Origin: Terebella lapidaria
Taxonomy: Eukaryota > Annelida > Polychaeta > Terebellida > Terebellidae
DNA: 64,000 nucleotides
Reading direction: 5' to 3'
Assembly (NCBI GenBank): GCA_949152475.1
Contig: OX424560.1
Span: 2,790,001 to 2,854,000, forward strand
The translations under genes and the position numbers were made by a program. The notes below the pieces were generated by a model. It did no database searches and had not been told where the DNA came from. It saw only the letters and a program-made list of their open reading frames with translations. Below, one piece after another: positions 1 to 64,000 of the stretch (within the stretch, counting starts at the first letter, position 1; each line of letters opens with the position of its first letter).

Positions 1-950
1 AACAATTGATATTTTTTTCAAGAATAACCCGCGTCTACCCCCACCCCCATTCCCGTACACGGCCACTGCGCATGAATGTGGCGGGCTCATTGGCTTTCAT
101 CAGGATTCAAGATTTTGGGAGAGAGGGAGGGGGGAATTATTGGCAGAATATCATCGTATGCGTGATCGTATTCCGATTCAACGACAGCGAAAATCTGCGT
201 TAAAAAGTTCTCTGAAAAATGGCGCCCGCCTGGACCTAGTCGGCCTGTGCGGTAATAGGCCTACGGCTCTGATAATGCTAGCTTTTTTTAGCTGAAAGAA
301 TTACATCGCCGTTTGCTTCCCAGGTGAAGTAGGCCTGTCAAAAATATTGGCATACGTTTGTCAAGTTTCATCACGATACGTTTCAGTATATTGCTAAACT
401 ACAGACAAAAGCTATTGAGCATATGTAGGCCTGTGTAAACTGGCTATGCCATGGATCATTCGGAAAGTAGAAAAGGCTGGCACCTTCCCGATGTGTAGAA
501 CCTTCGCCGACAATACGGTTACCCATGCTGCATATAATTATAAAATTCCCATACCTAAATATATGATATAAATGGTACAGTAGTGATGAATGGAATCTCT
601 CCAAAAACCCGCAATTACAAAAAAAGTTGGCAGTGTATAAAACAACCACCTGCAAACGACAAACGTCTTTACCAGCGCGGTCGTTCCCCCGTGACGTCAC
701 AGATCATGAAGAACGTAAAATGCCAATCATCTCTCGCAACGGCTCTCAGGTCAATTCTGGACAATCCGAGCCCTTATTGATACCATTCCTGTTGTCTACA
801 TACTCAGTAGATGCTTAACTTCATTATTAAAACAAGTCACTTTTTCGTGTCCATGGCCCTTTAAACTCCCTTATATCTACACAGGTTTGAGTCCGAAAAC
901 GCAGTTCAGTTGACCTTTGTACTCTTCTTACTTCAAACAGTTCAACCCAA
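1..950. other. Non-coding stretch, no gene recognised
   Basis: No convincing coding exon is seen. Short open frames here lack domain signal. One consensus CRE palindrome (TGACGTCA) sits at about 692-699, but no TATA box or exon can be tied to it. Confidence 0.5.
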
Positions 951-1310
951 AGAGGTCTTGTTGAGTCATTGTACACAATACTGTGCCCAGTGGTGAAAAG
1001 TTAGCAAGGCAAAAAATTCAGCTGGCGAATCATGTCTCGTTAACGAAATTTTTAACCTCTCAAATTAATTAAAATGAAGAATGCTTTTAACACCGTCTCT
1101 GGTCCATTCAAAGCACTTTCAGAACAATTGTACGGGCGGTGTAGCATTGGTGTTGTTTCTATCAACCATCTCGGGAAATTATGTTCCACCATTTTCAGAG
1201 AAAGCTGTTGAGTATTGTTGGAACGTGGGTAGCAAGATGTTTTTAATTAATGGGTATTCAAGAACTACGGAAGCCCGTAGAGGCCAGAAAATGAAAGGTG
1301 TGAAAATATA

Positions 1311-1446
1311 TTTATCTGGCGGCCGCCACATAATTATCTGGCGGCCGCCACTTAATTATCTGGCGGCCGCCACTTAATTATCTGGCGGCCGCCACTTAAT
1401 TATCTGGCGGCCGCCACATAATTATCTGGCGGCCGCCACATAATTA
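1311..1446 (+). repeat. Six 22-bp repeats with NotI-palindrome core (left arm)
   Basis: Cores TGGCGGCCGCCA start at 1,317, 1,339, 1,361, 1,383, 1,405 and 1,427, separated by A/T-rich spacers (CWTAATTATC). The array is the inverted partner of the one at 2,231-2,352. Confidence 0.95.
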
Positions 1447-2055
1447 TATGTAGGACGTGGCTTGAAATATGAGGAGATTCTTGTAAAGCAATATACATAT
1501 AGCTAATTAGGCCCTAGTATCCAAATAAAAGTCGTGACATACTATATTAATGACTATACTGTTTTTAATGAGATAATGATATATTGGGTATTGTGGGGAG
1601 GGAGGGTTGGTTGTTGACATGCAAATTATTCAACAAAACTTAACTTTCACACTTAGCATTATATAGGGATCATCAATGAATTCATGTTATTTGTTGTGGC
1701 CATGGCAACTGGGCCCTCTGCAATTATGGTTGCTACCATCGATATATAGGTTAAAGGAAACAAATAAAAACAGTGCATATTCGATGGTGGTGACAAATAT
1801 TCGTCAAATTATCTTATTAATATTGTGTGTTCCTTCTTTTCTTAGTGTTTCTCCCCTATGGATTATGTATTGAAAGTTGCCCTATGGTCCATAATACCAA
1901 TCAATGACATGAAAATATGTACATTTCATCCCCCAAACAAATATTCGTTAATTTTATTGAGGTATCTCGGGCCATATATGTTACAATATAAATCGGCATT
2001 TACACTTTGCATGTTACTGACGCGCACCACTCCTATGGGATGCTGGTATTCGGAG

Positions 2056-2074
2056 AGGGGGGGGGGGGGGGGGT
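2056..2074 (+). repeat. Poly-G run
   Basis: An almost pure G tract inside the foldback element, between its two GC-rich arms. It may be collapsed or slippage-prone in assembly. Confidence 0.9.
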
Positions 2075-2230
2075 GATAGAAGATTTTTTTTTAAATCCCG
2101 AGTTAGTAACTTGATAATATCGAGTTATATGTATCTCGATAATGTATCTCAAATAAAATGTAAATTTTATTTTATTTTAAAATGAATTTCTATGGATAGA
2201 CCAAAATGCTGTGTTAAAGCACTAAATAAG

Positions 2231-2352
2231 TGGCGGCCGCCAGATAATTATGTGGCGGCCGCCAGATAAGTATGTGGCGGCGGCCAGATAATTAAGTGGC
2301 GGCCGCCAGATAATTATGTGGCGGCCGCCAGATAATTATGTGGCGGCCGCCA
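2231..2352 (-). repeat. Six 22-bp repeats with NotI-palindrome core (right arm)
   Basis: Six cores at 22-bp spacing from 2,231 to 2,352, in inverted orientation to the left array. The third core is a variant (GGCGGCGGCC). Together with the left array this could fold into a very large GC-rich cruciform. Confidence 0.93.
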
Positions 2353-2928
2353 CTTAAATATATTTTCACACCTGGCACTAACGGTCTTCCGTACAAGAAC
2401 ACTGCATATAAGTTACATAACATCTGTTTGTCAACTCCAGGTTCTCTCTCTAGGATCAGTTGAGCTTCACTCAAAGTCACGTTCGAGCTTTATTTTTGTT
2501 TGTAATCCGCCTCCGTAAATATATCACACAAAGTGTACAGATATTTTGGACTTTCAGAAGTACATTAATGAAAGCGAGGGTTTTGTATACAAGCGAGAGC
2601 AAATATCTCCGTATTGTTGCCGAAAGGTGGTATAACGAGCAGTGTCCTCGATAAGCTTTTTGTGGGAAGTTCATAGATGGTGATCCCGGGGATTTATCCT
2701 TGGTATTGGTATCACTCTGAAGGATCAACCAATTTGATAGTAGGTCATATCTATTGCCTTCCTCTATTGCTATTTGCAACCAGGAACATTATACAATAAA
2801 TCCATTTTTGTCACAATTAAATTGTTCTATATCTATTTTTGTTTCCATGGGTGAATGCACGATAGAGGGATCAACCTATTACCATTGACACAACCAGATT
2901 TTGATTATGATAATAACAAACCTAAAGT

Positions 2929-3269
2929 AATCAAATAAACAGCGTTTTATGACTGAAGCCTTAAAAACAAATTATAGATCGTTCTTGGGGGTGATAGTAG
3001 GTCATTTTGATATCCTAAATCCTAGTAAATCCTATATCCTAGTAAACATTTTGAAATAAAAATAAATTCCGACCAATTATTCACAGCCAACGCCATACTG
3101 GCGTAAGTTAGGCTACTCAGAAAGGTGCTGGTTTGTCCTGTTTGGTTTATCTTGTCTCCAAATGCTTCTCCTCCCAAGCACACTGCGTATATACATGTGG
3201 GCTTCACCCCCAAGAACGATCTATAATTTGTTTTTAAGGCTTCAGTCATAAAACGCTGTTTATTTGATT
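2929..3269. repeat. 66-bp perfect inverted repeat around a 209-bp spacer
   Basis: Left arm 2,929-2,994 (begins AATCAAATAAACAGCG) is the exact reverse complement of 3,204-3,269. The spacer is A/T-rich with repeated CCTAGTAAA(TC). The arms being identical suggests a young structure, either a small MITE or an inverted duplication. No clear target-site duplication was found at its ends. Confidence 0.9.
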
Positions 3270-3290
3270 GATGTTCGCTTCTTATTTAAA

Positions 3291-4215
3291 CTCGTTCAAC
3301 CTATAGGATCGATTATTGAGTTATGAAACATACTTACTATGCACCAGGATGAAAAATTGCCAAGGCATATTCAGCTGGTGAATCTTGACTCGTTAACGAA
3401 TTCTCAACATTACACGTTAATTGAAATAAACAATGCTTCTTACCTAGTCCCTGGTCCATCCAAGGCACTTTGTGAACATCATGTGAACTGGCGATGTTCC
3501 ATTAGGATGGTTTCATGAAGTGCCTCGGAAAACTATGTTCCGAGAAAGCTGTTAAGTATTGTTGAAACGTGGGTAGCAAAATGTTCATAAAATCATTTGT
3601 AATTGCATTCAAGAGCAATGCAAAAAGGTTGCACAACATAGGTTATCTGTTCTTGTTATACGCAGTAACGCATTCCGTTAAACGTACACGTGTTTTCTGT
3701 AAGGATAATATTTTATTTATGTCAGCGTACGTATGTTCAGTTGGGCTGGACCCGGAGCAGCATTTGAGCTTTGTTTTTGTTCTCCTTCCCCCAGAAAATA
3801 TATCGTAAATATTTTCGTATTGTTGCTGAGAAATCATGAAACGAGCTGTCGCCTCGACGAGCTTTTGTGGGAAGTTCGTAGAGACTGGTATGGTGGATTT
3901 GTCCTTGGTATCAAACTGGAAGGTATACCAGTTTATTGTACTTCACAGCAATCACTCTCTTTGATACTGAATACAGTCAAGAACATCGTACCATACCTTT
4001 TGGTGATAGAATGTAGAATCCACGAGCGACCCGATTGTGATATATTACGTCACTCCACCCCAGAACTCATTGCCTACCATAATGTTGGTGTACTGGTCAT
4101 GCTGGTGGGGTTGGCAAAGGCACAACCTGTGTTTTATTTCTTCGCACATTTCAGCAAAAAACGATCTTCATTTGATTAATACCCTCAATTGATCGGTGCC
4201 GTTTTTTTACTTTGC
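3291..4215 (+). repeat. Diverged ~0.95-kb tandem unit, copy 2
   Basis: This is the most complete and uninterrupted copy. It runs from TTCAACCTATAGGATCG through the GGTCCATCCAAGGCACTTT and AGCTGTTAAGTATTG landmarks to CATTTGATTAAT. An apparent open frame at 3,733-4,179 has no recognisable domain and is not conserved as open in copy 1, so it is not called a gene. Confidence 0.65.
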
Positions 4216-4720
4216 AACGTAGGGCCTACAGGATCTATTGTTGAGTCATAATACTGGTGTTAACACTAAAACATAATACTGTTACTATGCACACAGAGAT
4301 GAGAAATTGGCAAGGTACATCAAGCTAGCGAATATTGTCTCGTTAAGGAGTTTTTCACCGCTTTAGCTGATTAAACTAAAAACTCTTTCAACACCATCAC
4401 TGCTCCATCCAAGGCACTTTGTGAACAACAGCTGAACCGGCGGTGTTCCATTAATGATCCTTTCATGAAATGCCTCGGAACATTATGTTTCAACCTTTTC
4501 AGAGAAAGCTGTTAAGTATTGTTGGAACGTGGCTAGCAGGGAGTTTTCAAGATCATTCCTTAATATGCATTCAAGAACACTATAAAAATTGCACAGCATC
4601 TATTAGGCAATCCACTGTGCGCATTCATTGTCTCTGCAGCCAGGCATTTCATTGAACTGACCCGTGTATTTTGCGCGAATAATAATTATAGTTTTAATGG
4701 TAGAAGTTCTTCAAGTTCAT
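4216..4720 (+). repeat. Diverged ~0.95-kb tandem unit, copy 3 (3'-truncated)
   Basis: It matches the first ~500 bp of the unit (CATCCAAGGCACTTTGTGAAC, GAGAAAGCTGTTAAGTATTG, GTGGCTAGCA) and then loses similarity just before the 134-bp satellite. Confidence 0.6.
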
Positions 4721-4875
4721 GGTACATACCATGACAACCATAATAGTTTCATTTTCAGTTTCACAACTGAAGGTAGAAAATATGCGAACGTCGATCCACA
4801 GGCTAGATTCAAGTAAAAAAATTAGGCCAAGGGCCGAAGATAGGTTACCGAACAATGTTTAATATTTTAGATGTT

Positions 4876-6520
4876 AGCCAGGTCACTGGTTGAATTCAAC
4901 GTCAAGAGAATATTCAGCATATATAACATTAAGCATATATCATGTCCACAGTTGATTGCTAAACTGTAAATTCAATAATCAGAGAGATATCAGCAATTTT
5001 GTACTGTGGCCTTGAAAATGAAGGGGCAAAGGTCAAATTCAAGGTCATCATAATATTCAATGTATATCATTTTCTACATCATGTCCACAATTGATTCCCA
5101 AGCCACAGTCAATAGAGGAGCAAGATATGAGCCAGTTTGTCCTTGGACCTTGAAAATGAGGTCAGAGGTCAAATTCAAGGTCACGAGAATATTCAGCATA
5201 TATCATTTCCTATATGTCCACAATTGATTCCTAAACTGTAAAATCGATAATAAGTGAGATATTAGCCTGTTTGTCCTGTGACCTTGAAAATGAGGTCAAA
5301 GGTCAAATTCAAGGTCATGACAATAATCTGCATATATCATTTCCTATATGTTCATAATTGATTGCTAAGCTGTAAAGTCGATAACAAGCGAGATATTAGC
5401 CATTTTGTCCTGTGACCTTGAAAATTAGGTCGAAGGTCAAATTCAAGGTCATCAGAATATTCAGCATATATCATTTCCTATATGTCCACAATTGATTCCT
5501 AAGATGTAGAGTCGATAATAAGCGAGATATAAGCCATTTTGTGCTCTGACCTTGAAACTGAGGTCAGAGGTCAAATTCAAGGTCACGAGAGTATTCAGCA
5601 TATATTATTTCCTATATGTCCACAATTGATTCCTAAGCTGTAGAGTCGATAATAAGCGAGATATAAGCCATTCTATGCTCTGACCTTGAAACTGAGGTCA
5701 GAGGTCAAATTCAAGGTCACGAGAATATTCAGCATATATCATTTCCTATATGTCCACAATTGATTCCTAGTTTCTAATCTCAATATCAAGTGAGATATTA
5801 GGCATAATGTGTCCCATTATAAAGCATAGGAGAATTTAACATGGGAAAGTCCCATTTGGGCCGAGTTTGGGCCAAAATGGCCCACTTCGAGCGATTCAAG
5901 CGCAACGAAATTTATAGACATCATAGGAGTACATATGAGGAGTGTTATGTATCAAAAAGAAAAAAAAGTTACTGAACAGATTTTGAGAAAATGGCCGCCA
6001 AAGTCCTTGAAAATGAGGTCAAAGGTCAAATTCAAGGTCATGACAATAATCTGCATATATCATTTCCTATATGTTCATAATTGATTGCTAAGCTGTAAAG
6101 TCGATAACAAGCGAGATATTAGCCATTTTGTCCTGTGACCTTGAAAATGAGGTCGAATGTCAAATTCAAGGTCATCAGAATATTCAGCATATATCATTTC
6201 CTATATGTCCACAATTGATTCCTAAGATGTAGAGTCGATAATAAGCGAGATATAAGCCATTTTGTGCTCTGACCTTGAAACTGAGGTCAGAGGTCAAATT
6301 CAAGGTCACGAGAATATTCAGCATATATGATTTACTATATGTCCACAATTGATTCCTAAGCTGTAGAGTCGATAATAAGCGAGATATAAGCCATTCTATG
6401 CTCTGACCTTGAAACTGAGGTCAGAGGTCAAATTCAACGTCACGAGAATATTCAGCATATATCATTTCCTATATGTCCACAATTGATTCCTAGTCTCTAA
6501 TCTCAATATCAAGTGAGATA
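4876..6520 (+). repeat. 134-bp satellite array rich in nuclear-receptor half-sites
   Basis: The period is 134 bp, measured from CCTTGAAA starts at 5,148, 5,282, 5,416, 5,550 and 5,684; an older, 138-bp-spaced copy lies at 5,010. Each unit carries CCTTGAAA, then AGGTCARAGGTCA, then TCAAGGTCA, then an A/T-rich part with ATTCAGCATATATCATTTCC and TCCACAATTGATTCCTAA. The array resumes at 6,005 because of a 723-bp duplication. Copy-to-copy identity is high for neighbours and lower at the left edge. Confidence 0.92.
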
Positions 6521-6728
6521 TTAGGCATAATGTGTCCCATTATAAAGCATAGGAGAATTTAACATGGGAAAGTCCCATTTGGGCCGAGTTTGGGCCAAAA
6601 TGGCCCACTTCGAGCGATTCAAGCGCAATGAAATTTATAGACATCATAGGAGTACATATGAGGAGTGTTATGTATCAAAAAGAAAAAAAGTTACTGAACA
6701 GATTTTGAGAAAATGGCCGCCAAAGTCC
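5282..6728 (+). repeat. Recent ~723-bp tandem duplication
   Basis: The block 5,282-6,004 is repeated at 6,005-6,728 with very few differences; one is a single-base change in an A run, which shifts the offset from 723 to 722. The block includes four satellite units plus the non-satellite segment from about 5,800 (CATGGGAAAGTCCCATTTGG). Confidence 0.93.
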
Positions 6729-6963
6729 AAAATCAGGCATTTTTCGTCGAAAACGGCCGCCATTTTGAAAAAAAATGCTAAAAAACTAAAAAAATACCTC
6801 CTTCTTGAATTATTTTTAAGTATTTTTGTGCAAAATTTCAGAAAAATTCGCCTGTAAACAAAAGATAAAAATGTGGACGACGACGACGACGACGACGACG
6901 GACGACGGACGACGGACGCAACGCCATGCCAATAGGTTATCGGACCATAGGTACGGTAACCTA
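6520..6963 (+). mobile_element. Hairpin-ended non-autonomous repeat, copy A
   Basis: The sequence reads ATGGCCGCC-rich region, A-rich region, (GAC)n/GGACGAC tract, GCCATGCCAATAGG, then a terminal hairpin at 6,933-6,963 (TAGGTTATCGGACC / GGTACGGTAACCTA). The same order, inverted, occurs at 8,662-9,084, and a diverged copy lies at 16,545-17,159. The left end is unclear and may include the 134-bp satellite. No coding capacity is seen, and the class is unknown. Confidence 0.7.
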
Positions 6964-8655
6964 AAAGCACCCCATAAAAAGGATTGCTTTAAGGCTGGGC
7001 ATCGCCTGGCATTTAGGAATATCTTAATTTTTCTACTACTTCATGTTTGTATTGATAACTTCGCCATAGAAATACCAATTTGCCCCAAACTTTGAACATA
7101 GCTGCTGCACCCCTGGTGAATGAAGACTTCGGCAACAAATCTTTAATTTGTTGGTATACGCAGTGAATACAGAGAGTTGAACATCGTTGATAGATAACGA
7201 GGTGGATCTTCCATTCATTTATATGCTTCATTGTGAAACTTTTTGGAGAGTTGTGCGACATACTACAGATCACCAGCCGAGGCTTACGTTTGTGATGGTA
7301 TCCATGAATGTGTAGTATTAACCGTTTTTTACAAGCAAATTTTGCAGATGTATTAAATTTGTCCGTGGAAGCACGCGGCATACATAATACCTCACCTGCT
7401 CACTCGCTGCAGCGGTCGGTGCACATGAGCGGATCACGTTGTGTGCGTTACAGTGACCACGACTCTTATCAGGCGAATTAGTGATCTGACATTTCTCAGG
7501 TGTTAAACTCAACAGAAATCATGTCATACACTCAACTCAGAAAATCTAGCAAGCAAACCATTGATTGTTGCGACACGCTGCTGTCATTGTAATGCAAAAA
7601 CATATGTGGCTTACAAATTTGAAGTAGTTCAGACTTGTGTCGCCGTGCGTAGGCCTACTACGACAAGAAGCAACTAGATACACTTGCTTGTATAATACAC
7701 ATCATTTTTCGCATTATTCGCAGTGAAATTCAATAAACCAATTCTCGGTTCGTGATCACCAACATGTGAAGTTATCGTTGTGTAAGTATCATAGCAATAA
7801 AACCATCAGGAGAAAGTTCTACCTTGTTATCTGGTGCGTATATTCTGCTGTCTATATTTGCTAAATATCACAATAAATCATCGTTATAACATATTACACT
7901 CTACCTGACAGACACATAGCAGCCACACACAAATTTTGAAATAGATTTGATCAGAATTCGCGGAGTTATTGACAAAAAAGTACAACAGTATGGTTTGTCT
8001 GAGAATAAAAATTGCCAGGCGATTCCCCACCTTAACGGCTAAAAATTTATACATGTATATACGTCTATCGGTCTAAAATAGGGAACATGAAAAAGATGAG
8101 GCATACATACATACTTACATACATACTACTGTCCGAATAATTTGTAATGGGGTAGATTTGTAGGAATCTACTAATTGGTTGAGCGTTTGCTACATTATAA
8201 GTTTTATGAGACAAGTGAGCGCCAGAATGTAGCTTGATTTCAGTATGGGGCACTGGGAAATAATACTAGTGCCCTGATGGAGTGATAAGTCATGCGAATA
8301 TGTAGTCAAGGTAATTCCGAATAGTGATCTTCATTATAATCTCATAAAAAGGTATCTCAATATGTTCATCCCATTCCGAATGTAAAGCCATGTGTTCGTG
8401 ACGTTCATGAACTCTACCTTTCGGAACAGTGGCTAAATCATATCGAACAGGATCATTGAGTCGGGTTTTCATGAAAAATTTTCAAACCGCTGGCCTTTCT
8501 GCTGTTATTGGAAATGATTAAAATGTGAAACCTTACAACAACCTTACACTATTTTTTTTTATAGAAATTGCTTCGATTTGTTTTGAAATTCAATATTTAT
8601 ACAACAATTGCTGCCGTAGAGATACCCAGACCGGAGCCACCCACTGCTTCCTATG
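6964..8655. other. Non-coding stretch, no gene recognised
   Basis: A/T-rich single-copy-looking sequence with a small CATA microsatellite at about 8,101-8,127. Short frames lack domain signal. Confidence 0.5.
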
Positions 8656-8661
8656 CTTTTT

Positions 8662-9084
8662 TAAGTTACCGGACCTTTGGTCCGATAACCTACTGGCATG
8701 GCGTTGCGTCCGGCGTTCAGCCGTCTGTCCGGCGTCCGTCCACATTTTTATCTTCAAAGTTTGTGGTCGAATGTTTATGAAATTTTGCATAGTTGAAAAT
8801 ATTCTCAGGAAAGGTTTTCTTTCGTTTTTTGATTTTCGTATTTTGCTCGAAATGGCGGCCATTTTTGTTGAAAAATGCCCAATTTCGGACAGTTTTGAGA
8901 TTTTTGATTCAAAGCATGACCTTATGTACCTCTGTGATGTGTATAAGTTTGGTTGCTCTTGAATTGCCGGTCTGCATATGGCGGCCATTTAGAATTTTTG
9001 ATGGGTCGACGGAAAAAAAATTTTTCGGCCCAAATCGCGCTATCCATTTTGGGCCATTTCTAGGCAAAAAATGTTTTTCCACCT
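8662..9084 (-). mobile_element. Hairpin-ended non-autonomous repeat, copy B (interrupted)
   Basis: The terminal hairpin is at 8,662-8,692 (AGTTACCGGACC / GGTCCGATAACCT), followed by GGCATGGCGTTGCGTCC and CGTCCGTCC, the inverted counterpart of copy A. An LTR element is inserted after position 9,084. The remainder is expected from 13,589 onward, where similarity quickly fades. Confidence 0.75.
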
Positions 9085-9240
9085 TGTTATAACTTGGGGC
9101 GACCCGCTGTTTACTAGTCCTACTGGCAGATAACACGAACTTGCTGACAAGTGTTTATTCACGCGCCGCAACTCCAAAACAACCAATCACCGCATTCAAC
9201 CGTAACTGATTCTGAACACATTCATACACAGATTACTACA
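9085..9240 (-). repeat. 3' LTR of the gypsy-type element
   Basis: 156 bp, bounded by TGTTATAAC and GATTACTACA (TG..CA). It matches the LTR at 13,428-13,583 throughout by eye. Confidence 0.95.
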
Positions 9241-12200
9241 TTTCCCTTCACATAAGCAACAACATAATAATGACAAACATAATATGATACAGTACTGAAC
9301 TTGAACTTATTTTGTGACAACATAGTCCTCTAGGTATCTGGGTGGTTTCCGAACTCGAGGCTCTCGGGCTCGTTCATCCCCTGACTGGCTAACTGGTAAG
9401 TTCACAACATCACCGTTCTCCACTGCAACTGGTGGAACTTGATCAGATTGTCCTGGATCTGAAGCTGTATGTTCTGTAATAACTACAGGCTTGTTCGCTG
9501 CAGGAACTATTGCTCGATTGTCCACGGAGCAACCACCAGGACCACGTAGGATGATGTGATCCAAATGTCTTCTCACAGTTCGTCCATCTTCAAGCTTCAC
9601 TACATATGACACTGGTCCTGTGGTTTGGACCACTACGCCTGGGATCCATCTCGCACCAGCACTGAAGTTCAAGACATTCACATGTTGTCCAACTACAAAA
9701 CTCCTGTCTTTGGAGGATTTGTCATGCTGTTGTTTCATTTGAACTTGAGATTTCCGCACCTTGCCTTGCAGTGTCGGATGGAGTAAGTCCAATCTAGTCT
9801 TGAGCTTACGTTTCATCATAAGTTCAGCAGGACTTTTGCCTGTTGTCGACTGTGGAATAATCCTGTATTGAAATAGGAACCGGTGCAGCCTGGTGTGCAG
9901 AGTGTCACCTGACATCTTCTTAATTCCGTCCTTGATAGTCTGAACTGCACGCTCAGCCAGCCCATTTGTTGATGGGTGGTGAGGAGCGGAACACACATGC
10001 ACAATTCCATTATGTCGCATGAATTCTTGAAATTCTTCTGAGATGAAACATGTTGCATTGTCAGACACAACAACATCGGGAAGACCATGTTCTGCAAATG
10101 CTTCTCTGAGTCTGCTGATCGTCACAGCAGAGGTACTGCCACTTGTTATGTAGGCACTGATCCACTTTGAGTATGCGTCAACAACAATGAGCATCATACG
10201 TCCTTCAAAAGGTCCAGCATAGTCTATATGTATTCGCTTCCACGCACCATCTGGGTACTCCCACGGATGTAGTGGCGCCGACTGGGGTAACTTCCTGTGC
10301 TCCTGACACACTTTACAGTTCTTCACAAGATTTTCCACATCATTGTCCATTTTTGGCCACCACACATAACTTCTGGCCAAGGATTTCATACGGTTCACTC
10401 CAGGGTGTCCAGCATGTAATTCCTTCAACACTTGTTCCCTACCTGGAGGCGGGATTATCACCCTCGCTCCCCACAAAATGCAACCCTCCTGTACACTGAG
10501 CTCATCCTTGCGGACTCGGTATGGCTCAAGGTCTGAATCATTGTCATTCTGAGGCCATCCGCGCAACAAATACTCCCTGACGTGTGACAAGATTGGATCA
10601 TGACATGACCATTCCCTGATGTTCTCAGCTGAGAGAAATGAGGAATCTTTGATATCATGAATCATGAGCACCCTATCGACTGGTGATTCCGGGACTGTGA
10701 CCTTGAGTGGCAACCTGGAGAAGCAGTCCGCATTACTGTGTGCCTTTCCCTCCTTGTACACAATCTTGTACTGATAGGCACGCATAATGACTGCCCACCT
10801 CTGTATCCGGGGTGACACAATTGTTGGAATCTGTTTCTCTTCATGAAACAAGTTCACAAGCGGCTTATGGTCTGTCACAATGGTAAAGTTCCTACCATAT
10901 AGATACTTGTGATATCGCTTCAGGCCGAATATCACAGCAGCTCCTTCTTTATCCAGCTGTGAGTACCCCTTTTCAGCATCATTGAGAGTCCGGGATCCAA
11001 AAGAAATAGGCTGGTCAGAACCATCTTCCATACGGTGAGACAGGACCACTCCCAAGCCATATTGTGAGGCATCACACTGGAGGAGCAGGGGTTTTTCTGG
11101 GTCATAATGGACCAGGACTTGAGCTGATGTCATCATTTCCTTACTCTCGTTGAAGCATTTCTGTTGCTGACGTCCCCAATACCACTTGACCTTTGCTCCT
11201 AACAACTTGTACAATGGATGCAGCTTCTGAGACAGTCCTTTGAGAAATTTCCCATAATAATTCAACAGTCCAAGGTAGGATCTCAACTGAGTTACGTCAC
11301 TAGGTGGATCTGCATTCAGTAATGCCTCCACTTTGTCCTCCATTGGTGTGATCCCAGTTCTGCCGATCCTGTGTCCGAAATTCACATTTCTCTTTTTTCA
11401 GGCGAAGACCAGCTTCCTGCAGTTTTAACAGGACCATTCTCAGATTACACAAGGACTCCTCTGGTGTCGCACCCGTCACCAGAATATCATCTAAGTACAC
11501 AGCAACTGAAGGAACATCACGCAACAGGCCTTCCATGATTCGCTGAAATAGCGCTGGTGCACTAGATACTCCAAATGGTAGCCTTGTATAAGTATACAGT
11601 CCTTTGTGTGTGTTTATCGTAACATACTTCCTACTGTCTTCATCTAGTTCAACCTGTGAATATGCATGTGACAGATCCAACTTGTGATACATTGCTCCCT
11701 TGTCAAGTTTTGCCAATAAATCATCCAGTGATGGCAGAGGGTACTCTTCAAGTTTTGACACACGGTTGACCGTAACTTTGTAGTCCCCACAAATTCGGAC
11801 CTCTCCTGTAGGCTTCAATACAGGTACAATTGGTGCAGCCCAGTCCGAAAATTGTACTGGTACTATGACTCCAGTCTCCTCCAACCTATTCAACTCCGCT
11901 TCAACTTTCTCCCTTAGGGCATAAGGCAGCTGTCTTGGCTTGTAGAAGCATGGACTTGAGTCTTTGTTTATGCTCAATTTTGCTTGAATTCCCCCTAGTT
12001 TTCCTAATCCCTCTCGAAAAACTTCTTCACTTTCTTCCAGGACTTCACTAACTGTAGATGGCTTTACTGTGCAGATAGCATCGGTCAATTTGTTCACAGT
12101 TACAATACCCAAGTCAAACAACAAATCCCGACCAACGAGGCATGGATTGTGACTACAAACAACAATACTTGCTGGACATGTGCACGCCTTGTAGGACACC

Positions 12201-13427
12201 TGTGCTTCAAGTGATCCTAAAATTTCAAGTTTGTGTCCAGTGTATGACTCCAGGTGTACCTCTGTGTCCTGTAGCGGAATGTTTGACAGGTGTTCTTCCC
12301 ACACCTTCCTGGAGATCATAGAATATGGCGAGCCAGTGTCAACTTCAAACGGTAAGTCCACTCCTGATACTGACAAAGCTACTACTGCTGGGGGTGTTTT
12401 CGACAGTTTTCCCCTGATGTTGTACATAACATCAACATCAAACTTCTCTTCCTCAACGTGTTTCACTTTAGTGTCATCTTTGCTCTGACATTTCTCCTTG
12501 GTGTGCCCTCTCTCACCACACTTGAAACATTTCCGATTTTTCATCCAGCAAGTTTCTGGACTATGTTTCCCACCACAACGATAACATGCCGTGTGCATGC
12601 TTGCTTCCTTTTTCTTGACGGGGTAGGGAGATTTATGAATCAGCTTGTTAACTGAGACCATGTCTTCTGGTTTCCTCTGCAAGTGAGCAACATTACGAGT
12701 AGCTGATTCCTGAGCTTCTGCTATTGCAATGGCCTTTTTCAATGTGATTGGCTCATCACTTTTCTCTTCACTGAGAATTTTCTCCTGCAAGTTCTTGTCA
12801 CCCAGTCCAGCTATGAAGCGATCTTTCAAGGCACGCTCCATGAAATCCCCAAAATTACATGGCACAGCTAGGGCTCTCAATTGAGCAAGGAACATGCTCA
12901 CAGACTGTCCTTCCTCTCGAATGTATGAATTAAAAATCAAACTAGCACTGGTTTCTGACAGTTTGGGGCGATAGTGATTTTTCACGAGAGTTACTAGATC
13001 TGCAAAAGACTTCTCAGCAGGTTTATCAGGTAATACTAGGCTCTTGATAACATGATAGCATGTCATTCCTACATTGGCACACAAAATGCTGACTTTTTTC
13101 TTATCATCCGTGATGTCATTTGCCACAAAATAATGCTCATAAATTTCCACATAATCAGACCAATTATGCTCGTCAGGATTGAATGAGAACAAGGATCCAT
13201 ACATTGCAGCCATTCTTCTTTCGTGTTTATTAACTGTGGTGTTTAACTTGAACGACGACACGACTCCACACTAATAACATGGATCGACGTAACGTTCTTA
13301 TGCGGTGCACAAAGCACAGAAAAAAAAACCACTAAACACTTCGACTGGCTTTGCTTTGCAGCGTAAGCAATACAAAGTTGTACTTTCCTGTGAATAAACC
13401 CTCCTGAATATCCTCGTCGCCAAAATA

Positions 13428-13583
13428 TGTTATAACTTGGGGCGACCCGCTGTTTACTAGTCCTACTGGCAGATAACACGAACTTGCTGACAAGTGTTTA
13501 TTCACGCGCCGCAACTCCAAAACAACCAATCACCGCATTCAACCGTAACTGATTCTGAACACATTCATACACAGATTACTACA
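13428..13583 (-). repeat. 5' LTR of the gypsy-type element
   Basis: The second 156-bp LTR. On the minus strand it is followed by TTTGGCGACGAGGAT, the position where a primer-binding site is expected. Confidence 0.95.
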
Positions 13584-13588
13584 CACCT

Positions 13589-14690
13589 TTTGAAAAAAAA
13601 ATTTCGCCACTGCCAGAACTGTACTCATAGAACGCCTGAAGACCGATATAGACCGATTCAAATATACAGCAGTTTATCATTGACCTCTAGCAACAACCAT
13701 ACATCCGGATCAGTTCATTCTAGTACATTTATTCAGATGTACAGTTATTGTACAGTTATATGTACAGTTATTCAAATCTTGATATCCCCAAATTTATCCA
13801 CTACTCAGGATAGCGGATAAACTATGGGTCTCATTTCATGAGTAGGGATTGATGATATACACATGTAATTCGTCCTCCGTGCTGCCAGAACAAATTATGC
13901 TTTACCGATGGCATCTGTACGGTTAGTCAGTCGGATCGGCTCCGTGTATACTTTATGTTGGTCAATAAAAGATGCCTGACTACAGTTACATATATGGTAG
14001 ATATTTGTCGGTTATGACAAGTGCAATTTGGATCTATGGTTCAGTGATATGTCCTCATTCAAAAGTCTGAAAGAAATTCAGCATTTCTGTGGTCTTGATG
14101 ACGTCCTACGTAAAACCTGATTTGCTTCAGTTCAATTATAAATGACCACAGCCCACGAGACACAGTTTAATCTGGACTAAACACATCTAATGGTTCCGTG
14201 TCACCTTGGTGTCACGTGACAGTGGTCCGGACACCTGTCGTCAAGGACACCAACCGACAGGAGGCGCAGGTGTCTGGGCAATGTAACCGAGCACTAAATC
14301 TCCCAGATTCTCACATTTCATCACGCAACACAAACGTATCTGCAATTTTCACATCGTATCGTGGTACATTTCATCACTACTACGTGAATTTGTCTGTTGT
14401 TAAAAGCTTGTATTTCGAAAAACTTAACCAGATGCTGAAGAATTAAAAGCTGCCTGGCAGCATGTAAAAAAGTTTGGCAACTGGTGACATGTAACACAAT
14501 GTGAACAGTTTTAGTTTCATTTGTGTGTTTCTAGGAAATAACTTTACCAAGTTATTCGTCTGTCTAGTTCTGTCTTAATTGTCTAGATTTGTCTCAGTTA
14601 TCACCGTCAAGCCAGCATCCGGGATATTGAGAGATATTAGCAGAATGCTTAAATCTCATTTCTTTGTAGTTTTAGAGAAGGTTTTTAGGT
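13589..14690. other. Non-coding stretch, no gene recognised
   Basis: It begins with the probable remainder of hairpin element copy B (A-rich, then unrelated). No coding exon is visible. Confidence 0.4.
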
Positions 14691-14698
14691 TTTTTAAA

Positions 14699-14937
14699 CC
14701 GCCTCTGTGGAGATTGGTGGCTCTTGAAGCAACGAAGCTCAGAGGCGGTAGGTGACGCGGGTTCAAATCCCGTCATCGGCATGAAGTAGGTGGAGTTTTC
14801 ATCTTGGCAACGCAAAAGTTTCTCCATTCGCATGTGCTTTCCAAATTCAAAATTGTCACTCGACGGGGGATGGGGGATGGCAGGCAGAATTGCCTATCAT
14901 CATGGACCGTCGTTAAATAAATCTGATTATTATTATA
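14699..14937 (+). mobile_element. Probable tRNA-derived SINE
   Basis: A near-canonical pol III B box in a T-arm (GCGGGTTCAAATCCCGT, about 14,756-14,772) lies about 60 bp from the start, followed by a ~165-bp unrelated body. The 3' end is AAATAAATCTG(ATT)n, a simple-repeat tail typical of LINE-mobilised SINEs. The head also contains an inverted pair CCGCCTCTG / CAGAGGCGG. The A box is weak, and the full cloverleaf does not fold, so this is not a functional tRNA gene. Confidence 0.6.
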
Positions 14938-15959
14938 TATTAGAAAAGGTGTGTCTTATAGACTAAATGATACATCTTATGGGATCTATTTCACAAATAA
15001 GTTAGCGTTGAATATAATATGCTGAAATCAGAACTTAGTTGGCTAAAGTAGATTTTATTTTTTTTGGTGAAATAGATATAACAATCTGTTATATAGTGTC
15101 AGGCAAAACCGGGAAATGTCAAGGAACGTAATGACCACTGGTATATGGCTACAAGGAGATGAAATCAAGTGTTCCGCAAAGGGTGAGCATTTTCTAACCC
15201 ACATGTGGTACCCGTCATGATTTCCAAAAAAGGCAAACACGTCTTGATGCATATATCATAGATTTTTTGTAATTATCGACGAGATCGTGATGACGTCCAT
15301 AACGTTTTTGGCGCATAGCAATTTGGAGAAGAGTTGGTTACTTCCATAAGCAGAATCCTATCAACTAGTTCCGATATAGCGTATAAGTTACAAAAATTAA
15401 AAAGACGGGGCCATGTTCGTAAGAGATTTCGAAGATTTTCAACAATTCCAACCGACCTGCCACACAGGATATCAGCTAGCGATATCTTACCTAATGAAAC
15501 CATGCAGTTATGCAGTGTCTGGGTCATGCATAAGATTGTCGTCAACTGATACCAGTGGCGATATACATGGTAGCCCACTAAAAAAACCCACTGACCAAAA
15601 CTGCCAACAAAATAATGGTAGTTTTCAATGAAAGATTTAAAAAACACTGCACCAAAGAAATGCTCATGATCTAACCCATTAGATTGAAGACCTTCGGCTA
15701 CATGGGTCTATACACAAGTATGGTCGATATCATAGGGAGACCGAGTATATCTGGCAAATGTCAGCCTCATGACGAAATCTACATATCATCATGCGACCGG
15801 ATTAGACACCATCCAACGTTATCTTGGCCTGCCTACAGTATTACCCACCCAACTAGTTTGAATTTGTACATGTATGGTTTCATTATCGGGAAAAAATTAC
15901 AGGGATACTATTAAACATGGCGCCCCGTTCGTGCCACAAAAAAGTGTACTTATTTTTTT

Positions 15960-16290
15960 TTTTTATCTCATACGTATGAAATAATAAGTCATACGTATGA
16001 GAAACTAACACATGTACGTATGAGATACTCATCTGATACGCATGAAATACTAACTCATACGTAGAAAATATTTCATTACTAGTAAATAGGACGAACATAT
16101 TAAATCTATTCCAAGGGTATACGGAAATTTTAGTATTTCTTACGTATGTGTTAGTATCCCACACGTATTACTTAGTAAAATTCGTCTGTGGATTCGTTCT
16201 TGGAATATCATTTTGTCTGTTTGCGGAATCCATTTCTACTTTTAGTATCTTTATGGGTTAGTATCATGTACGTATAAGAAATGTGTAGTG
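15960..16290. repeat. Cluster of TCATACGTATGA-type palindromes
   Basis: TACGTATGA or close variants recur about eight times (near 15,968, 15,990, 16,016, 16,036, 16,060, 16,141, 16,160 and 16,269), several within the 12-bp palindrome TCATACGTATGA and spaced ~20 bp. It probably belongs to a small non-autonomous element whose ends are not clear. Confidence 0.6.
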
Positions 16291-16544
16291 TTATGCCACA
16301 CAACTGGTCTGTTTTCACGAAGCCGTTTTGCAAGGCCAAATGCAAGGTCAAATCTGGAATCGCCACATGCGACTCCCCATTTGCATCATTCTAGCTATAC
16401 AAATTATATATTATATATGCAACTGCTATAATGAGTGGAAATGGATGCATTTTAAGTTTAATAACTTTGTTTTTCGAAAGTGAAAAGCAATTCTGTTACG
16501 GCTATTAATAGTTACGCATTGTAATTGACAAAAACATTTTTGAT

Positions 16545-17159
16545 TGTCTGCCACAAAGTTAAAATGGTCGCTATGCTAAGACCGGCGATTCAGGAACAAC
16601 AAAACTAATACACCTATCAAGCGTAACACACGAGGATTACAACCGATCAATTCAAGAAAGAAATGAATGACCATATATCAGCAAATGGCCGCCTGACGTC
16701 CCAAATGGTTGTTTTGCGAAAAAAGGACCGTTTTGGCCTTCCAAGGTCATAGAAGATCAAATTCAACGTCGCCACTGTCATCACGAAATGCTTCCTGTTT
16801 GAATGCGTTAATTTTTTTGGGAAATGAAATTTCCGAAGCCCAGAAGACGAAATTTTGTTTGATTTCATTTCGGGTCCGATCTGAACATTGAAATGGTTTT
16901 GATTACAAGTAAAATAAAACTCAATGAAACAAGAACACACGTCACAAAGATCAGTATTGGGATGTCACCTGAAGTCCAAATTGGGCGTTATCCGACAAAA
17001 GCTGACATCAAAAGCTGAAAAAAACTCCCTCTTGAGTTAGTTTTAGGTATTCCTCAGCAAGATTCGAACGTGAACTTTAAAGGTGAAAATGTGGAATACG
17101 GCTGAACGACGGACGCATCGCCATGACAATAGGTTATTAGGCAATGCGTCGATAACCTA
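16545..17159 (+). mobile_element. Hairpin-ended non-autonomous repeat, copy C (older)
   Basis: It shares the order of copies A and B: GCGATTCAGGAACAAC, AAATGGCCGCC, then AACGACGGACGCATCGCCATGAC and a terminal hairpin at 17,130-17,159 (TAGGTTATTAGGC / GTCGATAACCTA). It is more diverged than copies A and B, and the hairpin carries several mismatches. Confidence 0.65.
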
Positions 17160-18170
17160 AAATAGAGAGTTGGGACTAAGAGTTTGCTCTTAAAATGACT
17201 CGTTTGTTTCAACAAATATTGACAGGAACTTAAGGGGGGAATGAATACTAAACTTTTCGATTTCGATACCATTGGACACCACGTTTGGTGAACGATCATC
17301 TTGCTGTATTAGGTTCACGTCCATATTCGTCGGATTAAGCACATGTCGTATCTGCCTATCGAGGTTTTAGGGGTCTCGCAGGCTCCATCACTGTATCATC
17401 GATGTTTTTCTTCCAGTAAATTTTCGAAATTTCCACTCAGAATGTATTCCTACCATTCATTTCAGGACATATCCTGACACGTGCCAGTGCATTTACAGCA
17501 TCTGAAATATTTCATTCGGGTTTAGATTTTAAGCTTTGATCGTGAGTTTAGTCTTGAAATTTGAATTACGGTAGTATTGCATCTACTCTTATTAAAAAAA
17601 TTTATAAAGCCAAAATATCTGACGGCAACTATAACATTACGCAAGTTTTAAAATACGAACAAGATTGAAAATTCACCCTGACAGGAATTTTGACACTTTT
17701 ATTTAGGTCCCTAGGTGTTCCAGGGAGATTTTTTTTTCTACAAGGGATTCACGAACATTGTATTGTCAGCACATTCCCAAATTGCGCCCATCAGTTTTGT
17801 GAAGAAAATGTCATCGGGCGAAGTTATAATAATCAAATACATCGTCCTCCGTATCTTAACACAGGCATGTAATCACACTGTATTGAATCACATGTGGGAT
17901 CGTGATATCGGCTTCATGAAACACAAGGTAACCAAACATTCTTAATCGATGCGATGGACTCAAATACTCAGTGAAAGGTTAGGGGCCTCCACAACTATGC
18001 TACAGACCGTCGTCGTGTTTTAATTGTTTTGAATTAACCATATAAATCTACCAAAGAATGTGCTTTTGGGTTCATCTCAGGATAACAAATAGCCAAACAC
18101 AATCCAGCACAGACGTGCGTGTTTCTGAGAAAAGTATGATGTCGTGTTTGAAGGTTTAATTTAGAATCAG
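17160..18170. other. Non-coding stretch, no gene recognised
   Basis: No exon, repeat array or RNA gene could be supported here. Confidence 0.4.
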
Positions 18171-18329
18171 AGAATTTCGTTTACGTAACAACATACCGTG
18201 CAATATGGCATCGGTACAGAGCAGACAAAGACCACTCATAGAAAAGTTTAACGTGACCGGAACCACAGCGAGAAAGAGAGAGAAAAAAAAACGCCGGTCC
18301 GCCACGAAATATGTCGTCTGCTACCAAAA

Positions 18330-19196
18330 CATTGTCTAGTATAAAAAGAGGCAGACGATTTTTTGTGGTCACGCTCTAGTGAGCACGTGTCAGACGACCG
18401 AGGCTCCGACAGCAGCCGACTTCCGAAACACGGGCGTGACAGAACGATGACATTTTTCTCCGGCCCCGGAATAAAAACCGTCGACGCTCTTCCAGAATTT
18501 TCAACACAAACACCGACTACACTTGGGGAACGACGGTGACATTACCCGTTGTCACGATGCACGGCCGGAATTTCGATTTTTGAATAGGAAGAGCGCGTAC
18601 GTGGTTATTCGCTGGACAAACGTTTCTGACGAAGAGTTATGATCACTCACGGAGTACGCTGAACATCATTTCGTCCACGCGTCATTGAAGAGTTCCGTAC
18701 AGTGACACGGTGTAAACATATGACGCTACGTTCCACGTGCTTCTTTTTCGGAAGGTGTTTGTTTTCGGATTTGACACCTACACTTTAACTGACGTGCGGC
18801 TATCCATTATGGAGAAGTTTTGCAGTGTTTGTCCAGCGTTAAGAGGAAGAGACCACACCTACACATACCACAACTAAGTCAGTCAGTCATCCACTGTGTC
18901 CTCAGGCTATCCTGCTAGACACCAGGTACATGTGTGTCAGAAACACTGGGATATAAAAATTCAAACCATTATTCATTTCGAACCTTACGTCGACACTGCA
19001 TCATATATATTAGGAAAGGGTATCGGGTGCATGTCACTAAAGTCATTAGACACCATGAGATGACCATTTGACTGTGATAAAGACACTGAACGAAGCACGA
19101 AGCCTGGAGAAAGCATTGACGTCCAGTGCAATTTGGTAGAGAATCCTGGATTCAAGGTCACCACATCGAATCCTTCATCAAAAACAACTCACCAGG
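18330..19196 (+). promoter_or_regulatory. Candidate TATA promoter plus first non-coding exon
   Basis: GTATAAAAAGAGG lies at about 18,340-18,352. Initiation ~30 bp downstream would fall near 18,372, next to an E-box (CACGTG, about 18,384). From there the sequence is richer in CG and runs to a strong 5' splice donor CAG|GTATGT at about 19,196. It could be a distal 5' UTR exon of the vWA/EGF gene that begins at 33,272, since its first coding exon is preceded by an acceptor-like TTTGCAG. It could equally belong to an unseen gene. Confidence 0.3.
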
Positions 19197-22100
19197 TATG
19201 TTTCTCTACACACATCAAATAGAGACAGTTTGACTGATCTACTTCTAATGCCCAGTCTATATTTTGAGAGAGTGTACATTTATTTAAACTCAGTTCAGGT
19301 GCCTTATACTGAGATTATATAAATATTTATATTGCGGTTATAGCAGCGTGACAATGAAGATATCAGGCAAGATTCTCGATATTGCCCTGTCTGACCTGAT
19401 CTTGCCCTCAGATCCGTTCAGACAATATTGTTTTTGGAAAGGCGATGGCTATCGCAAAATTTAAGATTGAAGTATGTCCTCTCCCATCCAAGATTTGTTT
19501 ATCTATACTTGGTTCACGTGCATGTAGGATGATTACATAATTATTGGTACTACGATTAAAGTAAAGGGGCAATAGGCAGGTGAGAGTAAATCAGTGCAGA
19601 CATGACAAAAGTACAGATACAATCGGGTTTATCGGAGTGGCTATCACCTGAAACAGGATACGAGAGGAAATTCTTCCTGTAGTTCGAGCTGTCGTCGTGA
19701 AGGTAGCTTGCCACCTTCCGTAAAAATACTACTCTTGAACGAGTACAACGCTAATGATGTACATAGGGTCTATACGCAGACTGCACCCGAGTGGGTTAAT
19801 AGCCTGTATTCAATGAGCGTGCGAGTCAGTGTGACTTGTCTTCGGGTCATGTAACATGACCTTAACAGAACTTCGTGGTTTTTATGAATACAAACATGTG
19901 GAGAATTTCAATAAGTAATTTACTATTATGTGTGCGGATAAAGGCAAGGAGTCTAGTATCGACAATAACGGTAGAAGTTATGGCCCAGCGTTCAGCCTCT
20001 TCAGTATCGGTGATGCTAGGGGAGTTATCATTTTATATTGGAGACTTCAATGACAGTACAGTACATTGTCAAGAATCAGGGGGTCACAGCGTCTGTGAAC
20101 TACTTTTTTTTCTGCATTTTACACCAGGCCTCATGCTAATAGAATAGTGCATTCGCATCTCCATTTACAATGAAACCATGGCCATAAAAGTATGTCAATT
20201 CACACGCATCGTATTCAATATACATGTGAATCATTTGCCAGTTCAGTTCACCTTTATAGAGTACGTGCCAAAGTGATCATTAGATAATGATTACAATCCC
20301 TCGCTGATACGCTTTTTACATGAACATATTGTCCATTCTTGGGGTCGACTGAGCCTGACAATGACGCTCACAAAGGGAAACACTAAGAACGTCACACGTC
20401 CTTTGAGTGTGAGTTATTCAACTAGAAGGATCATAATTAGGGCAGTGAACTCTGAGGTCAAGCAGCAATTATATATACCGTGTTTGCCTGTGGTCACAAG
20501 GAGGTCAAGCGTCACCTGCCGTGAAAACACGGACAAGAAAAGTAAACACTCTCTAGCAGACCCAATGGTTGAGATGGAGCCCTGGTATTCAGTCCGGTAC
20601 TGTCAGCTCGGCATTTCCGCAATATTGCCCGTGCGTATTACACCTCTTTGTGTGTAGAAACAAGGCGTGGATTGTACGTGTATGCCTCTGTGGTTAGACA
20701 GTGACATTGAAACCTAAAGTACTGTCACAGGGTAAATGTAGATGACTGAAATGATAACGAAATATAAATAAAAAAATGGCACGCGACAGTATCAAACATA
20801 CACACACAGACTTTTGACACACCCGCCGGCACATAGAAACATAAGCTGCCATGTGTCACCTAATTGACAGGAAATTATCTCTGCCTCCTGAGGCATGATT
20901 CAAGTGTAACAGAAGAGGTCCGAATGAGTAGATATGACGGTGGCACCAGCTTGCGTGGGCTTGTAACATGCTGACAATGTTACTGTTTGATTGTGTATTA
21001 GTATCAAATTTTGATGTTACCCCTCTATTTCTTTGAAAATATAAAATGACTGAGCATACAATGAATCATTTTATTATATGTGCACGACAGGTTGGCAGCA
21101 TAATTTATAGCACGACGCATTTCGATTCAAATGCAGGTAATATTAGCCACATGTGAATGTTGGGAACGCCAAAAAAAAAAAACCCGAGACGCTTTTGATA
21201 TACTTTGATTCACGACTTCCTAACAGCAATCTATTGTGTTTCCCCCAAAAAACTCGAACCTTTCAATTTGCGTCTAGTACAAACAGAATCCGCAAGAAGT
21301 AGTCCCTGTTTTGTAGAAAAGCATTTACTGCGACTTACACAAGACAGATGAACTAGACAGGCATCCAGCATTGTCCCGGATGATAGTTTTGTATGTTTGT
21401 TGTGATACCAAGGAGCAACCCGTTGGTCTTGATGCAATAGTGTGTCCTTTGGTCTGGTATTCTGCCTGTTCGCGAGTCTTGGATGTCACACTGTCTTCGT
21501 TTCTTATGTAGCCTACTGTACCGTACTCAGCCGTATATCCGTCAATTTCCTCCTCCATGCGAAATAATTGAGTCGAATAACACTCATGGTGGTGTTCCCT
21601 CTACGTAACTGAAATATCATCATATGTTTTGTTCGTTGGTTGATGTCATGATTACTACTTGTAACTACACAAATGACAATTTTCCACCTTAATAGACAAT
21701 AATGCTTCCACATTGTCGTTGGTTGAACTTTCCTCTAACTAACCCGGTTATACACGACAACGTCGACTGCGAACATCACATAAGAACACATCTACAACAT
21801 GGTACAACACATGCTTCCCAGCACTCAAGTATCACAAAGTATAGTAGTCAGTTTTGGGTCTGACGCGACGGAGTTAATCATGTTGGAAATATACATGTAC
21901 GTATGTTGATTTTTTTTTAACGAATTGGTTAAGATTTCCATGTGTCGTGATTTCAATGTTTCTCTCAAAATATCTTCCCTAATAGATTCCGTTCGATAAT
22001 GTTTGACAGCGTGATTAGGTCATGCCAAGTTCTAGTAGAATGTACATACAGGTACTCACTCCTAAGTATCAAACTCGGAATTATCAACAAACTTTTATAT

Positions 22101-25100
22101 GAGATTTTGTGTAATAATACACACACATTCCTACGAATAAATCGAGTTGTTAAGCAGGTGTTCATGGTATGAATAAAAACAACCAGGAAGGCAAGACTGT
22201 TTCTGAACATTCAATTTTGCGGTCAATAATGAGACCTCGTTATCACTCAGACAGTGAAGCCCGTCCTAAAACTGGAACTCTTCTCAGACAGATTCTTAAC
22301 TTGCGTTTCGCGGTTTCGCACAATTAAAAAATAAAAATTATTCCTTTCAGATGGAATGTTTGTGTGTATACGTAATTATTAATATAGCTTGGTGTTCAGT
22401 AAACAGATGTTTATTGCTGCCAAATATTTGAAATTCCTGTCTTACTATTTCCCACTAGAGAGCATTCTTGCCGACACGTTTTCATGCTAGTTTTGAACTT
22501 TATTAACATATTTTATCATATTTGCGACATGTCAAACATATCTGACAACACAGTCGTGGCGTCACTGCCGACTTTGTTTGAAATACCAGCCATATTTTTA
22601 CTTACCATGACCGTTGCCCAGGAACTATCAATGATTCTAGCCGTGATAAATGAGCAGAAACACCAGGCGATCAAACACACTAACAACATCTAACGGACAC
22701 ACCTTGTATGCCACGCCACTTCCTCGCTTACACTCCTCGGGAGCCTTTGACACGGTGCGAAATGTCCGTGAGATTGGGACAGAAGACTGATTTTCAAATG
22801 TCGCTGGTCAAGGACTACGACTGATTTACGAGTAGTGTGCACTGGCTTTGAGAGTAAGTCACAAGCGAATTACTCTCAAACGTAAACTCATGGCTGTAAA
22901 AAAATAGCTTTCAAAACACTGTATATGTGCGGTATACATGGTATATATATGTATGAACACAGCACATAGTGATCCCGGTTAGCTCAGGATTGTGAATTGA
23001 CAGTTATTAGGTGTTTACAGTTGTCATCTCCGAATTTTGATTTCGATATTAATAGCGAGCTACAACCCTGGCATTGTTGTTCTATGATTGATAACGCGTG
23101 TGTGTAGACCACGCAAAATGCGAGAGGTCGAACAAACAAGAAAAAAGATTTGATTGATTGCTTCATTCACTTGATTTTTGATGCGTGCAATTAGCCGGCG
23201 ACCAGTCATAATACAAGCTCTTGGCTCAAAAAATGTGATTCACCACAGCGCATGAAATGCCGAGCTCCATGCTGAGCAATTACCCGGTCCAAATCACGAG
23301 TTAATTTACGAAATTAGGCATGTGTGGTATTATTTGAATATCACCGATGATAAATTGGACCGCCCGCAAAAAGACAATCTCACGACTTCAACATAAAATC
23401 GGACGGAGGTTGAACCCTTCTCCCGACTGAATATCTTTGTATTGTCGTCGTTTGAGAAATACCGACCACCACACGAATATGAATTCACTAGAGCTTTTGA
23501 GGAAAAATGTAGGCTTCAGGACGTTCAGGTCATGTATCGTCATGTCACAAACAATAATCGATTGTTGCACAGCACCTACATGTAAACACGAACTGGTTCT
23601 GTCTGAGTTACCATCAAGGTATCCGTGAATACGTGACACCGGACCGACTTCACCATGTTTCGAAATATTCCTACAATGTTCATAACACTGGGACTATGCA
23701 ATCAACCGTGAGGAAATTGAAATTTCTTGCAATATTTTTTCAAGGATAGCATAAGGTCATGCCATGTTTTCACGCCGGTGGTAAACGTTACATGTTCAAA
23801 TTGTACACACTGTCTGGGTGTGGTTTTTTTTTTTGATAGATGAAGCAACGTTGAACGAAATATAAAACTGTTTGCACGGATCAATAATCTCATATATATT
23901 TTTGGTTCAAATCGGCATAAAACTATGGACAAAACTCATGTACACTAAATACAATGTTAGAGTAAACGCACCCGAATATGTCGAAATGTTTTCGATACAC
24001 ATTTCTAGACATATAATGTTCAATTCAAGAAATTTATTTTCCTCAACTAGAGTTGCCAACGACCACTTTGATTGTGAAATCCCCTTCAGTAATCGAGGTG
24101 CCAACAGCCACTAAAACTCGTCCGCACCTTAGCCAGAGTATAGCTTGCTGAACCCACACAAATATTTCCGTTGCATAATGGATTGTTAACTCGTCAGTGG
24201 CCATGATGGATGGCGAGTTTATTTGTTTGCATTGCCTGCACTTTGTTCTTTACAAAACTACCCATAAAGTTCATACTACGCCTTAAAATACCATACGTAA
24301 CCGTAAAATAGGCCTGAACATCAACACACCCACGTAGTTATGACTTCCTAGAGAGAAAACCATAAATTATCCATAAATTTATATTTTCATCTCTCACTTT
24401 TTCATGAATATCGAATTGGTGTGGCCTGAACTTTCAATTATAGCCTACGATTATTAACCGGTAGAGTATTTACCATAACTAGCTTTTTAGAAGTACTGAT
24501 ATACTCTTCAATATATATATTTAAACTCGTTTACACTGTTGTCTTCTTTATATATTCCTGCGATGCTAAACGGCGTCGTGTTGTAACTTGGCATACTTCA
24601 CATTCGAGTAGAACATACGGGAAAAAATTGATCATTTACCCCTAACCCAAAACGGCATCTCAGGAATCTGGGAATATTCCGGTATTTGGTCGTGTTTACC
24701 ATATTTACATTCATCAGGAATGAATATATTGTTGTAATTTGAGGCTAGAAGACACACGGAACGGGGGTGGTTCTATACAACTATGCTTATTTCGAAATAT
24801 TGCACCGCCACAAAGGTAAGCAATTCCTCAAAATCTAATGCGGATCCAGGAATTCACTGAGTTGAAAAATGTCGAGTTAGAATACGATACCATTTAGCAT
24901 CACAAAAATATCAGCAAAACGAGAATTCAGAGTATAGTGGTTCTTGCGGAGCTGCTCTAGAAAGTACGCTGGTGTACAATGTGCATCAATAAATAATGTT
25001 ATTACTACGTGGGATAGTATACTATTTGACTATGTTACTATGTACCATACCCCGGTATGTATTTAGAAATAACCACACCGTATTTGTACAGGTGCTCCTC

Positions 25101-27160
25101 GCCACATGGTGTAATGGCTGAATGTGAATGACGTCGAGTGGTAGATAAAGTCCTATAGTGGATAAAATTGTAAACAAGAACATGAGCCGAGCTGGGGTTG
25201 TGCATGGTCCCATTGGTCCCTGCAAATCTCGAAATATTACGACGCACATACTTCACTGCATCAAGGCACGCCGAGGCTTTATGAAATATGCCAATTATTT
25301 TTTCACGGATTCATGATATTTTTAAGGCACAATGTGTCGTTTTTATGTAACGTTAAGAGCAAGGAGTACCGTATTTTAGCGTATTTTAGAGATGTCCCCC
25401 TGGGCGCGTGACCACGGTGGGCGGACACTTATTTAGACAGCGCAAATTTGACGGTATCCTGTAATATTTCAAAAATGTCAAGAGAAAAAAGTCAAAACAA
25501 AGAATACCATGAACAAAATGCATCATGCATGGGTCATATTTTAAAAGCAGATTGGGAACGTTAATAGCACGTTAGATGCGCATGTGCCCAGTTCTGACAA
25601 GAAAAGCTTTAATTCCGCAGTTGAGTAACGCCTTACACAACAACACCAATTTACAGGCATGCCAGATTGGAAGATATTAAATAATTGAAAATAGAAACAC
25701 CCATCTATATTTGAATTATTCTTATGGGATTTTCGTATTCGCTATTTATATAACTGAAGTTTGGTCGGAATATACGTTTGCATCAATATCACTCTGCTCA
25801 GCATAACCTGGTGCAAACATATTCGAATGAATAGTGATATGACAAACCATTATTTCGTCAGCATTTCCCTCTCCAAAAGAAGCAAGGGTAGGCCTATGAA
25901 TGTATTTTCAAAGTAGACGTTCAAATTTTACAAAGACCTATTTCACACAAAAAAATCTTAATCTGCCTTAGCCGACTAAGTTTAGTGTTTAACATGGGAG
26001 TTAGTAAGCTCAATCATAACTTAGTCGACCAAAGTAGATTCCGATTCTTAGTGAAAACTATGCAAGATTTCACCTCATCATTACAACCAGGAAATTGATT
26101 TGTTGTTTTCCAAAACTCAGCACTTGTGAAGCAGACCGTGAAGGGAACAATGATTTGCACCAATAACCATTCAACCATGCAGAGCATTGCCTGGAATGTT
26201 AACATTCCCTCATAAATCGATCCGGAGCCAATACGATTGATCATGGATCAATAATGACAGATTCGACCTCTCTGTGTTATACACAGTGGGGATGATATAC
26301 GTAACAACAGCAGTCCTTGCACCGTCGGGTTCCCGAAGGCCATATCACTCATAGTGGTTACTGCGTATCCCTCCGCGTATGTGCACGTTGCCCTAACGCC
26401 ATGCCCAAATTATTCGATTAATTAATATTGGATAACGGATCATCAACCATACATGGCAGAAGACACGTATGCCCCCCTCCCCCACCCTCCGAAATGACCA
26501 GTGTCCATAGGAGGGCCAGGGTCGATTTTTTTTGGCAGGAGTACTGGAAATCTGAGGTAGACAGTATATTAATTTTTTCCAGGAAGCAAGGATATATTCC
26601 GAGTGTAAACACTGCAATGCGGATTGATTATCGATGGTGAGTTAAGATCAGGCCAAACAAGCTATCCAATATGCGGATCTCATATGTGCAATTTTGTATT
26701 ATATCATAATTATGATTTTCTGTAAATACATTCTTAGGTATATTTCCTAACATGCTTAAGTTTGTAATGTAATGTTGTCGATACATGTGTCATCCAAATA
26801 TTCGATTCCTGCACAACAACATCATTTCCCCCGTAAAAAACGTTTTGAAATATATACATATACTTGCATCACCACACATGGTTCACCTCTGAGACAATCA
26901 TGTGTCAATGGCGCCTGGGAGGGCCAGAGGTCAAACACATGAAGCACTCGCGGTGACATAAATATATATAATATTGATCTTTCTATGGCGAATAATAAGT
27001 GTTCCCCTATAAGACTGTGAATAGTCAGAAAGTACATGTCGTTCAGCAGAAGTGACAATATTGACATTGCTTTCACTGTCAATTACGATTTTTGAAGTGC
27101 TCCATTTGAAGATCCCGTGAAATTTTTGCAACGAAAGTGTTTAGACCTTATGAAGAGTGC
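19197..27160. other. Long A/T-rich non-coding stretch
   Basis: About 8 kb without any frame that carries recognisable protein similarity on either strand. It may be intron or intergenic. A few homopolymer runs occur (for example poly-A near 21,172 and poly-T near 23,824). No RNA gene was identified. Confidence 0.5.
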
Positions 27161-27166
27161 AGGTTT

Positions 27167-27830
27167 GAATGTGGTGTGCTGACTTTTCTGAACTGCCCAG
27201 AATGATGATTAAGATGACATCCGTATTTCTTCCTCATCAAATGTTTCGATGTATTGTGGAGATTTGAATGTGGTGTGCTGACTTTTCTGAACTGCCCAGA
27301 ATGATGATTAATATGACATCCGTATTTCTTCCTCATCAAATGTTTCGATGTATTGTGGAGATTTGAATGTGGTGTGCTGACTTTTCTGAACTGCCCAGAA
27401 TGATGATTAAGATGACATCCGTATTTCTTCCTCATCAAATGTTTCGATGTATTGTGGAGATTTGAATGTGGTGTGCTGACTTTTCTGAACTGCCCAGAAT
27501 GATGATTAATATGACATCCGTATTTCTTCCTCATCAAATGTTTCGATGTATTGTGGAGATTTGAATGTGGTGTGCTGACTTTTCTGAACTGCCCAGAATG
27601 ATGATTAATATGACATCCGTATTTCTTCCTCATCAAATGTTTCGATGTATTGTGGAGATTTGAATGTGGTGTGCTGACTTTTCTGAACTGCCCAGAATGA
27701 TGATTAATATGACATCCGTATTTCTTCCTCATCAAATGTTTCGATGTATTGTGGAGATTTGAATGTGGTGTGCTGAAGTGTCTGAACTGCCCAGAATGAT
27801 GATCTCATGATTAAGATGACGTCCGTATTT
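27167..27830 (-). repeat. 99-bp minisatellite, about 6.5 copies, open in one minus-strand frame
   Basis: The unit GAATGTGGTGTGCTGAC... recurs at 27,167, 27,266, 27,365, 27,464, 27,563, 27,662 and 27,761. Because 99 is divisible by three, the minus strand reads as one open frame of 195 codons (27,148-27,735) made of 33-residue repeats (each with MRKKYGCH and HHSGQFRKV). The units are almost identical, differing mainly by an Ile/Leu codon. No domain is recognised, and the openness may be a by-product of the period. The last unit is diverged. Confidence 0.9.
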
Positions 27831-28960
27831 CTTCGTTGTTTCGACAAATGTATTAGGGAGACCTGTACCGGATTCAGTACTGATTCAGTTCCAAAGTTTG
27901 CAGCAGATTCAACTTATTGTATACACTGTCTGCCCCTGATGACGGCAGTGTGGACTTGAATATACGTTTTCATTGTATTTTTGCATCTATTCTCCAAGTT
28001 ATTCATCTTCTGTTTTCTATTCATCTCATTACACTTCTTTTTTCATTTATAACAATCACTATATACATCCATAAAAATTGTATATTTATACTTTTAACAA
28101 CATAACGTTTAGCAGTGGTTACATATCCCACTACAAGGTACCTCTGCACAAATCATAGGTCATAGGACTTGTCCCCGAATATTGAATACATGAAAATAGT
28201 AGACATACCAAAGCAGTGTATTAAGGGAATACACGAATAGACATCTGCTGTCGGTGTTAGATCAGACAAAATGTAATGAGAACATGACAATGAATCGTAA
28301 TAATATAAACAAAAGAACGAGCACACTCGATGCCCGAAGCCTGGTTTTCTTAGGTACCGGAAGTGTCTCGATAGGCCCAAACAGCGAACTCCCTACACAA
28401 AACACCTTTTGTTCCTCCGAAATCATGCAATATATAAAAATAGCAACAAGTGTTTAATGTTTTGAACATTTTTTTCCTCGGTACAGAAAAGTCGCATTAT
28501 GTTTCTACGAACATTAAATAACCTGCTAACAACAAGGGCTCAGAACTTGTCATGTAATATTTGAACTGTGTTTGAGGGAAAGTGTCGTGAATTTGATAGA
28601 CTAAAAACACTTTAAATTTCGGGACGACCCAGATGTTGATCCATTTACAACAAGCAATACATTGTCTGAAACAATAACGGTATATCTTCATGTAAGTCTT
28701 CGTATTGCTTTTTCTGGAACCAAAGCCAAAGATTTTGACATTGATTTAAACCACCAGAACTCGGCTTGGAATGTTTGAAAAAGACCTCTACAGAATTATG
28801 TGGTAAAAGTTGTTTGAGTCTTTTTATCTATTTCCAATAATAATAATACCGCTTTATCATTTGAGAATCATTGACTGCAAGAAGTGAACAATGACTCAGC
28901 TACCAGCGTCGAGTTCAAAACATCAATCGTCGTATATTTATATACGGCCAATACGGTAGA
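27831..28960. other. Non-coding stretch, no gene recognised
   Basis: A/T-rich and without a supported exon. Confidence 0.4.
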
Positions 28961-28968
28961 AGTCTTTG

Positions 28969-29244
28969 CCCATATTTGGCGCCTATGGTGTCCTCTGTTC
29001 TTCTTTTCTGTCAGCGTGTTTTGTTGCACTCGCAATTTCTTTATTACACAATTACAGAAATAGAAAATAAAATAAATGAGCTAAAACCGTACCGCCCGCA
29101 CAGACTACTTCTAGGAATGCGACTAGAGATCGCGGGTGGAAGACGGTGGCGCGGACCATATATAAGAGTGAAAATTTACCAGAATTAACTTATCGCTACT
29201 AAACTTACCAATGAAAAAGAAATGCAACTGATACAGTCACAAAG
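28969..29244 (+). promoter_or_regulatory. Candidate CArG/TATA promoter with short first exon
   Basis: A perfect CArG box (CCATATTTGG, about 28,970) is followed at about 29,155 by CCATATATAAGAG. Initiation ~30 bp on would give a short exon ending at the strong donor AAAG|GTGAGT (29,244/29,245). If this exon joins the acceptor at 33,261, an upstream ATG at 29,222 stays in frame with the signal-peptide exon, giving a longer n-region. No other exon lies between. This is inference only; a start directly at the signal-peptide exon is an alternative. Confidence 0.35.
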
Positions 29245-32200
29245 GTGAGTGCACAGTTCAGGATTGTACATTGACATGTTATGTTCGACTTTATTTGATT
29301 GCCTGGCCATTACTCAAGTATGTAAATGTACGCAATATGTTTAATAAATTGAGAGTTTGTTCCCAAAATTTAAATGAAACGTGAATCTCAGGGGGTAAAA
29401 AGGCAATGATGGACTTAATACACCGTCTCGGTGTTTTCTACCGGTGTGCACTGTTCGGTGTCACGGGACGGGCTATATGGGCCTGGTGCTATATGAGTCT
29501 AGATGCTCTAAGGACTTGGTCGTAAATATGTCAATAGTAATGAGTGACTCCGTTGTTGTAAACATATTCTGTGGGGGTTAATTGTGACCTTGACAAGCTG
29601 TGCCTACCAGCATTTGGAATGAGTACCGCAGGGACGATTTGTGTAAACGGAAATACCGCTATGTCTAAAATTTTCAGCTTTGCATTTATCACAGACCCAC
29701 CAAAACTCTCTGTAGGCTTTACGAGCACATTCTCGGCCAATATTATGTAATTACTTGCTCTAATGACGCTCCTCTCTTAGAATGATTACTTTAGGCTCTC
29801 ATTTTTTACGTCTTGCTTTTCTTTCCGTAAATTTACGAGTAAGCTCAACATGTTCCTTGAGGTGAAAACAATAAACAACTCGAGATGCTGTAGTCAAATA
29901 CGTGGTCTCTCTGTGAGATACACAACAAAAAATGAGTCATTGTTCAATGCATTCGTATTCTTAGAGGGATTTATTTGAGAACGATTTAAATGAACCACAA
30001 AACTGACACGAAAACTGATTATTTTCAAGCATTCAAGAATTGGTTGGAAGCTGATGCTGGTTTCAATTATACACACAAAAATATCATTCCACGTATCATG
30101 CACGTAGGGTGAAATACCTGTCTCTAAATGGACCTATGTTGTGACAAGGACCATTCTTCAATTTCACTTTTCATTCTTGTTTTGCAACCATGTCCATTAT
30201 GAAATGACAATTTGATGAATGTGGGGATTTTATATGACGTCAACAAAGTTACATAGGCTTCGGTAGTTATTCATAATTAGTCGCACTTAAGGCTGTGTAT
30301 AATTCCATGATGTATAGCTCTGACAAGCGTGTATCAAATTGAGCAATTAAGTCCTCTCGGTCTACTGGTGTTCGTTCGTAAAAATCAGCGCGTAGTAATG
30401 TCTGGTATGTGTTGTATAGTGTAGTTGAGAGATATTTCAAATTATACAAATGATAACCAGTTTCTCATCTCTGCCGTGAACCAGACACGCGCTTAACTCG
30501 TAAAGTTCCTCTTTCATAATTCCACCGTGCTTCAGAATGTGGACTTAATTGTTGACCCAAGCGAATATTTCAATTCTACAGTCCTCTTTGCATCTTGTCC
30601 ACCCTTTTTTGCTCCTTTTCCTTGAAGAAAGAAAAATCAGCCTAGCTTTTCTTTGCTGGCAGGCTCTGGAGGTCGTAAATTGGTTATGTCAGCACGTCAT
30701 CAATCTATCGACAAGAACTATGTCTTTACCTGGGCCTGTCACTGAGCTCTGAAGTAGGAACGTCCCTTGGGATGATGATACAGTCTAATTGTTCATATTC
30801 AATAAGACATTTATCACTTAAGTGTGGCGCCCATTTATTAGAAGAAAAACAAAACTAAATGCATTCTTCACATACTTTGCGTCAAGAAATATGACACAAA
30901 CCCATTTGAAGAGCGGAAGAGTTGATTAACTACGTCATCCACCCACGCTTACACATCTGGGAAGTGACTTGAGAGCTAGTTTATGACGATTACACGACAT
31001 TATAGTCTCAGCTCCATTGATAATGTGATTTGGGGCAGTGGAGATTTCAATACCCACATAACAACCCCCGGAAGCATGTTTGAAAAAATAGCCAGTGATC
31101 GGGCAGAAAAACTATTTTCCATAGCTGTACCCGAACTAATTAGTTGATTATGTTCTCTTTAGGACTGTTCGTCCTTGAATAGCTGGCCGGTGTACTGAAC
31201 AAGCTGGGTACTTATTCAAGGGCATCAGATTAAATTTGCATGTCAAATTGAGGAAGTTAAGTACGTGAATAGACCATAAATTTCGTCATTTTGTAGCCTT
31301 ATATTGACTCTATGGAGTGATAAAACAGAGACCATTATCCTCTCATTAACCATGATATACATATCAATGTATGTATTCAGTATATAAAGACAGTTATTTG
31401 AAAACAATACCAACAGCGTGCTAAACATGCAATGCTCTTTGCTCAAGAGAGTGCAAAAAGGCCAAGAATTGGCGACGGGAAAAACGAAATGGACTCGACG
31501 ATTTTCAAAATATTTGCACACTACGTACCTACATACACTGACCAGAATAGCATATTTCATAGAATAAATAAAGCATGTGATAGTCCGTGTTGAGCTGTAG
31601 CACCTCTGAGCAAACACAGCACACAAGGAGCGGAGTAACATGCTTATAGTCGGTATTTATAAATAAGACACCTGCCAATATTCTAACATTCCACAAAAAT
31701 CAGGGGAACAGCGCTTTGATACTGCATCAAATCTCTATTAAACATGTTAAGTATTTTTACTTGTCACATAATACAATCTAGTCGAGATTTCGTTGATTTT
31801 CAAGGTCAAAAGGATGGTGAAATAAGATATAAGTTTTATAGCGTACACCTCAGACCAAATGCAAACATTCAAAGTTGTGAGATTCCTTGTTGCACTCCAC
31901 CCACATGTGTGACAAATTCCACGTGTAGTATCGTCACATTGTGTACATACGTTCACCAACTATATTATTGCCATACTATTCGATTTCTTTCAACATACAT
32001 GTATATGAAGAGGGAGAGAGATGATACTGCGGTGTCAAATTCTGCTTCTCGTACAATGTAGGTGATGTAAAGGTTTTATCTGTTTCATCGAATTTGGCGA
32101 TTTATAATATTATGTAAGGATATTGTCCTTTAGTGGGTACAATACGACTCCTGTACTGAAAATCGTTGTGAGGATTAGTGCTAGTAGGTCATATTTCTCG

Positions 32201-33250
32201 ACATTCCGAATATTTGATTTTTTTATCTCTCGTTCCGCTGACGGAACCAGTTCTGGTGTCTCGAGTTGGCAAGTACTGATTCAAAGTTGAATTTCTCGGT
32301 GGCTCGGGCAAGTTGTTCGCTGACGAGTTCAGGTCTAGAGTCTATATTTGGGGCCACTTCAAACTTCAAAGTGGCCGCGAGTGGTCGAGCTGAAAATTGG
32401 CCCCGGAATTCTGTCTGCAGATGTCTTTAATGTGCACGAAACAATACTCGAGGGTTTTCCTATGTGATTTTTTAAGTTCCCAATGTGGTACTACCACTGA
32501 TCGTTTTAAAATATAATGTATTCAGTGTTCGTATGAACGTTTATCGTTCTCTTTGTGAATGACGAAATGTGAAGTTTAAATTCGGCGATAGGAAGGCATC
32601 AGTCACTGCCAGGAACTCGTGATCCTGTGGTTAAATGTTTGTGTGCTTTTATTCTCTACATAAACCCACAGCTCACGGGTTAAACACGTACCTGGAAGTT
32701 CTGTAGTCACGACACTCGGAGGGGACTGGTATCTGTGATGAAATGAATATGATTTTTGTTTTAGAATCGTGACAGTGCATAATATTGGTTCATATTGCTG
32801 CAAGCTATGGTACATTATCCGTCTGAATAGAAATGTTTTATTATTATTGTAAATCGATATACAAATTCAAAGAACGTGTACAGAATATAAAATCCCAGTA
32901 TGAGACAGAAATGTATCAGTATCAGAACATAAATGTATTTTGTCAATGATTATTCACTTCAAAAACACAATCTCAGTATATTCATGTGTATCAAACTTGA
33001 ACGTGAAATTCTCTGTTTGGTTACATATTTTTGTTCTTTGCCTTGTGTTTGAAATACCTCTAGCTGCTAACCAAAAATTTGTTGCCGGAGTATTGTTGCT
33101 GAAAAGGTTTCCAACTAGCTAAGGTACATGTAGTTGGAGCGAGGTCAAAATTTGTGCCCTGTTACTGGTGTTCCCGTGATACTCCCTGTAGGATTCAATA
33201 GCGAATCTCATTCAAACATGCATTGTATTATCAGTTAACAGTACCAAGTA
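29245..33250. other. Non-coding stretch, probable 5' intron or intergenic
   Basis: No supported exon or RNA gene. The region is A/T-rich throughout. Confidence 0.4.
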
Positions 33251-33259
33251 TTAATTTGC

Positions 33260-33283
33260 AGCAAATCCAAGATGGCGGCCGGA
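33260..33283 (+). promoter_or_regulatory. TISU/YY1-like start-codon context
   Basis: The initiator of the vWA/EGF gene sits in CAAGATGGCGGC, which fits the TISU consensus SAASATGGCGGC and the YY1 motif. Where known, TISU marks genes with very short 5' UTRs, so transcription may start just upstream. A TTTGCAG acceptor-like sequence ending at 33,261 suggests instead a spliced leader exon. Confidence 0.4.
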
Positions 33284-33368
33284 GAAAGTTCCCGGATGTG
33301 TGGTGTCGCCTCGCTCACGTTTCTGATTCTAGTCTCCAGTATTGTTGCCACAACCGCACAAACGCCAA
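33272..33368 (+). CDS. vWA/EGF gene exon 1: signal peptide
   Basis: A 97-nt coding exon ending at donor GTAAGA in phase 1. It encodes a short n-region, a hydrophobic core ([15 protein letters not shown]) and a TTA-Q cleavage-like site. The single leftover base A joins GT of the next exon to give Ser. Confidence 0.8.
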
Positions 33369-36300
33369 GTAAGATTGTTCTCCAATCGGGATACTGTAGC
33401 TTATACAAAATTAATAATCATGCGATAGCTTTATCATTATAAAGATCTTTTATTCACTTGCGAGTGGCAATACTATATAAAGTATGTAATTGTCTCAAAG
33501 TATCCAATGTTTTGAGTATATAATTACCTGAAAGCATATTTTCAATGTAATGAATCATATAACTGAAATGTTGTTTCCAATACTAATGCATGACCTATTG
33601 CTGTAAGCATATATCCCAGAACCGTTCATACATATATCTCGCTATTTGCTATACGCATGCGCTGCTTCTGTCACGTGAACTGAACAAGAGAACAGCCATC
33701 TTTGATTTGTGCATGCGTTATGGCGATAAGGCGATGTTCACTTTCACTTTGCATGAGCGGATTGTACGCGCATTGGCTTCACGAAACTACCTCTTTTCCA
33801 GGAAAAAAAACTGCACGACCACGGGTAAATCAATTCTTACACCATTCAGTGCGAGACATACCTATGGAAGGTGTAACAATTGTGAACGCGCATGACTGTC
33901 TGTAATTAATGTCTACCCATTATGTTATCCTGATGGTTCGTTATTGTTTTGATATTTAAGTTACTTTATTGCTCATGCATCGTGCATATTTTCTGCATTC
34001 TATCATATCATATCTTTCAGACATGTTTGTGTGTGTATTTGTACATTTATTATGAACTATATGGTGTTATTCTCAATTCAATATGTTTTATATCCTTATA
34101 TTTAAGTACTGATTTCAACCCAGCTTTTCATTTCACATATATTCACTTTTACGACATTTGACTTAAAGTAACATAGTCCGTTTTGGGAATTTGTTATATA
34201 ACAACTGGTCAGTATATTTTTGAGGATATAGCACCAATAGATCCTACAAGCAACGCCCGGACGACCCCACATTGAAGTTTGATAATACTGAGAAAAACGC
34301 AGGAATTGTTTACATTTGCGCAAACAAAAAGTGTTGGCATTTATTGTCGTTCACAAGGAAATCAGAGCTAATAAGCTGTATTTTTCCATTATTTCTGATG
34401 TTTCGGCATCACTGCATGGGAACTGTTTTGCACGAAACTATGCCAAAAAGTTGATTTTCAATGTCAAATTTTGACGAATTTGAGGTTGCAGTGAGAATTT
34501 TTCAGTGTTCGTCTGCCTTGTAGGCATCTACTGGTCACTTTCGCAGGGAAAACCAAAAACCGATCATGGCACTTTAATGGATGAAGAGCCGACAAAGTTG
34601 TTGGCTCAATCAATGCACCGAATTTATACTGGTAATATAACAAAATCTTTATCTGACATACCCTCGAAACATTATACATGTACATGTATGTACAAGACAC
34701 ATGCTATAAGGACTCCAACTTGGGATTTCCCTGGCAACATTTTACATTGTACTCACAAATTATAGACATTTCCTTCAGGGATAAGTTAAAGGTTGTACAC
34801 GGATACCTGGCTTGTATTTGCTTTAATGGGTGACTTTACCTTCACACGCATCAATCTCTTCCACGCACCTTGTGTACCAGACACACACCTTGTGTACCAG
34901 AACACCACACCACACACGCTTCCTCGTCTCTCAGGGGGTCTTTCACGCCCGACATTCGGCACCCATTGGTGAAATGCTCCATTCCCCAATCTCTCACTTG
35001 TATGCCTCAGATGCATTTCCAACAGCTGTGTACACTGCTTTACTTCTGGGTATTTCACGCTCATCACTTGGCACCGGCACCGGCACACGCAGATAAGATT
35101 TCCGTTCCCGGCCGCTGGTCATTGCCTCCCAGCACACAAGCTAGCTAGGTGAAGGGCAGAAAACACGTGAGTCCATGAGGAGAGTTGCTGACAAAGTATG
35201 ACCTTGCAGGTGCAGGTGTGGCGTGTACGAGAAGCGTGGACATCTGCTTTGTGGTGGACCAGTCCGGGAGCATCGTGGAGGGCGGAAACTACCGTAACTG
35301 GGACCTTGTCAAGGAGTTTGTTATTGACGTACTGCGGACCTTCACGGTGGGGTACGACCAGACTAGAGTAGCACTCGTAACTTTCGCAAACCAGGGAATC
35401 GTCCGCTTCAACTTGACTACGTATTTTGACGAGGCATCCATCGCTAGGGCAATCCGGGCAATCAGGCATGGAAACGGGCGGACGAACACGTACTTGGGTC
35501 TCCATAGAATGCGCACTGAGGTTTTCGGGACGTCATCCGACAGACCGGGCGTCCAAAACGTCGCTATAGTGATCACAGACGGCAAGTCGACCGTGAACAA
35601 CCAGTCCACGGTCCCGGAGGCCGTCTTGGCCCGGGACGAGGGAATCACAATTTTCGCCGTCGGCGTCACGGATCAAGTAAACGAGGATGAACTGAGGGCC
35701 ATATCCTCCCCACCTCAGGAGATCGACAAGAACTACTGGACACGACCGGACTTTGACGACTTGGTCGGCCTCGTACACACTCTGCAATCTGAGACTTGTC
35801 TGAACCTTGTTGCTGGTGAGTCACACACACAGAAGGTTATCGTCACATTCTGAAGATATTTGTGCCCGAAATTAATACGCGCGCTTGATCTCGTATCGTC
35901 ACATTCAATTGATTAGTGATGGATCCAGAATGCGCAATGCGCCTTGTCAAATTTTACATGTAGCTGACGCAGTCGGTTTATGAATATGCCCGAGTCATTT
36001 TCCCAATGATTGATGTACTTAATTTCAGTTTGAATTATATATGAGAAGTAGTTTAGTGTAGTGTAGACTTCTAACAAACTTTCGATGTGCTGACGACGAT
36101 GCAATATACATTTCATATTGTTGCTGAGCTTTCCATTTTGATCGTGCGCGTTTCAGGAGTCAATTTAGGAATTCGCTTTTAACACAACATTTTATTTCAG
36201 ATAGTTGATGCACAGTGTGTCTGGCAAATAGTAGTATATATATGTTAGCTCTCCGGGACTTCCGCGTCATCAATCACAACTTATTTACCACCTTTTGATC

Positions 36301-39300
36301 ACTTTCCGTTCACGGTTTGCGCCATGTTCTGTTGATTCCCTTAAGGCTGCGAGCAGGCGGACATTGCCCTCGTGATCGACTCGTCCAGTAGTGTCAGCAG
36401 GAGCGCCACCAACTGGCAGACCATGAAGGACTTCCTCAAACAGATCGTGGACAGACTCGTCATCGGGCCGGACCGTGTCCGTGTCGGCGTCATCAACTTC
36501 GCCGGGCAGAGCGTCATCGAGTTTTTCATCGACCAGCACACGAGCCGTGAAGCTCTCAAAATCGCGATCGACGCCATACAGCCGCTCGGCACGAGTACCG
36601 CGACGCACACGGCTCTTTTAACTTTGCGAACGGATTTCTTCAGCCGGGGCGACCGTCCACTTGTCAACAACGTAGCCATCCTGTTCACGGATGGAGGCTC
36701 CAGTGACCCCTTCCAGACGGCGATCGAGGCTCAGCGAGCCAAAGAGGCAGGCATCAGGATGCTCGTCGTGGGTGTCACCAATAACGTAGACGTGGACGAA
36801 CTTAGAGAGATTGCATCCAACAGACTCCTCGATGTATTTCAAGTGAACCAGTTTGAGAACCTGGTGGACGTACTTGACAACATAGTGGAGACGGCGTGCA
36901 CTGCCGAGGTCCTCCCAAACCGTGAGTTAATTGACGAGGGGCAATTTCTGATACACGAAGGGGTTTCGGGTGTCATTTCGGGTGTTGATTATTTTTTTTA
37001 CTGTGAAGCTTGGTTAAAATCGAAAGCAATGGAACCAAATGTTAACGAAAGAAGATGTGCCTTTAACATAAGCTTCACATCAATGTTCGCAACATATCGC
37101 ATGGCCTGAGTTATATAATATTTAGTTCTCTGTCGTAATACCTAAGATCCTAGATCCAAATGACTACGATCTTGATGAATAAAACATTAGTTTTTCTCTG
37201 ATGTTCTTCTGAATGTTGTGATCCAGTAAGCACTAATGTTGCGTAACCTTGAACTCTGTAACCTGCATGGAATTCATTGCTTCAAGTGTGAGCCAAATTA
37301 ACGTATATGTTGTGTCTTTTTCGATTATGACTAAGTTTCTACATTAATTTGCTATCGATACTGTGCGGTCAAAATGTACAGAACATTCCAAGATACCCGG
37401 TTCTTGCAGAGTGTGATATTGGGGACATAGCGCTGGTCCTGGACGGCTCCACGAGCATCGTCTATGAGGAAGCTTCCAACTGGCACAACGTGATGCTGGG
37501 ATTCGCTGAGGATCTTGTCTCGGCCTTCCCAGTGTCCTTGAACGGGTCCCATTGGGGCCTGGTTATATTCGATGACCAAGCCAGGATTGACTTCCAGCTG
37601 GACCGATTTTACTCGCAGGAGGAACTGACGGAGTATATCAGGAGTATACCGCACCCGGGCGGGGAGACAAACATTGTAGACGGTCTCCGGAAGACGCAGC
37701 AGCTCTTTAGTCCGGTGGGGACTACCGTGCCGGTCCGTGGGGACAGGCCCAACGTCAAAAACATAGCCTTTCTCGTGACGGACGGACAAGCGAACGTGGA
37801 GTGGAGACAGCTGCCCTCCGTCGCGCAAGACACGAGGGCCCTTGGCATCGAGATCTTCGCCATCGGAATCACAAGTGATGTCGACGAGGAGCAGCTGCGA
37901 CAGATCGCCTCGCCGCCGGTGGAGGAACACGTCTTCGTGGTGTCCGATTTCGAGAGTCTCCGTCGAGAGATCGTGAATATCCGGGAGAGAGCGTGCCAGA
38001 CCACGACCACCAGCACAACAACCACCACTACAACAACAACGCCTCCCCCGACTACAACCACCCCGCCACCTACAACAACGACACCGGAACCTACAACAAC
38101 AGCACCTCCCACGACCACCCCACCACCAACCACCCCCGCCCCCACCACCCCCGCCCCCACGACCCCTGCCCCCACAACCCCCGAGCCCACGACCCCCGAG
38201 CCCACGACCCCAACCCCACCAACCCCCAGTCCTCCCACTCCATCTCCTGTCACCACCCCAGCCGTGAATCCTTTGCCGTCAACAACGACATACTCCCCTG
38301 TCAGTAAGTACATCGTACATATATCACCAACGCTTTCCAGTATTGACAGGGTGTCATAATGTAATTAGTAATTAGTAATGCGGATTGAACGAATGCTTTT
38401 AACACTTTTGGAAGAGCAAAAGACAACAATATAGATTCATTGGAAAACTGCTGTTTCAGACTTGTTATTTTAACAAAAGGATAAAAATAATTGCTAAATG
38501 AGTCATTCCCTATACCAGTCTGTGACGGAGTTGGTGCAGACATCATTTTCGTGATTGACGGCTCCGGAAGCATTAACGAGGTGAACTTCCGGAAGATCCT
38601 GCAGTTTGTTGGTGACGTCATCTGGCGCGTGGACGTGGAGGGTGGGAAGGTGCGCGTGGGCGCGATGACGTTCAGTGACCGAGCGGAGATCGTGTTCCAC
38701 TTGGATGAGTACACGACACGCGGCTCCATGGTGAGCGCGGTACACAATGTCCGGTACATGAGGCAGACAACCAATACGGCGGACGCTCTCAGGTGAGTGA
38801 GAACAGGGGCTCCAGGATATTGTGGAGCAGGGGCGTATCCATAGAGCCTGAGACACCGCGAGATGGCAATTTGCTCTAGATTCGTGCTGAACATTAAACC
38901 ACGAATTCGTGGTTATTAAACCACGAATTTCACACGGCCTGTTTCGCATTCAAGGCTGGTGTTTAAGACTATATCATCGGCTAATAAGCCGATTTGCTAA
39001 ATACAATTCGGACTGAGATCAGTTTGACACCAAAGAATCAGATACTGCAAAATAAATTAAGCTCATATGTATAGCCAAGATGATAACTGACAATTTCCTG
39101 TCCCCTCCCCTACCCTCTCCAGCGTGTTGCGTACACAAATGTTTATCCCGAGCCGCGGGGACCGCTCCAACCGTCAGAACATCGCTGTCATAGTAACGGA
39201 CGGCGAGAGTAATGACAAGGACGCTACCCTGCGGGAAGCCGTGGACGCGAAGACTGCCGGGATACGCGTGTTGACTGTCGGGATTGGGTCGTGGCTTGAC

Positions 39301-42300
39301 GTGAACGAGCTACAGAACATGGCGAGCTATCCACACGAACAGAACATGTACCATGTCATGCGGTTTGATGCCCTCACAGACCTCACGGACACACTCAGGG
39401 ACTACATATGTACCAGTGAGTCCCGCCATGTGTGGTTTATCGCTCTCATAATTCGTGTTTCATTCGGTAGTCATATAGCATTTTGAAATACTGCAAATGG
39501 AATGGATGATGAATTTACCTCCAATTCTGGATAGTCACATACAGAAAGGCCGTCAAATAGGCCCCTACCATTGGTATAATAAGTATTCACTGTTTTTTGA
39601 CAAAGTTACACTCTTCTCATCCATACCCCCACGTTATTGTTCCAGATAACCTGGCATGTTCGTCTGGTCCCTGTCGGAATGGTGGTCGGTGTATAGACAT
39701 CCCCAATGACTACGAGTGTGACTGTATCCCGCCATTCACCGGCAAAACCTGCACTGATCGTACGTGGATAGATCTTTACAGCTACTCTCTCTGGAACAAA
39801 CATCTAGTTATATTCATATCAATTACTAGTTTATAACACCGTAAATGCAGTTCATTATGGTACATGCACATGCTGCATCCAAACGTACTTATATATTGCG
39901 TACCCTTTACCTCTCCAAGTTTGTCGAGAAGCGGCGGATATCGTGATTGCTATGGACGCGTCCGGAAGTATCGGCAAGGACAACTTCCGGGCGGCTATAG
40001 ACTTCCTGTCTACCGTCGTGGAGGGTCTGGCCGTGGATAGAGTCGTGGGGTCGTCTGGGACCAGGCTGGGATTCCTGACGTTCGCCAACACCGCCGTTCT
40101 CAAGTTCGACTTGAATCAGTACAATAACAAACAGCAGATCCTGGAGGCCCTGAGTGTCATGTACACGGGCGGTACGACCAACACGTCAGACGCCATCAGG
40201 TACGGGGCATTATGAAGGATGTAGGCATAATACAAGATTTGAGCATAACAGAGGCACATAACACGTTACGCAGGCATCACACAGGACGTAGGCATAACGC
40301 AACCACATAACACAGAACGTAGGCATAATGCAGTCGCATCACACATGACGTAGGCATAACGCAACCGCATAACACAGAACGTAGGCATAACGCAGTCGCA
40401 TAACACAGGACGTAGGCATAACGCAACCACATAACACAGGACGTAGACATAACGCAACCGCAAAACACAGGACGTAGGCATAACGCAACCACGTGACACA
40501 AGACGTAGGCATAACCCAACCGCATAACACAGGATGTAGGCGTAAGCGGCCGCATAAAGTGGCCCATATGAAGAGTTTGTTCAGATATTGACAATCTGAG
40601 AGCACTAGTGTGCATCTATGAGTGTTGATTTGTACAGGTAATGTATTTTGGGAGGCCATTATGTATTGGTGAATATACATCATATTCATTTGGTTATTCG
40701 AAATGAATACGTATGTTTGAATCATGGATGTCCCACCCCTGGCAGGTATGCGCGGGAGAACATGTTTACCCCTGGCGCGGGTGACCGGTCGGGCGTACCG
40801 AACTACCTTGTAATCTTCACGGACGGGCAGGCGGACGACCCGATGGCGGCGTGGAGCGAGGCAATAGCCGCTCGGGAGATGGGCATACAGATCCTGGCGG
40901 TCGGAATCGGTCGGGGGATCAATCGCTTTGAGCTGGAGAGTATCGCCAGTCAACCCGCGGATAAAAACGTCATCGTACGCTCGGGATTTGATGGTCTGGA
41001 TGACGCCCTGCGCCGAGAGATATACTCCTCGATATGTAACAGTGAGTGCCAACTGGGTCCTCATCATTTAGAAGCAACGATAATATTATGTTCCTCGAAT
41101 TCTTTCACTCTGTAGATACAGGTTTGTGAGAACGCTTTATATATATGGATCGGTCCGGTCTCAATAACTTGTAATGAATTTATGGTACGAGAGCAAAAAT
41201 CAGAGCATATTGTTTCCACGTTGAGATGAACCTCCAATGTTGTACTCGTATTACACTTGCAGACAACCCGATGTGTTCCACGAACCCCTGTTCTAACGGA
41301 GCCCGTTGTACAGACACGATGAACGGCTACTTGTGTGGGCCTTGTCCGCCCGGCTTCTCAGGAACGCGATGTCAGAAAGGTCAGTGGCCTTGCTGTACAT
41401 GTAGAATACAACGTACACGTATAAGTACAGTTAGAGAAGTATGCACTTAATCCTATATTGTCAATATTGTCGTGAACTCGGAACATAGTATGCCACCATT
41501 CTGAGAGAAAAAAAAACTGCCATTATATGTCGTTTATGGAGCTTCACATGTCGGAAAATATAGATCTAATTCAGTAATGAGTATATTACAATCAGCGAGG
41601 AATGTCCGAATCATGATACACTTTTGCCAAAAATCAACAGAGACTTCAATGCTACAGTACATGTAAGTACGTGACAATGACCTCACCAGAGAGTGTAATA
41701 TCAACTCTTTGACCTTACCCTGCACGATTCTCGTTTCTCTCTCAGGTTGTGACGGTCAGGTGGACGTGACATTTGTACTGGACAGCTCAGGCAGTATCCG
41801 GATAGAGCGCTACCCCGTCATCAAAGAGTTTATCGTTAACATCACGAAGCAACTCGACGTGCGCAGTGACGCGGTACGCGTGGGTCTGGTGTACTGGAGC
41901 GACAGCGCTTTCGTACACTTCTGTCTCAACTCGTACAACACGCAACAAGACGTCATCAATGGTATACGCAGTGCGCCTTTCCTCGGCGGCCGAACGTTCA
42001 CCGCGAACGCCCTAGAAATGATGCGCACCAGGATCTACCAGCCGCAGTGCGGCGACCGCGTCACCGCGCGTAACATCGCGATCATTGTGACGGACGGGAA
42101 CTCTAACATCCAGGAGCGGCGGACCCTGCCCGAGGCTGCCCTCCTCAGGGAGATAGGCACGCACGTGATGGTAGTGGCTGTGGGACGGAAATTCGCCAAT
42201 ATGGTTGAGCTGGAGGGCATGGCTAGTGCGCCGATAGACGAGAACATCTACACGGATATTGACTACTCCGAGCTGCAAGACATCGTCAGTCTTCTCAGCG

Positions 42301-44535
42301 ACAGCACGTGTGACGGTACGTAACCATGGTAACGAGGACGTGGTAATATTGCATACCGGGGTTTTCTGTAATATGGCCCTGGGCGATCTTTCGGAAAATA
42401 GCATCTCACCAAATAAAAATCGAATCCGAATGATGGGCGATCTTTCGGAAAAAAACGTTTTCCACTAAGTTTTGAAATGCCAGAGAAATACCCTATACCA
42501 GAGAAATATCAGGCAATAGAAAAAGGAATCGGTGCCTCTAATATGAAAATATACACAACTCGGTATATCATTAAGCTCTTTTATTCCAGTTACATATTTC
42601 ACACGAAATATTATAGTACAAGTAATGCCGGTCATATAGTTTAGGCCTATAGTATACTTGAAACTTTCTGCGGTGCAAGTAACTCCTCACATAGATTTTG
42701 ACGCCCCTATTTTAAGCCAATCAGCGTAACAGTCACCCCGTTGTGATTTTGACGCCCCTGTGACAGTTTCGTTATGTACAAACTTGACACATGTTTGATG
42801 GAATATATCCATGTTCAACAAATCGTTTACATTTTCATCGAAAATACGTTATAGAAAAAAATCACATCACCGAAAATTAAAAAAAAAATGAATCCGAATT
42901 ATCGCCCATGGGCCATCTTTTGGGATTTTTTCCCAAAAGATGGCCCATGGGCCATAAATCGGGTGGGCCATCTTACGGGAAACCCCGGTAGTCGTCCAAG
43001 AAGTAATGTGGTGGATCATCACACCATCATCACCCGGTAGCTTATTGAACTTGTCAACGTACTTTGTAAAGTCATGTTCAGGAATCAACTGTTCAGGATT
43101 AACTCTTGTAAGGAGCCGCCAGAGAATTGCCCAGAAACATTAACCACCATCGTTTCTCTCTCCCCCCCCCCCCCCCTCCTCATCAAGATGTGAACGAATG
43201 CCTCAGTGACCCGTGCCGCAATGGCGGTGTGTGTCGGGACGACTTCAAGCGTTACTACTGTGACTGTCCCTCGGGCTTCGCGGGCTACAACTGCGGGGAG
43301 CGTGAGTATCGCAGATATCTCCCTGAATCAACCCTACGTGGTTGGTTCAGGGAAGTAGTAGGATGATGAGATACATTGATCATTGCAGGGGCGGATTTAG
43401 AGGGTGGCGTATGGGGCCCGCCCCCCCCCCCCCCCCCCAGACCCCTGAATTTTTTTTTTTAATAACTATTTCTCCATTATGAACTCCAAAGGACCCCTAA
43501 AATACACACAGAAGTGCTATAAAAACTATAAATTTCCATTTTTCCCGGGGGCTTACAGCGTCCCCCGGACCCCCAGACCGGAATGATCTCTAGCTTCGCT
43601 CGATCGCTCCAGTCGGTATTGCCAATATCTGCCTGGGTCCCCCCTAACACATCTTCCTGGATCCGCCCCTGGATCATTGTGACCATGTCTTGTGTGAGTT
43701 GAGGTTCATGATGAGATCATGATGAAGCGATATAAAATATAGCCTATGACAGTGCGTGACAAGGACTGTAGTTGTCATAACGTAGAGCGAAAGTGTATCA
43801 AGGTTGGTCATCAGTTGATCAGGTCACGAACGGAAACGGCTTCATGGTATCGGATATGCATTTTATGGGTATGACAGCGGCATATCGAGCACATGCGATC
43901 AGTGTTATAGAGTATATTTATACCATTTTATACTTCGTTGAACTCCGTGTATCCTGTCTGCAGGTTGCTCACAGCGTCTGGATGTCGTGTTTGTGCTGGA
44001 CATCTCGGGCAGTGTCAAGGAAGTGTACGAGTGGATTATAGAGTTCACTAAGACGGTCGTGTACGGTCTAGATATGACCTTCGACAAGACACGAGTCGCC
44101 GCTCTGACGTACGCCTCCGACTTCAACGACAACGGCGATTTCTTCCTGAACCAGTACATCTCTAACAAACAGGGCGTCATCAACGCCTTGAACTTTTACC
44201 ACGATGGTGGGCGTACAAACGCGCAGGCTGCCCTACGCGCGATGCGCACTGAGCATTTCTCGGCGACTGCCGGCGACCGTATCGGCGTACAAAACGTCGC
44301 TGTGATCGTGTCAGACGGGTACTCGAACGTACAAGAGAGTAACACAATACCTGAAGCAGCAGAGGCCAAACGTAGTGGTATAGACGTGTACAGCGTGGCG
44401 CTGGGTGAGAACCCTAACATGGTCGAGTTGAACGCCATCTCCAGTGACCCAGATAGTCAATACGTCATCAGACTGCGCGACGGTAGCGACATCCAGCGGG
44501 CGGCAGAGGACTTACTCTTCCAGCTCTGTCAGTAG
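33272..44535 (+). CDS. Secreted mosaic protein: 7 vWA domains, 3 EGF modules, mucin-like linker (13 exons)
   Basis: The joined exons total 4,803 nt (1,600 residues plus TAG). Residue order: signal peptide (1-~29), vWA1 (~34-234), vWA2 (-426), vWA3 (-~630), Thr/Pro mucin-like linker (-724), vWA4 (-913), EGF1 (-951), vWA5 (-1143), EGF2 (-1182), vWA6 (-1372), EGF3 (-1410), vWA7 (-1600). All seven vWA domains keep the MIDAS DxSxS motif (for example DQSGS, DSSGS, DISGS) and begin and end with a cysteine, as in matrilin and collagen-VI-type A domains. All module borders are phase-1 introns with GT-AG ends, which is what makes the model self-consistent. Likely role: metal-dependent extracellular adhesion or matrix assembly. 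No collagen repeats, transmembrane segment or GPI signal are seen, so it is not a collagen. Orthology is not assigned. Confidence 0.9.
35210..35815 (+). CDS. vWA/EGF gene exon 2: vWA domain 1
   Basis: A complete vWA domain in one exon. It has MIDAS DQSGS, the metal-binding Thr in GRTNTYLGL, and ITDGKS. The first cysteine is in VACTRS and the last in SETC. The acceptor is ambiguous by 6 bp: TTGCAG at 35,209 or GTGCAG at 35,215, both in frame, so two residues may vary by NAGNAG-like splicing. The donor is GTGAGT at 35,816. Confidence 0.9.
36346..36921 (+). CDS. vWA/EGF gene exon 3: vWA domain 2
   Basis: Acceptor TTCCCTTAAG and donor GTGAGT, both phase 1. MIDAS is DSSSS, followed by LFTDGGS. 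A Cys begins (GCEQAD) and ends (ETAC) the domain. Confidence 0.88.
37410..38303 (+). CDS. vWA/EGF gene exon 4: vWA domain 3 plus Thr/Pro mucin-like linker
   Basis: The acceptor GTTCTTGCAG sits directly before AGTGTGAT. vWA3 has MIDAS DGSTS and VTDGQA and ends at RERACQ. It is followed by ~95 residues of almost pure Thr, Pro, Ala and Glu in TTTPPP and [10 protein letters not shown] repeats, a likely heavily O-glycosylated stalk. The donor is GTAAGT, phase 1. The low-complexity part is expected to vary in length between alleles. Confidence 0.9.
38519..38792 (+). CDS. vWA/EGF gene exon 5: vWA domain 4, N-terminal half
   Basis: Acceptor CCCTATACCAG, MIDAS DGSGS. It ends at ...NTADALR| with donor GTGAGT in phase 2, in the middle of the domain. 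Confidence 0.88.
39123..39415 (+). CDS. vWA/EGF gene exon 6: vWA domain 4, C-terminal half
   Basis: The acceptor CCCTCTCCAG completes the split Ser codon. The exon contains [18 protein letters not shown] and ends at DYICT with donor GTGAGT, back in phase 1. Confidence 0.88.
39646..39759 (+). CDS. vWA/EGF gene exon 7: EGF-like module 1
   Basis: A 114-nt phase 1-1 exon encoding one EGF module with six cysteines (pattern C-x4-C-x5-C-x8-C-x-C-x8-C), including PCRNGGRC and FTGKTC. The acceptor is GTTCCAG and the donor GTACGT. Confidence 0.88.
39920..40199 (+). CDS. vWA/EGF gene exon 8: vWA domain 5, N-terminal half
   Basis: Acceptor CTCTCCAAG, MIDAS DASGS, ending ...NTSDAIR| with donor GTACGG in phase 2. 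The split falls at the position equivalent to the vWA4 intron. Confidence 0.87.
40216..40550 (+). repeat. 31-bp minisatellite in the vWA5 intron
   Basis: About 10-11 copies of GGCATAACGCAACCRCATAA/CACAGGACGTA lie wholly inside the intron that divides vWA5. Minus-strand frames through it are artefacts. Confidence 0.93.
40746..41041 (+). CDS. vWA/EGF gene exon 9: vWA domain 5, C-terminal half
   Basis: The acceptor CCCCTGGCAG completes an Arg codon. The exon contains [17 protein letters not shown] and ends at SSICN with donor GTGAGT, phase 1. Confidence 0.88.
41263..41379 (+). CDS. vWA/EGF gene exon 10: EGF-like module 2
   Basis: A 117-nt phase 1-1 exon with six EGF cysteines ([20 protein letters not shown]). 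The acceptor is ACTTGCAG and the donor GTCAGT. Confidence 0.87.
41746..42315 (+). CDS. vWA/EGF gene exon 11: vWA domain 6
   Basis: The acceptor CTCTCTCAG precedes GTTGTGAC. MIDAS is DSSGS, followed by [10 protein letters not shown] and VTDGNS. The domain ends at DSTCDG with donor GTACGT. A whole vWA domain in a single exon. Confidence 0.9.
42356..42988. mobile_element. TA-flanked MITE in the intron after vWA6
   Basis: The termini CCGGGGTTTTC and GAAACCCCGG are inverted and flanked by TA (42,354-42,355 and 42,989-42,990), consistent with a Tc1/mariner-type non-autonomous element. Inside its right part is a perfect hairpin with 22-bp arms (42,904-42,925 and 42,931-42,952). No transposase is present. 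Confidence 0.7.
43188..43301 (+). CDS. vWA/EGF gene exon 12: EGF-like module 3 (calcium-binding type)
   Basis: A 114-nt phase 1-1 exon opening with DVNEC, the calcium-binding EGF signature, then PCRNGGVC and FAGYNC. The acceptor is preceded by an unusual uninterrupted C run (about 43,162-43,176) that serves as the polypyrimidine tract. The donor is GTGAGT. Confidence 0.88.
43386..43671. mobile_element. hAT-type MITE in the last intron
   Basis: 286 bp with inverted ends CAGGGGCGGAT / ATCCGCCCCTG and a perfect 8-bp target duplication GATCATTG (43,378-43,385 and 43,672-43,679), as hAT elements make. It contains a poly-C and a poly-T run near 43,421-43,460 and no coding sequence. Confidence 0.85.
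43964..44535 (+). CDS. vWA/EGF gene exon 13: vWA domain 7 and stop
   Basis: The acceptor CTGTCTGCAG precedes GTTGCTCA. MIDAS is DISGS, followed by [10 protein letters not shown] and VSDGYSN. The domain closes with LFQLCQ and TAG, so the protein ends right after the last disulfide cysteine of the domain. Confidence 0.9.
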
Positions 44536-46480
44536 AGGGAGCCACATGGTAGGTATGACACACGTTGTTATCGTTTCAATGAAAGACAGTGTGCATGCAT
44601 GTGCTGACTAGCTTTTTTGTTGCTGGCAGCTCTTGCTGTTTATCTAAAATGTATAGAGAATTCACACGAGGAAACCTTTTTCATGAATTAATATACATGT
44701 TTTAATATTTCACTGTCAAGCATATATATATATGTATATGTGTGAATGTGTCAAGAATTGTTGCAATATGTTTATTGACAGGTTCTGCTTCTAACGTTGT
44801 AAATTTCCTGTGTTCACGACTCTTCATCACACGCGACCACTGGCGGAGATGACGTCATATTCCTTCCTGCCGATGACGTCATAGACTCACAAAATACCGC
44901 GGTCCCAACGTTGATATACATATATCATTCATTTTGTTTGTGATGTTTACACTACTTGGTGATACTGACTGGGTTATCATTGTGTATAATTATCGTGTAA
45001 TTTTGCATTTATCACATTTCATGTAGAATATAAGCAGTTATATATATTTATAGACACGATATTTTATACATGCGGATGTGATAAGCGTATCACTTGATGT
45101 TCCGATGTCAATTAGTGAGTTACCGTTTCATGCCAAACAAGTGTTTTCTGGTGTGAGGCTAAATTGCTCAGTGTCCCCAATTTCTGCGCGATATATATTC
45201 ATGCAAAATGTATTTTGGACATTTACATTTTCATTTACTTCAGTGAATTTATAAAATCCACTGTCGTCCACTGCACCGCATCAATACATGATCATTTAGT
45301 ATTCGTTGTGTAGTTTTTTTTTTGGTATTTTTTAAAACGACGAGTCTGCTTAAAAGAAGGAGGAATTTGTATACTAGTACAACATTAAGAAGTTATATAG
45401 GAGCATATTCCGTACCTATTTATTATAGTCTCTGTTGAAGACAACAACAAGGCTGTGGCGTTTTATATTTGATTTATTTTTGACACTCACTGGTAATGTT
45501 TTGACCTTTACTATACAGAAGTCATACATAATGAGGTTCCTGTTTGCCACCAGGATCGCCACCATGTAATTCGGGTGTAGATAAACCATAGAAACAGTCT
45601 ACTGTGCCATATAATACAAAAACGTAAAAATGTTGCATCAAAATTTTGTCATGTTTGTTTTTGCATAATGCAGACAATGAACATGACGTTTTTTTTGCAC
45701 TTTTTGGGCATAATAGACTGCTTCATAGCCCCAAAAGCACATGGCATCAGCAGGTACCTCATTGAAAAAAGACAAATGCACGCTTAATGGGGCATGTCAT
45801 ATACTCATTCAACAGGTGGCAGCATTGTACTTGGGGTATTTTTTTGGCGCTAAATCACCAACGAAAATCGTCTATAATCAATAATGACGTAAATGACAGC
45901 GGTTGAATCACGTTTATATTGATAACGCCAGAAAAACAGAATAGTGACGTCATTTTACCCCAAAACCACTGCTGCCAGCTGGCGACTGCAGCTATGTACT
46001 AAACATGCCCCATTTGATGTTCAAAGTCTTATATCTGGAAATGTTTTGATGTGTGTAATGTTTTCACTGTTGAAGCAATCCTGGTTTAAATGTTGCAAAA
46101 CCGAAAAAGGGTAGATTTGTAAATATTGGACAAGTAAAGAAAACTCTTTTTCAAATTGTTCGAAAATTGCGATGAATAATATAGTTGGGATGGTTAAACT
46201 GAACTGTAATATCTCGATACACACCAAAATGACATATTTAATACACAAGCATGTGCAAAAGTACAGGGCACTCGGTGTTAACTACATTGTGCAATAAGAG
46301 GAACCTAGAGGTACAAGGTGTAATAATGTGCAAGTAATTGCTTGCTATAAGTCAGATATAAACTGTATTATAGTGTAAATATTTATATAGGATAAATTGT
46401 AAACACAATGCGAGCATGTCCGGACATTCGATTTCATGACTACTGGGTACTTCTTGAATGCAAAAATAAACAACACAATA
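44536..46480 (+). other. Probable 3' UTR of the vWA/EGF gene
   Basis: A/T-rich sequence after the stop, without open frames. Candidate poly(A) signals AATAAA are at 46,465-46,470 and about 46,658. The end is uncertain because no transcript data are available. Confidence 0.45.
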
Positions 46481-46735
46481 CGAAACTCTCACGTAGGCCT
46501 AATAGGAAATGCTAGATTTTTCCATTCAATTCGCATTTTTTATACAAAGACATTCTTTGATTGAAATGTTTTGTATTATATTTTGTACATTTCTAGATGT
46601 TTACAATTAAAAAATATATGCATATTTATGCACAGGCGAATCAATGGTGCTTCTGTTAATAAATATAAAAATCAAATTTGGTTTTCATTGTATTACTTGA
46701 ATCATATCGATATACCACACACTATTCCCGAATAA
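46060..46735 (+). repeat. Diverged direct repeat of gene 3' end, copy 1
   Basis: It aligns by eye with 49,340-50,010 through many landmarks: GAAGCAATCC, GTAAATATTGGACAA, AATTGTTCGAAAAT, ACTACATTGTGCAATAAG, TAATGATGTGCAAGTA, GAATCAATGGTGC, ATCATATCGAYATACCACA. Divergence is substantial, so this is an old duplication. Confidence 0.8.
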
Positions 46736-46739
46736 GATA

Positions 46740-47330
46740 TCTAATACGGCTTCCGGGCGTCATATTATGTGATGCACTCAGAATATCTGCATCCGGTGAC
46801 TAGAGCCGGAGGATTATGGGTACCGTAATTGTGCGTATCTGGACCCGAGCTTGGAGAGCTATTGATGTAGAGCTCTGATCTTACCCTGCTCTATCTAGGA
46901 GCCGAGCCAGTCCATATGTGTCAAAAAATACATTACCATCACTCCTTCATACACAATCGTACATTCTACTCTTCTCCCAAACCAAGTTCTAACGAGAGTA
47001 GATCTCGGATCATTGTGTAGTACAAATAACAAACCGAGGGAGTACGGTCATTGTGTAGATCGAGTGGGCTAGTGTCTGTGCCACACAAACTTAGTTATCC
47101 TCGGATGTCACACTTTATCGCTCAGTGACTGTCTGTGCTGGTTAGTCTGACTAATATATTGTAATGGGTTCTTCACCCTTCTGTGACGTCTTGATAAACC
47201 GGTTTTCTTGGGAGGTGGGTGAGTTGTTATTTAACCGGAGCTGTAACGGTAAAATTCCGGGAAACTGCTACTGCTGTACGGTTGCACTCCGGCTAGAAGT
47301 CTTTGAAGGTTGGTAGCGTGGTCTGGAATG
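46740..47330. other. Non-coding stretch between duplicated 3' ends
   Basis: CG-containing sequence without a recognised exon. Together with the array beyond it, it looks inserted between the two diverged repeats. Confidence 0.35.
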
Positions 47331-47339
47331 GACCTCTTA

Positions 47340-47790
47340 ACCGTTGTCCGACTGCCAATCTGCAACTGCACCTGTAAAGTAAGAATCCGGAGGCGTTTCC
47401 GTCTCCGGGTACTGCAACTGCTCCGTCGGGATACCGCTTTACTGCAACAGCTCCGTCGTTTTCCGCCTTACTGCAACTGCGACTGCACCTGGAATAGAGA
47501 ATCCGGGAACGTTGCCGTTTCCGAATACTGCAACTGCTCTGCCAGGTTCCGCCTCACTGCAAACTGCTCCGGTTGGCTCCGCCTCACCGCAACCTGCGAC
47601 TGCACCTGAAATAGAGAATCTCGGAAGTGTTCTCACTTCCGGTTACCGCAACCGCTTCGTCAGGTACTGCCTCTGCTACTCCGTCGTCCGGTACCGCCTC
47701 TGCAACTGCTTCGTCGTTCCCGTCTCTGCAACTGCTCCGTCCGGTACCACCTCCGTAGTTGCTCCGTTGAATTCCACCTCCGTCTCCGTC
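47340..47790 (+). repeat. Degenerate ~28-bp array with ~117-bp higher-order period
   Basis: CTGCAACTGCTCCGTC-like units recur about 11 times at 27-32-bp or doubled spacing. A longer motif GCGACTGCACCTGRAATAGAG recurs at about 47,479 and 47,596, with a weaker partner near 47,362, giving a ~117-bp higher-order unit. Open frames through it on both strands are low-complexity and not called. Confidence 0.75.
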
Positions 47791-47929
47791 TCCTTCCTTG
47801 GTGATCTGGGTTCTTGGATCACCCTAAGACGTCGTTACAACTTTGTCTTAACCGACTGTGGACTTATCTCCCTTTTCTCCGTATTACTTTCTTTTCCGGT
47901 GAACTAACTTTATCATAATTTTCAGTTCC

Positions 47930-48290
47930 CTAACAAACACGGAAAAACAACTCGGTTGACGTTTTCATGTTTATTTTCTAAGTGTACAGTCGGAAGACAT
48001 AGCTGCTATCATCTGGTATGACCTAAGCCGGAGCAAGGGAGTACTCTGCTATGGGAGAAGGGGTCTGCACAGGTCGACGTCAGGACACCAACTCCGCCGT
48101 CCGCTGTGAAGCGGGGGCTTTTATAGACCTGAGACCCACGTCACGTGACCAACCTATTGTGACGTCATAGTCCGCCAAAACACTGATTTTTCCGTAATTT
48201 CTAAAAACATGCTAGAACCAATCAGTGGCTGACACGTCACCTTTTAAACCGAAAACGAGGCTGATCACATGACCTTCCGGAAATAACGTC
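47930..48290 (-). promoter_or_regulatory. LTR-like or promoter-like block on the minus strand
   Basis: On the minus strand a CRE (TGACGTCA, 48,160-48,167) and an E-box (CACGTG, 48,142-48,147) precede CTATAAAAG (48,118-48,126), and an AATAAA follows at 47,970-47,975, ~145 bp downstream. This U3-R-U5-like spacing would fit a solo or partial LTR, but no partner repeat or primer-binding site was found. Confidence 0.25.
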
Positions 48291-49339
48291 ATTACGTTTT
48301 TGTACTCCATTGTTCCGACTCCGTCTCCGTCTCCGGCTTTACCAACATCAAAAATATACTAAGTTCCGAGACGGAAAACCTTCTAAATATCACCAATACG
48401 GAACCGAATGAACCTTTAAACACATATACATTGTTATTTAACCGTGATATCACAAAATACGGCTAGAATTACCTAGGGGAAACTTTTGGGAACACCCCAA
48501 AACCGTTACAATATATCGAATCGTGATAATGCTTTGATAAAGATAACAGGATAAGATAAAGCATAACTTTATTTACTCTCGAGTTATGGAGATAACAAAC
48601 AAAATTTGCAAAGGGATATATGAGGATATGAGTATAATACAATACAAGTACTTGATTATGACACCTTAAAATATACACAATGTACAATACCGTTATACTG
48701 ACACGAAGTGCAAATATTACAATAACAAACAAGCATTTTTCCAAACCATTGTTAAAATGTATCAGCTTATTCGATTACTTCATATCAATTTGTTAATCAG
48801 AACATTCCACAAATATGCATGTTTTTACCTGAAACTATTCATATCATACCTTTTCGTTTCACAATAATTTATTCCAGTAGTTTCTTTTTTGCGAAAATTA
48901 TAATTGCTTTCATGAAGTATAGGAGACGTCCGTCCTTCGCTGCATTCCCAAATTCGCCAACAGGGTTTTCAGACCTTGTAATGCAAACGAAACCAACCAG
49001 TTCTATCATCAATCGAGACTCTGATATTCAATCTTTGCACCAGTAGTTTGTTTTCCATAAAACGAGTTTTTTTTTTAGCTCTGATAATATTGAGTTGGTG
49101 AATTTTGGGATTCGGCGAATTTAGGGCGGTTGGCTCACAAGCATGGTAAGAAATCGTACGTTCATTGTGGCCAACACCTTATGACTTAGAGCAGTTCTGA
49201 CTGCAATCGGAGTGATAAATCAGAGTCCCACATTAACCCTCTACATAGACCTGAAACGAGAAAACGCCCGTGTGCCCTTCACATGTATACATATGGAACA
49301 TATTTGATGGCTGCCAATTTAGAGAAACTCCATATTACT

Positions 49340-50010
49340 GTACAGTAGAAGCAATCCAGTACTTTTGAAGCAAACGTGGTGAAATCTTTCAAAACCGCGA
49401 AATGAGTAGGTTCGTAAATATTGGACAATAGGAGTGAAAATGTTTTCTGAATTGTTCGAAAATTTTTGGCGATGGATATTTAGCTGGGTTAGGTGAACAT
49501 CACGATACTACATGTATCTTCATACACACCAAACGTACAACGTATTTTGTACCCATGCGTTTGCGAAAGTACAGCTGACTCGATGTTATTTGGTGTCAAC
49601 TACATTGTGCAATAAGGGAAAATAATGGTACAAAGTGTAATGATGTGCAAGTACTTGCTTCTTGTAGAGTCGAATAATCATAAACTGTACTATAGTATTG
49701 ATATTTATACATTATAGGCTATAATTGTGCAAAAACAATCGTGCTTGTCTGGAAATTCGATTTCATAACTACTAGATTTTTCGTTGAACACAAAGAAAAA
49801 TGAAATGCTAGATTTTTTTCATTCAGCTCGCGATTTGTACATAACAGCATTGTTTGATAAATCGTTTTGTATTAGAGTTTGTGCATTCTAGATATACAAT
49901 TCGAGCATATATTTGTGCACACACGAATCAATGGTGCATTTGTTAATATAGTTATCAAATTTTGTAATCATATCGACATACCACAATTCAATGCCGAATA
50001 AGCTATTCCA
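49340..50010 (+). repeat. Diverged direct repeat of gene 3' end, copy 2
   Basis: The second copy of the sequence at 46,060-46,735, same orientation, about 3.28 kb downstream. No vWA exon precedes it, so only the 3'-UTR-like part is duplicated or survives. Confidence 0.8.
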
Positions 50011-50229
50011 TGCCATCCCATGGCATTTAATGCCTCTCAACCTTTCATTAAATAAAAATGAGGACTTGTGCTGCAGTTTATCGGCAATTTCTTGAGATTG
50101 TTCGTTTCGAGTATAAATCGTGAAAATGACCAGAAGGTCACCCAAACGAACCAAACGTTACTTCCTATACATGCATGCTTATAATACGAAGCTAAGCCCT
50201 GTCCACATGCGTTTTGTCTGCACAGGCCA

Positions 50230-50560
50230 ATTCACATAAATTTCAGGTCAAACATGTCCTTGAAATACACCACACGGGGTCCTCTGAGGTCAAATTCAAT
50301 GTCATAGAGCAACTTGCACATTTGAAGTCTCACGTTTGAGATTTACCACTCAAAATCATCTGAGGTCATCTTCCATGTCATCAAAAGATCGAGCAAATAT
50401 AACTTGCTATACGCTTACAGCACATACCTGATCAAGCTATGTACATGCATTCTGTTCCCAGAGGCCAGCATGTGCATTTCAGTTCATTTTCGACACTTTG
50501 GACCATTTTGGGCCTTTGCACCGATTCAAATTGACCATTTTCGGTATTACGATAGCCGAA
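50230..50560 (+). repeat. Fragment related to the 5-7 kb satellite/hairpin family
   Basis: It contains CTGAGGTCAAATTCAATGTCAT and ATCTGAGGTCATCTTC, then ATTTTGGGCC and GCACCGATTCAAATTGACC, which echo the 134-bp satellite and the following segment near 5,850-5,900. It is heavily diverged and lies just 3' of the minus-strand Mab-21 gene. Confidence 0.5.
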
Positions 50561-50577
50561 ATGCAAATGACCAGAAA

Positions 50578-52419
50578 CTAATAAAAGGAAAATTGGAGGA
50601 AATTCCTTGTCCGCTTCTGTTCTTTGTCGTACGGGGCAAATCTGTAGATAATGAGAGGCAACGGCGAAATCCTTGACAAAAAGAAACCAAAAAATGAAAC
50701 AGTTAACACCAAGATAATAGACATATTGAAATAATTTTCTAAATGACACCCCTCATACTCTTCACTACACGCTTGAGTGATTCTGATTCCAAATATCGTG
50801 GCAACAAAAAACTTCCATAAGTCTGGAAATAAAAGTGCTGCTATGTGATATGAAATAAACTCCGAACCACCAAGTAGTATTATAAACGATATTTCACATA
50901 CAAATTGGGTGGTTAAATTGAGGGGTGGTTCAGTATCTGGCATGCTTTTCCACATATGATGCATAGTACAATACAATGACCTGAATTTTGTGAAGACAGG
51001 TTGGAAGCACCAGTAGCTTTGGTTTTGTACGGTTTTGTGCTGGTATTTCCGTGGACACTCTCCGCCCCTCGTACAGGACAAAGAAATGTGTATCACCGCA
51101 AACAACAACAAGACTCCTGAAAGCACGAGAATTATGACAGCGATGGGAGTCAAGAAAAATACCACACACACAAATAGGGGCGTCCAGATGATAGCACGAA
51201 ACGGTCTGCTGACTTCAAAATATTCAAAACACAGTTTCATCAGTGTCGTCGTAGGTAAATATATAGAAAACTCTGCAAACATAAACATGATTATCTGCAT
51301 GTAGTAGATATTCGGTCCAATCAACGTAAATATCAAGATACCGCCGAAATAAATACCAATGTAAACAGTCATGAAATAATAAGCTATAGCTAATTTGACA
51401 GAGAAGAGACAAACAGATATCGGATACAAAAGTAGCACAATCATGAGTATTATCAATGATTCAATACTCAATGAAAATTCCCTGAATAAATTAAAAAATC
51501 CTGAAAGATTTATGAGATACACCATGAACGTTAATGACATGAAAACGTGCATCACCGCCAGAACCACTGCGTACATTATTTGAAGTCCTCTATATGCTTT
51601 ATACAAAGCTTCCCGTTTTATATCTTGTCTACTGTCAGTTCTATGTAAACCAAAAACACACAATAGTGCTATGGAATACGTGCAAAACATGGCTAACCTC
51701 AGAAAGGCAATTCGACATTCATTAATAATCCCCGCTATATAACATTGGTACTTGGATACAAGACATTTGTCGTGCCATTCGAGGTGAGTTAAATTTTTTT
51801 CGCAATAAGCAATGCGTTCCAACGTGCCATTCGCGTGTTCCATTGTGCCATTGGCGAGTTCTGACGTAACATTTATTTGCCATGGTATTTGCCACGGTAG
51901 TCCCTGAGTAAACATATTCATATCCGTTGACAATGTCATGTTATCAAACACTGAATCATGGTTTTCACCATTATCGAAATGTGACTCCTCCACGGTTTTT
52001 GTGATGCGCATGCAAACTCTACTCAGTCTGTTATTGGTGCTAAACATATCCGAGAAAACCTGACATTGTCCAGGGTTTGATATAGAAATCATGTACAAAA
52101 CTCCAGAAAACAGTAACAACAAAACGGACAAAATCAGACTCCAAAGGACCGTGTGAATTACTCCTTCTCTGTAGCATGTACCTCGCAGTTTCTCGAGATG
52201 ATCCAGTATTCTGTGTGATTCTGGATAGTTTGAGTGGTCTCGTTGGGCAATCAGATCATCCTCGATGAAGGCGTCTTCTTGTCCTTGGACTATGTGGACT
52301 GAAATGGACTCGATCAATGCAGAATCTGATCTCAGTCCATCAGTTGGACATGGAGACCTAATTAGTTCTGTTTTCAGTGAATATGAGGACAAATTTGCAT
52401 GTTCCTGATCCCGTATCAC
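50578..52419 (-). CDS. Mab-21/cGAS-like gene exon 2: C-lobe end and multi-pass membrane region
   Basis: 613 codons and a TAG stop, beginning VIRDQEH after acceptor ATTTTCAG. The 170-bp intron (52,420-52,589) is GT-AG, and the join restores the family's LK-x-x-RD...SY-LKT spine. A competing 39-nt microexon ending at a strong GTAAGT donor (about 52,493) would also keep frame but would interrupt that spine, so direct joining is preferred. The rest is an unusual polytopic membrane region with no similarity I recognise. Confidence 0.87.
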   Translation of the reverse strand: MIRDQEHANLSSYSLKTELIRSPCPTDGLRSDSALIESISVHIVQGQEDAFIEDDLIAQRDHSNYPESHRILDHLEKLRGTCYREGVIHTVLWSLILSVLLLLFSGVLYMISISNPGQCQVFSDMFSTNNRLSRVCMRITKTVEESHFDNGENHDSVFDNMTLSTDMNMFTQGLPWQIPWQINVTSELANGTMEHANGTLERIAYCEKNLTHLEWHDKCLVSKYQCYIAGIINECRIAFLRLAMFCTYSIALLCVFGLHRTDSRQDIKREALYKAYRGLQIMYAVVLAVMHVFMSLTFMVYLINLSGFFNLFREFSLSIESLIILMIVLLLYPISVCLFSVKLAIAYYFMTVYIGIYFGGILIFTLIGPNIYYMQIIMFMFAEFSIYLPTTTLMKLCFEYFEVSRPFRAIIWTPLFVCVVFFLTPIAVIILVLSGVLLLFAVIHISLSCTRGGECPRKYQHKTVQNQSYWCFQPVFTKFRSLYCTMHHMWKSMPDTEPPLNLTTQFVCEISFIILLGGSEFISYHIAALLFPDLWKFFVATIFGIRITQACSEEYEGCHLENYFNMSIILVLTVSFFGFFLSRISPLPLIIYRFAPYDKEQKRTRNFLQFSFY

Positions 52420-53441
52420 CTGAAAATTGGATTTCGCTCTTATTTGAAAGGTATTTTCACCGAACATTTGTGATGATAATGGTTATGATTACTTACAGTC
52501 AGAAGGTTCATGAAGTTCACACTTGATAGTAAAAGCTCCCCAAATATACAAAATATACTTATTTATAGATTTGTTATAGAGATACCAACCTTCAGTGTAA
52601 TGAGATTCTTTCTGTCTTCCGGTGACAAGAGGCTCTGGTCCACCGTAGGAAAGGACAGCTTCCAATAGTCTCCTGCCGGCACCAGGTGACAAACACCCAC
52701 CTTGTCTTCAATGGCTTCACGCAGTCTGAGGTCTCCATTGAATGGCCAGCAAGCAGAACTCTTGGGAATCTCAAAGGCAATTGTAAGGTCTACTTTACTA
52801 TTGGTTCCCTTGTAAGAGAAGTACACTGAGACTGCTGGGCCGTGTCGTTCTGTACGTGTGATGCTGAAGCCAGCAGGTAGTGCGCAGTTCTTACAGGCGT
52901 CGGCAACCAGTTTCTCGAAGTGTTCTTGTACGCGGCTAGCATGGAGAAACTGATTGTTGTGACCTTCAATGCATGTGGCACCAGCTTTTCTACATTCTTC
53001 GCAACTCATGAACATGAGCCATATGTCTTGAGGATTGTTTCTGAAAGATAGCTGGAAATACGACTTCTGACTTTTCACTTTCCCGTCTTCAGTGAGGGTC
53101 CTTGGTTTGGTTGTGGGAGGTGTGTCACGGCGTATATCACCCGCGCCATTTAACCAGTTTTCCAGCACCAACAAATAGTCAAAGTCACTCCCCGTAGTGA
53201 AGGTTCCTTCGGCTGCACTCCCGACTTCTCGAATCTGTCCTACAAATCTGTCACAACAGTCCTCCAACAACACTTGTGCATATATCATGTGAACTACTTT
53301 TCCAAGTGCTTTTTGTACGTCCTTGTATTTCCTGATTTCGGAGTCAGACATGCACGATCCGTATTTATGGAGTGCGTTGTCGGCGTAAGTAGGATATTTA
53401 TTTCTCTTCCAAGACTTATGAGCTTCTGCTATTGATGCCAT
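50578..53441 (-). CDS. Membrane-anchored Mab-21/cGAS-like nucleotidyltransferase (2 exons, 897 aa)
   Basis: Residues ~1-310 form a Mab-21-type nucleotidyltransferase: G74-S75 of the GS motif, D86/D88 (SDFDYLLV) and D218 (VDLTIAF) are the three acidic catalytic positions, followed by WKLSF and RKNLITLK-VIRD of the C-lobe spine. A charged linker (~311-370) leads to a first membrane helix (~371-396), a ~120-residue loop with five N-x-S/T sites (444, 467, 474, 481, 493), then about 7-9 more hydrophobic helices up to residue ~885. With no signal peptide, the enzyme domain is probably cytosolic and the loop luminal or extracellular. Family members such as cGAS make cyclic dinucleotides on sensing nucleic acid; many Mab-21 proteins are inactive, but this one keeps the acidic triad. 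The Mab-21 C-lobe seems shorter than usual. Ligand and product are unknown. Confidence 0.88.
52590..53441 (-). CDS. Mab-21/cGAS-like gene exon 1: nucleotidyltransferase core
   Basis: 284 codons from ATG at 53,441 to ...NLITLK in phase 0. The donor is GTTGGT, weaker than consensus. It carries GSAAEGT, DFD and the third acidic residue. Cys147, Cys150, Cys157 and His161 form a CEEC-x6-C-x3-H arrangement that could bind zinc. It starts at the first in-frame Met. Confidence 0.88.
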
Positions 53442-54340
53442 AGTTCACAAATCAGGTTGAACAAGCTTAGTACTCACGCGTATAGATGTGTGCCTGACTC
53501 GCGGACGACTTTGTTCTCCCTCTAGGATCCCCACCATCCACAATTTTCTATCATTCCAAATATGTGAGCGAGTACATGAACAGTACCGTATTAATTTTAT
53601 TGTAAAATAAGAATCCCCACGTTTCCATTTCCTGGTATTCACTGATCGGTCCACATGACATAGTTTCCAGAAATATACGGAAGTGCATGGCAATTAACGT
53701 AATGATTTGTCACAAAATGAAACAAATATTAATTTCTGCTTTCGACGAAAAGTCACCAAAAATCAATATTTGTATAGCATCATGTCATAAAATATGTTGA
53801 TATAGAAGGTAGAAAGTTCTATATCATTTTCCGGGTAGATTCTCATCCCCCTGGAAACAGCCATATTTTTTCAAATACTTCGGTATAAAGCGTTATGCAT
53901 ACACTATATCAATGTACATGACAGATTATATCATGATAAGGGAAGGTAACACTGCTCATTATGCACCAATAGGCATATTATGGTTGGTGCTTTGCAATCA
54001 TATGCATCATATGTTAACCAATGCTAAAGTGGGCTTGTGCAGGGGGGTTATGCTTGATTCATGCAAGAGTTGTTACAATAAATGCTTGTAGAATCAAAAC
54101 CAATGTCCGCACAGTAAGTTTCCAGAATCATAGAGCATATATGTGTATTTCCTGATGTGGCGACCAATGATTTTGTGGGAAACCACACTCAGATTACCAG
54201 ACAAAAGTAGCGATATATAAACATGACTAAATAATATACAATTCAACCAAACTTATGAAACGGATATATTAGTGACATGTGTGGCCTGGCTGTCAACCGA
54301 TATAGCTTCAACTCCCCTTCCAATGTGAAAGGGAAGTTAA
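53442..54340. other. Upstream region of the Mab-21 gene; non-coding
   Basis: Presumed promoter side of the minus-strand gene. No TATA box or clear motif cluster is identified, and no other exon is seen. Confidence 0.4.
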
Positions 54341-54349
54341 AGGTTCTTC

Positions 54350-54950
54350 ATGCTAATCTTTTGATTAGCTGATCTAATCTCAAAGTTTTTCACTGAACGT
54401 GCTGAGAAGGCTCAACCCATTGCATCTTCCCTTGGCCAGGTTACTGTTCCTCTTCCTAGTTCTGTGTAAGTTTGTCAGAAGTGTGTGATGTCTGCAGTAT
54501 TAGAGTGTGAAGGTGATGAAGGCGTAGGTGAATATGAAACTTTTGCTGACATCCATTCCCTTGGTGGTAAAGGAACATTCAGAGATGGTTCTTATCAGTG
54601 ATCCTCTCCTTCCTGAACAGCGTGAGGAGGTAATGCTGTTGTTGTCTGAGTATCGGGACATTTTAACGGATATGCCAGGTACAACTCAACTTGTTGAGCA
54701 CAAAATAGAATTGACATCGGACGTTCCGATCAGGTCGACAGCCTTATCCTGTTCCATATATTATGAGAGATGTCGTGAAACAAGAGCTGGGATCAATGCT
54801 CAAGATGGTTGTTATTTAGAGGTCCAATTCCCCTTATGCGTCTCCCATAATTACAGTTTGGAAGCCTGATGGGTCAAACAGGTTCTGTATAGACTTTAGA
54901 AAACTCAACGCAATCACTGTCTTCAACACAGAACCAATGACGAACGCAGA
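54350..54950 (+). mobile_element. Ty3/gypsy pol fossil, first piece
   Basis: Similarity to the start of gypsy reverse transcriptase is visible around 54,590-54,950 (PLLPEQREEV, VEHKIELTSDVPIR and the RT finger region). The pol sequence resumes at 58,958 beyond an inserted DNA element. It is old, with several breaks, and no LTR can be assigned with confidence. Family: Ty3/gypsy. Confidence 0.75.
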
Positions 54951-55593
54951 TAGTCAGGAGGAATATTGAGCATATGGCACTCAGGGTGGAAATGTAGTAC
55001 AGACTTTTTCTATCGATTGATATGGCTTCATAATGGTCTAAGACAACCTTTTTCAGAGGGTGTGTAAAATTTTCTCCCGGGCTAACTTTTTTATGGCCTT
55101 TTTCAAAATGGCCGACATCGAAAATTAGGTATTTTAGGAAAAAAACAAAATTATCCTCCCGGCATGATGCTTTTGGTCTATTAAGGTGACATTTAGTTAT
55201 ATGGAGATATATTCTTCATAACAATACTAATAATACCGATTCAAACGTCCCGAAAATGGAAAAAATCCAAGATGGCCGCCAAATTCTCGCCATTTTTACA
55301 TTAATGCTCATAACTTCCTGCCAAATTGGGATAGGAAGCCAATTTTGGTGTCTAACCCTGGGTTTTGGGGTATGAGGATTCCAAATAAATAACCAGTTTC
55401 AAGATTGGATGGTTCGAAGATGCTCAAAATCCAAGATGGCCGCCAAACGATAGCTCGATTTCGCAAATAAGCGCCAATAACCGTCACATATTCAAAATAA
55501 GAAGGCAATTTTGGTGGCCATTCCTGGGGTTTGGGGTATGAGAGTGCTGCCTGAAGAAATACTTTTGTGTGTAGATGGTGATTGGCCAGTTTA
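54951..55593 (+). repeat. Left ~640-bp terminal inverted repeat
   Basis: It includes repeated AAAATCCAAGATGGCCGCC motifs and two diverged internal copies of a GGGGTATGAG-containing block (near 55,365 and 55,535), so the arm is itself internally repetitive. Confidence 0.85.
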
Positions 55594-56039
55594 AAGCTAT
55601 CTAACTGTCCAAAAGCCAAGTTAAGGACTAATTAATAAAACACCTGCAAACAAACCTGTTTAATAGCACTCACTCGCACTTCAAAATAAACAGTACCACT
55701 ACCAGGCATAATTTTTTTCCGAGCAATCAAACCCAAGTATATTATATCAGGCATATCAATACCAAGTATATTATATTAGACATTTAAAACCATATAACAG
55801 CTGCCAGAATGTTTGATCAGATAGTAAAAAACTCTTGAAATTGATGATCACTTCACCATCAAATCAAATTGGCAAAGTCTGTGACTACTTTGTTTCAATT
55901 TAGTTTCTACGAGGAGATTGGCCTCACATTGGTACTTACATTCACTGCCTTTTCTGAGTATAAAATCCTCCTAAGCTGGACAAATAACTTGATGAGGAAG
56001 TTGTTGACGTTATTAAAGAATATATCAACACAGAGGACG

Positions 56040-58150
56040 TTGATTAGACGAGATACAGCAAGTTACATGACATTACAAATGATGTTCAGCTTCATTTCAA
56101 GAATTATACAAAGTCATGCAAGAAGGGTAACAGGACCCACAGGTTCAGTTTATCCCGTCCACCTTCTTGTCAGACCTTTATGTGCCATCCCAGCAGACAC
56201 TGATCCAGATGAGGGAAAAAACGCTGCTGAAGAACAAGCCTGGAACATTATAGCCTCCACGAAAATGGTTGTACATAAACATAAACACAAAGACTGATGG
56301 GTAAGTCAGTGCAAATGAAAACCCTTTGAAAGCCTGGAATCCTAATTTTGACTTACAATATGTTGTTGATGCATACGCCTGCATTCGATATATTGTGTCA
56401 TATTATTGCAACAAGAAGCAGAGTGAAGATGGTCCGCTCCTTCATGAAGAACCATGCAGAGCACAATATGCTGGGATAAGACAAACGATAAGCTACAATG
56501 ACTAGGTAAAACATACCTGACCAACTATACCAAGGCTATTTACGAGGCCACAGGCACACCTCTCAAAAACTGTAGTCGGGATGTTGTTTGGATACTTGCA
56601 GATCCAACAAGTACCAGACTGACACTTCCATTCTTACTGCTGGGCCACTGAGATTCAGGCATTGATTACGTATGTCTACACTGTATATCTGTACTAGACA
56701 GGTACATGTACATGTACTATGCACGCCCTCCTGTAGATATTCTCAAAGACCTGTCTGGTTGAAATTGTATCCCTCTTCAATGTTGATAGTAAACCAGGTA
56801 GAGATTATGAACCATCTGAAGAAAATTCTACCCATAACAACGACAACCGGTCCAATGTTCCATATGCTTCATCGAAGTTGGCTGGGAATAAATGATAGAT
56901 CTGAAGACGGAAATCTTTCAGTAAAGCTTGCACATCTGTAGGGACCGTGAGAAACATTATCAGAATCTCATGGTTCTTTATCTTAACCACTTTGAAATGG
57001 ATTTAAATGAGTGGGAGCATTTCCTACTATGGCAAAAGGACAAGCATCAGCAACATTACCAGAGAAAAGCAAGCGCTATTTGGAAATAATATCAAAGAGG
57101 TTGAAGTAGCCATGAAGAGATCCGAGAAAATCATCTTGCAGAAGATGCCTTGGCACACATTGCTCCAGCAAGTGGCGGCTGGACGCTTGGTAACAAAAGC
57201 CAACCTAGATGACGCTTACCTCGAGGACATCAGTTTGGAAGACCTCCCAGATTGAGTGGCCTGCCTCGGAGCTCCAACACCAAGATGGGCTCAGTTGTCA
57301 TTAGAGCACAGCATCTTGGCAATCCCATAGAATCAGGCTCAAGTTCTCGTGCAGTGCATGAACAATATGCAAGGGAAAGTCTTCATTCATATTCGCTAGT
57401 GGTGCATCGATAAGATGAATGGAAAATGTCTGGGGACTTTCAATATATTGGTAAAGGAAAGTTTTATATCATCAAAGCTCTGATGTGTGGCTCCAACTGG
57501 TAAAGAAGCATTTACCATCAGTGGCGGAACCATGCTTCCATGCAAAGGGGTGTGGGACAAAAGTATATACCACTTGCTGAAGAGCTCATCACTGCCCCCA
57601 AAGGTTAGGTATCAAAACCTCGAGCTGATAATCATTGATGAGATCTCAGCAGAGGCTTGCTGAATTTCATCAGATGTCGTCTGGATCAACTCATGAGAAA
57701 CAAAAGTTCTTCATGATTCTGGCAGTCAGTGATTTTATCCACTGCTGAATGTAAGAGGACAAATACTGAGACCCAGCTGCCCTTGCAGAGCCTTGGGACG
57801 ACTTCAAGGTTACTACTTTGACCGACATAATGAGACAAAAAATGAGAAATCGTTTTCGGAGATGTTGAATCATAGAGCTCTGAAAATCAGGGGATGCTTA
57901 AGGATCACAGATCCAAGCAGATATACTTCATGTGTTTCCTTTCCAGAAAGTTGCTGCTGCAGACTGATTCTTTGAACAGACAGAAATCGAAGATTGTGGC
58001 TGTGAATGTTATCGAGAATATATTTGGCTTGAAGAAGAATACAACACCTGTACTTATTGAATGCAACCTTTCTGCTAATGTTACACTCTGTAAGGGCTCC
58101 ATGGTGACTATGATGAGCAATCCCAATGTAGAGGATGGTCTGGTGAGGAT
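56040..58150 (+). pseudogene. Decayed Helitron Rep/PIF1-like helicase
   Basis: Translation in shifting frames shows Helitron-like N-domain sequence near 56,070-56,180 (KSCKKGN, RFSLSRPPSCQTF), the conserved VVDAYACIRYIVSYY block near 56,365-56,410, a helicase motif-II sequence IIIDEIS near 57,630-57,650, LTDIMRQK near 57,815, and a GSMVTMMSNPNVEDGLV-like motif near 58,097-58,145. Several frameshifts and stops separate them, so it is not functional. The order N-domain to helicase fits an autonomous Helitron ancestor. Confidence 0.75.
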
Positions 58151-58321
58151 GTGACTCTGGTGAGAGTCTGGTCAGACCTCCCGAAGAGTTGGCTCAGAAA
58201 TATTTTTTTTCCTGTCTGATAGTGGTTGATTCTGTTGATTTTGTGCAAGTGGGTGCTATTAGACAGGTTCGTTTACATGTTTCACATTAATTAATGGTTA
58301 TCTTCGCCTTTGAACACATAT

Positions 58322-58954
58322 AAATTGGCCAGTTACCATCTACACACAAGAGCATTTCTTCAAGTAGCACTCTCATACCCCAAAGCCCATGACTGGCCAC
58401 CAGAGTTGGCTTGTTATCTTGATATATATGACGGTCATTGGTGCTTATTTGCGAAATCGGGCTAAAATTTGGCAGCCATCTTGGATTCTGAGCAGCTTTA
58501 AACCATCCAAACACAAAACTGGTTATATATTTGAAATCCTCATACCCCAAAACCCAGGGTTAGACACCAAAATTGGCTTCCTATCTCAATTTGGCAGGAA
58601 GTTATAAACATTTGTGTGAAAATGGCGAGAATTTGGCAGCCATCTTGGATTTTTTCCATTTTCGGAGCGTTTGAATCGGTATTATTAGTATTGTTATGAG
58701 GAATATATCTCCATGTAACTAAATGTCACCTTAATAGACCAAGATCATCATGCCAGGAGGATAATTTTGTTTTTTTTCCTAAAATCCAAATTTTCGATGT
58801 CGGCCATTTTGAAAAAGGCCATAAAAAAGTTAGCCCGGGAGAAAATTTTACACACCCTCTGAAAAAGGTTGTCCTAGACCATTATGAAGCCATATCAATC
58901 GACAGAAAAAGTCTTTACTACGTTTCCACCCTGTGTGAAATTTCCTCCTGACTA
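58322..58954 (-). repeat. Right ~640-bp terminal inverted repeat
   Basis: Inverted partner of 54,951-55,593, with scattered substitutions and small indels. Confidence 0.85.
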
Positions 58955-58957
58955 AGA

Positions 58958-59305
58958 AGACATATTTGCTAAGCTAGTGGATGAATGCTTCCTCATGGAA
59001 ATAGACATAAGTAAAGGGTATTGGCAGATTCCTGTCAGTCAGGATTCCATCCTATACACTGCCTTTGTCACATCAGAAGGAAGTTTTCACTTTCGTAAGC
59101 TATTTGGCTTAGTAAAGGCTGTATGACCAGTGGCATGACCGGTGTTGACAGCTATGGCGTTGATGTGCTTGCACATACGCGAACGTGGTCACACCGCATG
59201 GATGTGTTCTCTTCTGCGTGATATCTTCAGTCGTATCAAAGCAGCTGGTCTTACAGTCCGTCCGACGAAGTGTTATGTGGGTTATAACCAAAACAAGTTG
59301 CCTTA
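58958..59305 (+). mobile_element. Ty3/gypsy pol fossil, second piece
   Basis: It continues the reverse transcriptase after the inserted element (MEIDISKGYWQIPV, later KAAGLTVRPTKCYVGY). Old, with several breaks. It ends where an LTR-like block begins. Confidence 0.75.
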
Positions 59306-59655
59306 TGTAAGTGTGGGTGTGTCGCGCGTTTGCTCACTGTGTCGCACATTGCTTTATGTTGTAAGTTCCACTGTGTTGCATAATAGCTCTTAGCCTGAAC
59401 CATTCCCGCCACAGATTTCCCGCCTGTGACCAGGTCACATGACTTTAGATCCGCGCATATAAAAGTATTGTTTGCCCGTTGCCATCCGCCATTTGGTGTT
59501 TGTCAACTGACGGATGCATACGTTTACCATCCACTGTTTTTGGATATTATCATACAATTACAGTTTTCCTGTACATACCGGCGGAGCACAAGTGTAAATA
59601 AACACCAGTTGATTATTACACCAGCGTTTGTCGTGTCACCTCGAACCCGGTCACA
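59306..59655 (+). mobile_element. LTR-like block (fossil)
   Basis: ~350 bp starting TGTAAG and ending TCACA, with TATAAAAG at 59,458-59,465 and AATAAA at 59,597-59,602. It is followed by TTGGAGCAGTCGG, in the place of a primer-binding site. It is probably one LTR of a degraded retroelement. No partner LTR was found in the window. Confidence 0.4.
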
Positions 59656-60079
59656 AATTGGAGCAGTCGGCAGGATTTCAGCTTCCTGTGATCCAGGGCC
59701 GACTGTATCCAGAAGGTGGGTTCCTGTACGCACGCGGATCCAACTAGGAGTCTCCGATGTCAAAAATTGCAGCCGGTACATAACCACGGTTGTTGCTGGG
59801 GAACATTGCACTATAAGCCAATGCATAGGTCACGCAACATCACATAACCACGTCGTTGCAGTCTTCTGTGTTCGTCTCCACGGTCTGGTGATCGTCGGCT
59901 GGTCGTGTTCTGCGAGAGACAAAGCGTGCACCCCCTCCATACGAATGGACATCACCTGGACAATGCCAAGATCGCGTGTAGCTGACCAAGGTAGCTGATT
60001 ATGTGGACTGTTGTCTTACTTGCGACGTTGTGTTGTTTTGATCAATCAGCTGATCAGAAACCAAAACATTCGTCAAGCC

Positions 60080-60640
60080 AGTGACCTGTTCAGAACAATG
60101 GGGTACATTATCGAAAGATGCACTTTGTTTGTGTCTTCCTGTGAATCGACCCTCGTTGCCATATAAAGACATTCCAGTCTTCACGGTTCAATCATACATG
60201 GCCACTCCCTTTCTATCCCCGGACTATGATGATGACCACCGACGTCTAGTACATGAGGACTACCTCGTCATGCAACTCCAAGTCGCCTCTGTTGATGAAC
60301 CTGGTGTCCCAGTCACTGAACTGGAGGTAGAAAAGGCCGTCAGATCACTGAACTCCGGGAAGGCCGCAGACATCCATGGACTGAAAGCAGAACATCTTAA
60401 GAAAGCAATGCCCACTATCCTACCTGTGTTGACCCAGCTGTTTAACATTCTCCTGCACAACAGAAAGTATCCAGAGACCCTCAAATCTGCCTACACGTTA
60501 CCAGTCCATAAGAAAGGCAAGGATCGGCTACTACCAGATAACTATCGAGGCATAACCATCACCCCAATCCTCGAAGAGACACTAGAACACGGTGTCCTGA
60601 AGAGCAGCCTCCTCTAGGCAGATCTCCAGTATGGCTTCAC
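60080..60640 (+). pseudogene. Truncated LINE reverse transcriptase, fragment 1
   Basis: An uninterrupted run encodes the RT N-terminal part: VEKAVRSLNSGKAADIHGL, LKSAYTLPVHKKGKD and NYRGITITPIL, the finger region of non-LTR retrotransposon RT. It stops being homologous near 60,640, just before LINE fragment 2 begins at its endonuclease domain. 5'- and 3'-truncated. The clade is uncertain (RTE/CR1/jockey group). Confidence 0.75.
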
Positions 60641-62285
60641 TGGAATTTGTGGCCATGACTGATAACATTTGTATACTCGGTGACTTCAATCTGCATCTTG
60701 ACACACATGTCTCTCGCTTCAATGATCTGATGAACTCTGTGGAACTCGTCCAGCATGTCACTGTTCCAACTCATCGTGGCGGACACATCCTTGACTTTGT
60801 GATTACTCGGTGTGATGATGCACTGTTCTTCATGCGTGGTGTCACAAATGAAGGACTCTCAGACCACTATTGTGTCTATTTCGATGTTACTAGCAGCATC
60901 GTTCGACAAAAACATCACAAGGCCTCGGTGAGAAAGTTACGAAGGATAAATGTCGAGCAGTTTGCAAATGACTTGTCGGCGAGTTTTACTGCAAATAGCG
61001 CTGTTCCTGGACCAGTGTCTCTTTACGAGAGATACAATGCAGTGATCACACGTGTTATGGATCGACATGCTCCACTGAGTGAGGTCACACCTAAGCTAGG
61101 GAGAAGAAAAACTTGGTACACAGACACCATCCATGAGGCCCGTCGTGTACGTCGTAAGCTGGAAAGGAAGCATCGAAAGACTGGTCTGGTGGTTCACCTA
61201 CAGTCGATGATGCAAAGAAGGGTCACTTCCAATCCAAGCTGAAGGATTGTGATTCTCGGAGCATGTTCAAGACCATCAAGGGGTTGATCCAGCCGCCGGT
61301 GGAGATGTTCCCTTCCGACAAGAGTGACTCTCAACTGGCAGGTACCTTCGCTAAATACTTCAGCGACAAGGTTGATAACATCCGGATTATGCTGGATAAC
61401 TCAGCCATTGATGATGGCAGGGATCTCCCAGACTGTGTGTCTGCCCAGCACGTGTTGGAATCGTTTCCCTTGCTGACGGTTGAACAGACCAACAAACTCA
61501 TTGGCAAGTCACCAACGAAATCCTATGCCTTGGATCCTCTCCCAACGTGGCTCCTGAAAGACCCTGTAGTCTTGCAGTCAGTGGTTGGTGAAGTCACAAC
61601 ATTGATAAATGCCTCTCTATCATCCGGGACAGTACCAGCTGGTCTCAAAAAGGCCATAATGACACCACTGCTGAAGAAGGCTGGCTTAGACCACAACCAC
61701 TGCAAGAACTTCAGACCAGTTTCTAACTTGGCATACATCGGAAAGCTCATGGAGAAGTTCGTGACCAGGTCTATCACTGACAATATGCGACAACATGGCT
61801 TGTTTGATGTATACCAGTCAGCCTATCGTAAGGGTCACAACGTGGAGACGGCACTCCTGCGAGTAAAGAATGACATCGACATGGCACTGGACGAGGGTGA
61901 TGGCATGCTCTTGCTCTTGACAGATCTCTCCGCTGCCTTTGACACAGTGGATCACGCCCTGCTGCTGAAAAGGCTATCAAACGTGATCGGTGTGCGAGGA
62001 ACTGCACGATGCTGGCTGGAGAGCTATCTTCAGGATCGATCCCAGTGCATGGCGTTGAGTCTACTGTGACAGCCCTTCACACAGGTGTGCCTCAGGGGAG
62101 TGTGCTGGGGCCACTGTTGTTTCTGTGCTACGTCCTGCCACTGGCCAGAGTCATCGACAACCATCCTGTATGTAGGCATGGGTATGCAGACGATACCCAG
62201 GTCTACGTGAGATTCAAGTTGGGTGACTTACTCTCCCTTCAACGGGCCATTGCTACACTCGAGGCTTGTGTCAGCGATGTAACAA
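60640..62285 (+). pseudogene. CR1/L2-type LINE, endonuclease plus reverse transcriptase, frameshifted
   Basis: It reads C-terminal endonuclease (ICILGDFNLHLD, then GLSDHYCVYF) at 60,655-61,240, a frameshift near 61,230, RT fingers and palm (PVSNLAYIGKLMEKF; TDLSAAFDTVDH) at 61,263-62,050, and a second shift near 62,050 before PQGSVLGPLLF and the catalytic YADDTQVY at 62,180-62,215. The N-terminal endonuclease and the 3' tail are missing. Domain order and motifs fit the CR1/L2 side of the non-LTR tree. Not active. Confidence 0.85.
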
Positions 62286-62289
62286 GTGT

Positions 62290-62400
62290 GAGGTCACAAA
62301 CGACAGAGTTATGCGATGGGCATTGTTCCTACAATCCTTTCGATTCAGAGTGGAGGTGATCAAGCATCCCTTAATGTTGGAACCGACTATATGAGTCGTT
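62290..62400 (+). mobile_element. Short Ty3/gypsy RNase H remnant (fossil)
   Basis: A short stretch resembles the C-terminal end of gypsy RNase H (MRWALFLQSFRFRVEVI, then a DYMSR-like ending). Broken; it may be part of the same old gypsy element as 54.3-59.3 kb. Confidence 0.55.
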
Positions 62401-62551
62401 GTAGTTCTTAAGTCGACAATATGAGTCGTTGTAGTTCTTAAGTCGTCTATTTGAGTCATTGGAGTAGTACATAAGTTTTGAAACGTGGTACCCTGGTTAA
62501 TTGTTTGTGCTAATAATTTAGTTAAGAAATGTGAACATTCCTCTTAGTGGG

Positions 62552-62880
62552 AAGGTATGTCACAAACAGCTGATTTTATTAATGAATATATGGGTTTATA
62601 TGGGTTTATCAACGAATATATTATTAGTTATCCCATGTTTGTTCACGGAATACGGAATTATATCTATGTCTAGCTGTCCGCATCCCAAGAAGCCGAAGGC
62701 CGAGTGGGATACGGACAGCTAGGCGTGGAAGGTTTGTCACAAACAGCTGATTTTATTAATGAATATATGGGTTTATATGGGTTTATTAACGAATATATTA
62801 TTAGTTATCCCATGTTTGTTCACAGAATACGGAAATATATCTATGTCTAGCTGTCCGTATCCCAAGAGGCCGAAGGCAAT
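62552..62880 (+). repeat. 177-bp tandem duplication with internal hairpin
   Basis: 62,552-62,728 is repeated from 62,729 (AAGGTWTGTCACAAACAGCT, TTATATGGGTTTAT) with a few substitutions; the second copy is cut short near 62,877. Copy 1 ends in a hairpin: CTAGCTGTCCGCATCCCA against TGGGATACGGACAGCTAG (about 62,670-62,722). Confidence 0.9.
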
Positions 62881-64000
62881 AGCGACATCGACCGTGGGGA
62901 GATCGTCACCGCCACGACCAAGGGACTCGACGACCTTCGTGCAGACGACTCCTTCTTCAGGGCCTTTGAGTCAGCGGGATTTCGACTAACTACCTGGAGA
63001 AACCAATCGACTAAACGGGACGGGAAATTTCAACGGGAAGGGACAGAGAGAAGCCTTCGGCGAAGAACTCTTTTAAGTTGTGCCCTCGTGCACTATTATT
63101 TTTAACGTGATCATACAGTGCTCCATGTCTGAACTTCATATCTGTATGTCACGTGGGTGACCGTCAATTCCATTGTAAGTTGCTGATTTGATGTTGATAA
63201 ATCTTCATTTCTTTACGTCTGAGTTGATTCTTGCCCGAGTCAGCCAGTAAGCTACTGAGTGATGCACCGAAAATAGTGAGCACCTTTTAGTGACGGCTCT
63301 CGAATCACAACGATTGGGAGTTACGAAAGTCTATACATTCAGGAGGCAGGGTTTTTGGGCAGACAAAAACACAACAACAAGTCATAACTACAAACGTCAC
63401 AACTTGGTGCCGTGACCAGGATCCCCGAGGGTTTACTGCCAGGGAACGAACCTCAGCATCACTCATGTCCAGAAGAAACTACGAAACAACCCTTAGTGGA
63501 AGAGGACGCCGACCGTTCACGGAAGGCGACGTTCGCGGAAGAGCAGCATCACAACCAAGGGTGGACATGGTGTTTCGACAAATGAGGAGCAACCAGGGAG
63601 GTCGAGATCTTCCATGGGCCAGTCGACAAGTCAGCAGAGACCGTGGAGCCAGACACCCGACAACCGTTTTCCTTTCAGGTCCTGTGGACACGACTCTGGG
63701 TGGCAGCATGAGCGTGAAAGAGAGAGGTCAACCTACCTTGAGAACGTTAGGTGGGGCCCCGAGTTACGACGAGTGCTGGGAGAGGAGTACGTCACCCTGG
63801 ACGGGGAGGACGGCGAAATCTGTGTGAGGAGGGATCAGCTACAGCTACCGGAGCAGAGTCCGAGTGTGGCACCCCTGGAGAATGCAGCATTGAGGCGGCT
63901 TTGGGACCAGTCCCAGCAGCAGTCTGGTGCAACAGGGCAGCAGTCTAGTACAACCAATCGATAATCGGGAGCGCCTGGAAGACAGGTAAATTGGGCTCCA
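62881..64000 (+). mobile_element. 5' part of an LTR retroelement running off the window (fossil)
   Basis: AACTTGGTGCCGTGACCAGG at about 63,401 has the form of a primer-binding site found just inside the LTR of BEL/Pao and related elements. The sequence before it ends in ACGTCACAA. The left LTR edge is not resolved and may lie in or before the 177-bp duplication. Downstream, an Arg/Gly/Gln-rich stretch (about 63,465-63,964) could be the start of a Gag-like region but has no recognisable domain. Completeness cannot be judged because the element continues beyond 64,000. Confidence 0.5.

Follow-up and report, generated by a model that had tools for sequence, protein, structure and literature searches.

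Here we present a predicted two-exon gene of Terebella lapidaria in which a Mab-21/cGAS-type nucleotidyltransferase (NTase) and a polytopic membrane module are joined in one polypeptide, and which belongs to an expanded class of such genes in the same genome. The gene lies at 53441..50578 on the minus strand of the window, the 64,000-nucleotide stretch of DNA analysed here, and its open reading frames give a spliced translation of 897 residues. The best reading of the protein is a cGAS-like enzyme tethered to a membrane, with a membrane module that would control nucleotide output, and we give this reading an even chance of being right. If it is true, cyclic-dinucleotide signalling would be wired to membranes, or to the outside, within a single polypeptide.

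Gene structure and genomic distribution

All features described below are on the minus strand. Exon 1 (52590..53441; residues 1-284, 284 codons) encodes the NTase core and starts with the first ATG downstream of an in-frame stop. A GT..AG intron of 170 bp and phase 0 (52420..52589) separates it from exon 2 (50578..52419), which comprises 613 codons and a stop at 50578-50580. Three observations support the splice at residues 284/285. The sole PDB match of a query consisting of the NTase and C-lobe, 7lt2 (E 0.0045), a Mab-21 domain protein, covers residues 199-304 and spans the junction. The same phase-0 GT donor position occurs at 13 loci, the window and 12 others, with an AG acceptor read in the window and in 10 of those 12. 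Finally, the protein P0001, from an ENA contig, ends a few residues from the same place, as expected of an unspliced exon. L040, a broken copy, has the predicted place shifted out of register by one base. An intron that keeps frame had been proposed in the earlier note, together with the Mab-21 plus polytopic architecture; both are borne out, the latter being repeated across a whole gene class in this genome.

Both exons are found within about 3.5 kb of each other at 19 loci of the genome, and therefore the architecture is not an accident of annotation. One further locus, L045 (C6:11301225), was left out of the 19 because the 3 kb downstream of it showed no TM exon and the closest exon-2 match is 18 kb further along. 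The mitochondrial gene order of the genome is of annelid type. Of the ten close loci among them, four are intact and six are broken or unresolved; several paralogs have stops or broken frames. The four intact genes are open across both exons; in a neutral simulation, the TM part of 531 codons gains ~6 stops at d 0.1. On the tree, the twelve TM-class rows, which include L045 and P0001 with the TM part of neither seen, are set apart from six other Mab-21 rows of the genome by a branch with support of 100/99.

These data bear on the possibility that a soluble Mab-21 exon 1 has been wrongly joined to the exon 2 of a separate membrane protein, or that the gene is a pseudogene. The stops and broken frames in several paralogs would fit such an explanation, but the exons adjoin at locus after locus with a common phase-0 donor, the Mab-21 C-lobe starts in exon 2 with TM1 next in the same open frame, and both halves are under constraint (see below), so that we consider it highly improbable. 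As an observation made at the level of sequence, the two-exon Mab-21 plus multi-TM gene is confirmed.

The enzyme half and its relation to cGAS

The Pfam family Mab-21 (PF03281) matches exon 1 with E 8.7e-11 and 42.7 bits, above the curated cut-off of 24.1, and the spliced protein with E 8.3e-10 and 39.5 bits over residues 149-272; NTP_transf_2 also matches the spliced protein (E 1.2e-4). The catalytic residues are all at the positions named in the earlier note. The GS motif (74-75) and the first two acids, D86 and D88 (53178..53222), form a segment equivalent to GS...E225-F-D227 of cGAS (cGAS numbering), and the third acid is D218 in KVDLTIAF (52788..52790). The GS and first-acids segment could be aligned with cGAS for L041 as well as for the family profile. 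With all three catalytic acids present, the window protein has a probable active site.

In the PDB, the family profile, built from nine rows, matches cGAS chains with E of about 1e-9, 8gjy, a cGAS-like receptor 1 from coral, with 5.9e-9, 7lt2 with 8.2e-8 and MAB21L1 with 2.4e-5. It also matches 8gjw, a second cGAS-like receptor 1 structure, from oyster (PMC12424679). The profile contains the NTase core that forms part of the structural definition of cGAS-like receptors (cGLRs). The C-lobe of the Mab-21 fold is tentatively assigned to residues 285-366 at the start of exon 2 (52174..52419); the 7lt2 alignment reaches residue 304. Profile matches reach only the first part of the helical bundle, ending at position 333/394 for cGAS, 345/394 for 8gjy and 361/394 for 8gjw. 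In Pfam, Mab-21_C (PF20266) has no match on the window protein, and its match on exon 2 of the divergent relative L041 (E 9e-4, 19.8 bits) is under the curated cut-off of 24.1. The two exon-2 groups match each other in hhalign with prob 92 and E 6.3e-7. The core is predicted to be followed by the Mab-21 helical lobe, or at a minimum by its beginning.

The cGAS-like identity claimed earlier stands as far as the core, the three acids and the cGAS profile matches are concerned; the strict cGLR motif, as we coded it, is where it does not. That motif is given as h[QT]GS X8-20 [DE]h[DE]h X50-90 h[DE]h in Li et al. 2023 (PMC9980059). Coded as a regular expression, it matches 0 of 12 TM-class rows and likewise 0 of 6 other Mab-21 rows, among them the MAB21L-like L009; because all six of these control rows also fail, the expression may be narrower than the published motif. 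Members of the TM class have V (or C) before GS, versus Q/T in the motif, and their distance to the third acid, where measurable, is 114-154, versus 50-90. Given these departures, the class may mark a blind spot in motif-based cGLR surveys. In summary, the TM class resembles cGAS and the cGLRs in its NTase core, GS, acidic triad, a tentative C-lobe similarity and profile matches to solved structures, and is unlike them in the residue before GS, the longer third-acid distance, a CCCH pattern in part of the class, and the phase-0 intron and multi-TM module that follow the C-lobe.

An alternative is that the protein is a membrane scaffold or pseudo-enzyme, its Mab-21 fold acting as a binding platform, as in MiD51 or shrimp Mab21 proteins, that the TM module only places and that makes no nucleotide product. 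Membrane-bound Mab-21 relatives with no known cyclase activity exist. A catalytic acid is lost in L047, where EFV replaces EFD and GS is absent, and in L039, where the third acid is replaced by N, and the failure to match the strict motif also favours a scaffold. Furthermore, shrimp Mab21 proteins activate IKKepsilon with no binding of dsDNA or dsRNA and no cGAMP under the stimuli tested, according to PMC12928593. Against the scaffold, GS and the three acids are retained across deep divergence in 9 of the 12 rows by the pattern used, and in a tenth, L037, by eye, the third acid there having sequence surroundings that the pattern did not recognise; scaffolding alone would not need these residues. 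The segment bearing the third acid is missing from L035, a point against an active enzyme. The family profile is also closer to cGAS than to MAB21L1. On balance, we judge the scaffold unlikely.

The membrane module and its constraint

TM1 (residues 371-396; 52084..52161), with a hydropathy peak of 2.6, is followed by loop 1 (397-518; 51718..52083), by TM2 to about TM10 (519-868; 50668..51717), assigned from the hydropathy of the window gene and of three paralogs, and by a basic C-terminal tail (50581..50667) with 5 K/R in 29 residues; TM boundaries were set by hand. In the window gene, 8 hydropathy peaks reach KD >= 1.6, or 10 segments are obtained once long stretches are hand-split, in agreement with the earlier count of about 8-10 hydrophobic segments. 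At the same threshold, three paralogs have 9, 11 and 11 peaks. Divergent class members have 3-4 membrane segments within the exon read. With the hand-set boundaries, K/R counts of the loops alternate as an N-in topology predicts and as the 10-segment split fits; loop 1, with 1 K/R near the membrane, is predicted to be non-cytosolic and the tail cytosolic. Several hydrophobic segments and alternating charge, both read from hydropathy and these boundaries, point to an integral membrane protein. A single-sequence structure prediction for exon 2 was helical, with an uninformative pLDDT of 43.

Between the two exon-2 groups, the TM part alone matches weakly (hhalign prob 12, E 0.0024). Their TM-part homology is strong only from the C-lobe into TM1, and beyond that it consists of short motifs found by eye. 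In alignment, LYKAYRGLQIMY (51571..51606), which follows TM2, resembles the four-TM relatives, and LSG.........H (51088..51123) lies in a TM whose counterpart, as read by eye, is the fourth TM in both L041 and L047.

Loop 1 contains the five N-glycosylation sequons (444, 467, 474, 481 and 493) that had been noted between the first two segments, as well as five cysteines, with C519 at its edge. These six cysteines align in 4 of 4 intact genes. We do not accept the number of sequons as strong evidence: it exceeds shuffles weakly in the window gene (P 0.021), and three paralogs, which carry 4, 3 and 3 of them, are not above shuffles (P 0.09, 0.37 and 0.37). The sequons are thus weaker evidence than the aligned cysteines.

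Constraint differs along the protein. Between intact paralogs, omega for exon 1 is 0.27-0.47; the NTase gives 0.47 (0.28-0.76) and 0.41 (0.29-0.58), residues 518-790, the TM core, 0.69 (0.50-0.94) and 0.64 (0.48-0.84), and loop 1 (397-517) 0.99 and 0.86 with an interval that includes 1. The C-terminal segments of close paralogs have diverged almost past alignment. The enzyme half is constrained, with dN/dS of about 0.4, more so than the loop and tail; loop 1 and the C-terminus are indistinguishable from neutral. Since its interval includes 1, the fast rate of loop 1 is also explicable by weak constraint.

A different division of labour can be weighed against the same observations. In it, the NTase senses or signals in the cytosol and acts on the TM module as its effector, for instance by opening a pore or channel formed there, and the outer loop is structural only. 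Several channel families have a four-TM core and a cysteine-bearing loop, and the strong hydrophobic core and some constraint on residues 518-790 would suit an effector of this kind. No channel family appears, however, among TM-part matches in Pfam and NCBIfam, in which window exon 2 has zero matches and the TM parts of L041 and L047 only matches under curated cut-offs, nor in the PDB, in which exon 2 has no sequence match at E <= 10. C-terminal segments that can hardly be aligned between close paralogs would also be odd in a pore. We regard the channel effector as improbable.

Relatives and comparison with known systems

In a 5.8-billion-protein set, the full protein has no homologue at E <= 0.001 (7998 scored) and exon 2 none at E <= 10 (7994 scored). 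The NTase plus C-lobe query has a single match at E <= 1 (1721 scored), P0001, the one further record in which the enzyme half of a relative occurs; a Pfam search with P0001 gave nothing at E <= 5. Pattern searches of viral contigs and prokaryote genome contigs found no relative, and a full-text literature search found no description of a class with Mab-21 and a C-terminal multi-TM module.

cGAS-like enzymes are known as cytosolic nucleic-acid sensors. MiD49/51 and ITPRIP-type Mab-21 proteins are anchored in the membrane, the anchors of MiD49 and MiD51 being N-terminal. The earlier view that Mab-21 proteins are normally soluble must be qualified by these membrane-tied folds, and what survives of it is that a polytopic module after the C-lobe is unusual. 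DANGER members qualify it likewise: for D1A-C, D2B and D3A, PMC1784063 reports that signal peptides, TM regions or both are predicted within microdomain I, so that their anchors are N-terminal, whereas the module of the window protein is C-terminal and polytopic.

Li et al. (PMC9980059) report that 87% of cGLRs are enzymes standing on their own, and besides these they name fusions with ankyrin or TPR and multi-cGLR fusions. Ankyrin- and TPR-fused Mab-21 proteins of the same genome (L010 and L016; L011 and L013; repeat types by eye) are like the TM class in having an added module. They differ from it in that their 1.5-kb flanks hold no multi-TM frame, L011 and L013 showing one hydrophobic peak each, in having no intron at the TM-class position, and in their place on the tree. 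Membrane-tied catalysis of a nucleotide messenger is also found in transmembrane adenylyl cyclases and receptor guanylyl cyclases; this is an analogy only, with no sequence relation claimed, and their catalytic fold is unrelated to the Mab-21 NTase.

A model for membrane-coupled nucleotide signalling

For the membrane-tethered enzyme, a one-piece enzyme and membrane domain suggests a receptor able to make a second messenger at the membrane. The NTase would face the cytosol, anchored in the plasma membrane or an endomembrane by TM1 and the later TMs, with loop 1 non-cytosolic and disulfide-bonded. The fast-evolving loop and TM module may receive a signal, whether an external or lumenal ligand, a partner protein or a disturbance of the membrane, and this would alter the conformation or oligomeric state of the NTase. 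The enzyme would then make a cyclic di- or oligonucleotide to be read by STING proteins of the same genome, in which STING_LBD (PF15009) has 12 matches (best E 3.2e-17), a presence that alone gives no tie to the window protein. In its fullest form, offered tentatively and with the odds against it, the proposal makes the protein a cyclic-dinucleotide synthase of transmembrane type. Its outer loop and membrane module, both rapidly diversifying, would take up a signal from beyond the cytosol and directly activate a cGAS-type enzyme that stays constant and feeds STING. It would constitute a new class of animal membrane receptor, a receptor-cyclase for cyclic dinucleotides, in an expanded and diversified family. 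The genome would provide a testable gene set, with a constant enzyme half, a variable membrane half and several STING genes.

Inside the NTase core, a C-x2-C-x6-C-x3-H pattern (residues 147-161; 52959..53003) is absent from all six other Mab-21 rows of the genome examined and present in 7 of the 12 TM-class rows (the window, L032, L036, L037, L039, L041 and P0001), and may be a metal site.

Gene structure and domain content

The gene at 53441..50578 on the minus strand encodes 897 residues in two exons. Exon 1 (53441..52590, minus strand) has 284 codons, its start being the first ATG past an in-frame stop, and is joined through a 170 bp, phase-0 GT-AG intron after residue 284 to exon 2 (52419..50578, minus strand), with 613 codons and a stop. 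The spliced protein matches the Pfam families Mab-21 (E 8.3e-10) and NTP_transf_2 (1.2e-4) and carries the putative catalytic residues GS (74-75), D86, D88 and D218. When the spliced nucleotidyltransferase (NTase) and C-lobe were compared with solved structures at E <= 10, one distinct chain was matched, the Mab-21 domain protein 7lt2 (E 0.0045), over residues 199-304, a span that crosses the exon junction. The C-lobe is followed by TM1, by a loop of 122 residues (loop 1) that carries five sequons and five cysteines, with C519 at its edge as a sixth cysteine, and by further hydrophobic segments; a fixed threshold gives 8 hydrophobic peaks in the whole protein, and hand-splitting with K/R alternation gives 10. 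An earlier note, made from the sequence alone, had described the GS and acidic residues, a frame-keeping GT-AG intron, about 8-10 hydrophobic segments and five sequons between the first two; the observation is confirmed in all these respects.

A class of genes

The polytopic Mab-21 architecture is a class of genes, not a single gene. In the 761.6-Mb assembly that contains the window, where all locus counts are lower bounds, exon 1 matched at least 16 places and exon 2 at least 15. The two pair at a minimum of 10 loci, five on contig C6 and five on C4; C4:38407 kb, which holds pieces of exon 1 and one short piece of exon 2, was left out. Both exons are open in four of these ten, the window gene and its paralogs L032, L033 and L034. 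L033 and L034 stand in tandem, separated by about 4 kb, and share 95-97% protein identity; the window gene is some 40 kb away. The remaining six loci are either broken or unresolved. In L035 a stop interrupts exon 2 and the third-acid segment is missing; the exon-2 frames of L036 and L037 end early, with more matches downstream in another frame, implying more introns or frame breaks; stops lie within exon 1 in L038 and at the start of exon 2 in L039; and L040 is broken in both exons.

A more distant relative, L041, lies at C3:27335 kb. Queried exon by exon, it matched at least 20 places with exon 1 and at least 10 with exon 2. For nine of these exon-2 places a Mab-21 exon lies no more than about 3.5 kb away; for the tenth the distance is 18 kb (C6:11301/11319), and it was left out of the count. 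Six of these nine loci were read (L041, L043, L046, L047, L052, L053) and three come from searches alone. The earlier note had suggested looking for other Mab-21 plus multi-TM proteins, and at least 19 loci of this same genome, ten window-type and nine L041-type, hold both halves.

The splice site is shared as well. A phase-0 GT donor after residue 284 is found in the window gene and 12 other loci (L032-L039, L041, L043, L046, L047), and also in L045, a Mab-21 exon left out of the class count on structural grounds, and in the C4:38407 kb fragment; in the broken L040 the predicted donor place is shifted by one base. The AG acceptor is present in the window gene, L032-L037, L041, L043, L046 and L047, L038 having CG at the predicted place, in a tally without L039 and L040. 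P0001, a protein of 283 aa from a 4801-base ENA contig (match E 6.2e-9), passes the common donor position by a few residues and then stops, as expected of an unspliced exon. In all six other Mab-21 genes read in the genome, the intron is absent at this position and the frame runs through.

The membrane module is simpler in the divergent loci, where the single exon read shows three or four hydrophobic peaks that exceed the threshold. The exon-2 profiles of the two groups align significantly over the C-lobe and into TM1 (probability 92, E 6.3e-7), and weakly over the TM part alone (probability 12, E 0.0024, over LY..YRGLQ..Y). Two short motifs past TM1 suggest that the window-group module may be a 4-TM core with inserted segments.

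Relationships

Among PDB chains the L041 NTase exon matched cGAS (best E 1.4e-4), and its exon 2 matched Mab-21_C at E 9e-4, under the curated cut-off. A family profile built from nine TM-class rows, counting P0001 and L045, had matches in 42 distinct PDB sequences (E <= 0.01), which go no further than the initial part of the helical lobe: 36 are named cGAS (best 9.7e-10) and two uncharacterized protein, and the others are 8gjy (5.9e-9), 7lt2 (8.2e-8), MAB21L1 (2.4e-5) and 8gjw (4.2e-5). In a tree of 18 rows, a branch supported at 100/99 separates 12 TM-class rows, including L045 and P0001 with TM part unseen, from the other six, to be read with the long branches of L047, L012 and L016 and the TM1 residues contained in window-group rows. 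The six control rows were drawn from 33 Mab-21 places left unmatched by the class queries: one MAB21L-like, two ankyrin-type (L010 and L016, repeats before the domain), two TPR-type (L011 and L013, TPR-like helices after it) and one more, repeat types being judged by eye.

No multi-TM frame was seen in these six genes with 1.5-kb flanks (L010 with 3.1 kb more downstream), nor in the 3.5 kb after a seventh place, L044, so that the check covers 7/33 non-class places. Single hydrophobic peaks occur in L011 (2.0, inside the lobe) and L013 (1.6, before the first Met).

Catalytic motif, selection and possible function

By a loose pattern, GS and all three acids are kept in 9/12 TM-class rows. L037 also has the third acid (KADITIAF), within surroundings not caught by the pattern; N stands at that position in L039 (KVNITLAF), and L047 lacks GS and reads EFV instead of EFD. 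The strict cGLR motif, as printed by Li et al. (PMC9980059), was found in none of the 12 TM-class rows and none of the six controls, the MAB21L-like L009 included; since no control matched, the coding used here may be too narrow. Compared with that printed form, the TM class has V or C, not Q/T, before GS and a longer distance to the third acid, and a survey filtered by it could pass over the class. A C-x2-C-x5-6-C-x3-H pattern inside the NTase core of 7/12 TM-class rows may be a metal site.

Purifying selection acts on the enzyme half and the TM core, as omega between the window gene and L032 or L033, respectively, is 0.47 (0.28-0.76) and 0.41 (0.29-0.58) for the NTase, 0.56 (0.28-1.23) and 0.45 (0.23-0.88) for the C-lobe, and 0.69 (0.50-0.94) and 0.64 (0.48-0.84) for the TM core (518-790), TM1 alone being too short for an estimate to tell. 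The loop, at 0.99 (0.60-1.84) and 0.86 (0.48-1.61), and the C-terminus, at 0.99 (0.56-1.78) against L033, cannot be told apart from neutral evolution. Identity to L032 at the DNA level is a mosaic: 123-140 of 147-150 positions in exon-1 blocks, 50/141 at residues 641-690, 115/150 at 691-740 and 44/144 from 791, a pattern that could have come from sequence exchange among the copies or from very rapid divergence.

The earlier note had proposed a membrane-tethered sensor linking an external signal to nucleotide output. This interpretation is partly supported: the sequences show the gene structure, the domain content and a conservation pattern, and the membrane signalling and nucleotide output are what we infer. 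The NTase would lie in the cytosol and the loop outside it, a signal would pass through the membrane module, and a cyclic-nucleotide product would go to STING, a reading to which we give an even chance. The genome has 12 STING_LBD matches, in a cluster of four genes at C2:5.72-5.74 Mb, at C3:50.76 Mb and at C1:18.64-18.66 Mb. The main alternative, a scaffold that makes no nucleotide product, has a precedent in shrimp Mab21 proteins, as described in PMC12928593, and appears to us the less likely of the two. Among the matches listed by a full-text literature search, which mainly covered openly available papers, no title or abstract opening describes a polytopic Mab-21 or cGAS-like protein, and phrases naming such a protein matched no paper.

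Other features of the window and genome

The 3' flank of the window gene is partly repeated about 3.3 kb further on (46066-46740 and 49361-50006, 74-90% identity in pieces), which may be what is left of an earlier duplication; the window protein gave no tblastn match there. A minus-strand retroelement remnant at 9310-13270 is presumably Gypsy-like, judging from its domain set: two overlapping frames encode reverse transcriptase, RNase H and integrase. LINE-like reverse transcriptase fragments occupy several plus-strand frames at 60054-62356 (RVT_1 E 2.5e-9 at 61158-62066), with no domain match at 60601-61239. A 218-codon open frame at 27151-27804 (minus strand), translating as an array of ~33-residue repeats (HHSGQFRKVSTPHSNLHNTSKHLMRKKYG...), is probably a satellite read in frame. 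Several separate exons at 35179-44532 (plus strand) are vWA-like (von Willebrand A) in appearance, and the one compared, 36345-37106, matched PF00092 at E 3.4e-36.

Elsewhere in the assembly, contig C438 (L054) is an apparent mitochondrial genome that reads sensibly in code 5, with the order S1-nad2-cox1-N-cox2-D-atp8-Y-G (nad2 and atp8 named by position). This order is typical of annelids, so the host is probably an annelid. Another stretch resembling COX1 lies on contig C417 (L055), where two matches contain TGA codons.
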